From Rubripirellula lacrimiformis (GTDB taxonomy: Bacteria > Planctomycetota > Planctomycetia > Pirellulales > Pirellulaceae): a stretch of DNA of 64,000 bases. The stretch is from positions 6,014,001-6,078,000 of the forward strand of contig NZ_CP036525.1 of assembly GCF_007741535.1 (NCBI RefSeq). Reading direction: 5' to 3'. Below are positions 1 through 64,000 of the stretch, one piece after another (within the stretch, counting starts at the first letter, position 1; each line of letters starts with the position of its first letter). The position numbers were made by a program, and so were the translations under genes. The notes under the pieces were generated by a model. That model was given only the letters and a program-made list of their open reading frames with translations, was not told the DNA's origin and made no database searches.

Positions 1-755
1 ACGTGATCGATCAATTCGCTTAGGTACCGTGCGGCCGGTGGTTGCAGTGCACCGCACGAACCATGTTCGACGGCCTCGCTGAACCATCGCCCGGCTGGCG
101 GCGGTGCGGATATTTTCGGTGGGGTCGCTTGGGTCAACGATTGGTTGCCGTACATCACTGCCAACAGTTTTCGCATCACCGACAATGTTGTAAAGAACGG
201 TCGCATCTGCCGCCCAGTGATCAACCGAATTTCGTCGGCTAGCAGCAGCGAATCCGGCGAAAAGACAGCCACTTCGATCGTCTGCCCGTCGTCCGACAAG
301 GGCGCCACCAAGTGTTGGCAACACAGTTCGGCTGGCAGAACCTTGCACAGCGACACATCAATCGGGGGCGGACAATCCGATGGTGGATCGAACAGCGGCA
401 GCAGATAGTGGTTGGCGTAGGCTTCGGCAATGAACCGTTCGTCGGCCAGTCCGTTTTCGATCGCCAGTTGTTCAAAAGGAACGTCGTTCTGGTCGGCGGT
501 TTCGTACAGTCGTCCCAGCCGATCGGGATCCATTTGGTTCAGTGTGTGGATCAGCCGAACGATCAATGGATCACTGACCGAAGAATCAGTTTTGTGTGAA
601 TCACTGCTGCGTGAATCAATGGCGGGCGGCTCGTGGACGGGTGGACCATCGATCCGCGGCTTACTGATACGTGATGGGTGGTTGGGTGGTTGATGGACGG
701 GTGGTTGATGGATGGGTGGGCCGTCAACAGGTATCGCGAATGCTTCGGTGATCAT
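1..755 (-). CDS. Type II secretion / type IV pilus ATPase-like protein, N-terminal part (3' end outside window)
   Basis: Reading from the ATG at 755 the frame stays open for about 251 codons and leaves the window at base 1. The first 50 residues are low complexity, with repeats of PPIHQPP and PPVHQPP. From about residue 55 the sequence follows the MshEN/T2SSE_N pattern of GspE/PilB proteins: a helical part with QLAIENGLADERFIAEAYANH, then a conserved VAPLSDDGQTIEVAVFSPDS stretch and an ITGRQMRPFF segment. The Walker motifs of the ATPase would lie beyond the edge, so only the N-terminal domain is seen. The start overlaps the stop of the upstream pseudopilin-like gene by ATGA, so the two are an operon. 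A protein carrying only this regulatory domain is possible. The family call is fairly firm, the ATPase activity is inferred. Confidence 0.7.
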   Translation of the reverse strand, partial: MITEAFAIPVDGPPIHQPPVHQPPNHPSRISKPRIDGPPVHEPPAIDSRSSDSHKTDSSVSDPLIVRLIHTLNQMDPDRLGRLYETADQNDVPFEQLAIENGLADERFIAEAYANHYLLPLFDPPSDCPPPIDVSLCKVLPAELCCQHLVAPLSDDGQTIEVAVFSPDSLLLADEIRLITGRQMRPFFTTLSVMRKLLAVMYGNQSLTQATPPKISAPPPAGRWFSEAVEHGSCGALQPPAARYLSELIDH

Positions 756-1231
756 TCTTGGCCTCGATGGTGATCGTCACAGCAGTCGGCAAGGCAATAG
801 CGGGCTTCTTCGACATCGCCTCGCAACCGTGGCTGAATCATGTTGGCGGCTAGTTCGCTGTTGGCCTGATCCATGCCGTCTTGATTGAATACGACGTCGT
901 AGGCCCCCACCCCAAAGGTTGAACCGACGCGAGTCAGGGTCAATGACCACTGGTCGTAAGCCGATTTCCGGATCGATCCGCTGGAAAAATACGGCGGCAG
1001 CAATCGAGCGAGGTCCAGGTCGTCCAGCGTTTGGGAAAATTCGCCATACTGGTCGTAGTGACGTTGTTGGGCGGATTGAACATCGCACAGAAAGTCGTAC
1101 GCGGCGTTCACCTTGGCCGTTTCGGCCGACCGAAGGTAGATCGGCACGCCGACCACCGCGCCGGTTCCGATCATCAGAACGACGGCGAATGCAGCCAAGG
1201 CAGGGCGAATGTGTTTTCGTGCTAAGAACAT
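752..1231 (-). CDS. Pseudopilin-like membrane-anchored protein
   Basis: About 159 residues from the ATG at 1231. An in-frame TTG at 1333 would add 34 basic residues and cannot be excluded. One hydrophobic segment near the N-terminus (ALAAFAVVLMIGTGAVVGV) is followed by a helix-rich stretch (AETAKVNAAYDFLCDVQSAQ) and a small globular domain, the layout of GspG/GspH-type pseudopilins. The prepilin-peptidase signature (G-FTLIE) is absent, so processing by that peptidase is doubtful. The stop overlaps the start of the GspE/PilB-like gene by four bases, which supports a role in the same secretion or pilus machine. Function is inferred from topology and neighbourhood, not from a recognised motif. 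Confidence 0.55.
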   Translation of the reverse strand: MFLARKHIRPALAAFAVVLMIGTGAVVGVPIYLRSAETAKVNAAYDFLCDVQSAQQRHYDQYGEFSQTLDDLDLARLLPPYFSSGSIRKSAYDQWSLTLTRVGSTFGVGAYDVVFNQDGMDQANSELAANMIQPRLRGDVEEARYCLADCCDDHHRGQE

Positions 1232-1692
1232 CGGTGGCAAAAGCGTCAGTGGTGAGCGGTAAGCTGGGGCTTCATCGATCCGCCGGGCGAGGGCTCGGAC
1301 AGCCGCGGCACGCTTGCGAACGATGACTCGCAAACCCGTTGACGAGGTTCACGACATCAACGATTAGGCCACTGGCTAGGCACACGATGGCAGCCAAGTG
1401 CCGAAATGCCCGCGACACCCCAATCCGGTGGGAAAACGGTTCTGGTCGTAACAGTTGTCGCGATGGGGCATGCGACGGGGGCCGCATAGGGTTCTGGACA
1501 GACGCGGCGATTCGGATCAAGTTGCCCCCGGCGATCCCGCCCAACCCATCCTGCGATTCACCACAAACATGGGCTGGCCCGGCGTGATATCCCGATGGAT
1601 CTGGCCCCCTGCGCGCCTTGCCCGACAGGTTACGGATTCCAATACTGACTCGTCCCGCCCCGCCGCCCCCCCGCTTTCCCAAACGCTGGCCG
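1232..1692. other. Spacer between divergent genes, no gene seen
   Basis: About 460 bases separate the minus-strand pilus-like operon from the plus-strand TOPRIM gene. Short open frames exist in several phases, but none shows recognisable protein or the codon bias of the neighbours. No fragment of a GHKL ATPase domain, which would precede TOPRIM in a full gyrB/parE, was recognised. The spacer presumably holds the two divergent promoters; no convincing -35/-10 pair was identified. Confidence 0.5.
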
Positions 1693-2355
1693 ATGACCAT
1701 GTTTCGAACTGTTCCGGCCAAACTGCACGACTGCCACCAGCACGGTGCGGGTTCGGGCGCCGAACTTTTTGTGGTCGAAGGCGATTCGGCATCCAAGGCG
1801 GTTGTTCGAGCTCGCAATCCTGTCACGCAAGCGGTGCTGCCGATGCAAGGCAAGCCGATGAACGCGTACAAAGCCGGTAAGTCAGCGGTCAAGCGAAACG
1901 AACTGTACCGTGCGTTGGTCGATTCGATCGGCTTGGGCTGGGATGCCGAACAGGACCTGCCATCGATACGTTACGATCGTGTGGTCATGTTGTTCGATCC
2001 CGATGCGGACGGGATCCACTGTGGTGCATTGTTGTCGATGTTCTTTTATCGGTTCATGCGTCCGCTATTGGAATCAGGCCGGATCAGTGTGGCTCGCGCA
2101 CCACTCTACGAATTTTCGTCACCCGATACCGATGATCGGTTGCACGCTTACAACGAAGATCACTACCAGAGAATCCGATCGGCTTTGGATGCGAAGGGAA
2201 TGCGATACTCGGCACAACGTTACCGCGGGCTAGCCAGCATGAACGAATCGGCATTGATATCGACTTGCTTGGATCCGAAAACCCGAACTCTGCACGGGCT
2301 TGCCGTCGCGGATGCAGAAGCAGCGATTCGAATTTTTTGTGGCGTCAAGGTATGA
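1693..2355 (+). CDS. Stand-alone TOPRIM (C-terminal half of GyrB/ParE) protein
   Basis: About 220 residues that align by eye with the TOPRIM and tail of type IIA topoisomerase B subunits. They include KLHDCHQHGAGSGAELFVVEGDSA, AVLPMQGKPMN, a DPDADG box, FFYRFMRPLLESGRISVARAP and a C-terminal QRYRGLASMN segment with CLDPKTRTL. The metal-binding acidic set is intact at about E29, D102, D104 and D106. The GHKL ATPase and transducer domains of a normal 630-800 residue GyrB are missing, and the upstream DNA holds no trace of them. The start is the ATG at 1693 or 1699, neither with a clear ribosome site. The stop overlaps the next gene by ATGA. Either a dedicated TOPRIM protein or a stable remnant; strand passage alone is not expected. 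Confidence 0.75.
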   Translation: MTMFRTVPAKLHDCHQHGAGSGAELFVVEGDSASKAVVRARNPVTQAVLPMQGKPMNAYKAGKSAVKRNELYRALVDSIGLGWDAEQDLPSIRYDRVVMLFDPDADGIHCGALLSMFFYRFMRPLLESGRISVARAPLYEFSSPDTDDRLHAYNEDHYQRIRSALDAKGMRYSAQRYRGLASMNESALISTCLDPKTRTLHGLAVADAEAAIRIFCGVKV

Positions 2356-2861
2356 ACATGGATACTGAATTTCAACCCGATCGAGTCGACGCGTCGGCAT
2401 TCATCGCTGAAAACGCGACGGTGATCGGCCGAGTCGACATAGGCTCCGGTGCAAGCGTATGGTTTGGCGCGGTGATTCGCGGTGACACCGAATCGGTTTC
2501 CATTGGGGACCGATCGAACGTGCAAGACCTGTGCGTGTTGCACGCTGATCCGGGTTTCCCCTGCGTGATTGGCCGGGACGTCACGATTGGTCATTCGGCA
2601 GTCGTCCATGGTGCGACGGTCGGTGACGGAGCGATGATCGGCATCCGCGCGGTGGTCTTGAACGGAGCCAAGATTGGTGCGGGCGCGATCGTGGGCGCCG
2701 GCGCCGTGGTGACTGAAAAAATGGAGATCCCGCCGGGGCACTTGGCGGTCGGCGTGCCTGCGAAAGTGGTCCGAGAACTAACCCCCGAAAACGTCGCTCG
2801 CGCCAAACACGCTGCCGATCACTACGTCAGCGCCGGGCAAAGCTATCGGTCCAGCCGCTAA
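2352..2861 (+). CDS. Gamma-class carbonic anhydrase family protein
   Basis: 169 residues forming a left-handed beta-helix of hexapeptide repeats, such as AFIAENATVIGRVDIGSGASVWFGAVIRGD and VVLNGAKIGAGAIVGAGAVV, with a closing helix (PENVARAKHAADHYV). The three metal-ligand histidines of the Cam/YrdA family are present at about H64, H81 and H86, with the usual five-residue spacing of the last two. The expected reaction is CO2 hydration or a related acyl/metal role; many YrdA-type members have no proven activity. Translation probably starts at 2352, where ATGA overlaps the TOPRIM stop, or at the ATG at 2358. The operon link to the TOPRIM protein is unusual and unexplained. Confidence 0.88.
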   Translation: MNMDTEFQPDRVDASAFIAENATVIGRVDIGSGASVWFGAVIRGDTESVSIGDRSNVQDLCVLHADPGFPCVIGRDVTIGHSAVVHGATVGDGAMIGIRAVVLNGAKIGAGAIVGAGAVVTEKMEIPPGHLAVGVPAKVVRELTPENVARAKHAADHYVSAGQSYRSSR

Positions 2862-2987
2862 GCGAAGAATTCGCCGGGCGCGGATGGATCCGGCAACCTG
2901 GTCCGATGTCGTGAATTTGGAAAAAAAGCTTGGACGGTAGGTTTTTTTGAACGATCGGCTGCCAGCAATGGAAACGCCAGCGACACG

Positions 2988-3512
2988 CTAGCGACACTTC
3001 ACGGCGCACCCACTGCAACCGCCCCCGCATCCGCCGCCTTCGCCGGTGCCACAATCGGGGCCGCAACCGTCTTTCAGCAATTTGGCAAAGTGTCGACTAC
3101 GGACGATGGATTCGTATTTTTCGGCCACCGATCGGGTGACCGTCGTGGCGACTTCGTCGACGGTGCCCAAAAAATGCATCACCAAAGTGCCGCCGTCAAA
3201 AATTTGGTCGACGTCCAACAGGCAGGCCACCGACCCCGCCTCTGCCAGCGCCGCCCGGCACGCCTCGACCGCTTCGCGTTTGTGCCGATCCAGACGCCGG
3301 ATCAGCAATTCGTCTTCTTCGGTGGTCGCCCGGACCACGGAAACCATCGAATCGGCGGCTTTTTGCGAGTCTCGGCAGGGGCCAACGACTTCGCCCAATT
3401 CCGTCCCACGCCCGGTCCGTGCAATCACTCGGCGGCCTCGGGATAGCGGTTCGGGGGCCTTGGCGGCATGAATTTCGGCGAGCGATCCGATGCGAAGGAA
3501 GACGGGATGCAT
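2988..3512 (-). CDS. PSP1-domain protein with cysteine-rich tail
   Basis: About 174 residues from the ATG at 3512; the frame is open further upstream but overlaps the divergent bioB leader. The body matches the PSP1 C-terminal domain (YaaT/RicT family): an ELGEVVGPC segment, a helical RLDRHKREAVEACRAALAE region, LLDVDQIFDGGTLVMHFLG, and a VAEKYESIVRSRHFAKLLKD end. The last 25 residues hold six cysteines in a Gly-rich context (CGPDC, CGGGC, SGCAVKCR), a possible metal or Fe-S site. In Bacillus, YaaT acts with YmcA/YlbF in RNA processing control; whether that holds here is unknown. Transcribed divergently from bioB across a spacer of about 135 bases. Confidence 0.8.
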   Translation of the reverse strand: MHPVFLRIGSLAEIHAAKAPEPLSRGRRVIARTGRGTELGEVVGPCRDSQKAADSMVSVVRATTEEDELLIRRLDRHKREAVEACRAALAEAGSVACLLDVDQIFDGGTLVMHFLGTVDEVATTVTRSVAEKYESIVRSRHFAKLLKDGCGPDCGTGEGGGCGGGCSGCAVKCR

Positions 3513-3648
3513 GAATGAATGGGATCCGGAGGGCTGGCGGCTGCCAAAGGAAAACAAAGGCGACTTGTCGAGTAGCGGCCAGGGCGGCACCATAGTGGAC
3601 GATCGGAACGCCGGTCGCAACTCGCCACCTCCAACGCAACGTGAAGCG

Positions 3649-4662
3649 ATGCTGAACGTCGAAACGACCGCTGTAGCTACTAATCGATACGACCGCTGGG
3701 CCGATGAGGTCTTGGCGGGGCAATCTTTGAGCCGCGAAAACGCGCTCGAAATCCTGAAAGCCCCCGACGCCGATATCTTGGCGATCCTGGCGGCCGGTTT
3801 CCGAATTCGTCAGCAGCACTTCGGCCGAACGGTCCAGCTGTATTTTCTAATGAGCGCCAAGAGCGGTCTGTGCCCGGAAGATTGCCACTACTGTAGCCAG
3901 TCGAAAATCTCGACGGCTCCCGTGCCCAAGCACAACATCCTGAAACGGGATGATCTGATGAAAGCCGCTGAAATGGCGGCCGAAAGAGGTGCCAAGACGT
4001 ATTGCTTGGTGATCTCGGCTCGAGGGCCCAGCGAACGCGAGATGAACGCGGTCGAGACCATCGTGCCCGAAATCAAGGAAAAGCACGGACTGGATATCTG
4101 CGCCTGTCTGGGGCTGCTGACGCGTGAACAGGCTGACCGCTTGAAGGCCTGCGGTGTCGATCGCGTCAATCACAACCTGAACACCAGCGAAGATCACTAC
4201 GCCGACATCTGCACCACGCACACCTATGCCGACCGCGTCCAGACGCTGCGACACGTCCGCGATGCGGGCATGGAAATGTGCAGCGGCGGCATCATCGGAA
4301 TGGGTGAAAAGCACGAAGACGTCGTATCGATGGCTTTCGACCTGCAAGAGCTAGGCGTGCAATCGATCCCGCTGAACTTCCTGAACGCGATCGAAGGAAC
4401 ACCGCTGCAGGGGAATGCCGACCTAACCCCCAACGATTGTTTGCGAGCCCTCGCGATGTTCCGCTTCGTCAACCCAACGCGAGAGTTGCGGATTTCGGGT
4501 GGACGCGAAATTCACCTGCGTTCGATGCAGCCCCTGGGCCTGTACGTCGCCAACAGCCTGTTTGTGGGGGATTACCTGACCACCAAGGGACAGGCCCCAC
4601 AAGAAGACTACGACATGATCCGCGACCTAGGCTTCGAAGTCACGACGAAGACGGGCGCATAG
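3649..4662 (+). CDS. bioB: Biotin synthase
   Basis: 337 residues from the ATG at 3649; an in-frame extension to 3490 lacks family similarity. This radical-SAM enzyme inserts sulfur into dethiobiotin. The 4Fe-4S motif CPEDCHYC is at about C75, C79 and C82, preceded by LYFLMSAKSGL. Further family blocks are YCLVISARGPSEREM, CACLGLLTREQADRLKACGVDRVNHNLNTSE, CSGGIIGMGEKHEDVV, IPLNFLNAIEGTPL and RISGGREIHLRSMQPLGL, the last holding the Arg that bridges the 2Fe-2S cluster. It is a single gene here with no other bio genes adjacent. The stop is followed by a palindrome-rich spacer. Confidence 0.97.
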   Translation: MLNVETTAVATNRYDRWADEVLAGQSLSRENALEILKAPDADILAILAAGFRIRQQHFGRTVQLYFLMSAKSGLCPEDCHYCSQSKISTAPVPKHNILKRDDLMKAAEMAAERGAKTYCLVISARGPSEREMNAVETIVPEIKEKHGLDICACLGLLTREQADRLKACGVDRVNHNLNTSEDHYADICTTHTYADRVQTLRHVRDAGMEMCSGGIIGMGEKHEDVVSMAFDLQELGVQSIPLNFLNAIEGTPLQGNADLTPNDCLRALAMFRFVNPTRELRISGGREIHLRSMQPLGLYVANSLFVGDYLTTKGQAPQEDYDMIRDLGFEVTTKTGA

Positions 4663-4713
4663 TCGCGTCTGGTTAGGCGGGACTTCGCTTGCATTCCCCC
4701 CCTGTCCCCAACG

Positions 4714-4764
4714 CTCTCCCCCACATTGAACGCGCGCGGAACTGGCGTTCAACGCGGGGGAGAG
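4714..4764. repeat. C-rich-arm palindrome, type shared with later spacers
   Basis: Left arm 4714-4733 (ctctcccccacattgaacgc) pairs with right arm 4745-4764 (gcgttcaacgcgggggagag) apart from one or two mismatches near the middle; the loop is 11 bases. The ctctccccc / gggggagag ends are the hallmark of the palindromes at 14277, 33050 and 38840. Confidence 0.8.
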
Positions 4765-4817
4765 GGGGCAAAACGAGGTGGGCAGACACTGCGGTTGGTT
4801 GGTTTTCTTTTGCCCCA

Positions 4818-4868
4818 CTCATCCCCCTGGATTATCGAAGTGGAGCTTCGATAATTCAGGGGGATGAG
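4818..4868. repeat. 23-bp-arm palindrome with 5-base loop
   Basis: Left arm 4818-4840 and right arm 4846-4868 are reverse complements with a single mismatch; the loop is tggag. The outer part is ctcatccccct / agggggatgag and the inner part an attatcgaag / cttcgataat stem. It could end transcription of the convergent genes, but no T run follows. Related in design to the palindrome at 4714. Confidence 0.8.
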
Positions 4869-5095
4869 GGCCGAGGTGAGGGGACAGTGGCAACGCTGAA
4901 TCCTTGGGCCCCGCCCGCGCGGCAGGATGCTTTTGCCTCTGCGACGCTGCGTAACCTGGACGCTCTCTTCAGGCGAAATCGGGGCCGCGCAGCGACACCG
5001 CGTAGCGCAGAAAAGGCCGGCTGAATCCGGTACTACGAACGGAGCATCCCGGTGGGGATCCGCAGCGATGGTGACGCGTTTCTGGACCCGTGTCT

Positions 5096-5476
5096 TTAGA
5101 ACGGGGCTTCGTCGTCGCCTGCTTCGCTGAACGCGTCATTGGGGTCGCTGACCCGTTCGCTCATCGAATCGCTGTGGGCGCCATCGCCGGTGATCCGGAA
5201 CGACATCGCTTCGACGTTGACGAAAAAACGCACTTCGCTTTGTTCGTCTTTCTGCCAACGGCGGCCATTGAGGCGGTACTGCACCTCGACCTCGTCACCG
5301 ACCTTCAATTCATCAACGGTGTCGCAGGAATCACGGGTAAATTCGACGGGGACGTAATTTGTGAAGCTGCCCTTGTCTTGTTCCAGGACCACCATTCGCT
5401 TGCGGAAGCCCTTGGCACCGTAGGTCTTGGTTTCTTCGATCAAATGCACCACACCGGTAACCTTGGAATCACTCAT
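5096..5476 (-). CDS. DUF3127 OB-fold-like protein with SSB-like acidic tip
   Basis: 126 residues. Residues 1-95 resemble DUF3127 (VTGVVHLIEETKTYGAKGFRKR, NYVPVEFTRD, DELKVGDEVEVQYRLNGRRW, RFFVNVEAMSF), a beta-rich fold predicted to be OB-like and to bind single-stranded nucleic acid. The tail is acidic and disordered and ends GDDEAPF, close to the DDDIPF tip by which SSB recruits repair proteins. The start ATG at 5476 has GAGAGAG about seven bases upstream on the coding strand. The gene is alone, 150 bases upstream of the stop of a DUF1501 gene on the same strand. A role in DNA metabolism is inferred from fold and tip only. Confidence 0.75.
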   Translation of the reverse strand: MSDSKVTGVVHLIEETKTYGAKGFRKRMVVLEQDKGSFTNYVPVEFTRDSCDTVDELKVGDEVEVQYRLNGRRWQKDEQSEVRFFVNVEAMSFRITGDGAHSDSMSERVSDPNDAFSEAGDDEAPF

Positions 5477-5628
5477 CCCGTGCTCTCTCTTTACTTTGAA
5501 CAGATTCGTCGTCGATCGGAAATCTAAAAAGCGCCGTGCTAAACAGCGGCCAATCGGATGCTAAAAGGGAGAGTGTAACGCTTTCGACCCCTGCGTCAGT
5601 AGCCCTGACCGCCCGCCCCCAACCTCGA

Positions 5629-7044
5629 TCAGGCCAGGATGTCGTGGACGACGTGTCCGTGAACGTCGGTCAATCGAAAATTGCGGCCTTGATACTTGAA
5701 CGTCAGCCGCTCGTGGTCGATTCCCATCTGATGCAGGATCGTTGCGTGCAAATCGTGGATATGGATCGGCTTGTCGACGATGTTGTATCCGTATTCGTCG
5801 GTTTCGCCATAAACCAAGCCTGGTTGGATGCCGCCGCCAGCCATCCAGATCGTGAAGCAACGCGGGTGGTGGTCGCGGCCGAAACTGGTGGCCGTCAATT
5901 TTCCTTGGCAGTAATTGGTGCGGCCGAATTCGCCGCCCCAAATCACCAGGGTGTCGTCGAGCAGCCCCACCCGTTTCAAGTCTTTGACCAAGGCCGCCGA
6001 CGGTTGGTCGGTCTGTTTGCATTGCCGGGGCAGTCCCTGCGGCAGTCCGCCGTGGTGATCCCATCCCTTGTGGTACAGCTGGATGAACCGCACGCCGCGC
6101 TGAGCCAGTCGCCGAGCCATCAGACAGTTGGCGGCAAAAGAGCCGGGGTTCTTGGCGTCCGGCCCATAGGATTCGACGACTTCCTTGGATTCATCGGAAA
6201 AGTCGGTGGCTTCGGGAATCGATGACTGCATTCGGAAGGCCAGTTCGTACTGGGCCAATCGTGTTTCGACCAATCGGTCGGCGCCCTGGTCCAACTGCAT
6301 CTGGTGCAGTCCGGCCAGCGCATCCATCGACGCCCGCCGACTGCTGGTATCGATACCATCGGGATTGGACAGGTACAGGACCGGATCCTTGCCGCTTCGG
6401 AACGAAACGCCCTGGTGCTTGCTTGGCAAAAAACCGCTTCCCCACAGTCCGGCGCTAAGCGGCTGCCCCGAATTTTGGTCTTTGGTCGTCATCACGACGA
6501 AGGCCGGCAGATCCTGGTTTTCGGTCCCCAGACCGTAATCCATCCAGGCCCCCATGCTGGGGCGTCCCGGGATCATGCTGCCCGATTGCATGAACGTGAC
6601 ACCGGGTCCGTGATTGATCGCTTCGGTGTGCATCGATCGGACGACGCAGATGTCGTCGATGATCGACGCGGTGTGGGGCATCAATTCGCTAACCCAGGCC
6701 CCGTTCTGGCCGTGCTGCGAAAACTTGAACGGTGACCCCACCAGTGGCAAACTGGATTGATTCCCGCTCATCCCTGTCAAACGCTGGCTGCCCCGAATCG
6801 AATCCGGCAGTTCCTGGCCCTGTTTTTCGTTCAGCAGTGGTTTGTAGTCCAGCAGGTCCATCTGCGATGGCGCACCGGATTGAAACAAAAAGATCACTCG
6901 CTTGGCCTTGGGCGCGTGGTGCAGCGCCGACAGGATGCCGCCCCCAGTGCCATCCGCCGAAGCCAGTAGGTCGCTGGCCGCCAAGGCACCGAAACCGAGC
7001 CCGGTTTGTTGCAACAACGATCGTCGTGATAGGTTCCAATTCAT
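5629..7044 (-). CDS. DUF1501 Tat-exported protein (sulfatase-like fold)
   Basis: 471 residues from the ATG at 7044, which overlaps the stop of the upstream DUF1549/DUF1553 gene by ATGA. The N-terminus [15 protein letters not shown] is a twin-arginine signal followed by a hydrophobic Ala/Leu stretch. DUF1501 landmarks are IFLFQSGAPSQMDLLDYKP, SMHTEAINHGPGVTFMQSG, MGAWMDYGLGTENQDLPAFV, LYHKGWDHHGGLP, VIWGGEFGRTNYCQG and GRDHHPRCFTIWMAGGGIQPG. The fold is alkaline-phosphatase/sulfatase-like; substrate unknown. The invariable partnership with DUF1549/DUF1553 proteins in Planctomycetes suggests a joint periplasmic function. Confidence 0.92.
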   Translation of the reverse strand: MNWNLSRRSLLQQTGLGFGALAASDLLASADGTGGGILSALHHAPKAKRVIFLFQSGAPSQMDLLDYKPLLNEKQGQELPDSIRGSQRLTGMSGNQSSLPLVGSPFKFSQHGQNGAWVSELMPHTASIIDDICVVRSMHTEAINHGPGVTFMQSGSMIPGRPSMGAWMDYGLGTENQDLPAFVVMTTKDQNSGQPLSAGLWGSGFLPSKHQGVSFRSGKDPVLYLSNPDGIDTSSRRASMDALAGLHQMQLDQGADRLVETRLAQYELAFRMQSSIPEATDFSDESKEVVESYGPDAKNPGSFAANCLMARRLAQRGVRFIQLYHKGWDHHGGLPQGLPRQCKQTDQPSAALVKDLKRVGLLDDTLVIWGGEFGRTNYCQGKLTATSFGRDHHPRCFTIWMAGGGIQPGLVYGETDEYGYNIVDKPIHIHDLHATILHQMGIDHERLTFKYQGRNFRLTDVHGHVVHDILA

Positions 7045-10000
7045 CGTTTCACCATGCTTCCGTCGTAGTTCATCAATGTGCCGACCACGACCGTCATCGC
7101 CGCAACCGACGGGCCTGACACGGATGGGTCGGGTGGGGCATCGCCGATCCGCAAAAACGAATCGACTCGATCCGCTTGATCGCGAAAGTATTTCAGTTGT
7201 TGCTGATAAAGCTTGGACAACACTTCCTGTTCGCCGCTGGTGGGCGTGCGGCTGGTGATCGCACGGAACGCTTCGGTCACACCGCCGGATTCCAGTTGAT
7301 CGGGCGAATGTTTCTGGGCTAGCGTTTCGGCCAGGCCGCGTGCCGCTTCGATGTACTGTGGCCCGTTCAACATGACAAATGCTTGCAGCGGAGAAGCCGT
7401 TCGTTCGCGACTGACGCGGCACACATCACGCGACGGAGCGTCCAGGGTCATCATCACCGGAGCCGGCGCAGTTCGTTTCCAATACGTATACAGGCTGCGT
7501 CGATACAGCCCATCGCCTTTGTCGCGATCGACGGGCTTGAACGATGCTTCGACCTCGTACGGTTTCGCGGGCGGACCACCAATGGTTTTGACCAAACGAC
7601 CGCTGATGGCTAGCGCCGCATCACGCAACATTTCCGCCGGCAATCGATAGGTCGGAAAACGACTTAGGTAAACGTTGGTTGGATCCTGCTGGATCGATGT
7701 CGGGTCCGGATGGCGACTGGATTGTCGATAGGTGCGAGACATCATGATCCGTTTCAGCATCGCTTTGGTGTCCCAACCACTGTCGATGTATTCGATCGCT
7801 AGATAGTCCAACAGTTCGGGATGGGACGGCGGGCTGCCTTGACTGCCAAAGTCCTCGGGCGTGCGAACCAGCCCAACACCGAACAACATTTGCCACAATC
7901 GATTGACGGCAACGCGCGACGTCAGCGGGTGGCGTGGATCGCAAAGCCAATCCGCTAGCCCCAGTCGGTTGGCCGGCGCATCGGTTGGGAACGGCAGCAA
8001 TGCCGCAGGGGTTCCGGGTTGGACCACTTTGCCCGGCATGCTGTATTCGCCGCGGGCCAGCAGGTGGCTGGGGCGAGCGGTATCGAGTTCACGCATCACC
8101 ATGATCTCTTGGAGTCCGTCCTGGACGCTGCACAATTCCGACCTGGCCGCGGCCAACGCTTGCCCGGATTTAATGACGTCAACGTCGTGCCGCAGGATGG
8201 CGTGGTCAACGTGCAACGGAACGTCGTCGCTTGCCACCGGACCGTTCGCTTGGTTGCGTGCTTCCAAGTCGGTCAGTGCGACATCAAAGACTCGCATTTG
8301 ATCGACAAACCCGTTCTTGAAACCCCGATCGCGGAATCGTTCGCCGATCGCGATCGTGTCGCCACCGCCGCCGGTGATGTTTTTGGTCAGCGCGTCGCGA
8401 ACGGTTTCGGTCGCAGCTGGTTTCCCGTCGACATAGACTCGCAAACCGTCGGCCCGGCTGGCCCCATCATTGGTCACCGTGACGTGAACCCATTGGTCGA
8501 CTGGAATCGGGTCCAGGGTACGGATACTGATGGCATTGCCGGGCCAGAAGTGGATCAGTGACCACTGCAGTTTCCCTTCGTGGATCAACAGTTCGTAACC
8601 GCGACTGGCGGCGTCGGTCCACGCGCGTGAACGGTGGAACACGACGGCGCGTTCTTTGACGTCCGGCGTCTTGATCCACATCGAAACCGAAAACGGTTCG
8701 CTGCGTTTGAAGTTGCCAACCGGCGTCTGGACGGCATCGTCGCCCGTCAATCGAAACGCGTTGCCATCAATACCATCGGCGATCTTGTTTCGTCCCGGTG
8801 GCGACTGTTCGAAGTCGTTGGTGTAGATCGGGTCGGCCAACTGTAAATCGGTGAACCGTTGCTGGCTGATCTGTTGCTCCCAGAACTCGCGGTTTTGCTT
8901 CTTCGCCGCTGCGATCCGTCGCTCGGCCTTCGCGACAGCTTTCTGTTTCTCTGCCAACCTGGACTCTTCGAGGGGTGTCGGCAGCGACAAGGTCGGCGTC
9001 GGGATCGCATCGGTGAAATACGAGTACAGCCCAGCTTCGTCGATGTTGTCAAAGTACGCGGTTAGCTGGAAGTATTCTTCTTGGCTGATGGGGTCGTACT
9101 TGTGATTGTGGCAGCGACAGCATTCGTAGGTCAGGCCCATCATCGCGGTCGCTACCGTTTGGGCGCGGTCGGCGATGTACTCGATCCGGAACTCTTCGGG
9201 CACGCTGCCGCCTTCGACCTTTTGTGGATGCAGCCGGTTGAAAGTGGTCGCCAGTATTTGATCACGAGTGGCTGCGGGGGACGGCCCCGGCGGCAACAGG
9301 TCGCCGGCCAATTGCTGGGTGATGAACTGGTCATAGGGCATGTCGTCGTTGTAGGCAGCGATCACCCAATCACGCCAAGGCCAGACGAATCGGTCGCGAT
9401 CGACTTGGTACCCGTAGGTATCGCTGTAGCGTGCGGCGTCTAGCCAGACCGATGCCATTCGTTCGCCATACTCTTTGCGTGCCAGCAAGCGGTCCAGCAG
9501 TTTCGAATAGGCGTCCGGTGACTTGTCAGCGAGGAATTGATCGATCTCGGCAATCGTCGGCGGCAACCCAATCAGGTCAAAAGTGGAACGTCGGATCAGC
9601 GTTTCCGGTCCCGTGGGTGGTGCCGCCGATAATTTTTGTTGGTCCAGTTTGCGTTGGATGAATTGATCGATGGGATCCAATTCGATCGCGGGCGATGGAC
9701 TGTCCGTGTTTACCGAACCACCGTGTTCGCTAGCGTCCGAATCGCCTGGCGAAGCCATGGGCAGCGACGGGCGAGTCGGGGGGATGAATGACCAGTGACC
9801 TTGATAGGCTGCGCCTTGTTCGATCCAGCGGCGAACCGTTTCGATCTGCTGAGGCGACAGCGACCGCTCGGAATCGAGAGGCGGCATCCGCATGTCTTCA
9901 TCGTCCGACGTGATCCGATCGATCAAGTCGTCCAGGTCGGCCTCGCCTTCAACATCCAATCGCAAATCGGCAGCCCGATTGGCGTCATCAGGACCATGGC

Positions 10001-10115
10001 AATGGAAACAGTTTTCCGACAATATCGGTCGAATGTCGCGATTAAAAACGACCGAATCGTCAGACACGGCGACCGCGGCAATGATCGCCAAGAGCAAAGA
10101 CAACAAAAAACGCAT
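7041..10115 (-). CDS. PSCyt1 / DUF1549 / LamG-like / DUF1553 cytochrome-like protein
   Basis: 1024 residues from the ATG at 10115, which begins a Sec signal peptide ([18 protein letters not shown]). An upstream in-frame extension to 10241 looks non-coding. The order is: a cytochrome-like module with [12 protein letters not shown] (CxxCH) near residue 35; DUF1549 ([41 protein letters not shown]); a second heme-like motif [11 protein letters not shown]; a concanavalin/LamG-like insertion ([33 protein letters not shown]); and DUF1553 ([38 protein letters not shown]). This architecture is a Planctomycete hallmark. It is co-transcribed with the DUF1501 gene through a 4-base overlap. Secretion to the periplasm and heme binding are predicted; the reaction is unknown. 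Confidence 0.93.
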
Positions 10116-10330
10116 GAGCGAACTTGGCTGGTGGAAAGACAGGACGTAGCTAACCAGCATTGTAGTAGACTCCCTTGAAACTGGCCCAAACCATTCCCAA
10201 GCAGTCCGCAAAATCACTGGCGATGCCGTCTGACCGTACATTGCCGCAGGCGTCGTTCCAATCCATAAAACGATGGCGGCATCATTTCGCGGCCGATTTC
10301 ATGACCGACTGCGCTAAAAGCGGGGGCTGC

Positions 10331-12457
10331 CTACGATTTCTTACGCTTCACTTTTGAAACGTAGTGGATCGGCAGCTCGGGCAACGAATTGATAAACGTC
10401 CGCCCATACGGTTTGGTCCTGATCCGCGGATCCAAGACGACGACGATGCCATGGTCGGAACGGGTTCGGATCAGCCGTCCAAATCCCTGACGAAACTTGA
10501 TGACCGCTTCGGGCAGCTGGTAGTCGCCAAACGGATTTCCGCCACTGGCTTTGATCGATTCCAAGCGAGCTTCAAGCAGCGGATGGTCGGGGACAGCAAA
10601 CGGCAGTTTGGTGATCACCACATTGGTCAACGCATCGCCGGGAACATCGACGCCCTGCCAAAAACTATCGGTACCAAACAGCACACCGTTGGGCGTTCGG
10701 CGAAACGCGTCCAACAGCTGAGTGCGGCTTTGTTCGCCGCCCTGCGTGTACAACTGCAGGTTCTTTTCGGCGCACCATGCGGCCACCGCGTCGGCACAAC
10801 GTTTCAGCAACCCGTAACTGGTGAACAGCACAAAGGCATGCCCGTTGGTGTGCCCGACGAAGCGTTTGATCTGGGCGGGCAACGACTTTTCGAACGCTTC
10901 CCGTTCGCGCGATGGATCCGGCAGGTCAGTCACCACCACCAACTTGGCTTGCGACTTGTAATCGAACGGGCTGCCAACTTGAATCGACAGGCCGCTGGTC
11001 AGTCCGACTCGGGAACGAAAGAACTTGAAGTCGTCATTGCCAGTCGCCAGCGTTGCACTGGTCATCACAACGCTGCGGATCATTTCGTTTTGGAACAGTT
11101 CCTTGCGAAGGGTGTCGCCAACGTTGATCGGCGACGCGGCCAGCGTGACGCGGTCCATGCCTCGTCGCGACCCCGTGCGTTCGATCCAATAGACCGAATG
11201 TTCGATTTCCTGGCGCAACCATTGTCGCAAGCCGCCGGAAAGACCCAGCATCCGATCGTAGGCTGATTCGAAGTCCTTGCGATCGGTTTCCTGCTTCTGG
11301 GCAGCGGCCTGTTTTTGAAGCTGCGCCGCTAGGATTTCCATCGCATCACTCAGCGGATTGTCAACGATGTCCGGATGATGCACGCGGCCGTTCTTGGTCT
11401 TCGTTTGGTCGTACCAGTCCAACAGATCGGCGAACAGGTTGGTCGCGGCAAACCGACAACGATCGACCAAGTTCTGTAGCGTGACCAAGTCCTTGTCGAC
11501 CAGCAAACCCTTTTGAGTGCGATCGTTATAAAGTCGGTCGAACAAATAGTCGAACTGGCCGCTGGAAATCCGCAGCCCCAAGTGGTCGCCGGCAACGGCT
11601 TCGATCGTATGGCATTCGTCCAGGATGACGGCATCGTAGTCCGGCAGGATCGACACCCCTTGCCGACGCAGCGCCATGTCCGAAAACAGCATCGCGTGAT
11701 TGACGATCATCAATTGCGAATTCATCGCACGGCGACGAGCCCGAAAATAGAAACAATCTTTATGGTGCTTGCAGTTTCGCCCCAAACAGTTGCTGGTGTC
11801 GGAAACGACTTCGTCCCAGACCACAGGGTCAGGGCGCATCGAAAGAGTCGACTTGGAACCGTCCGGCGTATCCTTGCTCCACGATTTGATCGATCGCAAC
11901 TGGCTGTGTTGTTGATCGGTTGCCAGCAGCGAGGTGCTCTTCGCGATCGCTCTGTCCATTCGCCGGATCGACAGATAGTTCGATCGGCCTTTGACCAGGA
12001 CGGCGGAAAATTCGCGTGGGATCACGGCGTTCAGCAGCGGCACGTCCTTGGCGATCAACTGTTCTTGCAGACTGATCGTATGAGTGGAGATCACAACGCG
12101 GCGGCTGCGTTTCTTGCCCTCCCCATCCTCGGTGGTGCTGATTTCGTTTTGGTCCGCCGTTGCGTGCAGGATCGCGGGGACCAAATACGCAAAGCTCTTT
12201 CCGGTTCCGGTGCCGGCCTCCGCCACCAGATGTTTCTCCAAACGCAGTGCCTCGGCCACTTTACGTGACATTTCCAATTGCTGATCACGTGGTTCGTAAC
12301 CGGGCAATCGTCTTGCGATCGAGCCTTCGGGACCAAGAATCGAATCGACGGAAAGTTCGTCGCTCACGCTTTCGGGCTCTCGGCGGAAGGGAGGGGGACG
12401 GGATGGTTCAGAGGCCAAAGTGGCAAGTGACACGATAGCACCGGCGCCGCCAAACAA
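10331..12457 (-). CDS. DinG/XPD-family ATP-dependent DNA helicase
   Basis: Up to 708 residues from a TTG at 12457; a GTG eight codons in, at 12433, is an equally plausible start. This is a superfamily 2 helicase with the Walker [11 protein letters not shown] at about 79-88, motif Ia [21 protein letters not shown], the DECH box (VILDECHT), [25 protein letters not shown] and the C-terminal [14 protein letters not shown] and [14 protein letters not shown] motifs. The Fe-S domain retains three cysteines at about C224, C229 and C235, but the first ligand position reads NYLS, not NYLC, so the cluster may be absent or differently ligated. Probable role: unwinding of damaged or structured DNA. No operon partner: spacers on both sides. 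Confidence 0.9.
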
Positions 12458-12821
12458 CCATGCCGACCGGTTGAATCAACAAAAACGGAGCGTACCTCGC
12501 CGGCTTGCAACGCGGCGTTCGGGACACGGGATTGCCGGATCATCGTCGCTCCGCTCCTTGATCCGGCCTACATCCTTCTCGTTTCACCGCGTGCCCATCA
12601 GGTCGCGCGCCTCCGCATAGCGACAGTGGTACGAATCGCTTCGCGGTACGCCCCGTCACGTTCGCTCACAAAAACGTCTCGGGGAACACGACACTGGGTC
12701 TGTGCTGGCATCGTCATGACGCGCCCCGATCGTGTAGAAAATGGGCCTGCCCCCGAAGTGCCCTGCCCGACGCCCCGGCAGACTGCACTTTTACTAAAAA
12801 TCCACGATTCGCAGTGATCCG
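12458..12821. other. Divergent spacer, no gene seen
   Basis: About 360 bases between the helicase and the zinc-ribbon membrane protein. It holds one small inverted repeat at 12534-12567 (gccggatca / tgatccggc, 16-base loop). No open frame with protein-like composition, and no clear promoter hexamers, were recognised. Confidence 0.45.
12534..12567. repeat. Small inverted repeat gccggatca / tgatccggc
   Basis: Perfect 9-base arms at 12534-12542 and 12559-12567 with a loop of 16 bases. It lies between two divergent genes, so a terminator role is unlikely. It may be a mobile palindromic remnant or an operator; nothing in the window decides. Confidence 0.6.
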
Positions 12822-14021
12822 ATGAGCATGATTCGCCAAACCTGTCCGGCTTGCAACCGATTGCTGGAACTGCCCGAGCATGCCGCGGGAAAGACTGCCA
12901 AATGCCCCGCCTGTGAAGCCCAGTTCGTGGTTCCTATGCCGGTTGGCCCCGCGACCGATGGCCAAGGTTTCGGTGACCAAGGTTTCGGTGACCAGGACTC
13001 CGGTGGCCAGGAGATGGGCGACCAGGACTCGGGAGCTTCCGGCGCAGGTGACCCGGGATTTGGCAGCCCCATCCCGGGATCGATGGATGCCCCAGGTGCC
13101 AGCCCGTTCAGCCAGCCCCTGGGCAGCACCGTCGACGGGCATCGCCAGGGGCCTGTCTCGTCCAAGCCGAATCCGTATCAACCATCCGTGGAAACGCCAC
13201 CGGCCACCACGTTCGTCGGCAAGTTGCCGATCGGGCGACGTAGCGTCGAGGAGATTGTCGGAGTCGGTTTCGCCATTTTCAAGGAACGAGCTGGTGTTCT
13301 GATCGGCACATATATCTTGGTGTTTTTGATCAGCCTCTTTGCTGCGTTTGCCCCCAACCTGATCGGCATGATCATGGACATGATTGGCAACGAAGCCTTG
13401 TCGGCTGTGATATCGGGTTTGTCGCAACTGTTTTTCAATCTACTAAGCAGCTATTTCACGTTTGGCTACTGCGGCGTTGTCCTGGCCGTGGCGCGAGATG
13501 AACCTTCACCGTTTTCGCGGTTGTGCCCTTCGATGGCCATATTCGGCCGTTTCATCGGCGGCGTCATCCTGCTGATGCTGGCTGGCGGCTTAGTCGCTGG
13601 TCTCGTCGCCGCTGTCGGCGCCCTGGCGATCGCTGCCGGAGTCGAGGGCGGGGTAGCTGCCGGGTTGATCATTTTGGCGTTTTTGGTGCTGTTGCCGGCC
13701 ATGTTCTTGATGTACTGGTTGCTGTGGTCGTGGCCATTCATCGTTGTCGACGGCAAGGCTGGAATCACAGGATCCATCAAAGCATCATTCGCGATCACGA
13801 TGGAAAACAAGATGACATCGTTGTTGTTGATCATCATCGTGATGCTGCTGTCGATCGTCGGTTTGTTGGCGTGTTACATCGGACTGGTGGTCGCGACACC
13901 GCTTTGGATCATGTTCCTGGGCGCCGGCTACCTGATGATCACCGGACAGTCGTACGTCGATCCCAGAACGAATCGATCCAATCCACAGTTCGCACCAAGA
14001 CCGCAATCTCCACAGTTCTAG
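12822..14021 (+). CDS. Zinc-ribbon multi-pass membrane protein
   Basis: 399 residues. The N-terminus is a zinc ribbon (CPACNRLLELPEHAAGKTAKCPACEAQF, two CPAC knuckles, residues 8-33). A disordered Gly/Asp/Gln-rich linker follows to about residue 120, with repeated GFGDQ units. The rest is hydrophobic with about six membrane segments, including GTYILVFLISLFAAF, FIGGVILLMLAGGLVAGLV, AAGLIILAFLVLLPAMFLMY and LLLIIIVMLLSIVGLLAC. The membrane part resembles DUF975/glycerophosphoryl-diester-type stress-protein membrane domains often seen in Planctomycetes behind a zinc ribbon. Function unknown. It stands alone, and its stop runs into a repeat-filled spacer. The GFGDQ repeat could vary in copy number between strains. 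Confidence 0.8.
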   Translation: MSMIRQTCPACNRLLELPEHAAGKTAKCPACEAQFVVPMPVGPATDGQGFGDQGFGDQDSGGQEMGDQDSGASGAGDPGFGSPIPGSMDAPGASPFSQPLGSTVDGHRQGPVSSKPNPYQPSVETPPATTFVGKLPIGRRSVEEIVGVGFAIFKERAGVLIGTYILVFLISLFAAFAPNLIGMIMDMIGNEALSAVISGLSQLFFNLLSSYFTFGYCGVVLAVARDEPSPFSRLCPSMAIFGRFIGGVILLMLAGGLVAGLVAAVGALAIAAGVEGGVAAGLIILAFLVLLPAMFLMYWLLWSWPFIVVDGKAGITGSIKASFAITMENKMTSLLLIIIVMLLSIVGLLACYIGLVVATPLWIMFLGAGYLMITGQSYVDPRTNRSNPQFAPRPQSPQF

Positions 14022-14134
14022 GGCCACCGGGACTGGGGGGGCAGAGCACAAGTTCCGGGGCTGGCAAAACATTGGTTCCCCTCTTCCCCGGCGTAGGACG
14101 CGAGTTCTACGCGGGGCAATGTGGGGGGACCGGG

Positions 14135-14257
14135 GAGTTCAAGTTCAAGTTCAAGTTCGAGTTCAAGTTCGAGTTCGAGTTCAAGTTCGAGTTCGAGTTC
14201 GAGTTCGAGTTCAAGTTCGAGTTCGAGTTCGAGTTCAAGTTCAAGTTCAAGTTCGAG
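14135..14257. repeat. Hexamer array (gagttc / aagttc), about 20 units
   Basis: An uninterrupted run of six-base units, each gagttc or aagttc, 123 bases long. The first base of each unit is the only variable position. The reverse complement of the unit (gaactc) recurs at 14388-14426, so the two arrays could pair across the palindrome between them. Confidence 0.92.
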
Positions 14258-14276
14258 GGCTGGCACAGCACTGGCT

Positions 14277-14333
14277 CCCCTCTCCCCCGCGTTGGCCGCG
14301 AGTTCTACTCGGGGCCAACGTGGGGGAGAGGGG
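14277..14333. repeat. 21-bp-arm palindrome, ctctccccc type
   Basis: Left arm 14277-14297 and right arm 14313-14333 are reverse complements with one G/T-type mismatch. The 15-base centre can itself fold through cgag / ctcg. It is followed by gcgggggtgagggg, a tail shared with the elements at 38840-39297. Confidence 0.9.
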
Positions 14334-14387
14334 CGGGGGTGAGGGGGCGACTGAGTCCCGGGCCAGAAGTCCAGCTCAGAAACTTAA

Positions 14388-14426
14388 ACTCGAACTCGAA
14401 CTCGAACTCGAACTCGAACTCGAACT
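14388..14426. repeat. Short hexamer array (gaactc), about 6 units
   Basis: Six or so copies of cgaact/gaactc, the reverse complement of the unit at 14135-14257, placed on the other side of the palindrome. The two arrays make the whole spacer a large imperfect inverted repeat. Confidence 0.88.
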
Positions 14427-14472
14427 TTCCTTCCTCCCCAGCCTTCCTCCCCGCTCCTCCCCCAACCTTCCT

Positions 14473-15855
14473 CTAGACCGCTCCGTAGGCCAACATCGCT
14501 TCGGCGATCTTCACGAACCCGGCCAAATTAGCACCGTCGATGTAGTCGACTTTGTCGCCATCGGTGCCATGCCGGACGCACTTTTCGTGAATGTCTTTCA
14601 TGATCGTTTTCAGTTTGGTGTCGACCTCTTCTCGGCTCCACGACAATCGAAGTGCATTCTGACTTTGCTCCAGACCTGACACTGCGACGCCGCCTGCGTT
14701 CGCGGCTTTGGCGGGACCGAACAGCACGCCGGCATCGCGGAATGCGTAGGCCGCATCCAGCTCGGTCGGCATATTGGCACCTTCGGCGATCGCTTGGACA
14801 CCGTTTTTCAGCAGTGTCTTTGCTTCGGCCAGGTTCAATTCATTTTGCGTGGCACAGGGAAGGGCCACCTCCACTGGAACGATCCAAGGTCGCGTATCGG
14901 CGTGGAAGGTCGCGTTGCTGTACTGGTCGCAGTATTCGCTAATCCGGCCGCGGCGCACTTCTTTTAGATCTTTGATGAACGCCAACTTCTCTGCATCGAT
15001 TCCGTCCGGGTCGTGGATGAAGCCGCCCGAATCGGACAACGTGACGACGGTCGCGCCCAGCTCGGTTGCTTTTTCGGTTGCGTAGATGGCGACGTTGCCG
15101 CTGCCCGAGACGGCGACGGTTTTGCCTTGGATGCTATTGCCCGTCCGGTTGAACATGTTCTCGCAGAAATAAACGCAGCCATACCCTGTCGCTTCGGTTC
15201 GCACCAAGGACCCGCCGAACGACAATCCTTTGCCGGTCAGGGTACCGACGAACTTGTTGGCCAGACGTTTGTACTGGCCGAACAGGAAACTGATCTCGCG
15301 TCCCCCCACGCCGATGTCGCCGGCCGGGATGTCGGTATCTTCACCGATGTGTCGGTGCAGTTCGATCATCAGGGATTGGCAGAAACGCATCACCTCGCGA
15401 TCGCTTTTGCCTTTCGGGTTGAAGTTCGATCCGCCCTTGGCACCGCCCATCGGCAACCCAGTCAGGCTATTTTTGAAGATCTGTTCGAACCCCAGAAACT
15501 TCAGCACGCTTTGGGTGACCGAAGGGTGGAACCGCATCCCGCCCTTGTACGGGCCGATCGAATTGTTGAACTGAACCCGCCAGGCTCGGTTTGCTCGGAT
15601 GTTGCCTCGATCGTCTTCCCAGGTGACGCGAAAGATGATGATGCGGTCCGGTTCGGTCAGCCGTTCTAGGATCTGAGCTTCTTTGTACTTGGGGTTTTCC
15701 AAGATGTAAGGCATCAACGATTCGGTGACCTCGCGAACCGCCTGGTGGAACTCTTCCTCGCCTGGATTGCGACGAATCAGCCCATGCATGAACGTGTCGA
15801 CCTCAGCTTGGACAGCAGGCGAATGTTGAGCGTCGCGTTTGGCAGAAGAAGTCAT
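14473..15855 (-). CDS. gdhA: Glutamate dehydrogenase (probably NADP-dependent)
   Basis: 460 residues from the ATG at 15855, with AAGGG about 10 bases upstream on the coding strand; upstream in-frame DNA to 16263 does not look coding. The enzyme interconverts 2-oxoglutarate plus ammonia with glutamate. Family blocks are FRVTWEDDRGNIRANRAWRVQFN, PYKGGMRFHPSVT, LTGLPMGGAKGGSNFNPKGKSD (with the catalytic Lys), DIPAGDIGVGGREISFLFGQYKRL, a Rossmann GSGNVAIYATEKATELGA, and AEGANMPTELDAAYAF. The length and the PAGDIGVG/PMGGAKGG motifs match the hexameric NADP-type enzymes. It is convergent with the zinc-ribbon membrane gene and divergent from groEL1. Confidence 0.96.
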   Translation of the reverse strand: MTSSAKRDAQHSPAVQAEVDTFMHGLIRRNPGEEEFHQAVREVTESLMPYILENPKYKEAQILERLTEPDRIIIFRVTWEDDRGNIRANRAWRVQFNNSIGPYKGGMRFHPSVTQSVLKFLGFEQIFKNSLTGLPMGGAKGGSNFNPKGKSDREVMRFCQSLMIELHRHIGEDTDIPAGDIGVGGREISFLFGQYKRLANKFVGTLTGKGLSFGGSLVRTEATGYGCVYFCENMFNRTGNSIQGKTVAVSGSGNVAIYATEKATELGATVVTLSDSGGFIHDPDGIDAEKLAFIKDLKEVRRGRISEYCDQYSNATFHADTRPWIVPVEVALPCATQNELNLAEAKTLLKNGVQAIAEGANMPTELDAAYAFRDAGVLFGPAKAANAGGVAVSGLEQSQNALRLSWSREEVDTKLKTIMKDIHEKCVRHGTDGDKVDYIDGANLAGFVKIAEAMLAYGAV

Positions 15856-18059
<2,204 letters not shown>

Positions 18060-18067
18060 GTCGCACC

Positions 18068-18175
18068 GGCAAAGGGTCAGCGATTGGGTGCCAGGAATGA
18101 CACCGGCCGGAACTGGAACCAGTTCCCCAACCGACTTCCTGGCTCCCCCAAGGCCTGACCCCACCCCTTTGCCTC
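18068..18175. other. Long imperfect hairpin between groEL1 and groES
   Basis: The spacer can fold into a nested stem: ggcaaagggt...cag near 18068 against ctgacccc...cctttgcc near 18172, ggtgccaggaa against ttcctggctcc, and a perfect central palindrome ggaactgg-aa-ccagttcc at 18109-18126. No T run follows, so it may be an mRNA-stabilising or processing element that separates groEL1 from groES-groEL2. Confidence 0.5.
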
Positions 18176-18241
18176 GCACCTGATCCAGCTATCTCTCATT
18201 TTTCAAAACAACAAAACTTTATAAATCTACGGAATACAAAA

Positions 18242-18538
18242 ATGGCCAAACTGAACCTCCGTCCCTTGGATGATCGCGTCGTTGTTCAACCCGAAGACGC
18301 CGAAGAAACCACCGCTGGTGGAATCGTGCTTCCCGATTCGGCACAAGAAAAGCCACAACGCGGCAAGATCGTCGCTGTTGGTCCAGGCAAATTGATGGAC
18401 AGCGGCAATCGTGGCGAACTGTCGGTTGCTGTTGGTGACACCGTCATCTACGGCAAGTACGGCGGCAGCAACATCGAAGTCGATGGCCAGGAAATGAAGA
18501 TCCTTCGCGAAAGCGACATCTTGGCAAAGGTCTTGTAA
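18242..18538 (+). CDS. groES: Co-chaperonin GroES
   Basis: 98 residues: [34 protein letters not shown] includes the mobile loop that docks on GroEL, followed by [35 protein letters not shown] and [12 protein letters not shown]. Full length for the family. The leader just upstream (18195-18241) is unusually A/T-rich for this genome and includes tataaa at 18220-18225, a possible -10 box; a ribosome site is weak. It is the only groES in the window and sits between two groEL genes, so it presumably serves one or both. Confidence 0.97.
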
Positions 18539-18539
18539 G

Positions 18540-18667
18540 AAGTTTTCAGATGACAGTCTTCGGTGATCGGCCAGTGCGGCGCTTCCGCACTCCGCCGATC
18601 CCCAGAAGTGTCCCTTGACTGAAAACTGAACCCTGAAAACTGAACATTTTTTTCCGAAGGAAAACCA
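18540..18667. other. groES-groEL2 spacer with hairpin and short direct repeats
   Basis: A hairpin at 18565-18600 pairs gatcgg with ccgatc and agtgcgg with ccgcact around cgctt. It is followed by two copies of ctgaaaactgaa (from 18619 and about 18633), and gttttcag at 18542 can pair with the first. The groEL2 ribosome site AAGGA closes the spacer. It could modulate groES to groEL2 read-through. Confidence 0.5.
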
Positions 18668-20287
18668 ATGGCAAAACAACTGCTTTTTGAAGATCACGCA
18701 CGTGCCCGAATGCTGGCCGGCGTGGAAAAGTTGGCCAACGCCGTCGCGGTAACGATGGGCCCCACCGGGCGCAACGTGATCATCGACAAATCGTTCGGCG
18801 GTCCGACCGTGACCAAAGACGGTGTGACCGTGGCCAAGGAAATCGAATTGGAAGACCGATTCGAAAACATGGGCGCCAAGTTGGTCATCGAAGTTGCGCA
18901 AAAGACCAGCGACTTGGCTGGTGACGGCACAACAACGGCGACTGTGCTTGCACGAGCGATCTTCAAAGAAGGTCTCCGTAACATCGTCGCTGGCAGCAAC
19001 CCTGCCGCGATCCGTCGCGGAATCGACAAGGCCGTCGCTGCCGCGTCGGAGCGTTTGATCGAAATGGGTCGCCCTGTCAGCGGCAAGCAAGAAGTCGCCC
19101 ACGTCGGTGCGATTTCGGCAAACAACGACAACGTGATCGGTGGTCTGCTTGCAGACGCCCTGGAACGTGTCGGCAAAGACGGCGTGATCACGGTCGAAGA
19201 AGGCAAGAGCCGCGACACCGAAGTCACCTACGTTGACGGAATGCAGTTCGACAAGGGCTACATCTCGCCGTACTTCATCACCGATCCCGGCACGATGGAA
19301 GCCAACCTGGAAAACGCGTTGGTGCTGCTGTACGAAAAGAAGATCAGCAACATCCGTGACTTGGTGCCGTTGTTGGAAAAGACCGCTGGTACCGGCCAAC
19401 CATTGTTGATCATCGCCGAAGATGTGGACGCCGAAGCGTTGACTCTGCTGGTTGTCAACAAACTGCGTGGCACGCTGAACGTCTGTGCTGTGAAGGCACC
19501 TGGCTTTGGCGATCGCCGCAAAGCGATGTTGGGCGATATCGCCTGCTTGACCGGCGGAACGCTGATCAGCGAAGACCTGGGCATCCAGCTTGAAAACGTC
19601 ACTCTGGAACAACTCGGTCGCGCCAAGAAGGTCACCGTCGACAAGGGCAACACCACGATCGTCGAAGGTGCCGCCAAGCGTGCCGATGTCGATAAACGGG
19701 TTTCGCAAATCCGTGCTCAGATCGAGCAAACCGACAGCGACTATGACAAGGAAAAGTTCCAAGAGCGATTGGCCAAATTGGCCGGTGGCGTTGCTGTGAT
19801 CAGCGTCGGTGCAGAAACCGAAGCTGAAATGAAGCAAACCAAGGCTCGCTTGGAAGACGCTTTGCACGCGACTCGCGCAGCTGTCGAAGAAGGCATCCTG
19901 CCCGGTGGTGGCGTTGCACTGGTTCGTTGCCGCGAAGCACTCGAAGTTGCACTGAAGAAAGCCAAAGGCGACGAAAAGGTCGGCGTCCGGATCGTCTTGC
20001 ACGCCCTGGATGCTCCCATGCGTCAGATCGCCGACAACGGCGGCATCGACGGCAGCGTCGTGGTCGACGAAGTCAGCCAAAAAGGTCTATCGATCGGTTA
20101 CAACGCCCACACCGGCGAATACACCGACATGATCAAGGCTGGTGTCATCGACCCGGTCAAGGTTGTTCGCACGGCATTGTCCAACGCAGCCAGCATCGCT
20201 GGCCTGTTGTTGACCACCGAAGCCTTGGTGACCAACTACGACAAAGAAGACAAAGAGAAGCGAGCTCCCGAAGGCGTGATCTCGTAA
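18668..20287 (+). CDS. groEL: Chaperonin GroEL, copy 2, without GGM tail
   Basis: 539 residues from the ATG at 18668, preceded by AAGGA six bases upstream. All GroEL blocks are present: [81 protein letters not shown] and [24 protein letters not shown]. The C-terminus is charged and short ([17 protein letters not shown]) and lacks the GGM repeats that line the chamber floor of housekeeping GroELs. It follows groES in the classical groES-groEL order. With two differently tailed paralogues here, the copies probably have distinct clients or mixed rings. Long open frames on the opposite strand of both groEL genes are codon-bias artefacts. Confidence 0.97.
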
Positions 20288-20302
20288 GACTTGTTTGAAC
20301 AT

Positions 20303-20331
20303 GGTCGATCGCTGAACCTCAGCGATCGACC
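20303..20331. terminator. Hairpin just after groEL2
   Basis: Perfect 13-base arms ggtcgatcgctga / tcagcgatcgacc around a 3-base loop, 16 bases after the groEL2 stop. There is no T run, so it may be a Rho-assisted terminator or an mRNA 3'-end stabiliser. Confidence 0.6.
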
Positions 20332-20381
20332 GAGACACATTCCGGGGGCGACCTGCCCCCGGCATTTGGATGGAATCATCG

Positions 20382-20458
20382 ATCAAAGCCCCAGCGGGGC
20401 GATACGGACACCGACCGGGAAAGCTCCCTCGATCGTGTCGCCCCGCTGGGGCTTTGAT
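20382..20458. repeat. 21-bp-arm inverted repeat (aaagccccagcggggcga type)
   Basis: Left arm 20382-20402 and right arm 20438-20458 are perfect reverse complements (core agccccagcggggc) around 35 bases. Each arm contains its own small palindrome ccccagcgggg. It lies in the groEL2-dnaJ spacer and looks like a dispersed palindromic element more than a terminator. Confidence 0.75.
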
Positions 20459-20538
20459 TCGTTTGCACGATACGGTGCGGGCTTGATTGTCCCACACAAC
20501 TCTCTTTCGTCCCTGTGGGGGCTGGTGACTGGAAACGC

Positions 20539-21678
20539 ATGGCCGAAAAGACCTGCTATTACGAAATACTGCGCATCGAACGGACGGCCCAAAAGACCGA
20601 CATCGATCGCGCCTATCGCAAACTAGCGATCAAGTACCATCCCGACCAAAATCGCGACGATGATACGGCGGTCGCTAAGTTCAAAGAAGCGACCGAAGCC
20701 TACGAAGTCCTCTCGGATGCCGAAAAACGGCAGCGTTATGACCAGCACGGCCACGCCGGTGTCGATAGCGTTCACCAGTACGGCGATGTCGAAGATATCT
20801 TTGACGCCTTCGGTGACCTGTTTGGCGGCGGGATGTTTGGCGATCTGTTCGGCAATCGTGGTGGTGGCCGTGGCGGCCGACGCCGGGTTCGCCGCGGTGC
20901 AGACATCCGCTGCAACGTAACACTGACGTTGGAAGAAGCGGCTCGCGGCGTTCGCAAGGACATCTCGTTCCGCCGGCGGGTGCAGTGCGAAACCTGCGAT
21001 GGCAGCGGCGCCGCCCCCGGCAGCCAGCCGACCACCTGCGGGACTTGCGGCGGGCACGGCCAGGTGATCCAGTCGGCCGGAATCCTGCGTGTCCAAACCG
21101 CATGCCCGGATTGTCGCGGCAGCGGAAAAACCATCGGGCAACCCTGTGGCGATTGCCGTGGAACGGGCCTGGAAAACAAGAAGGCCGAACTGACCGTTAC
21201 GATCCCCGCCGGTGTTGACGACGGGATGCGAGTTCGCGTGCAGGGTGAAGGCGAAGCCAGCCCCGATGGTGGCCCGGTGGGCGACTGCTATGTCTTCGTA
21301 ACGGTAAAGCCGCACGAACTGTTCAAACGTGACGGCAGCGATTTGATCCTGCAGTTGCCGATCTCCTACACACAGGCAGCCCTGGGGGCAGAGATCGATG
21401 TGCCAACCTTGGACGGTCCCCAATCGCTGCGGATCGAACGTGGAACGCAAAGTGGCGAGGTCTTTACGCTGCGAGGCAAAGGCGTCGTCGATCCCCGTGG
21501 CGGTCGCGCCGGTGACCTGTTGGTGCAAGTGTTTGTCGAGGTCCCCAAGAAACTCAACGCGGAACAGGAACGGCTGTTGCGAGAATTGGCGGAACTGGAC
21601 CACCAATCGGTTCTGCCGCACCGGACTAGCTTCCTGGACAAACTGAAAACCTTTTTCGATTCCGAAACGGAGAGCTGA
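20539..21678 (+). CDS. dnaJ: Chaperone protein DnaJ
   Basis: 379 residues from the ATG at 20539 (a GTG at 20515 is in frame but adds no family sequence). This Hsp40 stimulates DnaK ATPase. The J domain has the HPD triad at about residues 34-36 (KYHPDQNR), then comes a Gly/Phe region (GDLFGGGMFGDLFGNRGGG). Four zinc-binding repeats from about C150 follow: CETCDGSG, CGTCGGHG, CPDCRGSG and CGDCRGTG. The C-terminal substrate-binding domain contains VTIPAGVDDGMRVRVQGEGE and LRGKGVVDPRGGRAGDLLV. It is followed 84 bases later by grpE; dnaK and hrcA are not in the window. Confidence 0.96.
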   Translation: MAEKTCYYEILRIERTAQKTDIDRAYRKLAIKYHPDQNRDDDTAVAKFKEATEAYEVLSDAEKRQRYDQHGHAGVDSVHQYGDVEDIFDAFGDLFGGGMFGDLFGNRGGGRGGRRRVRRGADIRCNVTLTLEEAARGVRKDISFRRRVQCETCDGSGAAPGSQPTTCGTCGGHGQVIQSAGILRVQTACPDCRGSGKTIGQPCGDCRGTGLENKKAELTVTIPAGVDDGMRVRVQGEGEASPDGGPVGDCYVFVTVKPHELFKRDGSDLILQLPISYTQAALGAEIDVPTLDGPQSLRIERGTQSGEVFTLRGKGVVDPRGGRAGDLLVQVFVEVPKKLNAEQERLLRELAELDHQSVLPHRTSFLDKLKTFFDSETES

Positions 21679-21762
21679 TCGCGCCATCCGCATCGGCCTC
21701 TGTCCATCATTGGGTCGACTGCATCTTTCCCAGATGACCCGCATCCCAAAGCAGAAACGAAG

Positions 21763-22338
21763 ATGACCAACGAAAACCAAAATCAAGACTCGGACGAATT
21801 TGACGCCACCGACGCAGCCTTTGACGCCAGCGGCCAACAGGACGACGGCGAACCATCGGTGCAGTTCACCGAGACCCGCGACGACGAAATGCAACGACTT
21901 CGCGAAGCAGCCGATTCGGCCGACAAGCGAGTCTTGATGGCGCAGGCCGAAGCTGAAAACTTTCGCAAACGAATGCGTCGTGACTTCGAAGACCAGGTGA
22001 AGTACGCCGCCGTGCCATTGGTCAACGATATCCTTCAGGTTCGCGACAACCTGCACCGTGCGATCGATTCAGCCGGCGATGGCACCGATGTGGCTGGGCT
22101 AAGAGACGGTGTGGCGATCGTTGCCAAGCAACTGGATGACATGATGGCCAAACACTCGATTCGCGAAATCCCTGCCGAGGGCGAGTTGTTTGACCCGAAC
22201 TTTCATGAAGCGATCTCGCAGATGCCTTCCGACAAACCGGCTGGCATCGTCGCGCATGTCGCAGCCACCGGATTCCAAATGCACGACCGCGTGATCCGCC
22301 CAAGCCAAGTGATCGTCAGCACTGGCCCTGCGGAATAG
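21763..22338 (+). CDS. grpE: Nucleotide exchange factor GrpE
   Basis: 191 residues. The first 45 are acidic and disordered. A long coiled coil follows (EMQRLREAADSADKRVLMAQAEAENFRKRMRRDFEDQVKYA). The globular end has VNDILQVRDNLHRAI, GVAIVAKQLDDMMAKHSIREIPAEGELFDPNFHEAI and GFQMHDRVIRPSQVIVS, the standard GrpE signature. It exchanges ADP for ATP on DnaK. It ends the chaperone block and is convergent with the acyltransferase gene; a small hairpin with a following ttt lies between them. Confidence 0.95.
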   Translation: MTNENQNQDSDEFDATDAAFDASGQQDDGEPSVQFTETRDDEMQRLREAADSADKRVLMAQAEAENFRKRMRRDFEDQVKYAAVPLVNDILQVRDNLHRAIDSAGDGTDVAGLRDGVAIVAKQLDDMMAKHSIREIPAEGELFDPNFHEAISQMPSDKPAGIVAHVAATGFQMHDRVIRPSQVIVSTGPAE

Positions 22339-22480
22339 CAGTGCAATCGCCCGAGACCGAACACGGATGATCATCCCCCTGCCATGACCAGCGATCTTCC
22401 ATCGTCTGGCAGGGGCGGAACCGAGCGAAACAGACGCGGCGGTTTCGAAGCAGCGTCGGCTACGCAGCGATGCCAACGCG

Positions 22481-22498
22481 GCGTCGTCTAGGCGACGC
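22481..22498. terminator. Short hairpin between convergent grpE and acyltransferase
   Basis: gcgtcg-tctagg-cgacgc followed by ttt, three bases before the acyltransferase stop. A weak terminator for the grpE transcript. Confidence 0.4.
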
Positions 22499-22501
22499 TT
22501 T

Positions 22502-23425
22502 CTAGGCGGCGCGGGCCAGTCGTTTGGCGACCTTTGCCGGCGGCTCTCGCCATCTCCGGTGCAGCCACCAGTACTGTTCCAGCGATTCGCCAATCGCAGC
22601 GGTCAGATGCCGGTTGTACCAGTTTGTCAGCGAAGTCACCGAGGCGCAGTCTTCGTCGCCCGATCGTGGGTCGGCGATCGCTTTGCAGGCGATTTCAAAC
22701 TGCATGGGTTTGCCGCCCACCCGCCGCGTCGAACCGACAACCATGGGAGCATCGGCGCTGAGCGAAAACAGGGACAACGCCTTGTGGCATGACGCAGGGG
22801 CCCCCATGAAGTTGACCCAACATCCCTTCGGCCCGGCGTGCTGGTCAGCCAACAGCGACAGGATCCCGCCATCTTTCAGATGTCGATCGACGTCGGCGGC
22901 GCAGCCTTCCTTGTCGACCATTTTCTGGCCTTTGGCGCTTCGAAAGCGATCCACCCAGGCGTGCAGGAACCGGTTGTCCAACTGGCGAGCGATCGTCAGC
23001 GTCTGGACCCCCATCACCCCCGTCATGTATCCGCCCACTTCGAAATTGCCAAAGTGACCAGTAACGACCACCGTCGGGCGATCCGACAACATTTGCCCCA
23101 GCATTTCGCGATTGTTGCGGAACGTGATGTGATCGGTCCAGTTGGAAAGGTGCAGACGCCGCTGGACCCAGGCGATTTCACAGACCATCAGCAATAGGTG
23201 ATGCCACATCGCGAAACGCAGATTTTTGCGTTCTTGGTCGCTGGCGCTCGGGAAAATCAGGTCCAGATTCAGGTCCGTTTCGCGGCGTCGGATCCGCAGT
23301 TTTTCGCCCACGACCCAGGCCAGGAATCGGCAAATCGAATCCCCCATGTCGACGGGCAAGGTCTGAATCACCGCGACAATCAGGCGAACCAGCGCGTAGG
23401 CGGCGAAATCGACGATGGTTTTCAT
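22502..23425 (-). CDS. LpxL/HtrB-type lipid A or phospholipid acyltransferase
   Basis: 307 residues. An N-terminal hydrophobic anchor (FAAYALVRLIVAVIQTLP) precedes the acyltransferase fold. The catalytic H-x4-E/D motif is at about H124-E129 in VVVTGHFGNFEVGG. Other family blocks are RKNLRFAMWHHLLLMVCEI, SLLADQHAGPKGCWVNFMG, and ESLEQYWWLHRRWREPP at the C-terminus. It transfers a fatty acyl group, in Gram-negatives to lipid A precursors at the inner membrane. The lptB gene elsewhere in the window fits an LPS-containing outer membrane. A run of 12 G (12 C on the coding strand) begins 13 bases upstream of the start codon. Confidence 0.9.
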   Translation of the reverse strand: MKTIVDFAAYALVRLIVAVIQTLPVDMGDSICRFLAWVVGEKLRIRRRETDLNLDLIFPSASDQERKNLRFAMWHHLLLMVCEIAWVQRRLHLSNWTDHITFRNNREMLGQMLSDRPTVVVTGHFGNFEVGGYMTGVMGVQTLTIARQLDNRFLHAWVDRFRSAKGQKMVDKEGCAADVDRHLKDGGILSLLADQHAGPKGCWVNFMGAPASCHKALSLFSLSADAPMVVGSTRRVGGKPMQFEIACKAIADPRSGDEDCASVTSLTNWYNRHLTAAIGESLEQYWWLHRRWREPPAKVAKRLARAA

Positions 23426-23437
23426 GGAAATGGACGC

Positions 23438-23449
23438 GGGGGGGGGGGG
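23438..23449. repeat. Homopolymer tract of 12 G
   Basis: Twelve consecutive G on the plus strand, 13 bases upstream of the acyltransferase start. On the coding strand it is a C12 tract just outside the ribosome-binding region. Such tracts slip easily in replication and could alter expression. Confidence 0.85.
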
Positions 23450-23670
23450 CGGGCGGGGGATGCGTTTCGGAGACGGGGGGCTTCGGCTTCTGGCAGACCG
23501 GTCACACCGGGGGCATCCGGTTAAACACTACATCTGTCAGCCAATCATCCCTGATTTGGGCAAATTGAATCCAGATCGATTGGCCCGCCTTGTTGGATTA
23601 GCCTCCACCGTTCACCATTTGGACCCTTCGCTTGCTGTTGCAATCCCCTTACGAATCGGAAACGACACGA

Positions 23671-24420
23671 ATGACTGATTCCTGTGCCGTGGTCTTGGCC
23701 GCCGGAAAAGGTACCCGAATGCAAAGCGATCTGCCCAAGGTTCTGTGCCCAGTGGTGGACCGTCCCATGATCCATTTCGTGCTCGATGCACTGGAAAAAG
23801 CGGGCATTCATCGCAAAATCGTTGTCGTGGGTTACGAAGCCGACCAGGTGCGTCAGGCGCTGGCCGGTCGAAAGGATGACATCGAATTTGTCACCCAGTC
23901 CGAACAGTTGGGGACCGGGCATGCGGTCCAGATGTGCCGCCCAGCCCTTGAAAAACAGACCGGGCCGACCATTGTGGTGGCAGGTGACTCGCCGTTGATC
24001 CAGCCAACCAGTTTGAAAAAACTTTTGGATCACTTCGTCGAATTCTCGCCCGCCCTGCTGTTGGGCACTTTGGAAAAAGAGGATCCGACCGGCTTGGGAC
24101 GCATTGTCCGCGACGCCGACGGAAACTTCATGGGAATCGTCGAACAGAAAGATGCGACCGAATCCGAGCGGGCGGTCAAAGAAGTGAACATGAGCACTTA
24201 TTTGTTCCAGACACCCGACCTGTTGCAGTCCCTCGACATGCTCAGCAACGACAACGCCCAGGCCGAGTATTACCTGACCGACTGTGCACGATTGCTGCGT
24301 GAATCAGGTCGCCCCGTCGAGGCGCTTCCGGTGTTACAGCAGTGCGAATCACTTTCGATCAACAATCCAGACGAACTTCGGTTGGTCGATGAAAAAATGC
24401 GGACGATGGGATATGCGTGA
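23671..24420 (+). CDS. GlmU-type uridyltransferase, lacking the acetyltransferase domain
   Basis: 249 residues from the ATG at 23671. Nucleotidyltransferase motifs are VVLAAGKGTRMQSDLPKVL (residues 7-25), QSEQLGTGHAVQMC, VVAGDSPLI, GLGRIVRDADGNFMGIVEQKDA, EVNMSTYLF and NAQAEYYLTDC, all typical of the N-terminal half of GlmU. That half makes UDP-GlcNAc from GlcNAc-1-phosphate and UTP. The left-handed beta-helix that acetylates glucosamine-1-phosphate in two-domain GlmU (about 450 residues) is absent, so acetylation must be done by another protein. The 3' end overlaps prs by eight bases, a pairing resembling the glmU-prs order of Firmicutes. Confidence 0.9.
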   Translation: MTDSCAVVLAAGKGTRMQSDLPKVLCPVVDRPMIHFVLDALEKAGIHRKIVVVGYEADQVRQALAGRKDDIEFVTQSEQLGTGHAVQMCRPALEKQTGPTIVVAGDSPLIQPTSLKKLLDHFVEFSPALLLGTLEKEDPTGLGRIVRDADGNFMGIVEQKDATESERAVKEVNMSTYLFQTPDLLQSLDMLSNDNAQAEYYLTDCARLLRESGRPVEALPVLQQCESLSINNPDELRLVDEKMRTMGYA

Positions 24421-25363
24421 ACTGAAAATTTTCAGCGGCCGAGCCAACCCTAATTTGGCGACCAAGATTTGTCGCCATCTTCACCTGGAACCCTCGGCGA
24501 TCACGCTGGGCAAGTTTCCCGATGGCGAGAACTATTGCAAGCTGGACGAAGACGTCCGCGGCCGCGATGTGTTCCTGGTTCAGCCGACGTCGCCACCGGT
24601 CAACGACAATTTGTTTGAATTGTTGATCATGATCGACTGCTGCAAGCGCGCAAGCGCCGAACGGATCACGGCTGTCGTGCCCTACTATGGTTACGCACGG
24701 CAAGATCGAAAGGACGAAGGTCGGGTGCCGATCACCGCCAAGTTGGCGGCCAACATCATCACTCGCGCCGGCGCCGATCGAGTGCTGACGATGGACCTGC
24801 ACGCGGCTCAGATCCAGGGGTTCTTTGATGTCCCCGTCGATCACCTGTACGCCGCTCCGGTACTGAACGAGTACTTTGCCGAACGCGGATTCGTGGACGA
24901 CAAGATTGTGGTCGTCAGCCCCGACGAAGGCAGCATCAAACGTGCCTTGGGTCACAACAAACGATTGGGCGGAACGCTTGCGATCGTCGACAAGCAGCGC
25001 GCCAACGCGTTGGAAACCAAACAGAACACAATCATCGGTGGTCCCATCGAAGGCCGGATCGCATTGTTGTTTGACGACATGATCAGCACCGCCGGTTCGA
25101 TCTGTGGTGCGGCGCGACTGGTGCACCAAGCCGGTGCTAAGGAAATCCATATCGCGGCGACGCACGGTGTCCTGTGTGGACCTGCGATCGAAAAGCTTCG
25201 TGACGCGCCGATCGATTCGATCATCGTGACAGACACGATTCCGATCGCGGCCGAAAAACAGTTGCCCAACTTGGTCCAACTAAGCGTCGCCCCGCTGTTG
25301 GCCGAAGCGATCAAACGGATTCACCACGATCAGTCGATCAGCGAACTGTTCCGCGAACGATAG
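24413..25363 (+). CDS. prs: Ribose-phosphate pyrophosphokinase (PRPP synthetase)
   Basis: 316 residues from the ATG at 24413 inside the end of the uridyltransferase gene. It makes PRPP from ribose-5-phosphate and ATP for nucleotide, His and Trp synthesis. Signature blocks are MRELKIFSGRANPNLATKIC, KFPDGENYCKLDEDVRGRDVFLVQP, VVPYYGYARQDRKDEGRVPITAKLAA, LTMDLHAAQIQGFFDVPVDHLYA, VVSPDEGSIKRA and the PRPP loop LLFDDMISTAGSICGAA. It is full length for class I enzymes. It is convergent with the HD-GYP gene and shares a hairpin region with it. Confidence 0.97.
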   Translation: MRELKIFSGRANPNLATKICRHLHLEPSAITLGKFPDGENYCKLDEDVRGRDVFLVQPTSPPVNDNLFELLIMIDCCKRASAERITAVVPYYGYARQDRKDEGRVPITAKLAANIITRAGADRVLTMDLHAAQIQGFFDVPVDHLYAAPVLNEYFAERGFVDDKIVVVSPDEGSIKRALGHNKRLGGTLAIVDKQRANALETKQNTIIGGPIEGRIALLFDDMISTAGSICGAARLVHQAGAKEIHIAATHGVLCGPAIEKLRDAPIDSIIVTDTIPIAAEKQLPNLVQLSVAPLLAEAIKRIHHDQSISELFRER

Positions 25364-25466
25364 GCTTATGACGATCGAGCTGTGATTTGACGGATCGGTG
25401 TCGTTTGCATCGATGCGTCTGCCCCAGACGAATTGCGAAAACCGAACTTCATCTACCGCGGTCTTT

Positions 25467-25496
25467 CCTGCCCAAGATTGCGATCACCTGGGCAGG
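25467..25496. terminator. Hairpin between convergent prs and HD-GYP genes
   Basis: Arms cctgccca (25467-25474) and tgggcagg (25489-25496) around 14 bases, midway between two convergent stops. There is no clear T run on either strand; it would serve both directions weakly. Confidence 0.4.
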
Positions 25497-25526
25497 ACGT
25501 GCCCCGGGCAGCACGACGGGGCGTCG

Positions 25527-26801
25527 TTAGGCGGCGCGAGTCGCCGGCAGCGATCCGGTGATCTGGTACTGTGGTTCTTCGAACAGGTTGACGATGGCCG
25601 GCGCTTCGCTTTGGCGGTCCCTGTCCCACAATTCGACAGTCGGGAAGCCAAAGTTTTCCGCGCCGCTACGGATCACTCGCCCCACCTGGTGGTCACCGAT
25701 CCAGACACGGCTGCCCAACGGGTACATCGACGTCGCATACAGCAGCCCCCGGATCACTCGCGCGTCGAACTTTCCCTTTTGCATCTCTTCCAACAGATTC
25801 ACGATCGCAAAGTAACCCTGGATCGCTAGCCGGTGCCGTCGGTTGGTCAGCATGCCGACGAACGCATCGGCGACAGCGGCAATTTTGGCCAGCGGGTGAA
25901 TCGATTCGGCGGTCAGGCCACGCGGGTAGCCGCTGCCGTCGCCGCGTTCGTGCAATTGGTAGACGACAAACTTGGTCGCGTCGGAAAGCGATTCGCCATA
26001 TTCGCCCGCGATGTTGATGGCGCGGACCGGATGGTCGGCCAGCCGAGAAAGTTGCCCATGGCCCAGCGGACGACCGGTATCGAACATCTCCAGCCCGACT
26101 TCCTGCATTCCCACATCGTGGACCAAGCAGCCGATCCCGAGATCCTTGACAGCCTTTCGGCCTAGCCCCATTTCGATTCCGATCGCCATCGCGACCGTTG
26201 CCAAGTGGACCCCATGCCGTGATGGATAATCGGATTCGTAAGGCGCACAGGCCCAACAAACCAAAGCATCCTGGTCTTCGGCCATCCGGGCCAACAGGTC
26301 TTCGCAGGTCTGGTCCAGTGGATCGATATCGGTCGATGAATCGTGTGCCGTATCGGCAAAGAATCGATTGACTCGGTCGATCCGTTCATCCGATTCCCGG
26401 GCCCATGCGGCGGGCAATCCGTCGGCGTAACCACAGTTGGCCGGTTTGTCATAGGTTTCCGCGAGCGGAGTTTCCGACGCGACGTTCAGCGGTCCGGAGA
26501 ACTGGACGTGCGAATCCAAGGCATCGGCATAGTCATTGGTGCTTTGTGATCGCACATAGGCCGGTGGCGGCGGAACCTTGGTTCGGCGGCCTTGCGGAAC
26601 AAAGGCGGACAGGATGGCAACGTCCCGCAGACTCAGCACGACCGATTCGACGCCGCGAGCGACCAAACGCGAAATGAACTGGTCGCTGATCGCCGTGCCT
26701 TCGGCCAACAGTTTGACCGAAGGCGTGTGGGGATCGGCAATCGGAGCACTTAGAATCGCGCCTGCCTTGAGCGTCGAAATTGGAACCAGCTTGCACTTCA
26801 T
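25527..26801 (-). CDS. HD-GYP domain protein, probable c-di-GMP phosphodiesterase
   Basis: 424 residues from the ATG at 26801; the in-frame extension to 26954 is not family-like. The N-terminal part (MKCKLVPISTLKAGAILSAPI, LLAEGTAISDQFISRLVARGVESVVLS) resembles the DUF3391-like leader of HD-GYP proteins. The catalytic domain holds RHGVHLATVAMAIGIEMGL, the HD pair in GCLVHDVGMQEVG, DHPVRAINIA, the HD-GYP signature HERGDGSGYPRGL, and AKIAAVADAFVGMLTNRRHR. It hydrolyses the biofilm/motility messenger c-di-GMP, which is relevant because a flagellar operon is nearby, though a direct link is not shown. A short C-terminal beta extension (PTVELWDRDR) follows. Confidence 0.9.
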   Translation of the reverse strand: MKCKLVPISTLKAGAILSAPIADPHTPSVKLLAEGTAISDQFISRLVARGVESVVLSLRDVAILSAFVPQGRRTKVPPPPAYVRSQSTNDYADALDSHVQFSGPLNVASETPLAETYDKPANCGYADGLPAAWARESDERIDRVNRFFADTAHDSSTDIDPLDQTCEDLLARMAEDQDALVCWACAPYESDYPSRHGVHLATVAMAIGIEMGLGRKAVKDLGIGCLVHDVGMQEVGLEMFDTGRPLGHGQLSRLADHPVRAINIAGEYGESLSDATKFVVYQLHERGDGSGYPRGLTAESIHPLAKIAAVADAFVGMLTNRRHRLAIQGYFAIVNLLEEMQKGKFDARVIRGLLYATSMYPLGSRVWIGDHQVGRVIRSGAENFGFPTVELWDRDRQSEAPAIVNLFEEPQYQITGSLPATRAA

Positions 26802-27185
26802 CGCGGTGTATCCATCCCTTGGAAAGCAAACACGTGTGGCCCCGGATGGTGCGTCCGCTGAACTTACAAACGCACCGCATGACGGCGTCGGCGACCGCCA
26901 ATCGAACAGGCCATCGGGGGCAGGTGGACGTCGACGCCGTGCCCAAGTCGGCACCCAGTTTGTTTCGACATCGCAAGTGCACCGGTTTTAGCTGGCGTGG
27001 ATTCACTGGCACAATCGTCAGTCTTTGACAGAATGTGTCGCTGGCCGATGGCCAGAAAGCGTGTGATCGATACGACCGGACCATCGGAAGGCTCGACAGA
27101 TCCATCCGCGGCGCTTAGAAGATAGGACCGGTTTTGAAACTCAACCACTCGTTTTGCGGAATCAACTTTGAACGTCCACCTTCGA
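26802..27185. other. Divergent spacer, no gene seen
   Basis: About 380 bases between the HD-GYP gene and a small plus-strand gene. It presumably contains both promoters; no hexamer pair or strong repeat stood out. Confidence 0.4.
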
Positions 27186-27377
27186 ATGCTAGCCGTCGCC
27201 GGTTTCGTCACCCTCAGCGATGCCGCTGCGTCGGCGCATCCTGGTCACGGCGAACCCGGCCCGCTGCACTACGTGACCGACGCCAACCACGTCGTCCCAG
27301 TCGTCATGGTCACCGCCCTGATTCTAGGTGGGCTCTACGCGCTGGCGTCGCTGCGAAAATCCCGCGGACAAGCGTAA
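27186..27377 (+). CDS. Small exported or membrane protein with HPGHGE motif
   Basis: 63 residues from the ATG at 27186 (a TTG at 27168 would add six). The N-terminus MLAVAGFVTLSDAAASA looks like a short signal peptide with an Ala-x-Ala site. It is followed by HPGHGEPGPLHYVTDANH, rich in histidine and possibly metal-binding, then a transmembrane helix (VVPVVMVTALILGGLYALASL) and a basic end RKSRGQA. The positive-inside charge and codon use support a real gene. HPGH sequences occur after the signal peptide in HupE/UreJ-type metal transporters, but this protein is far too short to be one. Function unknown. Confidence 0.6.
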   Translation: MLAVAGFVTLSDAAASAHPGHGEPGPLHYVTDANHVVPVVMVTALILGGLYALASLRKSRGQA

Positions 27378-27610
27378 CCACCCCGCGGGCACCCGTCGCG
27401 AAAGTCGCCAACGGTTTGCCGATCCAGTCGTACTTTCAGCGGCAATGGAATAGGCCTCTGGCCGTGTGGCCACGGGCCACTTTGAGGGGGATTCCCGGCC
27501 GCTTACGCGGTCACGGCTCACAAAATCAACCAACCGCCAACGGTTTCGTCCCCGCCCCAACACTGTCGGCGGCACCGCCGCCGCTCGCGGGGATCGTCGG
27601 TGACGCCGCC

Positions 27611-28423
27611 TTAGGCCTGTGCCGCCAGCATGTTTTGCATACTGGTCTTCAGCAGCGTTTCCGGGCCAGGGGAGTAATCAAAGACTTCGACGCTGACCCA
27701 TCCATCGTAGTGGACATCACGCAGCGCATCGAAGATGGGGCGGAATTCCACTTCGCCCATGCCTGGTCCCAACAGGTTGGGGTCATTGGCGTGGAAATGG
27801 ATCATGGCGTCCGCGTTGTCGCGGATAATCTGCGGCGTCGGTGTCGGTTCGTCGCTCATCGCTTTGACGTCCAAGTGCAGCTGCACTTTGGGGCTATCCA
27901 CCATGGCCATCAACTGCCGGCCCTCGGCGGCCGTGTTCAGAAAGTTTCCTTCACCCCGACCAAGCGGTTCGATGGCGATTTGGACATCTAGCTTTTCCAG
28001 CTCCGGTGCAACCCGCTGCAATACACCGGCGGCGTTCTCCATGGCCGATTGCATTGATTGATCGGCGGGAAAGTTTCGCTGTTGAGGCGATCCCAAGACC
28101 ATCAACTGGCCGCCCAGGTCGCTGCACAGCCCAGCCAATTTGATCAAGTGATTGGCCGTCGCCTGCCGCATTTCGGCATCGGGCGTCGTCAGATGGAAAC
28201 CGTTCGTTTTGGCCAACAACCAGTGCAGACCGATGATTTCCATTCCCGCCGCTTCGACTTGGTGGCGATAGGCGGCTCGGGCCGCTGCGTCCAGCGAATC
28301 GATGTCGTCGGTCAACATGAACGGAGCGACCTCCCATCCGGTATAGCCATTGTCGACGGACAGTCCCAAGGATCGATCGAGTGACCAGTCGCCGAAGGTT
28401 TCGTTGCAGATCGCGTACTTCAT
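27611..28423 (-). CDS. Sugar phosphate isomerase/epimerase-like TIM-barrel protein
   Basis: 270 residues of the AP-endonuclease-2/xylose-isomerase-like barrel: KYAICNETFGDW at the start, GYTGWEVAPFML, AGMEIIGLHWLLAK, VQIAIEPLGRGEGNFLNT (metal-ligand Glu), VQLHLDVKAMSDE, MIHFHANDPNLLGPG (metal-ligand His/Asp) and GWVSVEVFDYSPGPE. These are the four acidic/His metal positions expected for divalent-metal isomerases or epimerases. The natural sugar cannot be told from sequence. Planctomycetes carry many paralogues linked to polysaccharide breakdown. No cytoplasmic export signal is seen. It is not tightly linked to either neighbour. Confidence 0.88.
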   Translation of the reverse strand: MKYAICNETFGDWSLDRSLGLSVDNGYTGWEVAPFMLTDDIDSLDAAARAAYRHQVEAAGMEIIGLHWLLAKTNGFHLTTPDAEMRQATANHLIKLAGLCSDLGGQLMVLGSPQQRNFPADQSMQSAMENAAGVLQRVAPELEKLDVQIAIEPLGRGEGNFLNTAAEGRQLMAMVDSPKVQLHLDVKAMSDEPTPTPQIIRDNADAMIHFHANDPNLLGPGMGEVEFRPIFDALRDVHYDGWVSVEVFDYSPGPETLLKTSMQNMLAAQA

Positions 28424-28590
28424 CAGAGTTGTCGGTGGCAGGGGATGGGAAGGGTGGGGAACGCTTCGATGGGGAAGCGGTGGGAAAGGGCGGCCGATGA
28501 ATCGTCCGCGGTGGCTACGTCGTCGGCAGCCGCGGTGGCACCAGCGCGGATTGCCCGACTGGTGCCAAACTTGTCGCTTGGGTTTGTCGC

Positions 28591-29019
28591 CTAACCCAAC
28601 AGGGTTTTTAGCATCGGGAACTTGTTGAGGACTTGTTCCATGACTTCATCGCCTGCTTTTTCCTTCAGGAATGCGATCACCATGGATACAAAACCGCCCA
28701 TTTTGTCCGAATCCAGACCGGCACCCGAAAGAGCCGCACCTAGTTCTAGGCCGCCACCAGCCGATCCGCCCAGGGCACTGGACGCCATGCCAGCTAGTTT
28801 GCCCAGCATGCCGCCGCCGGACGCTGCAGCACCACCAGCAGCGTCCTGGCTGCCCGCTGCGGCAGATTCGACGGCACCGGGGACTGCCGCGGCGATCTTG
28901 CCGAACAGTTCATCGCCAGCGTGTTCTTTGACCATCGCCATCGCTTTGCCGGTCGCAGCATTTGCAACCGATTCGTCGATTCCTAGCTTGCTGATCAGTT
29001 GTTGGATCAATTCGTCCAT
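28591..29019 (-). CDS. DUF2780-like small helical protein
   Basis: 142 residues from the ATG at 29019. The first 45 residues are helical (MDELIQQLISKLGIDESVANAATGKAMAMV) with a KLGIDESVANAATG turn like DUF2780 (VcgC/VcgE) or DUF937 proteins. A Gly/Ala-rich linker follows (AAGGAAASGGGMLGKLAGMASSALGGSAGGG), then a second helical part (LDSDKMGGFVSMVIAFLKEKAGDEVMEQVLNKFPMLKTLL). No signal peptide or catalytic motif is visible. Function unknown. The minus-strand frame upstream to 29202 reads as low-quality sequence and is left out. Confidence 0.65.
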   Translation of the reverse strand: MDELIQQLISKLGIDESVANAATGKAMAMVKEHAGDELFGKIAAAVPGAVESAAAGSQDAAGGAAASGGGMLGKLAGMASSALGGSAGGGLELGAALSGAGLDSDKMGGFVSMVIAFLKEKAGDEVMEQVLNKFPMLKTLLG

Positions 29020-29773
29020 GGGGGTCACTCCGTGTGATTTGATTCGAAGAGAAGAAGAGGGAGCAGGGGGGAGAAGTCTGCCTGGTTTGTATCTTGGAGC
29101 CATCACGGGGGCCGGGCAACCCGGGGCCGCCCGCCTGATCGATGCCTGCGCCCACACGGGGGGGCAGCCCGCACCTCGATCAGCGGCGAACCAACGGATC
29201 ATCGCACCGCCGCGGGCGGGGGTATCAGCGCTGGCGCTAGATTGCCTGTCTTGCCTACGGGTTGTCGCAGCCCGGGATATTTTCCAGTTTCCGACGCGTT
29301 TTCCACGGTCCGGTTTGATTTGCTTGCAAACTTCACTAACTCTTAACTGTCAAACGACTTAAGTCGAATCCAGACGTCTGCGATCGGTGTCGAGCGGGGC
29401 CGGGCTGGCGGACGTAACTCGAACCCTAAGCACGACTTACCTCCACGGCGAGGATTCAGTTTGACATGCTATCTGCAATCGGTACGATCACGCCCCAGTC
29501 GTCCACATGTAGTGGCTTTCGAGTGCGAAAGTTACTACCGGTAGTGCTTTCATTAACGTTTAGGGAAACGTTGCAGGTCGGGATGCGTCGAAGGATTGAT
29601 GCCTGTGATGGTGCCCCCCGGCCGAGCCAACCCCCAGCACTGGGCCGCCATAGGTCGACACTTGTTTATGTTCTGATCAATACAATGATTGGTGACGGAC
29701 GCTTCGCACGGAAATTTGCGAAACTTGGCGTTGGTGATCAATCCACGGATGACCCTCAAGGAGTCTCAAAGTC
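29020..29773. other. Long leader/spacer before nrdJ, no gene seen
   Basis: About 750 bases without a credible gene. Its right 300 bases are less G/C-rich than the rest and include small stems such as agtgctttc / gaaagtt-type repeats near 29540. Cobalamin-riboswitch landmarks (GCCACTG, AGACCTGCC box) were searched for by eye and not found, nor was an NrdR box. A possible promoter is listed at 29461. A frame starting at 29466 overlaps nrdJ out of phase and is not supported. Confidence 0.5.
29461..29488 (+). promoter_or_regulatory. Possible sigma-70 promoter for nrdJ
   Basis: ttgaca at 29461-29466 and tacgat at 29483-29488 with a 16-base spacer. The -35 box is perfect and the -10 box matches four of six. 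It would give a leader of about 280 bases. Confidence 0.35.
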
Positions 29774-32700
29774 ATGGCCACGGTTCTGTCTGCACGCGCC
29801 TCTGAAAATCTTTCTGGTGACCCGGCGATCGAAAAGGTCAACTCGGAACATGGTGTTGAGTACGCTCAATCACGTTTCGGCACTCGCCAACGCACCGGTT
29901 CGCACGGTCTGAAGATCGATACCGTGTTCTGCCCGGATAACGGCCAGACCCCGTTCGAGACCACTCAGTGGGAACTGCGAAGCGCAGCGATCAAGGACGA
30001 GAGCGGGAAGGCTCTGTTCGAGCAAACCGACTGCGAAATCCCTGCCGCTTGGACTCAATTGGCAACCAACGTTGTCGTTTCCAAGTATTTCTACGGCGAC
30101 CCGACCAACGAAGGCGAGCGTGAAAAGAGCGTTCGTCAACTGATCCACCGCGTCACGCGCACGATCACCGACTGGGGTTTGGCCGACGGCTATTTCGATT
30201 CGCCCGAAGACGGCGATCGTTTTTACCGCGAACTGACCTGGTTGTGCCTGCACCAGCACGGTGCGTTCAACAGCCCGGTATGGTTCAACGTCGGGCTGCA
30301 TGCCCAGTACGGCGTGGCGGGAGCGAAGTGCAATTGGCGTTGGAATGCCGAACAAGGATGCGTTGACCAGCCGGAGAACTCGTACGAGTACCCGCAGGGA
30401 TCGGCGTGCTTTATCCAAAGCGTCGACGACAACATGGAAGACATCATGCGGCTGGCTTGCAGCGAAGCGATGTTGTTCAAGTTCGGCAGCGGAACCGGGA
30501 CTGACCTATCGACCATCCGATCGCAGCGCGAACGGATGTCGGGCGGCGGCACTCCATCGGGCCCATTGTCGTTCATGCGAGTCTACGATTCGATCGCCGG
30601 CGTGGTGAAGAGCGGTGGCAAGACTCGGCGTGCTGCCAAAATGCAATCGTTGAAAGTCTGGCACCCGGACGTGCTGGAATTCATCGAGTGCAAATGGAAC
30701 GAAGAAAAGAAGGCTCACGCACTGATCCGCGAAGGCTATGAATCGAACTTCAACGGCGAAGCCTACGGCAGCGTATGTTTCCAAAACGCCAACCTGTCGG
30801 TTCGTTTGACCGACGAATACATGGACGCGGTTCGCGGTGGCACTCAATTCCAAACCCGCTGGGTATCGGACAAGGCCAAGGGCACCCCACCGTCTTACGA
30901 CGCCAAGGAACTGCTGAACAAGATGGCCGAATGTGCATGGCACTGCGGCGACCCGGGCGTCCAGTACGACACGACGATCAACAAGTGGCACACGTGTCCC
31001 AACAGCGGTGCGATCAACGCATCGAACCCATGCAGCGAATACATGTTCTTGGATGACACGGCCTGTAACTTGGCCAGCATCAACCTGATGAAGTTCGTCC
31101 AACCCGACGGCAAGTTCCACACCGAACGGTTCCGCGCAGCATCGCGTCTGTTCTTCATCGCTCAGGAAATTTTGGTGGACCACGCGTCCTACCCGACGGA
31201 ACCGATCGCGGCCAACAGCCATCGTTATCGCCCGCTGGGACTGGGATATTCGAACTTGGGCAGTGTCGTGATGACCAGCGGCGTGGCCTACGATTCGGAC
31301 GCCGCACGCGGTGTCTGTGGTTCGTTGACCGCACTTCTGCATGGCGAAGCCAACCGCACCAGCGCGGAATTGGCTTCGGTGGTCGGCCCATTCGATGGCT
31401 ATTCGAACAACGAAAAGCCGATGTTGAACGTGATGCGAATGCACCGCGAGGCATGCGACCAGATCAACGATGATGGCCCAGCAGAGTTGAAGGAAGCGGC
31501 CCAGAAGTTGTGGGACGATGTGCTGGAAATCGGCGAAAAGTTCGGCTTCCGCAACGCTCAAGCCACCGTGTTGGCACCGACCGGCACGATCAGTTTCATG
31601 ATGGACTGCGACACCACCGGGATCGAACCAGACATCGCGCTTGTGAAGTACAAGCAATTGGCCGGCGGCGGCATGCTGAAGATCGTCAACCAAACCGTCC
31701 GACTGGGATTGTTGAAACTCGGCTACAACGAAGAACAGATCGAAGTCATCCTGGCCTACATTGACACCAACGACACGATCGAAGGTGCACCGGAACTGAA
31801 AGACGAACACCTGTCCGTCTTCGATTGTGCGTTTCAGCCAGCCAATGGCATTCGCAGTATCCGTTGGCAAGCTCACATCACGATGATGGCGGCTGCCCAG
31901 CCGTTCTTGTCGGGTGCGATCAGCAAGACCGTCAACATGCCCAACGACGTGACTCCCGCCGACATCGCCAACGCGTACTTCTGGGGTTGGGAACTGGGGC
32001 TGAAGGCGATCGCGATCTACCGCGACGGCAGCAAGCAGTCGCAGCCGCTGAACACCAAGAGCGAAGAGGGCAAAGCGGCCGACGCGGCTGCCAAGGTCGT
32101 CACCGAAACGGTCGAAAAGATCGTCTACAAGCCTCGCCGCGAACGATTGCCCGACACCCGTCAAAGCGTGACGCACAAGTTCACGATTGCCGGTCACGAA
32201 GGCTACCTGTGCGTGGGTCTGTATCCGGACGGACGTCCGGGCGAGATCTTCATCACGATGGCGAAAGAAGGATCAACGATCGGCGGCATCATGGACAGCT
32301 TCGGCACCGCACTGTCGATCGCGCTGCAGTATGGCGTGCCATTGGAAGTGCTGGTCAACAAGTTCAGCCACACCCGTTTTGAACCGATGGGCCACACGTC
32401 CAACAAGGACATTCGGATTGCCAAGAGCGTCGTCGATTACATTGCCCGTTGGTTGGGCCTGACTTTCATGAGCGGACATGACAACATGCCGGCTCGCGAA
32501 AGCACCAATCAAGGCAACGACGTCGTATCGACCGCCCCGATCAACACGTCGTCGGTGATGGAAGGGTTGCGGGAAGACGCCGGAGCCGCAGTGGCCTTGG
32601 CCGAAAGAGCCACGCTGTTGGCAGCATTCGGCGAAACGCCCAGCAATGGTTCAGCCAGCAATGGCAGCAGCAACGGTCACGCCAAAGCAGAACCCGATGC

Positions 32701-32842
32701 CGATGGCATGGGAGGCCAGGGCGACCAATTCGCTCGCTTCCAGATCGACGCGCCGAGCTGTGACAATTGCGGCAGCATCACCGTTCGAAACGGCAACTGC
32801 TACCTCTGCCACAACTGCGGCAACAGCATGGGCTGCAGCTAA
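29774..32842 (+). CDS. nrdJ: Vitamin B12-dependent (class II) ribonucleoside-diphosphate reductase
   Basis: 1022 residues from the ATG at 29774, with AAGGAG about ten bases upstream. It reduces ribonucleotides to deoxyribonucleotides using adenosylcobalamin and works with or without oxygen. Motifs are VVVSKYFYG, WLCLHQHGAFNSPVWFNVGL, SACFIQSVDDNMEDIM, LFKFGSGTGTDLSTIRS, NPCSEYMFLDDTACNLASINL (active-site Cys and Glu), LAPTGTISFMMDCDTTGIEPD, and TVNMPNDVTPADIANAYFWGWELGLKAIAIYRDGSK. The C-terminus carries a cysteine-rich zinc-ribbon-like tail (CDNCGSITVRNGNCYLCHNCGNSMGCS) as in long NrdJ forms. There is no intein and no nrdAB nearby. A strong terminator follows 55 bases after the stop. Confidence 0.97.
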   Translation: MATVLSARASENLSGDPAIEKVNSEHGVEYAQSRFGTRQRTGSHGLKIDTVFCPDNGQTPFETTQWELRSAAIKDESGKALFEQTDCEIPAAWTQLATNVVVSKYFYGDPTNEGEREKSVRQLIHRVTRTITDWGLADGYFDSPEDGDRFYRELTWLCLHQHGAFNSPVWFNVGLHAQYGVAGAKCNWRWNAEQGCVDQPENSYEYPQGSACFIQSVDDNMEDIMRLACSEAMLFKFGSGTGTDLSTIRSQRERMSGGGTPSGPLSFMRVYDSIAGVVKSGGKTRRAAKMQSLKVWHPDVLEFIECKWNEEKKAHALIREGYESNFNGEAYGSVCFQNANLSVRLTDEYMDAVRGGTQFQTRWVSDKAKGTPPSYDAKELLNKMAECAWHCGDPGVQYDTTINKWHTCPNSGAINASNPCSEYMFLDDTACNLASINLMKFVQPDGKFHTERFRAASRLFFIAQEILVDHASYPTEPIAANSHRYRPLGLGYSNLGSVVMTSGVAYDSDAARGVCGSLTALLHGEANRTSAELASVVGPFDGYSNNEKPMLNVMRMHREACDQINDDGPAELKEAAQKLWDDVLEIGEKFGFRNAQATVLAPTGTISFMMDCDTTGIEPDIALVKYKQLAGGGMLKIVNQTVRLGLLKLGYNEEQIEVILAYIDTNDTIEGAPELKDEHLSVFDCAFQPANGIRSIRWQAHITMMAAAQPFLSGAISKTVNMPNDVTPADIANAYFWGWELGLKAIAIYRDGSKQSQPLNTKSEEGKAADAAAKVVTETVEKIVYKPRRERLPDTRQSVTHKFTIAGHEGYLCVGLYPDGRPGEIFITMAKEGSTIGGIMDSFGTALSIALQYGVPLEVLVNKFSHTRFEPMGHTSNKDIRIAKSVVDYIARWLGLTFMSGHDNMPARESTNQGNDVVSTAPINTSSVMEGLREDAGAAVALAERATLLAAFGETPSNGSASNGSSNGHAKAEPDADGMGGQGDQFARFQIDAPSCDNCGSITVRNGNCYLCHNCGNSMGCS

Positions 32843-32897
32843 AGCGAATCGGTAGCCAGGCTCCGATCCCACGATCTGGTCTCCATCGAATCATCTC

Positions 32898-32929
32898 AAC
32901 CGCCGGCGCAACAGCGCCGGCGGTTTTTT
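32898..32929 (+). terminator. Rho-independent terminator of nrdJ
   Basis: Perfect 12-base stem aaccgccggcgc / gcgccggcggtt around the loop aaca, running into six T. It is one of the two clearest intrinsic terminators in the window. Confidence 0.95.
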
Positions 32930-32960
32930 CATGCCTGCAGACAAATCCCCTCCTAGTCCC

Positions 32961-33816
32961 CACTCCCCCCCCAGCGCCAATATCCAATTTGCAATGTTCA
33001 TTTTGCAATTTGCAATCCATCCCTCTGCACCACCCAGCCCGCGTCCCCTTTTAGCCCCATCTCCCACGCGTTGCGTGCGAGTGGAGCTCGCATGCAACGC
33101 TGGGGGAGAGGGATGGGGATGAGGGGGCACAAAAAATTGCAAATTGCAAATTGAACATTTCAAAATGCAAATCGAAAAGACAAAGCACCACTCGCTCCCA
33201 GCAGCCCCGGATCCGTTCACGCTCCCACTCCCCCCCAGCGCCAATATCCAATTTGCAATGTTCATTTTGCAATTTGCAATCCATCCCTCTGCACCACCCA
33301 GCCCGCGTCCCCTTTTAGCCCCATCTCCCACGCGTTGCGTGCGAGTGGAGCTCACATGCAGCGTGGGGGAGAGGGCTGGGATAAGGGGGCACAAAAAATT
33401 GCAAATTGCAAATTGAACATTTCAAAATGCAAATCGAAAAGACAAAGCACCACTCGCTCCCCGCAGCTCCGGATCCGTTCACGCCCCCACTCCCCCCCAG
33501 CGCCAATATCCAATTTGCAATGTTCATTTTGCAATTTGCAATCCATCCCTCTGCACCATCCAGCCCGCGTCCGCTTTTAGCCCCCTCTCCCACGCGTTGC
33601 GTGCGAGTGGAGCTCGCATGCAGCGTGGGGGAGAGGGCTGGGATAAGGGGGCACAAAAAATTGCAAATTGCAAATTGAACATTTCAAAATGCAAATCGAA
33701 AAGACAAAGCACCACTCGCTCCCAGCAGCCCCGGATCCGTTCACGCTCCCGCTCCCCCCCCCAGCGCCAATATCCAATTTGCAATGTTCATTTTGCAATT
33801 TGCAATCCATCCCTCT
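32961..33816. repeat. Tandem array of 262-264 bp units, each a nested palindrome (three full copies and a partial fourth)
   Basis: The landmark gcgccaatatcc begins at 32974, 33238, 33500 and 33764, giving periods of 264, 262 and 264. Each full unit has an outer arm rich in ttgcaa (ccaatttgcaatgttcattt and its near-complement attgcaaattgaacatttc). Inside is a cccatctcccac...gggggagaggg palindrome with a gtgcgagtggagctcgca tip, and then a single-copy stretch with aagacaaagcaccactcgctccc. Copies differ by scattered substitutions. Reading frames through the array on both strands repeat the same peptides and are not genes. The 0.15 kb from 33817 to 33965 is unique leader of the signal peptidase gene. 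Confidence 0.93.
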
Positions 33817-33965
33817 GCCCTCCGCTGGCGTTTCGGCCGCTCGTTTCTCGTCGGTCGCCAATATTTGGCCGGGAAAACCGAAGTTCCGTAAGTCGGGCGA
33901 AATAGCTAGGATGCGAACCTGACACTGCGCCCCAATTTCCCGTTTTCCTTCATAAGCATCTGACG

Positions 33966-35990
33966 ATGGCCCGATCCAAGAACGCCAAACGCATCGAGCG
34001 GGAAACCGCCGAGGCAGCCGCCAATTTGACGGACGCTCCGGACGACCGTTCGCCGAACCAGCAGCGAGCGGCCAAGTTTCGTGTCGCAGCTCAGCGGGAA
34101 ACGGTCGAAGCGTTTGTGGTCGCCTTCATCTTGGCACTGCTTTTTCGGGCGTTTTTGGCCGAAGCTTTCGTGATCCCGACCGGATCGATGGCTCCGACGC
34201 TGATGGGGGCCCACAAGGACCTGGTCTGCGATCGCTGTTCCCAAACCTTCCCGGTAGGGGCGAGTCGCGAACGCAGCGGTCCACGCACCGATCTGGTCGT
34301 TGTCGGCGGGATTTGCCCGAATTGCCGACACATCAATTCCTTGGACCTGAAGGACAATTCGGATCACACGACGTTCAACGGCGACCGGATTTTGGTCAGC
34401 AAGTTCAAGTACATGATTGCGGAGCCCGAGCGTTGGGATGTGATCGTGTTCAAATACCCGGGCAACCCGAAGCAGAATTACATCAAGCGATTGGTCGGAC
34501 TGCCCGGCGAAACGCTGACACTCAGCCACGGCGACGTGTTTTCGCACCCCACCGGCACCGACGACAAGTCAGCGATCCTGCGTAAGCCGCCCAGCACGAT
34601 GCAGGCGATGAGCCACCTGGTTTACGACACCGACCATCAAGCCGAAGTTTTGATCCAAGCCGGTTACCCCAGCCGCTGGCAGCCGTGGGCCACAGGTGCC
34701 ACCGCGCCACCGACCGATTCGTGGAAAGTCGAACGCAGCGCCGATGGGTTGGTCGCGACCGTCCAAGCGGATCAATCGCCGAAATGGCTGCGTTACTTTC
34801 ACCACTGGCCCACCGACGAACAATGGGCCGCGGCCGATCAAGGTGAATCGTTGGCCGATGCGGATCCGTACCAGTCGCGAGCGATCACGGACTTCTATGC
34901 CTACGATTCCTACATCCAAGTGCCCGCCGGCTACGTTTACGACGACCGCCCATCGGTCAGCAGCGGTGGTGGTTTTGAACGATCGATGAACGGCGGATAT
35001 AGCGAAGGTTCGTTCAGCCGAAAGTATCAAAGCGGTGGCGATCCAAGCCAGTTCCGCGGGGTCGCAATCTGGGGCGGCCAGGACGATGGCCGCCAAGAAC
35101 TCGGACGCGACGGACTGCACTGGGTGGGCGACTTGATCTACCAAGCCGACGTCGAAACGTCTGCCGACGCCAAAGCACTGACCTTGGAATTGGTCGAAGC
35201 CGGCATCAAATATCAATGCCGGATCGATCTGGCCGACGGCAAAGCCACGCTGTCGATCATCGATGCCCAGGAACGAACTTTCGACGATGGCAACGATCAC
35301 CCGGTCGCATCAACCGGCGTCCGCGCGGGGTCCCGGCACACCGTCCAAATCAGCAATTGTGATGACAAAATCACGTTGTGGGTCGATGGCGACGTCGTGT
35401 CATTCGATTCGCCCACCACATACGACGCACGCGATTTTCGATCACGAGCCCAGGATCACCCGCAATGGTCGCCCGAGGATCCGTTGGATGCGGCACCCGC
35501 TGGCATCGCGATCACCGGTGGCCAGGCGACGGTCCGGCGGATGGAAGTGCGGCGTGACCAATACTACATCGCGACCAACGACAGCAGCTTTGGCGGCATT
35601 TTTGACTACGACATGGCAGAGATGTTTCGCTTGGCTGGCGGTAGCGTGACGCTCGGCGAGGTCCAGCAAGTATTCACGATGCCGGATCGATGGGCTGATT
35701 TCATCGGCTGGGAAACTCGCCGTGAAGTTTCGTTCCCTCTGGAAGCCGACCAGTTTTTCCCAATGGGCGACAACAGCCCCGAAAGCCTGGATGCCCGCTG
35801 CTGGGCTGGCACCAAAAACCAATTTCAGTTGCCGCGTGGCGTCAACGAAGACGCGTGGCGTTGGTCGAACGATTCGTACGTGCCACGGAATCTGTTGGTC
35901 GGGAAAGCCCTGGTCGTTTTCTGGCCGCATTCGTGGAGTTCGCCGGTCCCGTTCACGCCCAACTTTAAACGCATGAAATTGATTCGTTAG
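33966..35990 (+). CDS. lepB: Signal peptidase I with large central insertion and zinc ribbon
   Basis: 674 residues, about twice the usual length. A cytoplasmic charged N-terminus leads to one membrane helix (VEAFVVAFILALLFRAFLAEAF). Box B has the nucleophile Ser at about residue 74 (IPTGSMAPTL). A zinc ribbon follows (LVCDRC ... GGICPNCRHIN). Boxes C/D have NGDRILVSKF and the general-base Lys at about 174 (NYIKRLVGLPGE). Box E is far downstream at about 598-614 (FFPMGDNSPESLDARCW). Between Lys and box E lie about 420 residues against about 135 in E. coli; part of this reads like a beta-sandwich (KALTLELVEAGIKYQCRIDL, ITLWVDGDVVSFDSP). It should cleave Sec signal peptides at the outer face of the cytoplasmic membrane. 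Confidence 0.93.
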   Translation: MARSKNAKRIERETAEAAANLTDAPDDRSPNQQRAAKFRVAAQRETVEAFVVAFILALLFRAFLAEAFVIPTGSMAPTLMGAHKDLVCDRCSQTFPVGASRERSGPRTDLVVVGGICPNCRHINSLDLKDNSDHTTFNGDRILVSKFKYMIAEPERWDVIVFKYPGNPKQNYIKRLVGLPGETLTLSHGDVFSHPTGTDDKSAILRKPPSTMQAMSHLVYDTDHQAEVLIQAGYPSRWQPWATGATAPPTDSWKVERSADGLVATVQADQSPKWLRYFHHWPTDEQWAAADQGESLADADPYQSRAITDFYAYDSYIQVPAGYVYDDRPSVSSGGGFERSMNGGYSEGSFSRKYQSGGDPSQFRGVAIWGGQDDGRQELGRDGLHWVGDLIYQADVETSADAKALTLELVEAGIKYQCRIDLADGKATLSIIDAQERTFDDGNDHPVASTGVRAGSRHTVQISNCDDKITLWVDGDVVSFDSPTTYDARDFRSRAQDHPQWSPEDPLDAAPAGIAITGGQATVRRMEVRRDQYYIATNDSSFGGIFDYDMAEMFRLAGGSVTLGEVQQVFTMPDRWADFIGWETRREVSFPLEADQFFPMGDNSPESLDARCWAGTKNQFQLPRGVNEDAWRWSNDSYVPRNLLVGKALVVFWPHSWSSPVPFTPNFKRMKLIR

Positions 35991-36133
35991 CCTGACCGCT
36001 TGGGTCGGCAGGGGCGTGGTCCCGGCCGACTCGCCAAGGAAACCGCCCCTGGATATCGCGGCCGCCCCACCTACTTCGATCGCCCCGACCGAACTCTCGG
36101 CGATTCGAATCAGCACGCAACGGAAATGCAAAG

Positions 36134-37006
36134 ATGAGCAACGATACCCCTTGGGTCCTGGAAGCCTTCGAGCTGCAAAAGACGTACGGTCGCCGCCGCG
36201 TTGTCGACGGCGTCAATCTACACGTCGGTCCGGCCGAGATCGTCGGTCTGCTGGGGCCGAACGGAGCCGGTAAATCGACCAGTTTTCGGATGATCTGTGG
36301 CATGGTCGAACCGGACCGTGGACGCGTCTATCTAGACGGCGTCGATGTGACTCAGTGGCCGATGTTCCGCCGCGCCCGCGACGGACACATGGGATATCTG
36401 CCGCAGGAGCCCAGCGTGTTCAAAAAGCTGACGGTCGAACAGAACATATCAGCGCTGTTGGAATTGCTGGGCGTTGATCGCAAGGCTCGGAAAATTCGTA
36501 CCGACGAACTGCTGGAAGAGTTCAACATCACCCATATCCGCAAAAGCAAAGCTGGTGGACTATCGGGCGGTGAACGACGACGTTTGGAAATCGCACGCTG
36601 CTTGGTATCCGATCCGAAGATTGTGATGTTGGACGAACCCTTTGCCGGGATCGACCCGGTGACGGTCCAATCGATCCAAGAAGTGATTTTGCAGCTTCGC
36701 GACAACGGGATCAGCGTCTTGATCACGGACCACGCAGCGCGAGAAATCCTTGGGACCGTGGATCGATGCTATGTGATCTACCAAGGGCAAGTATTGGTGG
36801 CCGGAACGCCGGACGAAGTCAAACAGCATCCAAAGGTTCGCGAAGAGTATCTTGGCGACCTGGACGGAGTCGACAAAAACCTTCACGGCGGAGTCCCGCG
36901 TCCCCACTTCCGAACCGACATCGCAGCTCCCGGGCCGGTGCCAGGTGCGGCCAATCCCGCAGAACCCGCTCGCATCCCAGTGCAACGCCGAGTCACTGAC
37001 GTTTAG
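36134..37006 (+). CDS. lptB: LPS export ABC transporter ATP-binding protein
   Basis: 290 residues. Walker A GPNGAGKST at about 41-49, Q-loop YLPQEPSVFKKLTVEQN, signature GLSGGERRRLEIARCL, Walker B KIVMLDEPFAGIDP, and H-loop LITDHAAREIL. The FKKLTVEQNI stretch and the GVDVTQWPM motif are characteristic of LptB, which powers lipopolysaccharide transfer to the outer membrane with LptF/LptG. The last 45 residues (from VDKNLHGGVPRPHF) are a Pro-rich extension not found in E. coli LptB. It starts 143 bases after lepB on the same strand and could be co-transcribed. It is convergent with the desaturase-like gene. Confidence 0.93.
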   Translation: MSNDTPWVLEAFELQKTYGRRRVVDGVNLHVGPAEIVGLLGPNGAGKSTSFRMICGMVEPDRGRVYLDGVDVTQWPMFRRARDGHMGYLPQEPSVFKKLTVEQNISALLELLGVDRKARKIRTDELLEEFNITHIRKSKAGGLSGGERRRLEIARCLVSDPKIVMLDEPFAGIDPVTVQSIQEVILQLRDNGISVLITDHAAREILGTVDRCYVIYQGQVLVAGTPDEVKQHPKVREEYLGDLDGVDKNLHGGVPRPHFRTDIAAPGPVPGAANPAEPARIPVQRRVTDV

Positions 37007-37181
37007 CGGCCGACGCTGAGTCACCGCTGGACGTCCAACCCATTCATCCATGCCGTCGTGGGAATTTGTCAGACATCCTTCGCGTCGCCTGCACGAATTC
37101 GTGCCCACGGGATGAACCGGAGCAGATTTTGGCGAACCCTATGACCGTCTCTATTCCACGGCCAAACAGGATTGCAGGCGG

Positions 37182-38588
37182 CTAGACCTGCAAACAATGC
37201 CGGTTGGCCATGCTGATGCCGCTGACGATGGCGCCCACGATCCCCACGAATCCCTGGTCGGTGCCGCACAAAAACACGTTCGGCAGATGCGTGGTTCCGT
37301 CCAGCTGTTTGTCGGGTGCACCGTAGACCGCACCGTTGTCGTGGAACGTGAACCGGCGGATCGTCTTGGGCGTGAACACATCGGTGTCGACGACATAGCC
37401 GCGGAAATCGGGCATGAATCGGATCGCCGATGCGATCGCATCGTCGTACTGGATCACCTTTTCGGCTCGATATTTTTCTTCCGGCAGTGCACACCAACGA
37501 TCATGATCGGCCAGCGTTGTGATCCGAATCACGCCGTCGGGCAATTCACCTTCCTCGGCATCGTAGATGTAATTATTGGGCGAACAGATCACGCCGGTGC
37601 GAGCGTCACAGAGGCTATCGCTGGGTTTCTGCCAATGGAACTTTTCGCTGTCGTTGTAGAACACGATCGTGCGGTCAAAGTTAAAATCGATGGGTTTTCG
37701 GTCCAGCACGGAAATCGATTCAATGAACGAAAGTTTGCCGGCTCGCGCGACATCCACTTTGCTGATGTCGTCGCACATCCGCAGCGTTTCAATGTTGCCA
37801 GCAGACGACAGGATCCGTTTGCCCGTCAGTTCGGTTCCATCGTCCAGGACCACGCCGACAGCCTGTCCGTTTTCGACATGGATCTTGGCGACCCCGCTGC
37901 GCAGTTTCAGTTCACCACCGAGGCCGCGAAACTTCTTGACCAGGTTCTTCAGGATCACGCGGACACCTTTGAACGGGCGTCCGAAGCCCTCCAAATAGCA
38001 AGCCCGGAACATGATGCAGAACTGACCAAAGTCCATGTCGTTCTCGCGAGCGTTGCCGTACCACATCAGCGGGCAAATCAGCATTTCGATCAGCAACGGT
38101 TCGCTGATGTGTTCCGCCATCACGTCACGCGCCGAACGCATGAAATCGGGCGAATCGCCGTCCATGTCGGTGTAGTCCAGCAGCGAACCGCACAGCGAAC
38201 GGAACCCGTCGACCTGGCCGGGGAACTGTTTGGCGATCTCGGATTCCAGCAATGCGATGTCGTTGGTGAAGTCCAGCGAGACATCGGGGAAACGGATCGA
38301 GGATCCAATCTGTTCGGCCAGCTTGAAATCTTCCCATCGGAACCGCAATTGGCGAATCAGCTTGGCCAGCGGACCTCGCTTGTCCGACCCCTTGGTCGCA
38401 TAGTTCGTCATCGCGTGCAGGCCGACGTCATAGTCACGCCCCCCCATCCGATAAAACGAATTCAAGCCGCCGATGGTGTAGTGTTTTTCCAGAATGCAGA
38501 CGCGTTGATCAAAGTGCGCCAAACGAATTCCAGCCGCCAAGCCGCTCATCCCGGCACCAATGATGATCGTGTCGTAAGCAGCAGTCAT
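37182..38588 (-). CDS. FAD-dependent oxidoreductase of the phytoene desaturase/isomerase family
   Basis: 468 residues from the ATG at 38588. An N-terminal dinucleotide-binding motif (YDTIIIGAGMSGLAAGIRLAHFDQRVCILEKH, GxGxxG) is followed by GGLNSFYRMGGRDYDVGLHAMTNY, typical of CrtI/CrtN/CrtISO and retinol saturase proteins. The central region contains KGVRVILKNLVKKFRGLGGELKLRSGVAKI and the C-terminus the second FAD contact NVFLCGTDQGFVGIVGAIVSGISMANRH. The substrate could be a carotenoid, squalene derivative or retinoid; no other carotenoid gene is adjacent. There is no signal peptide. Confidence is high for family and low for substrate. Confidence 0.85.
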   Translation of the reverse strand: MTAAYDTIIIGAGMSGLAAGIRLAHFDQRVCILEKHYTIGGLNSFYRMGGRDYDVGLHAMTNYATKGSDKRGPLAKLIRQLRFRWEDFKLAEQIGSSIRFPDVSLDFTNDIALLESEIAKQFPGQVDGFRSLCGSLLDYTDMDGDSPDFMRSARDVMAEHISEPLLIEMLICPLMWYGNARENDMDFGQFCIMFRACYLEGFGRPFKGVRVILKNLVKKFRGLGGELKLRSGVAKIHVENGQAVGVVLDDGTELTGKRILSSAGNIETLRMCDDISKVDVARAGKLSFIESISVLDRKPIDFNFDRTIVFYNDSEKFHWQKPSDSLCDARTGVICSPNNYIYDAEEGELPDGVIRITTLADHDRWCALPEEKYRAEKVIQYDDAIASAIRFMPDFRGYVVDTDVFTPKTIRRFTFHDNGAVYGAPDKQLDGTTHLPNVFLCGTDQGFVGIVGAIVSGISMANRHCLQV

Positions 38589-39483
38589 GGATATCGGGCT
38601 AGCAGATGAAGGTCGGCGGACGGTCAGCGATGTCCGCAAGAACGCGAGTGGACGCTTGACCCGACAGAATAGGTCAACGACAAGGGATCGACAACGATCG
38701 AATAGAAGTCGAGAACCCCAGCGAGCCGCCTACGAAGCGAAAACGGGGGGCAGTGAGAGTGAAGTGCCCCGTTTGACGGCTATTTCCGCCGCCGGCGGGC
38801 TGGAAAACCCAAGCCCGAGTCCGAGAGCTGCCACAGCTCTGCCTCCCCTCTCCCCCGCATCGGACGCGAGTTCTGCTCGTGTCCGATGTGGGGGAGAGGG
38901 GCCGGGGGTGAGGGGGGGAAAGTTCGAGTTCGAGTTCGAGTTCGAGAGCTGCCACAGCTCCGCCTCCCCTCTCCCCCGCATCGGACGCGAGTTCTACTCG
39001 TGCCCGATGTGGGGGAGAGGGGCCGGGGGTGAGGGGGGAAAGTTCGAGTTCGAGTTCGAGTTCAAGTTCAAGTTCAAGAGCTACCACAGCTCTGCCTCCT
39101 CTCTCCCCCGCATCGGACGCGAGTTCTGCTCGTGTCCGATGTGGGGGAGAGGGGCCGGGGGTGAGGGGGGGAAAGTTCGAGTTCGAGTTCAAGTTCAAGA
39201 GCTGCCACAGCTCCGCCTCCTCTCTCCCCCGCATCGGACGCGAGTTCTGCTCGTGTCCGATGTGGGGGAGAGGGGCCGGGGGTGAGGGGGGGGAGAAAGC
39301 ACAAGTGCTCGTGCAAGCGGGTGGCCGGAAGTCACACGCCAATCCTTCAAACAGCGGCTCCACCACCTCGCCAAGCAAAACGCCGGATCCCGCCTGCCAA
39401 TCGCCCCAGAAACTCCTGCTCCCGATCCGGAGACTCTCGATCCGAGACGGCCCCCCCCAGTTCAAACAGTCAGCCTTCCCCGA
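38589..39483. other. Repeat-filled spacer, four tandem palindromic units
   Basis: About 900 bases between two minus-strand genes. Unique DNA at 38589-38822 precedes the array at 38823-39297, and 39298-39483 is again unique. Frames across it on both strands (repeated LPPLSPASDASS or PLTPGPSPPHRTR peptides) are repeat translations. Confidence 0.6.
38823..39297. repeat. Four tandem palindrome units linked by hexamer runs
   Basis: Unit starts at 38823, 38944, 39076 and 39197, so periods are 121, 132 and 121. Each unit has agagctgccacagctct (itself a small palindrome), then cctctcccccgcatcggac, a gcgagttctgctcg tip, gtccgatgtgggggagagggg, ccgggggtgaggggg, and a run of 3-7 gagttc/aagttc hexamers. 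The 11-base longer period comes mainly from extra hexamers. Loop bases vary (ctg/cta). The stem with one mismatch is at least 19 pairs. Confidence 0.93.
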
Positions 39484-42400
39484 CTACCGTCCGAATAGTT
39501 TTTCCAATCCCATCTTATCGAAGCCGATTTTTTCGAACTGCTTGTTCAACTGTTTTTGCAGGTAGTTTTCGCCGTTGGTCTGGACCGCTTGCGTTGCCAA
39601 TTGGGTCACCACTTGGCGGACTCCGGACGAATCCAACCGCGGTTGGGAAATCGATCCTTGGACCGGCAGCGACACCGTTTGCCCAGCCAATCCCTGCAGG
39701 TCACGGCCCAACCATCGTGGGTCCAGCGGCACTTGGGCGACCATGTTCATCCGGCCATCGAACGCGACTTGGCCGCCCGTGATGACTTCGGCACGGTCGA
39801 TTTCAAAGTACATTCGGTCGTGCACGACCACGCCTCGGTCCACCGCAAAGTCGACCGTTTGCGGCGGCATCGTGATCAGTGTGCGGTTGTTGGACGCCGC
39901 CACCGACTGACCTGCCAAGGCGCCAGCCAACGCTCGGAGTTGGTCCACACCACTGATGATTTGGTTTGCCAAAGGACCGGCGTTCATGTCGATCCCGTCG
40001 ATTTTCAGGCGACCGCCAATCCGGGTTTGGTTGGGATCATCAAAGACGATAAGAGCCTCGTCCAGATCCGCCGAAATCGTGCCCTGGATTCGGGCTGTAT
40101 TCGCCGCCAGCGGGGCCAAGTATTTCAGCCACCGATCGGTCATTTCGGGAGTCAACTGGATCGAATCGGCGACCACCCCGCGATCCAACTGCATCCACAT
40201 CGGCCCCGGACGATAGTTGATTCGGCCGGCCAGGTTCAGTTTGCCTTGGTTGCCACCGCCCACTTCGCCGCCGGCCGCCAGCGTGCCCGGGGCGCCTACC
40301 GCGACGGTCGATGGGGACACCGTGACTGTCGTTTCGGTCATTCGGATCGGGATCGATGCCGGACCGAAAGCCACGCCAGCAACTTCGCCCGATTCCCAGC
40401 CAAGTTTGGCCAGCACATCCAGGCCGATCTCGCCATCGGGACGCCGCAGGGCGTGAATTTCAACGGGGGTTTCGTGAATGCCCGTGGCCACGATGGGGAT
40501 CCCAGCCAAGGGCGATAGGCGAGTCGCGACTTCGTTCATTTTCAGTCGCGCCGGCCCCTTCAAGTCGATCTTTCCGATCTGGTCATTCCAAACGATCAAT
40601 CCGGTCAGCGTGGCGGCAAACCAGTCGCCCGCGACTTGCAGTTGATCGGCTTGAATGTCGCCCGACTGTGTGCTGTAGCGAACTTTGCCGTTGATCTGGA
40701 GGTTCGGTTCAGACCAGACAACATCGCCTTGTGGCCCCGATGCGATCGCGTTGTTTTGATAGGCGGACTGGGGCATCGGGCCCATGGTCTGGAACGCGGC
40801 ACTGGCGCTCGGGGGCGAGATGACCGCCAAGTTGGTTCCCGTCATCTCGCTGATCACGTCCAACCACTGGTCGGTTTTCACAAAATGAAACTCGCCTTCG
40901 CAGTCACCCATCAACAGCCATGAATCGGTCTGGACCGTGGCACCTGTTTGATATCCGACCGGTTGCACCGAGTTCGGTGAGGTCGAAGTCAGCGGTACGG
41001 GGCCATGCAGTGGTCGGATGCCATTGGGGGCGGTGGTAACGACGCGTGACTGGACGCTGCCCTGCAATCGTTCCAGCTTGGCTCGCCATTTGATTTCCAT
41101 GTCGATCGCTTCGCTGTTGGCGGTGCCCTGGGCGGCCGCGCTGAGCGCGTCGCCGGCTAGCGTCAACTTGTCGGCGCGTAATTCCGCCGCTGGCAGTAGC
41201 AGTTCGCCGGTGAAGTGGATGTCGACTTCCGGTTGGCTTAGGTATTGGCTGCCGTAAACCAATCGCGGCTGCGTCATCTTCAACTGCATCTGACGCACGC
41301 GGCTATCGATGGTCGAAAATACACCTTCGGCGGTGAATTGAAAATTGCCGGTTGCATCGACCAGTTCGGCGGGCATCCAGGCGGCCGCCAATTCGGTGAC
41401 TGTTTCCAATCGACCGCTGCTGCGAATCGAAATAGGCATCGGCACGGCTGGGTCGGGGCGTTGGACCGGACGCACGAGCGCCGCTTCCAGTGCCAATCCA
41501 TTGGTCGTCACATCCAATCTGGCGCTGGTCAGTTCATCCAGGGATTGGCCTCCCCAACGACCGACCGCCTCGATGTCTCCCTTCATCGATTGTCGACGCA
41601 GGGTTTGGCCGCCGGGCAGTGTCACCAGCAGATTGGTCGCGTCGCCGCTGCCCTGCAGCCGCCATACATTGTCGGCTGACGCGTTCCAGCGGATTTCGCC
41701 GCGTGCTGATCCAGCCAATTGAGCTTCGGAAATATCGACGATCGGACGCAGCATCGCCATCAATCGGCCGAAATCGATTTGGACGTCGGCATTGCCGCTT
41801 TGCAGGTCGCCCTGTCCCACAGCGGACCCAAACGCACTGTTCCAAGCGAATTGTTCGGCGCGGACCTGCCCGTTTTTCGTCGACACGGTGGCCGTCAGTT
41901 CGACCGGGTCGATCACCACGGCCGCCCCATTGGACCGGGCACGCAGCGCATCGCTGACGATCGACAGTTTGCTGCGACGAATGGATGCACCGGAGTCCGA
42001 TCCGCGTGCGGTGGGCGCGCCGGGGTTGGATTCGACACGTGCGAAGACGCGTCCGGACACCAATTGGGCACCTTCGCGAAGCGGCAGCATACCGGGCAAC
42101 GCTTCATCCAGTTTAGCCAAGTCCACTTCGGCCGTCGCGGTCCCGTCGATCGCTTCGAGCCAACGCAGCGGATTGTCGTCCGCCCCGACCAACGAAAACG
42201 TCGTCGATACCACTCCGTCCATGGTCGCTTTGGCAAAGTCCGTCGTGGCTTCCAACCGACGACCGTACAGGCGGGTACCCGTGACGGTCATGTCGCCATC
42301 CAGGGTCGCCAGCGAGTTTCGCCACATCTGGGTTCCCGCGTTGCCCAACATCGTGTCGTCTTCGGCGGTCAGGTTTCGAACCTGCAACTTACGAACACTC

Positions 42401-43266
42401 GCGTCGATCTCGCCTCGCGGGCCGCTGGTCACGACAACTTCACCGGTCGCATCACCGCCGACTCGCTGGGGGATCGACGAGGCCAGTTCGGGCATCCGCC
42501 GGCGGGCCAGTGCCACCACCGATAGCGGCAACGATTCGCTGCGCAGATTGATTTTCCATGGCGTTGATTCGTTGGGCCGGGCCGAATTGGTCAGGTCCAT
42601 GGTGCCGCCCAGGGATCCGCCAGATCCACCGGGTTCCGTCAACACGCCTTCGAAGGTGATTTTTGTATCGCGTTGGCCCAGTTCAACGTCAGCATTGGAT
42701 TGAGCGACCTGCCAGGTGAGTCCCGAAACGCGGTCGGTGACCGACAACGTGATGTCCTGGACTTTGATTTTGCCCACCGTCGTGTCGCCTTCGCTAGACG
42801 TTTCCAACAGCTTGGCTAGATCCTGTTCGATCGATGAAGATCCCTCATCGACACTGCAACCAATGTGAACGCCGCGGATCGAAATTTGCCCTAGGTCGGA
42901 CATTGACGAATCGGCGATCAGGTCGCCGACGGTCATGTCCATGTCCAACTGGTCGATGGTCACCTCACTGCCGGCTTCGATCCCAGTGATCTTCAACCCC
43001 GTCACTTGAAGCGGGGTGACCCAGCCGATCCGCATTGACTTGGCATCGCCCTGGAAACCGTATTCGGCAAGCGATTTGGTCAGCATCGACTGGCCGATCG
43101 ACGAATGGCTGATCAGCGACGGACCGCCCAGGATCAACAGACCCACTAGCGTCAGGCCCCCGATCAGATAAACGCCCCGACGGCGTGACCGTCCATCGCG
43201 ACGGCGGCGGGTTTGGTCGCGGAGCGTACGATCGGCTTGGTCAAGCAGGAAGTCATCTGTCGTCAC
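39484..43266 (-). CDS. Very large AsmA/TamB-like envelope protein
   Basis: About 1260 residues from a GTG at 43266 that has AAGGA seven bases upstream. The ATG at 43359 is an alternative, but the 31 codons between them use ata, aga and other codons rare here. A basic stretch (RRRRDGRSRRRG) precedes one membrane helix (VYLIGGLTLVGLLILGGPSL). The rest is long beta-rich repeat typical of AsmA/DUF748/TamB proteins (for example GFQGDAKSMRIGWVTPLQVTG, VTIDQLDMDMTVGDLI, LGGTMDLTNSARP). Near the C-terminus are MYFEIDRAEVITGGQVAFDGRMNMVAQVPLD and LPVQGSISQPRLDSSG. Such proteins bridge the periplasm and move lipids. It is the largest minus-strand gene of the window and has no operon partner. Confidence 0.8.
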   Translation of the reverse strand: MTTDDFLLDQADRTLRDQTRRRRDGRSRRRGVYLIGGLTLVGLLILGGPSLISHSSIGQSMLTKSLAEYGFQGDAKSMRIGWVTPLQVTGLKITGIEAGSEVTIDQLDMDMTVGDLIADSSMSDLGQISIRGVHIGCSVDEGSSSIEQDLAKLLETSSEGDTTVGKIKVQDITLSVTDRVSGLTWQVAQSNADVELGQRDTKITFEGVLTEPGGSGGSLGGTMDLTNSARPNESTPWKINLRSESLPLSVVALARRRMPELASSIPQRVGGDATGEVVVTSGPRGEIDASVRKLQVRNLTAEDDTMLGNAGTQMWRNSLATLDGDMTVTGTRLYGRRLEATTDFAKATMDGVVSTTFSLVGADDNPLRWLEAIDGTATAEVDLAKLDEALPGMLPLREGAQLVSGRVFARVESNPGAPTARGSDSGASIRRSKLSIVSDALRARSNGAAVVIDPVELTATVSTKNGQVRAEQFAWNSAFGSAVGQGDLQSGNADVQIDFGRLMAMLRPIVDISEAQLAGSARGEIRWNASADNVWRLQGSGDATNLLVTLPGGQTLRRQSMKGDIEAVGRWGGQSLDELTSARLDVTTNGLALEAALVRPVQRPDPAVPMPISIRSSGRLETVTELAAAWMPAELVDATGNFQFTAEGVFSTIDSRVRQMQLKMTQPRLVYGSQYLSQPEVDIHFTGELLLPAAELRADKLTLAGDALSAAAQGTANSEAIDMEIKWRAKLERLQGSVQSRVVTTAPNGIRPLHGPVPLTSTSPNSVQPVGYQTGATVQTDSWLLMGDCEGEFHFVKTDQWLDVISEMTGTNLAVISPPSASAAFQTMGPMPQSAYQNNAIASGPQGDVVWSEPNLQINGKVRYSTQSGDIQADQLQVAGDWFAATLTGLIVWNDQIGKIDLKGPARLKMNEVATRLSPLAGIPIVATGIHETPVEIHALRRPDGEIGLDVLAKLGWESGEVAGVAFGPASIPIRMTETTVTVSPSTVAVGAPGTLAAGGEVGGGNQGKLNLAGRINYRPGPMWMQLDRGVVADSIQLTPEMTDRWLKYLAPLAANTARIQGTISADLDEALIVFDDPNQTRIGGRLKIDGIDMNAGPLANQIISGVDQLRALAGALAGQSVAASNNRTLITMPPQTVDFAVDRGVVVHDRMYFEIDRAEVITGGQVAFDGRMNMVAQVPLDPRWLGRDLQGLAGQTVSLPVQGSISQPRLDSSGVRQVVTQLATQAVQTNGENYLQKQLNKQFEKIGFDKMGLEKLFGR

Positions 43267-43557
43267 GGTTTCGTCCTTGCCGCCGTAGATTGAATAGAGG
43301 TCCACCGGTAGAGGCGGAACGGCGAGTCTACCGATTATTGATCCCCAGCCCCAAGACATGTTTTTCCGGCCCCGGTTCGGTGTGCCATTCGGTCCCCGGG
43401 GGGGCCAGCGTTGGAAATCTGCTGGAAAGCCGCCGCGGCACATCATTTGCCGTGGGAACGCAGACAAAGTTGGTCTACAAGTCACTCGCACTGGCGCGGT
43501 GACGTCGATCCGATCGCTTGATGTCCCCTGATTCGACACCCCATCTCTGATTCACCT

Positions 43558-44601
43558 ATGCAAATCCTCGTCACCGGAGGCACCGGTCTGCTTGGCAATA
43601 CGATCCTGCGGACCCTGGCGGAGCAGCGATCTGGCGATCTTTTGACCGCCTTGGTTCGCCGACAACCACGCCAACCGATCTTTGATGGCGTCGACGTAAA
43701 ACTGGTGGAGGCCGATTTGGCGGATCCGTCAACCTATCAAGCCTTGGACGAAACGATCGCTGCGGCCGACGTGGTGATCCACTCGGCTGCGATGATCCAT
43801 ATCGGTTGGCGACTGCTCGAAGAATCCATGGCCGTCAACCGTGATGGGACTGCTGCGATTGTCGAATCCTGTCTGCATCATGGCAAACCACTGGTCCACA
43901 TCGGCACCGTCGACACCTTGGCCTTAGGAACCCGCCGCGCCCCGGCCAACGAAACGACTCCGGTCGCAGCCAACGGCAACAAGACGCCGTGCAGTTACGT
44001 GGTCAGCAAACGAGCCGGGCTAGAAGTTGTCCGCCGCGCCGTGGTGCGTGGGCTGCGCTGCGTTGTGGCCCATCCCGGCTTCATGCTAGGCCCCTGGGAC
44101 TGGAAGCCTAGCAGCGGTCGGATGATCGCAGAGGTCGCAAGGCAATGGACTCCCGTGGCTCCATCGGGCGGATGTTCCGTCTGTGATTCGCGAGACGTTG
44201 CCCAGGGCACGATCGCGGCCATGGACGGTCTGATCGATGGCCGCATCGAATCCGGGCGTGAATTCATTTTGGCTGGTGAAAACTGGACGTATTTTGAACT
44301 GTGGCGAGAGATTGCCGAACGGACCGGAACTGGAAAGCCGATCATGCCCGCAGGCCCCGGCCAACTGTGGTTGGCTGAGGTGGTGTCCGGGTTGATAGCA
44401 AATTTTCGAGAAAAAGAGGGCGATTTCAACACCGCGGCACTCGAACTGGCCAGCCTTTGGCATTGGTACGATTCTTCCCGAGCCCGCAGCGAGCTGGGAT
44501 ACCGATGGCGAGATCCGCATCGGACACTCGATGACGCGGTCCAATGGGTCCAAACCCGGCTCCCAGAGCTCACTCAACCGACGAATTCCGCCACTTTTTA
44601 A
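43558..44601 (+). CDS. NAD-dependent epimerase/dehydratase (SDR, dihydroflavonol-reductase-like)
   Basis: 347 residues. The extended short-chain dehydrogenase fold has MQILVTGGTGLLGNTIL (TGxxGxxG), LVEADLADPSTYQALDET, VVIHSAAMIHIG and the catalytic Y-x3-K in CSYVVSKRAG. HPGFMLGPWDWKPSSG is a block seen in HpnA/dihydroflavonol-4-reductase-like proteins. The C-terminal part (GREFILAGENWTYFELWREIAERTG) binds the substrate. The substrate cannot be assigned: HpnA-like hopanoid-associated proteins and sterol/3-beta-hydroxysteroid-type enzymes share this pattern. Separated from rpe by about 270 bases. Confidence 0.87.
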   Translation: MQILVTGGTGLLGNTILRTLAEQRSGDLLTALVRRQPRQPIFDGVDVKLVEADLADPSTYQALDETIAAADVVIHSAAMIHIGWRLLEESMAVNRDGTAAIVESCLHHGKPLVHIGTVDTLALGTRRAPANETTPVAANGNKTPCSYVVSKRAGLEVVRRAVVRGLRCVVAHPGFMLGPWDWKPSSGRMIAEVARQWTPVAPSGGCSVCDSRDVAQGTIAAMDGLIDGRIESGREFILAGENWTYFELWREIAERTGTGKPIMPAGPGQLWLAEVVSGLIANFREKEGDFNTAALELASLWHWYDSSRARSELGYRWRDPHRTLDDAVQWVQTRLPELTQPTNSATF

Positions 44602-44868
44602 CGGGCGATTATTCCCCCTTGCAGGCAATTGGGCGACCACAAAGAGTCGAATCTTGCGACGGATACGAAAACGCACCCGCCCGTCGGAGGGGCAGTGAGC
44701 AGAGAGTCAGCGATTGACAATTGATCGGCACCACGTTCAATCTGTCTTCTGATACACATCCCGCCGCAACGACGGTCGTGCTGGGTCGAGTCATTTTTCC
44801 GCTTTGCGGGATCGTACTTTGCCCCGGTGGCCTGGTCGGGATATTCGCTACTCCATGAGAACGACTTG

Positions 44869-45576
44869 ATGGCGAAAGCCTCACTCGAAGCGATCCGCAA
44901 CGCGGCCCCAGCCGTACTTCCCAGTTTGTTGCTATGTGATTTTGGCGACTTGAAGGGGGAGGTCTCTCGTCTTCGTGACGCAGGGGCGGAGGTTCTGCAT
45001 TTGGATGTCATGGATGGTCACTTCGTCCCGAACATGACCTACGCCATGCCGATCGTCGAAGGGCTCCGGCGGCACACCGACATGCCTCTAGACGTTCACT
45101 TGATGATCAGCGATCCGGCGAAGTACGCACGGCCGATGGTCGAAGCGGGCGCCGACATGCTGACCTTTCACGTCGAAGCGGTCCGCGACGTGGCCGAGAC
45201 CGCGGCTCAGATTCGCGAGCTTGGTGTGAACGTTGGCGTAGCCCTGAATCCGGAAACATCGTTGGCATCGATTCGCCCCTGTTTGGCCGATATCGACATG
45301 GTGTTGGTGATGAGCGTCGAAGCAGGATTCGGTGGCCAGAAATTCAATCCGGTCGCGTTGGAGAAGTTACAGACGCTGCGTTCCGAGTTCCCCGATCTGT
45401 TGTTGGAAATCGATGGTGGCATCGATCCCACCACGATCGGCCCAGCCCGCGCCGCAGGTTGCGACCTGTTTGTGGTGGGATCTGCGATCTTCAAGACAGA
45501 CAGTTATGCCGATGCGATGAAGGTCTTGTCTGACCAGATCGCTGCACACGACCCATCGGCGGAGCACGGATCATGA
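44869..45576 (+). CDS. rpe: Ribulose-phosphate 3-epimerase
   Basis: 235 residues from the ATG at 44869; an upstream in-frame GTG-like extension to 44827 is not family-like. It interconverts ribulose-5-phosphate and xylulose-5-phosphate (pentose phosphate and Calvin pathways). Blocks are VLPSLLLCDFGDLKGEV, VLHLDVMDGHFVPNMTYA (metal and catalytic Asp), LDVHLMISDPAKYA, DMLTFHVEA, MSVEAGFGGQKF and LEIDGGIDPTTI. The usual MxVNPGFGGQ loop reads MSVEAGFGGQ here. The stop overlaps the start of the phosphatase-like gene by ATGA, giving a translationally coupled pair. Confidence 0.95.
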   Translation: MAKASLEAIRNAAPAVLPSLLLCDFGDLKGEVSRLRDAGAEVLHLDVMDGHFVPNMTYAMPIVEGLRRHTDMPLDVHLMISDPAKYARPMVEAGADMLTFHVEAVRDVAETAAQIRELGVNVGVALNPETSLASIRPCLADIDMVLVMSVEAGFGGQKFNPVALEKLQTLRSEFPDLLLEIDGGIDPTTIGPARAAGCDLFVVGSAIFKTDSYADAMKVLSDQIAAHDPSAEHGS

Positions 45577-46157
45577 TCTTGAAATCACCTGCGATATCGC
45601 GGGTCCTATTGGTCCGTCCGGGCGCCACTGAGTTTGACGACCAGGGGCGCATCAAGGGATCGATGGACATGCCGATGAGCGAGACGGGTCGTCGCCAAGC
45701 GGAAACGTTGGCCGACCAGATCTCGCACTTCCGCTGCCGCACGATTCACACTGCCCCCTGCGAATCGGCACGCGAAACCGCCGAAATGTTAGCCGAAGGG
45801 CGTGGCGCGAAGGTCAAAGTGATCGAAGCGTTTCGCAACCTGGATCACGGGTTGTGGCATGGCAAACTGATCGACGAACTGAAACGCAATCACCCCAAAC
45901 TGTATCGTCGCGGTCAGGAATCGCCCTGGGACATTTGTCCGCCCGGCGGTGAATCGATCGGCGACGCACAGGTTCGCGTCGTCAAGGCAGTGCGCAAACT
46001 GCTGAAGAAGAACCATGACGAATTGATCACGATCGTCATCCCGGATCCGATGGCGTGGATCGTGCAAAACCTGCTGTCCGGCGAAACGCTTTCCAACCTC
46101 TGGAAAGCCGAGACCGATTCGGCAAAGTGGGACCTGATCGAACCGATCATGGATTGA
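45573..46157 (+). CDS. Degenerate histidine-phosphatase (phosphoglycerate-mutase-like) protein
   Basis: 194 residues with the family scaffold: RVLLVRPGATEFDDQGRIKG, PMSETGRRQAETLADQI, RTIHTAPCESARETAEML, PPGGESIGDAQVRVV, and LITIVIPDPMAWIVQNLL. The catalytic RHG triad reads RPG (residues 15-17), so the phosphorylated His is Pro. The second histidine near the end is also replaced (VIPDP at 155-159). The AFRNLDHGLWHG stretch stands where EIxxGxWEG is expected. The protein should therefore be catalytically dead but folded, possibly a regulator or binding partner. Coupled to rpe by ATGA. Confidence 0.85.
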   Translation: MILKSPAISRVLLVRPGATEFDDQGRIKGSMDMPMSETGRRQAETLADQISHFRCRTIHTAPCESARETAEMLAEGRGAKVKVIEAFRNLDHGLWHGKLIDELKRNHPKLYRRGQESPWDICPPGGESIGDAQVRVVKAVRKLLKKNHDELITIVIPDPMAWIVQNLLSGETLSNLWKAETDSAKWDLIEPIMD

Positions 46158-46449
46158 ACCGCAGCCCGCCCCCCTTCTTTGGGTTCCCCTACAACCGGCA
46201 ATTTCGTTTCAATCATTTGAATCGATCCAACCGGTCCCGATTGGGCGGACGATGGGGCGGACGATGAGGCCCGATGGCATGCGTGGGGGGGGATGGGTCG
46301 TAACGGCTGACCAGCGGCCGGATTGGCCGCTTGGCCCGATCTGTGTTGGAGCCACTGTGCGCAGTGGAATAGAATAGTGGGTACATCGATGGCTGTCGGT
46401 ACGTTCAAAGGTCATCGCATGCACCCTCTGGTCTTAGGATCTCCACCTC

Positions 46450-48132
46450 GTGAACCAATCGCTTCCGATTCGCCGTTTTGCCCTGTCGCTGCTGTGCTTG
46501 TTTGCAGTCGCTAGCGGACCAGCGTTGGTTTCAGCGCCGGCGGCCGACACGCAGGTTCGTCCCCAAGTGGCATTGATCAACGAGTTGATCGAACAGGGGT
46601 GGCGAGATTTTGAGATTCGCAGCCCGGCCCCCGATGTCGATGATGCGACCTGGGCCCGGCGAGTGTACTTGGACGTGATTGGTCGAATTCCAACCGTCGC
46701 AGAACTGCGGGAATTCACCAGCACGCGAGGCAGCGACAAGCGATCCAAGTTGGTCGACACGCTGCTCAATGACGATCGCTATACCGAAGAATACGCCAAC
46801 CACTGGGCGACGATTTGGTCGAACCTGTTGATCGGCCGCAGCGCCGGCAACGATCGACGATCGATGGTCAGCCCCGAAGGGATGCAGAAGTACCTGCGTG
46901 ATTCCTTTGCGACGAACAAACCCTACAACACGATGGTCTACGAACTGGTGACCGCGACCGGCAGCGGCAAACCAGGCAGCGACGGCTTCAACGGCGCGAC
47001 CAACTTTTTGTTGGACAAGGTCAACCAAGACAATGCGGTGTTGGCGACCAGCAGCACGTCGCGAATTTTCCTAGGCCAACAGGTCCAGTGCACCCAGTGT
47101 CACAACCATCCATTCAATCAATGGAAACAACAACGTTTCTGGGAATTCAATTCGTTCTTTCGCCAGACTCGATCGCTGCGTCGGTTCGTCGATGGCACCA
47201 ACGACATCGCACATGGCGAGTTGGTTGATCAAGACTTTGCCGGCGAATCCAATTCGCCCGAAGACGCACTGATTTTTTACGAACTGCGAAATGGATTGAC
47301 CAAGGTCGCCTACCCGGTGTTCACCGACGGCACGCCGATCGATCGCAGCGGATTTGTGAGCGAAGTCAATCGCCGCGAAGAACTCGGTCGACTGATGCTC
47401 GAAAGCGAGTATCTGGACAAGATGATCGTCAACCGAATGTGGTCGCTGCTATTGGGATTTGGATTCACCAAACCGATCGACGATCTGGGCCCACACAACC
47501 CAGCGTCGCATCCCGAGCTGTTGGAAAAGTTAGCCGTTGAGTTTCGCAAGTCCAGCTATGACCTGAAGGAACTGATCACTTGGATCACCGCCAGCCGCCC
47601 CTATCAATTGGCCGCGGTGTTGGGAACCAGCAACGAGGTCGACGATCCGTCGATCGGCGAGATGCCTAAGTTTTCACGTTTCTATCTGCGTCAGATGTCA
47701 GCCGAACAGTTGTACCAATCGATGGTCACCGCGACCGATGCATCGGCGTCGGGAAGCTACGAGGAACAGGAACGCGAACGGCGTCGTTGGTTAAGCCAGT
47801 TTGTGGTGGCCTTTGGAACCGACGAAGGCGACGAAGCCACGACTTTCAACGGTTCGATTCCGCAGGCCCTGATGCTGTTCAACGGTGCGTTGACTCAGAA
47901 CGCCATCAGCAAGGAAGAAGGCAGCTTCATTGACCGCGTCGCCAAGACAGGCCGTTCACCGCAAGACCGCGTGGCGGTGTTGTTCCAAGCGGGTTTGGCA
48001 CGGCGGCCGAATCGAAGCGAAATGCAGATCGCTGCACAATTGCTGCGAGCTCGCGAAGGCAACGAAGCCGAGATGCTGCAAGACATGTGGTGGGCTGTGA
48101 TCAACAGCAACGAATTCATCATGCAGCACTAA
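46450..48132 (+). CDS. DUF1549/DUF1553 exported protein with heme-type CxxCH
   Basis: 560 residues from a GTG at 46450. Sec signal peptide (RRFALSLLCLFAVASGPALVSAPA). DUF1549 follows (DATWARRVYLDVIGRIPTVAELREF, YTEEYANHWATIWSNLLIGR). A heme-type motif CTQCHNHPFNQW is at about residue 214-218. DUF1553 (IVNRMWSLLLGFGFTKPIDDLG, SHPELLEKLAVEF, LITWITASRPYQLA) and a C-terminal Planctomycete repeat domain (FQAGLARRPNRSEMQIA) complete it. It lacks the leading PSCyt1 and LamG-like modules of the paralogue at 7041-10115. First gene of a four-gene run with the DUF1501, sigma and anti-sigma genes. The 137-base gap before the next gene holds no terminator. Confidence 0.94.
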   Translation: MNQSLPIRRFALSLLCLFAVASGPALVSAPAADTQVRPQVALINELIEQGWRDFEIRSPAPDVDDATWARRVYLDVIGRIPTVAELREFTSTRGSDKRSKLVDTLLNDDRYTEEYANHWATIWSNLLIGRSAGNDRRSMVSPEGMQKYLRDSFATNKPYNTMVYELVTATGSGKPGSDGFNGATNFLLDKVNQDNAVLATSSTSRIFLGQQVQCTQCHNHPFNQWKQQRFWEFNSFFRQTRSLRRFVDGTNDIAHGELVDQDFAGESNSPEDALIFYELRNGLTKVAYPVFTDGTPIDRSGFVSEVNRREELGRLMLESEYLDKMIVNRMWSLLLGFGFTKPIDDLGPHNPASHPELLEKLAVEFRKSSYDLKELITWITASRPYQLAAVLGTSNEVDDPSIGEMPKFSRFYLRQMSAEQLYQSMVTATDASASGSYEEQERERRRWLSQFVVAFGTDEGDEATTFNGSIPQALMLFNGALTQNAISKEEGSFIDRVAKTGRSPQDRVAVLFQAGLARRPNRSEMQIAAQLLRAREGNEAEMLQDMWWAVINSNEFIMQH

Positions 48133-48269
48133 CCCAGCGCGTCCTGCAAACAAACCACGCGTGTTGGCTTCGGCCAACGTTCGTCGGTCACCATCCGAAT
48201 CGTTCGGGTCGCCCGTCGCACATCCATCGTATCGCTCATCCACTTATCTATTTCGCGAAGGCACTTCCC

Positions 48270-49544
48270 ATGACCACATCTTGGCAAACACCGACCGGCA
48301 TGAGTCGTCGCCACTTCATGCAGCACATGGCAGGATCATCGGCTGCGGCCGGCGCGGCGTTCACGATGGGCAACGCGATCTACGCCAATGCCGACGAGAT
48401 GAAAAAGAACCGCAAGAGTGCGATTCTGTTGTGGATGGGCGGCGGGCCATCGACGATCGATATGTGGGATATGAAACCCGGCGCTCCCACCGGCGGTCCG
48501 TTCAAGCCGATCTCGACGACCGGCGACATGCAAATCTGCGAACACATGCCAATGATGGCTCAGCAGATGAAACACTTGTCGGTCGTGCGCAGCATGTCGA
48601 CGCGAGAAGCCGATCACAATCGCGGTCGCTACTACATGCACACCGGGTTTGTCCCCAACCCCAATATCGAACACCCCAGCTACGGAAGCGTGATCGCTCA
48701 CGAATTGATTGGCCAGCGTCCCGAACTGGAAATCCCGCCATTCGTGTCGGTCGGTGGCGCGGCCGCGGGCCCCGGATTCCTGGGCATGGCCTGGAGCCCG
48801 TTTTCGGTCAGCAGCAATGGACAGATCCGAAATCTGGACATGAAGCTGAAGGAAACTCGCCTGATGCAGCGGATGGCCGCGCTCAATGCGATCGAAACTG
48901 GATTCGAAAAACGCACCCGCGACCTGCCGGCTTCCGAGCATGCGAAGGTGCTTCGAAAAACGTATGATCTAATGACCAGCCAACAGATGGATGCGTTCCG
49001 TGTCGAGAAAGAAGACGACGCGACCAAGCAACGCTACGGCACAGACCGATTCGGCCAAGGATGTTTGTTGGCCCGACGATTGGTCGAAGCCGGTGTCCCG
49101 TTCGTCGAAGTCGACCTCGGTGGCTGGGATAACCACAACGGCGTTCACGCGATTTTGAAGGACACCAAGTTGCCTCAGTTGGACCGTGCCATGAGTGCGT
49201 TGACCGAAGACCTGGCCCAACGCGGGTTGCTGGAAGACACCGTCTTGGTTTGGATGGGCGAATTCGGCCGCACCCCGCGGATCAACCAAGATGGCGGACG
49301 TGACCACTGGGCACGTTCCTGGTCCTGCGTTGTCGGCGGCGGCAATCTGAAAGGCGGATTGGCCATCGGCGAAACCAGCAGCGACGGAACCGCGGTTGAA
49401 TCCGAGCCCTATAGCAGCGAAGATTTGATGTCCACGGTCTGCAAAGGCTTGGGGATTTCCACGGATAAAACGTTCACCAGCAAAAACGGACGGCCGATGA
49501 AAATTGCCGGCGGCGGCAAGATCATTACCGACCTACTGGCATAG
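48270..49544 (+). CDS. DUF1501 Tat-exported protein
   Basis: 424 residues from the ATG at 48270. The N-terminus holds a twin-arginine signal (MSRRHFMQHMAGSSAAAGAAF). Landmarks are AILLWMGGGPSTIDMWDMKP, SMSTREADHNRGRYYMHTGF, FVSVGGAAAGPGFLGMAW, FVEVDLGGWDNHNG, LVWMGEFGRTPRINQDGGRDHW and SWSCVVGGGNLKGG. The DNH and GRDHW positions look like the metal site of the sulfatase/phosphatase fold. Its stop (TAG) shares its last base with the GTG start of the sigma factor gene. Closer in length to a minimal DUF1501 than the copy at 5629. Enzymatic role unknown. Confidence 0.94.
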   Translation: MTTSWQTPTGMSRRHFMQHMAGSSAAAGAAFTMGNAIYANADEMKKNRKSAILLWMGGGPSTIDMWDMKPGAPTGGPFKPISTTGDMQICEHMPMMAQQMKHLSVVRSMSTREADHNRGRYYMHTGFVPNPNIEHPSYGSVIAHELIGQRPELEIPPFVSVGGAAAGPGFLGMAWSPFSVSSNGQIRNLDMKLKETRLMQRMAALNAIETGFEKRTRDLPASEHAKVLRKTYDLMTSQQMDAFRVEKEDDATKQRYGTDRFGQGCLLARRLVEAGVPFVEVDLGGWDNHNGVHAILKDTKLPQLDRAMSALTEDLAQRGLLEDTVLVWMGEFGRTPRINQDGGRDHWARSWSCVVGGGNLKGGLAIGETSSDGTAVESEPYSSEDLMSTVCKGLGISTDKTFTSKNGRPMKIAGGGKIITDLLA

Positions 49545-50128
49545 TGGCAGTGGCGTCGTCCGGTGATTCGCAGAATACCGATAGCGGCACCGTCCCAAGT
49601 CCCAGCGACTCGGTAGAACGGTTGCCGGCCGATCTGATCGCGCGCCACCAACGTGGCGTCTGGCGATATCTGCGCATGCTGGGCTGTGACGACGCGATGG
49701 CGGACGATTTGACTCAAGAGACATTTTTGCGAGTTCTTCGCCGCGACAACTTCGTTCAACATAGTGACGTCGCCACCAGCAGTTACCTGCGGCGGACGGC
49801 GTACAACCTGATGGTGTCGGATCATCGCCGGCGAAAAAAAGTGCAAACCATGGCCGAATCGCCGGTCATGGACGAAATCTGGGATCGCTGGGCGGGCAAA
49901 GACCTGGCCGGCGACCGCGCGGTGGATTCGCTGAAAGAGTGCATTCGTTTGCTGACCAAACGAGCTCAATTGGCGTTGCAGATGCGATTCGCCGATGAAG
50001 CCACCCGGATCGAGATCGCCGACGCGTTAAACATTACTGACCATGGTGCCCGCAATTTGATGCAGCGGGCCAAAGCCCAGCTTCGCGATTGTGTCGAAGC
50101 GAAATTGAAGTTAGACCTGCCTACATGA
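49544..50128 (+). CDS. ECF-type RNA polymerase sigma factor
   Basis: 194 residues from a GTG at 49544 that overlaps the DUF1501 stop by one base. Region 2: RHQRGVWRYLRMLGCDDAMADDLTQETFLRVL, with TSSYLRRTAYNLMVSDHRRRKK. Region 4: ECIRLLTKRAQLALQMRFADEATRIEIADALNITDHGARNLMQRAKAQLRDC, a helix-turn-helix. No C-terminal extension. The first 25 residues are Ser/Asp-rich. Placed between a DUF1501 gene and a membrane anti-sigma-like gene (ATGA overlap), it is likely controlled by that protein and may transcribe its own operon. Which group of ECF factors it belongs to would need profile scoring. Confidence 0.93.
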   Translation: MAVASSGDSQNTDSGTVPSPSDSVERLPADLIARHQRGVWRYLRMLGCDDAMADDLTQETFLRVLRRDNFVQHSDVATSSYLRRTAYNLMVSDHRRRKKVQTMAESPVMDEIWDRWAGKDLAGDRAVDSLKECIRLLTKRAQLALQMRFADEATRIEIADALNITDHGARNLMQRAKAQLRDCVEAKLKLDLPT

Positions 50129-52350
50129 CCAACGCTAACCAACCCGATCCGCAGCGATCAACCGATTCGCGTTCTGGGGATTCCCCAGCCGACGCGTTCG
50201 ATGAACGCGCGTTCGATGCGTTGCTGGCCGAGGCCATGGGCGGCGCCGAACCACCCGATTTGACGGCTCAAATCCTGGCGCGTCTGAACCAAGACCCCAC
50301 ACCGGCCCCCGCCGTCGAACCGCCGCCAATCCACGCCGCGGTAGTCCGTTCGGGCCAATCCAGCGCGCCGGTGATGGGTGACGGGCCAACACAGCCGCCC
50401 ATCCAACCCATCGACGCAGATGCCGCCAATTCCACGTGGCGACGTCGCGTGCGGCTAGCCGCGGTGTTAGCTGCCCTGGCTGCCTCCGTTGTCGCGGTCG
50501 TTTGGCTCCGCCCCGACGCCGTGCGTCCACTGGAAATCGATGGCCTGGATATCGCCGCCGCGCCCAGTGCGCCGGGTTCCGATTCCGGAAACCCGAATTT
50601 GGCAGACACCAGTTCTCCGGATTCTAGGATTGCAGGCCCAAATTCGATCGATCCAAATTCGATCGATCCAAATTCGCCGGATCCGCAGCCTGCGGTGCAG
50701 TCGCCGGAACCGGGATCGATCGATCCACCTGCCGCTAGCGATGCGATCGCACAGTCGCGGCCGCCTCGCGGAATCCCGATGGTGCTAGACATCCCCAATG
50801 ATGGCAGCACAGGCGATGGCAATCCGAATCAGGATGGCAGGGGCAGTTTATCGCCATCGGTCTCTGACATAGCGACCAACTCCGACACGGCGACCAACCG
50901 CACAATCGCGGCGGACCGATCGGCGCATCCGGATGCCAGCGAACCGAAGGCTCTTTCGCCGCTGCGTTTGGTGTCCCGTCAAACCGATACACAGATGCGA
51001 TCCTATTGGGACGCAATTGGGATCCAGCCGGCCACGGCGGCCGAGCAGCCCGAAGTCCTGGCACGTTTCAATGCGGCCACCGGGATTGATTTCCAGCCCG
51101 ATGATCTAGCGGATGCCGACGCGATTCAAGCTCGACTTGCAGGGCCCCAGGCGGCTCGGCAAGTCGCGAAGCGTTGGCTCGGCGACGTCACCGAAGGCGG
51201 TTTGGGACGGATCGATGCGGACGCTCAATCACGTTTGGTGGATGCAGCGGCTGGCGTGTTTGCTGGAAAAACATCCGGCGACGAATTGTTGACCCGATGG
51301 TTCAGCGGCGAATCAGAGGATTCATCGTCCTTCTATTCTGCGATGGCGCATGCATCGAAGTCGCTAGCCGATGGGGCATTGGCGCGACGCTTGGCATCGC
51401 TGTCGATGGATGCCGACCTTCGCTGCACACGTTGCCACGACGCTTACATCGAAGGCAGCGGACAACAGCAAGATTACTGGTCGTTGATGGCGTTGTTGCA
51501 GCGTGACTTGGTTTCCGCCAAAGGCCGCAAGGGTGTTTGGTCGGTTGCCAAATCGGCTTCATCCAAACCCGTCTTTTTCGACCTACCGGATGGTCGCCGC
51601 CGGCTTGCCGAGCCCGCTGTGGCGGCCGCTTGGATCGGATCCGATCAACCCGCACTCTCGCTAGGCCAGTGGGCCGACCGCCTGAAAGATTCCGACGCAT
51701 TGGCCAGCGGACTGGTCAATTCGATCTGGAAGATGGTTCATGGCCAGCCCCTGCGGGGCCGCGTGGTGGACCCGATGAGCGCCCCGCACAACGAGGCACT
51801 GCAATCGCTGGAACGTGAATTGACCGATGATCTGCGACGCAGCAACTTCGACCTCGGACGCACCTTGGCGTTGGTTTTGGCATCCCCGGCAACCAATCGC
51901 GAAGTGCCCGATTCGCTGAAAAACGCATGGGTGATCGACAATGCCGCCGACCGTTCGGCGGCCGAAGCCTTTGCCGCAGCGGTGCCGGCCCGGTCCAATT
52001 TGTCGCTGAATCGACGTCTGGACGAAACGATGCGGGCGATCGGTGCCAAACTGGACGGCGACGGCAATCCCTTGCTGGCCCAACTGGGCGACAGCAGCAA
52101 GGGCAACGGAAAAGGGAAGACGCGTCAGGCGGATCGGTTGTCCTGGGACTTCCCCGACCGAGCCGAATCGCTGCCAGTCCAGTGGTTGGTGCCGATGGAC
52201 GATCTGGCCGATCGCGTCAATCACCTCGGTTATTTGGGCGGAATGACAGAACTTCCCAAATCGATCCTCGCTGCAGCCGATGCGATGCAAGCGGCCGGCG
52301 TGGACGACGCAACCCTGCTGAACCGAGTCTGGTGGCTGGTTCGCCAGTAA
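50125..52350 (+). CDS. Membrane anti-sigma-like protein with CxxCH motif and DUF1553-like region
   Basis: 741 residues from the ATG at 50125, overlapping the sigma stop by ATGA. The cytoplasmic N-terminus (FDALLAEAMGGAEPPDLTAQILARL) resembles short anti-sigma regions. One membrane helix lies at about 109-128 (RVRLAAVLAALAASVVAVVW). A long disordered Pro/Asp/Asn-rich stretch follows with NSIDPNSIDPNSPDP repeats. A folded part begins near residue 290; CTRCHDAY at about 434-438 is a c-type heme motif. Residues about 525-605 (GLVNSIWKMVHGQPLRGRV, NEALQSLERELTDDLRRSNFDLGRTLALVLASPATNRE) look like DUF1553. A redox- or substrate-sensing anti-sigma factor is the best reading, but the anti-sigma role rests on position and topology. 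Confidence 0.75.
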   Translation: MTNANQPDPQRSTDSRSGDSPADAFDERAFDALLAEAMGGAEPPDLTAQILARLNQDPTPAPAVEPPPIHAAVVRSGQSSAPVMGDGPTQPPIQPIDADAANSTWRRRVRLAAVLAALAASVVAVVWLRPDAVRPLEIDGLDIAAAPSAPGSDSGNPNLADTSSPDSRIAGPNSIDPNSIDPNSPDPQPAVQSPEPGSIDPPAASDAIAQSRPPRGIPMVLDIPNDGSTGDGNPNQDGRGSLSPSVSDIATNSDTATNRTIAADRSAHPDASEPKALSPLRLVSRQTDTQMRSYWDAIGIQPATAAEQPEVLARFNAATGIDFQPDDLADADAIQARLAGPQAARQVAKRWLGDVTEGGLGRIDADAQSRLVDAAAGVFAGKTSGDELLTRWFSGESEDSSSFYSAMAHASKSLADGALARRLASLSMDADLRCTRCHDAYIEGSGQQQDYWSLMALLQRDLVSAKGRKGVWSVAKSASSKPVFFDLPDGRRRLAEPAVAAAWIGSDQPALSLGQWADRLKDSDALASGLVNSIWKMVHGQPLRGRVVDPMSAPHNEALQSLERELTDDLRRSNFDLGRTLALVLASPATNREVPDSLKNAWVIDNAADRSAAEAFAAAVPARSNLSLNRRLDETMRAIGAKLDGDGNPLLAQLGDSSKGNGKGKTRQADRLSWDFPDRAESLPVQWLVPMDDLADRVNHLGYLGGMTELPKSILAAADAMQAAGVDDATLLNRVWWLVRQ

Positions 52351-52736
52351 CACCGCCCGTCGGTGCGTGACGTCGCCTCTGGCCGTGGGTTTCGCCAAAA
52401 TGCGATGGTCGCCGGTTTGGCACGCCAATCGCGTTATAGGTGTGTTGTCGCACATCCGACCCTGGTTTGGACCGTTTTTGTGTTGCAGGTTGCGTCAATC
52501 GCAGCATTTTGCAACACCTACAACCGGACCAAAGGCAGATCAGAGCGACGGAAAGCCCGTTTTTTCCGTGGCGAGTGCGATGTACCGAGAATAGACTCGA
52601 ACGATGAGTCTTCGCAGACTGCTTTTCAACTAAATCACCAACCGGCTTGTTTGTCGCCGCCGGTCCGCCCCCCCCGATGGGAACATCCCCGTCGTGGAGT
52701 AGGTTTTGGACTGTTTTCGACATGGAGAAACTTCTC
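52351..52736. other. Spacer before the VWA protein, no gene seen
   Basis: About 390 bases. It holds a sigma-54-like sequence at 52418-52432 and a short stem acggaaa / tttccgt near 52547-52570 with a T run between the arms. Coding frames are absent; an in-frame extension of the next gene to 52647 is not supported by a ribosome site. Confidence 0.45.
52418..52432 (+). promoter_or_regulatory. Sigma-54-like -24/-12 sequence
   Basis: tggcacg-ccaa-tcgc matches the consensus TGGCACG-N4-TTGC at all but one base, with the correct spacing between the GG and GC dinucleotides. It is about 300 bases from the start codon, a long leader, and could be chance. Confidence 0.3.
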
Positions 52737-55700
52737 ATGGGATTGCGACACGTCGCACGAACCGTTTTCACCTTGGCCATCGCCACGGTGGTTTCGGCGC
52801 CATCTTTGGCAGCTGATACCTCCAATGCGGATGGAGCCCAAGTTCGCATTGCTACGTACCGCTTGGCGGATGGGAGCGGATACTTTGCCGCGTCGATCCA
52901 GCCTTCGGCCGAACAGGCGTTGATTGCTGCAACCGGTCAATCGCCAGCGGACGTTGTCATCCTGGTCGACACGTCGGCCAGTCAGGTCGGACAGTTCCGA
53001 ACGGATTCGATCGCCGCCGTGCGATCGATCGCCGAAAAGCTTCGTTCGGGCGACCAAGTTCGCGTGTACGCAGCGGACGTCCATACGGCCGATGTCAGCG
53101 GCGATTTCACTTCGCCCTCGGATATCTCGACAGCCACCGCCCAATTGAAAAAGCGTTTGCCGCTTGGCAACACGAACATGGTGCAGGTGATCGACGCCGT
53201 TCGATCCGCATTGGTCGCGCGTCCCCAAGGCCGCACTCGATCGATCATTTACATCGGCGACGGTGCATCGATCGACGCGATGGGCGATTCAAAACGCTTT
53301 GGTGCTTTGATCGGTGCGTTGCGTGCAGATCGAATTGCAGTCCACTCGTTGGCGATCGGTCCGGCCACCAACATCGAACTGATGGGCGTCCTGGCCAATC
53401 AAACCGGAGGCGTCCTGGGCGTCGTATCGCAAGAAAAGGGTGCATCGGTTGCCGCACTAGCCCCGCAAGTGGCTCGCAGTGCAACGACATCACCGATTTG
53501 GTTGACCGAAGCCAAGTTGATCGACGGCATGACCAGCATTCAGACCGATCGGCTTCCGCCGCTGCGTTTGGATCGCGATTCGATTTTGATCGGTCGTTTG
53601 GCAGCCGGCGCCGAAGCATCGGGAACGATGCAATTGACCGGCGAAACATCGACCTCGTCCGTCCGTATTTTGGCCGACGCTGAACTGGAAGACAGTCATC
53701 CCGACTTCGCTTTCCTGGGCGGCTTGGTCAATGAAGCCGTTGCCGATTCGGGTCTGCGATTGGCCACTGCGGGTTCGCCTTTGCTGCGTGAAACCGCTCG
53801 CTTGATGACAGCCAAATCCGAAGCTTTGGTTCGTGCTGGTAACATGGCTCTGCAACAGGGCAACAAGCGTGGTGCCAAGGTAGTGGCCGACTTGGCGATT
53901 CAAGCCGACCCGAACAACTCCGACGCCATCTCGCTTGAAAAAGCTGCTGGAAACCGCTTGGTGATCCAGAACGAAGGCGGCGCGTTTGATGACATTTTCG
54001 GCGGTGCGGAAGCACCGGCCGCACCAACGGCTCCCGCGGCTCCGGCTGCTGGTGATGCGGACCCCTTCGGCGGTGCAGGTGGTGATGCCGACCCGTTCGG
54101 CGCTGCGATGGACACGACGGATAGCAGCGGCGACGCATTTGGTGTCGAACCGGCAGCTCCCGTTGCCCCGACCGCTCCTGCGGCTCCAGCTCCCCCAGCG
54201 ATGGCTGCTCCGCCCGTCGCACCTCCGGTAGCGGCACCGCCTGCGAACGTGCCACGCGTGACTGCACCGATGGCCGGTGGCGGTGGCGTCCGTGGATTGG
54301 CTGATTTCGCCACTCCCGTTGGCGACGACGAATTACGCGAAGAAGCGGGCCCGTTGTTGGACCGTGTTCGACGTGAACGTTCGGCCAACGATGGACGCAT
54401 GCGAGCCTTGGTGCGTGCCTCCCTGCGTGAAGCAGAATCGCGGATTCGCAAAGACCCCACCGGTGTTGCGGGATCGCTGAAAAGCTTGCTGGCAAACTTG
54501 GAGACCACTCCCGACCTCGATCCGCAACTGCGAAACGAATTGTTGTCGCAAGTTCGATCGGCCATCCAGATGGCCAGCCGCAGCGAAGCCGAATACAGCG
54601 AACAGCAACGCAACTTGGAACAAGTCGTCTCCGGTGCCAACGCATCGGCCCGTTTGATCGAAGAAACGATGCGTCGCGAATCGACGTTGAAGACGCTGTC
54701 ACAACAAATGAACGCGTTGATCGACGAAGGCCGCTACGAAGAAGCCGACGGAACAGTAACGCTTGAATTCTCTGAAATCGCTGGTGATACGATCACCAAA
54801 GACTCGGTCGCTGGTCGTCACTTCACCGACGAACCACTGATGTTGCAGACCTATGCACGTGACCGTCGCTATCGCGAACTGCGTCAACGTAACTTTGTCG
54901 ATGCGATGTCGTTGGTGCTGAAAAGTGATATCCCCTTCGTTGACGAACCACCCATCGTTTACCCCGATGCAGAAGTTTGGCAACGGATGAGCCGTCGTCG
55001 TCTGGAACGATACGGTTCGATCGAATTGGTCGGTGACAACGCGACCGAACGTCGCATTCAAACCGCACTGAGCGACGAAACGTCGCAAACGTTCGTTGAA
55101 ATGCCATTGTCCGACGCCGTTGCCGAATTGAGCCGGACGCACGATATCCCAATCGTGATCGACAACCGTGCCCTTGAAGAAATCGGCCTGTCGGAAGAAG
55201 AACCCGTCGACTTGACGCTCCAGAATGTTTCGCTGCGTTCGTTCTTGCGACTGATGTTGCGAGAGTACGAATTGACCTACGTCATCAAAGACGAAGTCAT
55301 GCAGATCACCACGATCGAAGCGGCTGAGCAGAACTTGATCAACAAGGTCTATCCGGTCGGTGACTTGGTCGTTCCTGTTATCCAATTGGGTGGCGGTGGC
55401 GGCATGGGTGGCGGCGGCATGGGCGGTGGCATGGGTGGCGGTGGCGGTGGTATGGGCGGCGGAATGGGTGGCGGTATGGGCGGCGGCGGAATGGGCGGCG
55501 GCATGGGTGGCGGTGGCATGGGCGGCGGTGGCGGCATGTTTGCTGTTCCCGACGACGTGACGCTGGGATCCAAGCAAACCGCTTCGCAACCCGCAGCCGA
55601 TGCCGAAGCACCGGTTCAGTCGATCGCCAAATCGGACGCATCGATGCGTGCCATCGTTTTGAAGGTCGCCGATGGCCAATCGCGTGATGATGCTTGGGAC

Positions 55701-57137
55701 CAATTCTTTGCTGACCAACAGATTCACGGTGCAAAGGACCTGACCATTTTGGATCAACGCGTCCGTTCGACCGTTGGAATGTTGTCGGCGAAAGCCGATC
55801 GTCTGCAACAGCAAGGCGATACCGAGGGCGCCGTCGATCAGTTCGTGCAAGCTCGCGATGCGATCGCCGGTGCGATGCGTGCCGGTCATGTCCAACCTTG
55901 GATGTACCAGGCCTATGCGATCGCGTTGAAAGCGACTTCGGCACCGCCGGAAGACGTCGAACGCGCGTTGTTGTCGGCTGTTGATTTCGCCGAAACACCC
56001 GAGGACGTTCTGAACGTCGCCGGCCGATTGGAAGACATCGGTGCGACCACAGCTGCACTGCAGCTGTGCCAAAAGGTATCCGTGATGGATCCCTATCGCC
56101 GCGACGCTTACGTGATGGGCATGCGATTGGCTCGCCGTGACAACAATGTCGACGGGTTGATGTGGGCATGCGAAGGCATCTTGGGCCAAGCATGGCCAGA
56201 GAGTTTTCAGTCGATCGTCGACGAGGCTCGCCTGGTTGCTCGTGCGACCCATGCCGAACTCGTTGAACAAGGACAAACCGAGGCTGCAGGCAAGTTCAAC
56301 GAAGCGTTGAAATTGGCTGCTTCCCACGACGTGATCGTTCGCGTTTCGTGGACCGGTGACGCCGACATCGACTTGGCCGTCGAAGAACCCTCGGGCACCG
56401 TGTGCTCGCTGGAGAATCGTACGACCGCCGGTGGCGGAACCCTGGTCGGTGATTCGTTCCCCGGCAGCGCGGCTGATATCGAAGGGACCGTTTCGGAAAC
56501 CTATCTGTGCCCCCAAGGGTTCAGCGGACAGTACCGATTGTTGGTCCGCCGTGTATGGGGCAACGTTTCGACGGGCCGCGTATCGGTCGAACTGTTGACC
56601 GACGTCGGACGCCCATCCCAGCGTTTCATCCGTCAAGAAGTACCGTTGACTGAAAAAGACGCTTTGGTGGTTTTCGAAGTCAAAGACGGCAAACGCAAAG
56701 AAGAAGTTGCCGAGGCACAACTGGCCAATCTACGCGACGTTCAACGTCAAGTTCAGAACGAAGTGTTGGGTCAGTTCATCGGTGGCGGCAATGACAGCAG
56801 CCAAGTCCTAGCCGACCTGTACAACGACATCCAGCGAGCCACCGGTGGCGTCGGTGGTGTGGCCGCTGGCCGTGGATTGTTCAATCGACCTGGTGCGGTC
56901 GGTTTCCGTCCGGAACTGACGGTGCTTCCCGAAGGTGCCAGTAATTCGACTCTGGCGATCATTTCGGCCGATCGCCGTTACGTTCGAATTTCGCCTGCAC
57001 CGTTCTTCTCCCAAATCGGTGACGTCACCACGTTCAACTTCGTCACCGGCGACGAAGGATCAGGCACCGGTGGTGCTGGTGGCATCGGCGGCGGTGCTGG
57101 CGGGATCGGCGGTGCGGCAGGCGGGATCGGAAACTAG
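52737..57137 (+). CDS. Giant exported VWA / STN-like / DUF2135-like protein with Gly-Met tract
   Basis: 1466 residues from the ATG at 52737, which has GGAG nine bases upstream (an ATG at 52722 lacks one). Signal peptide (ARTVFTLAIATVVSAPSLAA). The order is: a VWA domain at about 72-235 with a MIDAS-like DTSAS; a Pro/Ala-rich linker at about 425-515; a coiled-coil region; an STN/secretin-N-like fold at about 782-865 (MPLSDAVAELSRTHDIPIVID, LTLQNVSLRSFLRLMLREYELTYVIKDEVMQIT); a run of GGGM repeats at about 883-935; TPR-like helices at about 980-1190; a DUF2135-like beta domain from about 1197 (VRVSWTGDADIDLAVEEPSG); and a Gly-rich end. Probably a surface or periplasmic scaffold. It stands alone, ended by a strong terminator. 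Confidence 0.85.
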   Translation: MGLRHVARTVFTLAIATVVSAPSLAADTSNADGAQVRIATYRLADGSGYFAASIQPSAEQALIAATGQSPADVVILVDTSASQVGQFRTDSIAAVRSIAEKLRSGDQVRVYAADVHTADVSGDFTSPSDISTATAQLKKRLPLGNTNMVQVIDAVRSALVARPQGRTRSIIYIGDGASIDAMGDSKRFGALIGALRADRIAVHSLAIGPATNIELMGVLANQTGGVLGVVSQEKGASVAALAPQVARSATTSPIWLTEAKLIDGMTSIQTDRLPPLRLDRDSILIGRLAAGAEASGTMQLTGETSTSSVRILADAELEDSHPDFAFLGGLVNEAVADSGLRLATAGSPLLRETARLMTAKSEALVRAGNMALQQGNKRGAKVVADLAIQADPNNSDAISLEKAAGNRLVIQNEGGAFDDIFGGAEAPAAPTAPAAPAAGDADPFGGAGGDADPFGAAMDTTDSSGDAFGVEPAAPVAPTAPAAPAPPAMAAPPVAPPVAAPPANVPRVTAPMAGGGGVRGLADFATPVGDDELREEAGPLLDRVRRERSANDGRMRALVRASLREAESRIRKDPTGVAGSLKSLLANLETTPDLDPQLRNELLSQVRSAIQMASRSEAEYSEQQRNLEQVVSGANASARLIEETMRRESTLKTLSQQMNALIDEGRYEEADGTVTLEFSEIAGDTITKDSVAGRHFTDEPLMLQTYARDRRYRELRQRNFVDAMSLVLKSDIPFVDEPPIVYPDAEVWQRMSRRRLERYGSIELVGDNATERRIQTALSDETSQTFVEMPLSDAVAELSRTHDIPIVIDNRALEEIGLSEEEPVDLTLQNVSLRSFLRLMLREYELTYVIKDEVMQITTIEAAEQNLINKVYPVGDLVVPVIQLGGGGGMGGGGMGGGMGGGGGGMGGGMGGGMGGGGMGGGMGGGGMGGGGGMFAVPDDVTLGSKQTASQPAADAEAPVQSIAKSDASMRAIVLKVADGQSRDDAWDQFFADQQIHGAKDLTILDQRVRSTVGMLSAKADRLQQQGDTEGAVDQFVQARDAIAGAMRAGHVQPWMYQAYAIALKATSAPPEDVERALLSAVDFAETPEDVLNVAGRLEDIGATTAALQLCQKVSVMDPYRRDAYVMGMRLARRDNNVDGLMWACEGILGQAWPESFQSIVDEARLVARATHAELVEQGQTEAAGKFNEALKLAASHDVIVRVSWTGDADIDLAVEEPSGTVCSLENRTTAGGGTLVGDSFPGSAADIEGTVSETYLCPQGFSGQYRLLVRRVWGNVSTGRVSVELLTDVGRPSQRFIRQEVPLTEKDALVVFEVKDGKRKEEVAEAQLANLRDVQRQVQNEVLGQFIGGGNDSSQVLADLYNDIQRATGGVGGVAAGRGLFNRPGAVGFRPELTVLPEGASNSTLAIISADRRYVRISPAPFFSQIGDVTTFNFVTGDEGSGTGGAGGIGGGAGGIGGAAGGIGN

Positions 57138-57440
57138 TGCAACGATCCATCGAGGATCGTCGGAACCTTTAGTCGTGGTCTTGGCAGTGGGATTCGCCAG
57201 AATTCCTTCACCTACAAAGATTGCTGGCAAAATCCACGACGTCCGTGACGTCATCCAACGATCCTAAACGACCAAGCCGACCTGGAAACAGGTCGGCTTT
57301 TTTCGTGGACCGAAGCCAGTTTCACGCCACTTTCGATCGGATGCTTTCTCCCAGAATGCCCTTGTGCGGCAAAAACGAAAATTGTTAGCAAAAATGCTCA
57401 AGTTTCGTTTTCATCGAGACTCTCCCGAAAAGGAAGTCCC
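57138..57440. other. Spacer with terminator, start of flagellar operon
   Basis: The first 140 bases hold the VWA gene's terminator (57274-57303). The remainder leads to flgF, whose ribosome site AAGGAAG lies about five bases before the ATG. No good sigma-28 (TAAA-N15-GCCGATAA) or sigma-54 site was recognised. Confidence 0.5.
57274..57303 (+). terminator. Rho-independent terminator of the VWA gene
   Basis: Perfect 11-base stem aagccgacctg / caggtcggctt closed by a gaaa tetraloop and followed by a run of six T. Confidence 0.95.
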
Positions 57441-58193
57441 ATGCCCTATGGCGTTTATCTCTCAGCTGCCGGTGCTCATGCGCAGAGCCACCGGATGCAG
57501 GTGCTCAGCAATAACCTGGCAAACGTGGAAACGCCGGGCTTCAAGCCAGAACAGACGGTGCTGCAGGCCCGATTCGCGGAAATGATCGAAGAAGGGGAAG
57601 TCACACAGGGGCTTGGGGGCGCCGACGATATTGGCGGCGGTGTCACCATCGCGCCCTCGGCGACTCAGCTTGCGGCGGGCCCAATGAAAAAAACAGGGCG
57701 TGAAACGGACTTTGCGATCAACGACGAGGAATCGTTCTTTGTGGTCCAGCGTGGCGACGAACAACTGCTGACCCGCGCCGGCGACTTCATGTTCGATGCC
57801 AAGGGGCGAATGATCAACACCTCCGGCGACCAAGTGATGTCGAGCGACGGAAGTCCGATTCAGGTTCAACCCGGATTGCCCGTCCAAGTGGCACCCGAAG
57901 GACGACTGCGACAAGGCGGTACCAGTTGGGAATTGATGTTGGCCAAGCCCAAAAGCATGGGCGACGTCGCTCACCTTGGCGGCAACCAGTTCAAACCGCT
58001 GGCACCGTTTGACCTTGTCGGCGGCAACGATCGAAAGGTAGTAGCAGGGACGTTGGAACAGTCTGCGGTCAGCCCAACCGGCGCGATGATGGAACTGATC
58101 GAAACATCCCGAGTCTACGAAGCCAACGTTCGAATGATTCAAAACCAGGACACCGTGATGGGGTCATTGATCTCTCGCGTGCTGCAGGCGTAA
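57441..58193 (+). CDS. flgF: Flagellar basal-body rod protein FlgF
   Basis: 250 residues with AAGGAAG upstream. The N-terminal rod motif (MPYGVYLSAAGAHAQSHRMQVLSNNLANVETPGFK) carries the SNNLANVxTxGFK signature. The middle contains GRETDFAINDEESFFVVQRGDEQLLTRAGDF, and the C-terminal heptad region reads VSPTGAMMELIETSRVYEANVRMIQNQD. It lacks the tighter FlgG ending found in the next gene and is about the length of FlgF, so FlgF is preferred, forming the proximal rod. First gene of the flgF-G-A-H-I-J-N operon. Confidence 0.88.
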   Translation: MPYGVYLSAAGAHAQSHRMQVLSNNLANVETPGFKPEQTVLQARFAEMIEEGEVTQGLGGADDIGGGVTIAPSATQLAAGPMKKTGRETDFAINDEESFFVVQRGDEQLLTRAGDFMFDAKGRMINTSGDQVMSSDGSPIQVQPGLPVQVAPEGRLRQGGTSWELMLAKPKSMGDVAHLGGNQFKPLAPFDLVGGNDRKVVAGTLEQSAVSPTGAMMELIETSRVYEANVRMIQNQDTVMGSLISRVLQA

Positions 58194-58223
58194 ACCAACT
58201 CAACCGAAAATCAGAGGCTAACT

Positions 58224-59030
58224 ATGAGTGTTCAGACGTTGTACACCGCGGCCACCGGCATGGAGGCGATGGAGACCAAGTTGGACGTGATCGCCAACAA
58301 CCTGGCCAACATCAACACCACTGGTTTCAAGAAAGACCGCGCCAATTTCGAAGACCTGCTGTACCGCACCGAGGTCTATCCCGGGGTCCAGGACGCCAAC
58401 CAAACACCGACCGCCGTCGGTACTCAGGTCGGGCTGGGCGTGCGAGTGACCAGCACGCAAACCGACCACAGCCAGGGAACGCTGCAACAAACCGGCCGCG
58501 AATTGGATCTTGCGATTCAAGGCAAAGGGTTTCTGCGCGTCTTGGATCCGTCCAGCCAGCAAACCATGTACACCCGGGCCGGCAACCTGGACATCAACGC
58601 CAACGGACAACTGGTGATCGGGTCCGCACAGGTCGGCCGCCTGTTGGATCCTCCCATCACCATCCCCCAAGATGCAACCGCCATTCAAATCAACGCCAAC
58701 GGCGAAGTGATGACGCGGGTCCCCGGACAAGTAGAACTGGCCAACCAGGGGCAGCTACAGATGGCTCAGTTCATCAACCCCGATGGTCTGTTGAAGGTCG
58801 GTGAAAACATGTACCTGCAGACCGACGCCTCGGGACAAGAACAGGTCGCCAACCCTGGTGACCAAGGACTCGGGACGCTTCGCCAAGGCAACTTGGAAGC
58901 GTCCAATGTGCAACCGGTTCAGGAATTGATTGACCTGATCACGACCCAACGCGCCTTCGAACTCAATAGCCAAGCTGTTCAGGCCGGTGACCAGATCATG
59001 CAGAACATCACCAACCTGCGCCGCTTCTAA
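58224..59030 (+). CDS. flgG: Flagellar distal rod protein FlgG
   Basis: 268 residues with GAGG eight bases before the ATG. All FlgG landmarks are present: MSVQTLYTAATGMEAMETKLDVIANNLANINTTGFKKDRANFEDLLY, VGLGVRVTSTQTDHSQGTLQQTGRELDLAIQGKGF, YTRAGNLDINANGQLV, LGTLRQGNLEASNVQPVQELIDLITTQRAFELNSQAVQAGDQI. Polymerises into the distal rod outside the cytoplasmic membrane, passing through the P and L rings encoded downstream. 50 bases before flgA. Confidence 0.97.
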   Translation: MSVQTLYTAATGMEAMETKLDVIANNLANINTTGFKKDRANFEDLLYRTEVYPGVQDANQTPTAVGTQVGLGVRVTSTQTDHSQGTLQQTGRELDLAIQGKGFLRVLDPSSQQTMYTRAGNLDINANGQLVIGSAQVGRLLDPPITIPQDATAIQINANGEVMTRVPGQVELANQGQLQMAQFINPDGLLKVGENMYLQTDASGQEQVANPGDQGLGTLRQGNLEASNVQPVQELIDLITTQRAFELNSQAVQAGDQIMQNITNLRRF

Positions 59031-59079
59031 ACGCGACATCCGACTGAAATCCTTTGCCCGCATACGCTCTGTGCTTTTG

Positions 59080-60270
59080 ATGTTTTTGAACCTGCGATTT
59101 GTCCTGGCCGCTTTCACGATGACGATCGCTACGATCGCGATCGCTGGGGTGGCAGATGCGCAGCGTCCGAACGCGGGGTCCTTCGATGTAACGATCGACG
59201 CCAACACACGATGGTCGTTCCGCACGGTTTCACCCGTGACCGTGACATCGCCGATCGTGCGGCTTGGCGACGTGGTCCAACCGATCGATCCGCATCAATC
59301 CGGATGGCAACGGCTCAGCCGATCCGCCATCGGACTGGTTCCGGTCAGCGGCCGGACCATGACGATCCAACGCGATCGATTGAACAAAGCAATCTTGAAT
59401 GCCGAAGCGACACCGCACGTGATCGATTGGCACGGGCCGACTGAAATCCAAGTCGACTATCGTCAGCCGAGACCGGGCGAACGCGTCCAGCCGGTTGGAT
59501 TTGTCACGCCTGCGAATTCCGGGACCAGCCCCGCCCCCGTTCCAACGCCTGGCCAAACCTCCGATCTGCCGAACCACGCAGACGATGCAAACCCAAACGC
59601 CCCACCATTGCCACTGTCGTTGGTGGATGCCAAGCGAGTGATCCATTGGTTTGAACTGTCCATGACACGGTTCTATCCCGATGTTGCGGAGACCTATGAA
59701 GTCGAGGTCCCCAACGACCAGGTGGCTCTGGTACCGCTGCAACACCTGACCGGCGTGACCAATCTGGAATCATTGACACCGATTCGCGATGGAGTTTGCC
59801 GCTTCAAAATCATTGCGCGTTCGGTCGGCGGCCCGATCGAATCGGAAATCGAAGTGCGGATGACTTCGCATCCAAAGTTTGTCGTGCCCACACGCAGCAT
59901 GGGACGCGGCCAACGCATCGGGCCAACGGACTTGGAACTGAAACCGTTTCCGGCCGACCAAGTCGATTCACAAGCGATCTCGGATATCGAGTCGCTGATC
60001 GGGAAAGAGACTCGCAACAATTTGCGTGTTGGCCAACTGATCGACTATGCCGACGTCGGCGCCCCTATCCTGGTGCACCGAGGCGATCTGATCGAAGTTC
60101 GCGTGCGCGGCGGCGGCGTGACGGTCACAACGAATGCAAAATCGCTGGCCGACGGCGCGGAATCGGACCTGATCGAAATTGAAACCCTGAATCCTCGCAA
60201 GCGGCTGATCGCGCGAGTCGCCCAGCACGGCGTTGTTGAAATTGTCACTCGCGCACCGGTGGTCCGATGA
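59080..60270 (+). CDS. flgA: Flagellar P-ring assembly chaperone FlgA
   Basis: 396 residues from the ATG at 59080 (the frame opens earlier inside flgG). Signal peptide (FVLAAFTMTIATIAIAGVADA). Unlike the 220-residue E. coli protein it has a long N-terminal part with a Pro-rich stretch (NSGTSPAPVPTPGQTSDLPNHADDANPNAP, about 147-176). The family core is the C-terminal SAF-like domain: VPTRSMGRGQRIGPTDLELKPFPADQ, IGKETRNNLRVGQLIDYADV, APILVHRGDLIEVRVRGGGVTVTTNAKSLADGAESDLIEIE. It assists FlgI ring assembly in the periplasm. Stop overlaps flgH by ATGA. Confidence 0.9.
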   Translation: MFLNLRFVLAAFTMTIATIAIAGVADAQRPNAGSFDVTIDANTRWSFRTVSPVTVTSPIVRLGDVVQPIDPHQSGWQRLSRSAIGLVPVSGRTMTIQRDRLNKAILNAEATPHVIDWHGPTEIQVDYRQPRPGERVQPVGFVTPANSGTSPAPVPTPGQTSDLPNHADDANPNAPPLPLSLVDAKRVIHWFELSMTRFYPDVAETYEVEVPNDQVALVPLQHLTGVTNLESLTPIRDGVCRFKIIARSVGGPIESEIEVRMTSHPKFVVPTRSMGRGQRIGPTDLELKPFPADQVDSQAISDIESLIGKETRNNLRVGQLIDYADVGAPILVHRGDLIEVRVRGGGVTVTTNAKSLADGAESDLIEIETLNPRKRLIARVAQHGVVEIVTRAPVVR

Positions 60271-61115
60271 AATCAAAATTGTGGCTGGTCGCCACGCTGG
60301 CACTCGCAATGCAGTGGATGCCAGGAAGTCACCTGTGGGCTCAGAACAGCTCGTTGATGCACGCGCCGATGCCGACCTCGCCAATGGGGCCGCGGATCCT
60401 GGGCGGCCAGTCGCTGGCTGCGGCGGCGATCAATCCCCCTCTGCTAAAACCGGTTTCCCGCAGCAACGAAGCCAATCCGGGCGACGTTGCTGCCGATTCC
60501 GAAGATGGCCGGCTGCCAATGGCATCGCCCGCCGCCGGGTATGGTCCGGATCGCCCGCCCGTGATGATCGACCGTGCCAGTTGGACCTATCAACCGGCGC
60601 CCCCGGTGCGGACCTTTCAAAAGAATGATTTGGTCACGATCCGAGTGGACGAGATCACCAGCATGATGGCCGATGGAGCCGCCAACCAGCGCAAGCAAAC
60701 GCTCTACGAAACCATTTTGACCGACTGGGTCAAATTGACCGATTTCCGACTTCGACCAGACCCGCAAGACAATGGGGATCCTTCGATCGCGGCGGAGTCC
60801 AATCGAAACTACCGCGCCCAATCCTCGCTGCAGTCGCGTGAAGCGCTGACCTTCAATATCGCGGCCACGGTGGTCGACATTCGCCCCAATGGATCGCTGG
60901 TCTTAGAAGCCCGCAAAACGCTTCGAGTCAACGACAACCTTTGGGAAACATCGTTGACGGGAATCTGTCGCGCACAGGACATTGCACCGGACAATGTCGT
61001 GCTAAGCAAAGACTTGATCGATCTAGAAATCAAGAAAGAAGACCGCGGGCATCTGCGAGACGGGTACAAACGCGGATGGTTGTCCCGATTCCTCGATCGC
61101 GTACGTCCGTTCTGA
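60267..61115 (+). CDS. flgH: Flagellar L-ring protein FlgH, apparently without lipoprotein cysteine
   Basis: 282 residues starting in the flgA stop (ATGA). The L-ring stabilises the rod in the outer membrane. Family blocks are FQKNDLVTIRVDEITSMMADGAANQRKQTLYETIL, ALTFNIAATVVDIRPNGSLVLEARKTLRVNDNLWETSLTGICRAQDI and VLSKDLIDLEIKKED. The signal peptide region (KLWLVATLALAMQWMPGSHLWAQNSS) shows no LxxC lipobox, whereas enterobacterial FlgH is a lipoprotein with an N-terminal Cys. The 60 bases after the stop lead to flgI. Confidence 0.93.
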   Translation: MKSKLWLVATLALAMQWMPGSHLWAQNSSLMHAPMPTSPMGPRILGGQSLAAAAINPPLLKPVSRSNEANPGDVAADSEDGRLPMASPAAGYGPDRPPVMIDRASWTYQPAPPVRTFQKNDLVTIRVDEITSMMADGAANQRKQTLYETILTDWVKLTDFRLRPDPQDNGDPSIAAESNRNYRAQSSLQSREALTFNIAATVVDIRPNGSLVLEARKTLRVNDNLWETSLTGICRAQDIAPDNVVLSKDLIDLEIKKEDRGHLRDGYKRGWLSRFLDRVRPF

Positions 61116-61174
61116 TGCACAGGGAACCACGAATTGTCCCAGTGCCGCATACACACGCGAATCAAGCACATCCC

Positions 61175-62314
61175 ATGAAATCTGACATGACTTGCACGCC
61201 CGGCCCTCTTCGATCGACCGGTGTCACCGTGGGGACTGCGGTGTTGGTTGCAGTGTGGTTGGCCGTGTCCAGTTGGACGCCCTGTCAGGCTGCGGGTTTG
61301 AAACTGGGCGATGTTTGCCGGGTGAAGGGCCAAGAAACCAACACGCTGCAGGGTTTGGGTTTAGTCGTTGGACTACGTGGGACAGGCGATTCGGGGGCGG
61401 CCCCGACGGCCCGGGCACTGGCCCGCATGATGCAGTTGATGGGTGGCCCGATGGCGACCGACCGCACAGGCAACTTGGACCTGGACGACGTGGCCGATGC
61501 GAAAAACGTCGCCATGGTCTTTGTCACTGCGCGGCTTAGCAATGTCGGTGCACAACCGGGCGATTTGGTGGACGTGTCAGTCAACGCAATCAACGCCAAA
61601 AGTCTAGAGGGAGGCACGTTGATGCTGACCCCGATGTTAGGCCCGCGTGCTGACAACCCGACCGTTTATGCGATGGCCCAAGGACGATTGAACGTTTCGC
61701 TGGACGGTCCTGCGACCACGGCAACGATTCAGGGCGGCGCCAAAATGGAAGCGTCGGTCATCGCGAACTACCAAAAGGACGGCAAGATCACGCTGGTCCT
61801 TGAAAAAGACTTTGCGAGTTTCGATACCGCACAGCGGGTCGAAGACGAAATCAACAGCCTGTCATCACTAGCGTTAGGCGATCCCGGTGGTTCGACCGCT
61901 CGGTCCAGCCGAACCCGGGCCCGCGCGATCGACCAACTGCACATCGAAGTCTCCATCCCCGACCTGTATCGTGAAAACCCAATCAAGTTCATTTCGTTCC
62001 TGTTGGGCACGACGATCCAGATTGAATCACATTCCTCACGCGTCGTGATCAACGAACGTGATGGCGTCGTGGTGATCGGCAAGGATGTGGAGATCGCACC
62101 GGTGCTGGTGACGCACCGCAGCCTGCGCATCGAAGCCGGCGGATCGGGTGGATTTGTTCAGATCGGCGACAAAGCGGATCTTCCCGTGAACGCCAAATTG
62201 AACAGCCTGGCCGATGCGCTCAATGCACTGGATGTGCCAACATCGGACCTGATCGCGATTATCAAAACGCTAAAACGAAAAGGCGACTTGTACGGCGAAG
62301 TGGTTTTCCAGTAG
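61175..62314 (+). CDS. flgI: Flagellar P-ring protein FlgI
   Basis: 379 residues from the ATG at 61175. A signal peptide (GTAVLVAVWLAVSSWTPCQA) precedes LKLGDVCRVKGQETNTLQGLGLVVGLRGTGDS. Further family blocks are MGGPMATDRTGNLDLDDVADAKNVAMVFVTARL, PGDLVDVSVNAINAKSLEGGTLMLTPM, DYQKDGKI-type strand (YQKDGKITLVLEKDFASFDTAQRVEDEIN), and ERDGVVVIGKDVEIAPVLVTHRSLRIE. Forms the P-ring in the peptidoglycan layer around the rod. Upstream in-frame DNA to 60941 overlaps flgH and is not coding for FlgI. Confidence 0.96.
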   Translation: MKSDMTCTPGPLRSTGVTVGTAVLVAVWLAVSSWTPCQAAGLKLGDVCRVKGQETNTLQGLGLVVGLRGTGDSGAAPTARALARMMQLMGGPMATDRTGNLDLDDVADAKNVAMVFVTARLSNVGAQPGDLVDVSVNAINAKSLEGGTLMLTPMLGPRADNPTVYAMAQGRLNVSLDGPATTATIQGGAKMEASVIANYQKDGKITLVLEKDFASFDTAQRVEDEINSLSSLALGDPGGSTARSSRTRARAIDQLHIEVSIPDLYRENPIKFISFLLGTTIQIESHSSRVVINERDGVVVIGKDVEIAPVLVTHRSLRIEAGGSGGFVQIGDKADLPVNAKLNSLADALNALDVPTSDLIAIIKTLKRKGDLYGEVVFQ

Positions 62315-62414
62315 TGCTTGGATAGAAACGCACCCTCGAAGCGACGTCGACACGACCATGTCGGCGGTCAGCGTCTTCGGGATATACATTTTTCTTGTAG
62401 TCAGAGGTTCGGTG

Positions 62415-62789
62415 ATGGATGCACGATCGATCGGTTCATCGACTTCGATGCCGTTGCCACAGCGTGCCGCGCCCCAGCCCCCATCGTCGTTGTTGCCATC
62501 GGCAACTGCGGACCCCACGGGGAAAGATGCGGCCGCGCTGAATGCGATCACGGAACCATCGGAACTACGGGACGCTTTCACTCAGTTCGTCGGGCAAACC
62601 ATGTTCGGCACCATGCTGTCGTCGATGCGAAAGACAGTCGGAACCCCGGCGTACATGCACGGTGGACGGACGGAAGAAGTCTTTCAACAACAGATGGATC
62701 AATACATCGTCGAAGACTTGACGAAGACGTCGGCCGACACGATTGCCGACCCCATGTTCGAACTATTCAATTTGCAACGGAGATCGTGA
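62415..62789 (+). CDS. flgJ: Rod-binding FlgJ N-terminal-type protein
   Basis: 124 residues from the ATG at 62415. A disordered Ser/Pro/Ala-rich N-terminus leads into the rod-binding domain: LRDAFTQFVGQTMFGTMLSSMRKTVGTPAYMHGGRTEEVFQQQMDQYIVEDLTKTSADTIADPMFELF. The muramidase domain that follows in enterobacterial FlgJ is absent, as is usual in many phyla. It caps rod assembly in the periplasm. The stop and the start of the next gene share TGATG. Confidence 0.87.
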   Translation: MDARSIGSSTSMPLPQRAAPQPPSSLLPSATADPTGKDAAALNAITEPSELRDAFTQFVGQTMFGTMLSSMRKTVGTPAYMHGGRTEEVFQQQMDQYIVEDLTKTSADTIADPMFELFNLQRRS

Positions 62790-63271
62790 TGACGTGGTCC
62801 AATCGCGTGGAGAGATATCTGAACGAGCTGGAAGAAACGGCCAACACCATCGACCTGATCTTGGATCAAACGCGTGTGCAAACCGTCGCGGTGCAGCCCG
62901 GTCAGATCGACGAATCGACTCGGCAGTTGCAGGCGGCCCTGGCGGTGTTGGAGGAAAAGATCGCGGAGCGTGAAGAACTTTTGCGCGATCCCGACGCTCC
63001 GCCAAGCGGGCTGACGCTGACCAAGAAACTGATGAGCAGTCTGAAGATCGAAGATGCGCGGCTGGCACTCCGCTGCCGCGACTTGGCCAGCACGATCGAA
63101 CTGGCGCACACTCGCGCCGTGTCCCTGTTCGTTTGCCAGTTCCACTTGTCGAACTTGACGACGGAACTGGTTCAGACGCTGACCGGCGCTACTGCGCCGC
63201 AGACCTATCCATCGCCCAATGGCGAAAAGGCTCCGTCCAGCGGCGGCGGACTGTTCGACGAAGCTGCCTAG
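62789..63271 (+). CDS. FlgN-like flagellar export chaperone
   Basis: 160 residues from the ATG at 62789, overlapping the flgJ stop by one base. It is almost wholly helical: WSNRVERYLNELEETANTIDLILDQTRVQTVAV, STRQLQAALAVLEEKIAEREELLRD, KLMSSLKIEDARLALRCRDLASTIELAHTRAVSLFVCQFHLSNLTTELVQTLTG. The pattern of long helices, a RREELL-like turn and a C-terminal disordered, Gly/Ser-rich tail fits FlgN, which guards hook-associated proteins FlgK and FlgL before export. Sequence identity to known FlgN is low, so the call leans on position after flgJ and helix pattern. Confidence 0.75.
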   Translation: MTWSNRVERYLNELEETANTIDLILDQTRVQTVAVQPGQIDESTRQLQAALAVLEEKIAEREELLRDPDAPPSGLTLTKKLMSSLKIEDARLALRCRDLASTIELAHTRAVSLFVCQFHLSNLTTELVQTLTGATAPQTYPSPNGEKAPSSGGGLFDEAA

Positions 63272-63577
63272 AAATTCGTTCGATCGGATTCATCCTGTCG
63301 ATAGCGTCGCTTGATTCGCAGGCCCCCCTAGGCGGAAGTGCACCGAAATCCCCTACGGCCCCAGCAGCGGCGACCAACCACACACTGCGGAAGTTGGGGC
63401 CGGAATTGCCGATCGCTGCACAGCGTCCGATTATTCATGGGGCAGCCTGGTGGGCGGGGTCAGAATAGCCCTAGAAACTGTTTCCGTTCTGGATTGTTAG
63501 GTTAGAATAGGTCGGATGCTGTCAGCACCGGGATCAAGGTGCCTTTTCAACCGCACCTTCTCTAGCAGCCATTCGAC
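63272..63577. other. Spacer after the flagellar operon, no gene seen
   Basis: About 300 bases of moderate G/C content with no strong hairpin. The right part (63480-63510: tttccgttctggattgttaggttagaatagg) has a weak taga-at -10 like box that could serve the next gene. No further evidence. Confidence 0.35.
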
Positions 63578-64000
63578 GTGACCGTCCTTCCTCTAGCACG
63601 CGAATTTACCATTCGTTCATCCGCCGACCATGAATCCGCCTGTCGGGTCGATCAGGTTCAAGTCGTGCCTTGGGGAGGCTTGAGCGACGCTGACCGATTG
63701 CGATGGCGTCAACTGCGAGCAACGCAATCGGAATTGCGAACCCCGTTTTTCTCGTTGGCATTTTTTGACGCGGTCCAAGCCTCTCGAGGCGACGTGCTTT
63801 GTGCCGTGATGCGATCCGGCGGACAAGTGGTTGGTTTTCTGCCGTTCCACCGGATCAACCATATCGCGTGGCCGGCAGGCCGTTTCGTCAACGATGCACA
63901 CAATGTTGTGGCGCACCCCGATACGACCTTCGATTGGTGTTGGTTGTTGAAAGAATGCCAAGTGAAAGCGTACGACTTCCATTCGATGGTTGGTTCGATG
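63578..64000 (+). CDS. CelD/BcsL-type GNAT acetyltransferase, N-terminal part
   Basis: Starts with GTG at 63578 and stays open for 141 codons to the window edge. The visible part has an initial helix-turn region (VVPWGGLSDADRLRWRQLRATQSELRTPFFSLAFFDAVQA), then VLCAVMRSGGQVVGFLPFHRINHIAWPAGRFVNDAHNVVAHP. The PFFSxxF, GFLPFH and PxGRFxND patterns match the N-terminus of CelD/BcsL proteins (GNAT fold, linked to cellulose or exopolysaccharide synthesis). The acyl-CoA-binding half lies beyond the window. Its substrate is unknown; the rest of its operon cannot be seen. Confidence 0.75.
   Translation, partial: MTVLPLAREFTIRSSADHESACRVDQVQVVPWGGLSDADRLRWRQLRATQSELRTPFFSLAFFDAVQASRGDVLCAVMRSGGQVVGFLPFHRINHIAWPAGRFVNDAHNVVAHPDTTFDWCWLLKECQVKAYDFHSMVGSM

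Follow-up and report, generated by a model that had tools for sequence, protein, structure and literature searches.

An ECF sigma factor has already been suggested to regulate a planctomycete DUF1549/DUF1553 protein: in Rhodopirellula baltica, as related in PMC2754498 (citing Studholme et al.), the ECF factor RB10049 would control RB10051, a protein carrying PSD1 and PSC2 domains. Planctomycete-type cytochrome proteins are described in PMC5615132 as wholly unknown in function in the genomes studied there. Known extracytoplasmic sensors with a conserved CxxCH include Cache_heme, a domain recruited from cytochrome sequence (PMC12889525), and the c-type haem sensor domains of Geobacter GSU0582 and GSU0935 (PMC3460858).

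The operon described here lies in a window of 64,000 nucleotides, the whole stretch of Rubripirellula lacrimiformis DNA that was analysed. It resembles RB10049/RB10051, where regulation of the one by the other was already suggested, in pairing an ECF gene with a DUF1549/DUF1553 protein, and its fourth gene resembles the Cache_heme and Geobacter proteins in combining a predicted extracytoplasmic sensor with CxxCH. Those sensors have Cache or PAS folds and belong to other signalling proteins, whereas the gene-4 sensor is derived from DUF1549, belongs to a predicted anti-sigma factor and would carry a putative haem. The features are as follows.

46378..46406, + strand: predicted ECF-like promoter TGGGTAC-N17-CGTTC (GTAC 46381-46384, CGTT 46402-46405)
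46450..48132, + strand: gene 1, exported DUF1549/DUF1553 (PSCyt2/PSD1) protein, by Pfam matches, with CTQCH
48270..49544, + strand: gene 2, Tat-type DUF1501 protein, by Pfam match, with Tat-like SRRHF
49544..50128, + strand: gene 3, ECF sigma factor (sigma2 + sigma4), by Pfam matches
50125..52350, + strand: gene 4, membrane protein and predicted anti-sigma factor, its putative sensor being a decayed DUF1549/DUF1553 domain
50200..50298, + strand: predicted anti-sigma motif of gene 4, like ExALDALLxExxGGxxPPDLSxxILxRL
50431..50508, + strand: predicted transmembrane helix of gene 4 (one hydrophobic helix, residues ~103-128)
50509..50976, + strand: Pro/Ser/Asp-rich linker of gene 4
50977..52347, + strand: predicted periplasmic sensor of gene 4, homologous to gene 1
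51424..51438, + strand: CTRCH of gene 4 (residues 434-438), c-type haem-like motif
52222..52224, + strand: His700 of gene 4, candidate second ligand

We match RB10049/RB10051 to our locus L193, since the sigma ORF there is 217 aa long and on the + strand, as in the table of PMC2754498. L193 differs from the window operon in its order, with the sigma gene first, then one fused protein, then DUF1501; the fused protein consists of an N-terminus that differs from that of gene 4, a hydrophobic helix, PSCyt1, PSCyt2 and PSD1, and in its DUF1549 domain it clusters away from both gene 1 and gene 4, among other proteins. The counterpart of the window operon in the same genome (G130, which we take to be R. 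baltica) is a separate locus, L068, around G130:C1:6858271-6863739. The first-pass annotation had called the system a candidate undescribed one: the regulatory link had in fact been suggested before, but for a locus with a different order and N-terminus.

A conserved four-gene operon

The four genes, their order and their overlaps are present in the window sequence as originally annotated. Gene 1 matches PSCyt2/DUF1549 (E=1.5e-45) and PSD1/DUF1553 (E=1.2e-26), its CTQCH being residues 214-218, and gene 2, which most likely starts at ATG 48270, matches DUF1501 (E=6.4e-107, 358.5 bits versus a cut-off of 27), with its Tat-like SRRHF scoring under the cut-off for Pfam TAT_signal (E=0.049). A sequence search of the PDB returned nothing credible for gene 1 (a single match, E=0.41) and no match for DUF1501. 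The GTG of gene 3 at 49544 overlaps the TAG of gene 2 (49542-49544) by one base, and the ATG of gene 4 at 50125 lies within an ATGA that overlaps the sigma stop. Gene 3 scores above the cut-offs for Sigma70_r2 (1.6e-11) and r4_2 (2.4e-6) and under the cut-off for region 3 (E=0.03 only), and thus shows the ECF pattern, in which regions 2 and 4 are present and region 3 is absent; the nearest NCBIfam subfamily is TIGR02989, at 69.1 bits versus a cut-off of 124.55.

Lack of conservation of the gene order had been named beforehand as one of the results that would refute the proposal, and the comparison shows the order to be conserved. The order DUF1549/DUF1553, DUF1501, ECF sigma factor, membrane protein was found in 48 of the 59 family genomes, all of them fetched for carrying gene 4, and it spans genera, which places it beyond chance. 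The remaining 11 retain the pair of sigma factor and gene 4, with DUF1501 coming after it in three.

It could still be asked whether an ECF pair merely happens to sit behind an ordinary DUF1549/DUF1501 module, given that both kinds of gene are abundant, with at least 55 sigma-70 region-2 places and at least 48 DUF1549 places in the window's genome (at least 42 of the latter in a second genome counted). We regard such an accident as extremely improbable because of the conserved order, the promoter-like element before gene 1 and the homology between genes 1 and 4.

The other, minus-strand copy of the module comprises a DUF1501 gene (5632-7422) and a larger PSCyt1/PSCyt2/LamG/PSD1 protein (7044-10241). 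The initial statement that no regulator is attached to it holds as far as tested, since the nearby gene 10334-12457 is a helicase and the window has no second sigma-70 region-2 place among the matches listed. The VWA gene at 52734-57137 was considered as a fifth operon member and rejected, as a strong match was found only in L055, upstream of the operon, and a weak one in L075. The kinship of gene 4 with gene 1, its CTRCH, the recurrence of its motif elsewhere and the ECF-like promoter, described below, were absent from the first-pass annotation.

A predicted anti-sigma factor with a recurrent N-terminal motif

By its sequence, gene 4 has the predicted anatomy of a membrane anti-sigma factor: it adjoins the sigma gene and has a single membrane helix after an N-terminal domain. 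Pfam anti-sigma domains gave no match in gene 4 itself, and the HxxxCxxC of zinc-binding (ZAS) class I proteins is not found in it, residues 1-102 being without Cys. A low-confidence prediction places two short helices ahead of the membrane helix; these would resemble a known short two-helix sigma-binding segment, and to our knowledge the periplasmic parts of the two systems are unrelated.

The N-terminal motif is recognisable in the 45 gene-4 proteins examined, with RDF replacing PPDL in L071-L074, and most likely represents an anti-sigma domain, because it recurs elsewhere in the class, in proteins that are encoded next to ECF genes and carry VWA/YfbK or FecR domains. Outside the family, 23 genomes of the class match the motif; among the 20 fetched, 19 have a same-strand sigma-HMM match upstream, L180 being the exception. 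DUF1549/1553 stands behind the motif in four of these 20, and nine others were scanned, five of which carry VWA+YfbK_C, two FecR, one weak RseA_N/zf-HC2 matches and one nothing. The proteins of L163, L164, L168, L171, L172, L175 and L176, from other planctomycete families, share with gene 4 the motif and the upstream sigma gene, but end in VWA/YfbK_C or FecR domains without CxxCH. The distant motif-bearing protein of L177 matches RseA_N and zf-HC2 weakly, under cut-off. In the genome of the window, the motif's second-best match (E=0.0136, partial) immediately follows a different sigma gene and is itself followed by a hydrophobic stretch.

A decayed relative of gene 1 as putative sensor

Sequence comparison shows gene 4 to be a paralogue of gene 1, its DUF1549/DUF1553 domain being near-intact in some relatives and decayed in the window protein. 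The latter reaches only E=0.0045 for PSCyt2 (17.4 bits versus a cut-off of 29.8) and is under cut-off, whereas gene 4 of L118 (PSCyt2 E=4.9e-43) and of L078 exceed the Pfam cut-off, which identifies the window domain as homologous but decayed. Of the 183 near-invariant gene-1 columns, the fullest gene-4 proteins retain as many as 144, and 14 remain at ≥85% in the window group (43 proteins).

In a 38-row tree, gene 1 shares a clade with 18 fuller gene-4 domains to the exclusion of other DUF1549 proteins (support 100/100); the most decayed gene-4 proteins, including that of the window, were left out of this tree, as were 8 of the 16 outside DUF1549 rows. A single clade of gene-4 domains is not rejected there (AU p 0.443), and descent of gene 4 from gene 1 or the reverse is compatible with the tree. 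A 69-row tree, from which five decayed gene-4 rows were dropped as their match was too short, splits the gene-4 rows into more than one group, and long branches make the placement of these rows unsure.

CxxCH is kept in 64 of 64 gene-4 proteins, and the NHPF that follows it is mostly lost. His700 is present in 43/43 proteins of one gene-4 group and in 17/20 (0.85) of the other; the corresponding gene-1 column has no conserved His, R being the commonest residue at only 0.32. The membrane helix suggests that the CxxCH domain is exported. For cytochrome c maturation, the window's genome yielded one ResB match (48.5 bits versus 24.6), which is partial (193-271 of 486). We know of no demonstration that DUF1549 binds haem. 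AlphaFold models built from 7-sequence alignments were poor for gene 4 and gene 1 (mean pLDDT 52.0 and 42.6), and a Foldseek fold search with these low-confidence models returned nothing at E ≤ 0.001.

A conserved promoter-like element

The core GTAC-N16/17-CGTT stands ahead of 42 of 54 operons that begin with gene 1 and of 5 of 11 that begin with the sigma gene, versus 0/54, 4/54 and 1/64 before internal genes and 0/65 on the reverse strand. GTAC–CGTT ranked first among dyads in 31 of 51 regions, against no more than seven in any of ten shuffled sets; the 11 sigma-first regions formed no part of the discovery set. The spacing of 17 seen in the window is the rarer type (8 of 47 exact sites). 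Requiring the flank TGRGTAC lowers the counts to 27/54 and 5/11. The exact core is missing from the tested region in 12/54 gene-1-first and 6/11 sigma-first operons; among the latter six, a site with a single mismatch lies close to the gene in L127, L133 and L136 and only far upstream in L052 and L131, and L119 has no fit. We claim no wider regulon, as the strict promoter gave 32 sites versus 33 for the reversed pattern at spacing 16 in 10 genomes, and 7 versus 5 at spacing 17 in two genomes.

The first-pass proposal that the exported proteins are made in response to a signal gains support from this conserved ECF-like promoter, while the sensing itself is something we infer from sequence.

Proposed regulation and alternatives

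We propose, at a probability of about three in four, that the operon is an ECF sigma/anti-sigma unit that is complete in itself and regulates its own expression, with a sensor descended from the module under its control. This reading is supported by the computed gene order, the homology between gene 1 and gene 4, the invariance of CxxCH, the recurrence of the motif beside ECF-type genes and the promoter-like element. The short cytoplasmic N-terminal motif of gene 4 would hold the sigma factor, one helix would span the membrane, and the part resembling gene 1 would face the periplasm, where CxxCH probably binds a cofactor, be it a covalent haem or another. The sigma factor would be released by some change in the periplasm, which may be a shift in redox state, a gas or other ligand reaching the haem, or the exported DUF1549/DUF1553 and DUF1501 proteins becoming engaged, and the freed factor would transcribe the operon from GTAC-N16/17-CGTT, yielding more of the exported pair as well as more sigma and anti-sigma factor.

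In a variant of this switch, the gene-4 domain might instead compete with gene 1 for binding to DUF1501 or its substrate; the anti-sigma factor would then read whether the pair is complete or busy, and CxxCH would be structural. The homology of the sensor to gene 1 is in keeping with this, as is the arrangement in three of the 59 family genomes and in L165, from another family, where DUF1501 comes after gene 4 and the 12 kb fetched hold no separate gene 1. Yet so few gene-1 columns are kept in the window group, and NHPF is so often gone, that there is no obvious sign of a common binding surface having survived, and we hold this variant of the sensing step to be possible but less likely than not. 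More remotely, gene 4 could be an enzyme or electron carrier tethered to the membrane, with the sigma factor controlled by its own level or by another partner. Such a role would suit those gene-4 proteins that retain most of the domain, but the same N-terminal motif is found next to sigma genes in membrane proteins whose remaining domains differ, and in most gene-1-bearing lineages the domain decays while sigma factor and motif persist; we consider it improbable.

Under the sigma/anti-sigma reading, the conserved operon, which brings along a promoter, a sigma factor and a predicted sensor, makes the function of the abundant DUF1549 proteins testable, and its promoter could serve to report the stimulus that the module answers to. 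If the sensor did arise by decay from a protein related to the one under its control, with a haem-type motif kept, it would clearly illustrate how an anti-sigma sensor can evolve. Only tentatively, we suggest that an ancestral membrane protein was both DUF1549/DUF1553 protein and anti-sigma factor, that a duplication freed the soluble gene 1, and that the tethered copy shed nearly everything except its cofactor site to become a pure sensor, a haem-carrying anti-sigma factor. The fused ancestral state, a tethered 'trigger' protein, can be likened to the present-day operons with the order sigma factor, gene 4, DUF1501.

Organization of the operon

We take this operon as an ECF/anti-sigma switch whose sensing domain is a relative of the exported protein under its own control. 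Its features in the window, which belongs to a genome of one contig (8.54 Mb), are the following.

46378-46406, promoter-like element, TGGGTAC-N17-CGTTC
46450-48132, gene 1, exported protein with PSCyt2 and PSD1 (DUF1549/DUF1553) matches
from ATG 48270, gene 2, Tat-type protein with a DUF1501 match
gene 3, ECF sigma factor matching sigma-70 regions 2 and 4
50125-52350, gene 4, membrane protein and predicted anti-sigma factor; no Pfam match over the cut-off (best PSCyt2, E=0.0045)

The gene overlaps described in the first-pass annotation (one base between genes 2 and 3, ATGA between genes 3 and 4) were confirmed in the sequence. Its statement that the other copy of the module (5632-10241) lacks a regulator also holds, no further sigma place being among those listed for the window; this copy comprises a larger PSCyt1/PSCyt2/LamG/PSD1 protein and a DUF1501 protein, and a helicase gene adjoins it. 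The protein at 7044-10241 matches PSCyt2 strongly, yet is absent from the listing of the genome-wide family search, and the counts of that search are thus lower bounds. At 52734-57137 lies the gene for a large VWA protein, which has a Gly-rich stretch and matches STN, FecR_C and Amuc_1098 weakly; we rejected it as an operon member, as it does not belong to the operon in the relatives searched.

Conservation of the gene order

Gene 4 has matches in 88 of 149 family genomes (E <= 0.001), many of the weak ones probably being other DUF1549 proteins. We fetched 59 genomes, all selected for having gene 4 (39 with the strongest gene-4 matches and 20 found via its N-terminal motif). The order gene 1, DUF1501, sigma, gene 4, for which the first-pass annotation had proposed a search in Planctomycete genomes, is kept in 48 of these 59 gene-4 carriers; sigma and gene 4 stand alone in eight, two of which (L121, L125) offer no more than ~3 to 4 kb ahead of sigma, and three have sigma, gene 4 and DUF1501. 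The four-gene order is present in the named relatives L033-L038 (recorded as Rhodopirellula, Rubripirellula, Aporhodopirellula and one unclassified Planctomycetaceae bacterium), and the sequence of locus L039 stops within the sigma gene. Loci L034 and L040 have contigs of equal length, as do L035 and L066, and one per pair was left out of the CxxCH, alignment-column and promoter counts.

A putative sensor related to the exported protein

In a joint alignment of 63 gene-4 and 53 gene-1 proteins (L077, cut short, was left out), the two sets share CxxCH as well as a number of W, Q and G positions, and gene 4 is, judged by sequence, a homologue of gene 1. Of 183 reference columns, each >= 95% conserved in gene 1, individual gene-4 proteins keep 25 to 144, and that of the window 31. 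When the proteins are grouped by how their genomes were found, 14 of the 183 columns are kept at >= 85% in the 43 that resemble the window's (those matching the window protein strongly, plus those of L033-L038), against 46 in the 20 others. L078, a member of the 43, is not decayed (103/183), and gene 4 of L118 matches PSCyt2 with E=4.9e-43. More columns are kept where no separate gene 1 lies nearby (median 100, n=11) than where one does (median 36, n=52; Mann-Whitney p 0.0013, kinship uncorrected). In a 38-row tree, which leaves out the most decayed gene-4 proteins including the window's, gene 1 is monophyletic (100/100) and groups with 18 fuller gene-4 domains apart from 8 other DUF1549 proteins (100/100); a single clade of gene-4 domains was not rejected (AU p 0.443), and either copy may have come first. 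A 69-row tree places gene 1 and 16 other proteins on opposite sides of one branch (100/100), with gene-4 rows scattered on long branches.

Sensing would proceed through the outer domain of gene 4, a relative of the exported gene-1 protein under the control of the switch. CxxCH is present in 64/64 gene-4 proteins, and since it persists in a domain otherwise mostly lost, it points to a cofactor at this motif, with haem as a candidate, as the sensing part. His700 (52222..52224), a residue that gene 1 does not conserve, occurs in 43/43 and 17/20 gene-4 proteins, and the window's genome has a partial ResB match. The main rival explanation is that the outer domain senses its DUF1501 partner.

A shared N-terminal module

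A motif like ExALDALLxExxGGxxPPDLSxxILxRL (A1, an alignment of 23 sequences) is recognisable at the start of the 45 gene-4 proteins inspected, with RDF replacing PPDL in L071-L074; in L055 and L056 it is apparently doubled in tandem. A1 matches 66/100 family genomes (E <= 0.001), almost always once, and 51/297 class genomes (E <= 0.01). Among the 23 motif genomes outside the family, 20 were fetched, and 19 of the 20 loci have an upstream sigma-HMM match in the same orientation, which overlaps or is within 200 bases in 18 and is ~0.9 kb away in L171; L180 matched no model tried, sigma included. DUF1549/1553 follows the motif in 4/20 (L161, L162, L165, L166). Nine further loci were scanned, of which five carry VWA + YfbK_C (L163, L164, L168, L171, L172), two FecR, one a weak RseA_N/zf-HC2 match and one no domain match. 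The sigma-adjoining proteins of L163, L164 and L167-L174 share the motif and, to judge by the VWA + YfbK_C domains of the five scanned, probably represent a further anti-sigma family in planctomycetes. Apart from the operon itself, the best A1 match in the window's genome is a weak, partial one (E=0.0136); a sigma gene directly precedes it and a hydrophobic stretch follows.

As a single short, sigma-adjoining module with exchangeable outer domains, this N-terminus looks like an anti-sigma domain. Helices predicted with low confidence at residues 21-37 and 47-54 would be compatible with a two-helix clamp such as that of CnrY, whose two helices clamp sigma4 and sigma2 according to PMC7406223.

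A promoter-like element ahead of the operon

The dyad GTAC-N16-CGTT lies upstream of gene 1 in 31/51 regions, versus at most 7 for any dyad in a shuffled control (ten sets, blocks of ten bases). With spacing 16 or 17, this core precedes the first gene in 42/54 gene-1-first operons and in 5/11 sigma-first operons, whose regions are independent of its discovery; TGR precedes the core in 27/54 and 5/11, respectively. In equal-length controls the core was found before DUF1501 in 0/54, before internal sigma in 4/54, before gene 4 in 1/64 and on the reverse strand in 0/65, and tiles of the same loci gave 90/4728, real sites included. The element tends to go with whichever gene leads the operon, the pattern predicted for recognition by the sigma factor that the operon itself encodes. 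Compared with the usual ECF boxes, AAC and CGT according to PMC8103513, the predicted element is alike at -10 and unlike at -35. Strict sites elsewhere in the genomes searched were no commoner than in the control, so the sigma unit appears to serve only its own operon; a regulon with looser sites is possible. In the genome G036 one 28-base promoter-like sequence occurs in seven identical copies, which may belong to a repeated element.

Relation to known systems

The present analysis adds a decayed sensor that retains CxxCH, the common N-terminal module and the promoter, none of which was described in the literature searched, a search that did not extend to three main ECF/planctomycete surveys. 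The tie of a sigma factor to the DUF1549/DUF1553 module is itself a recurring arrangement, noticed before in part, given an earlier proposal for RB10049/RB10051 and the sets at L193, L183 and L194. These consist of sigma, a protein with an N-terminus, a hydrophobic helix and DUF1549/DUF1553, and DUF1501; their N-termini are unlike that of the window's gene 4. L193 lies in G130, presumably the R. baltica genome, and was matched to the RB10049/RB10051 pair via a 217-aa sigma ORF. According to PMC2754498, heat, cold and salt induce RB10049, which Studholme et al. proposed to be the regulator of RB10051. L183 (G000:C1:3952000-3957500, in the window's own genome) and L194, a second such sigma set in G130, have a common N-terminus, ADAxDAPPVPxSLVxRL, followed by the hydrophobic helix and an intact DUF1549/DUF1553, with DUF1501 as the next gene.
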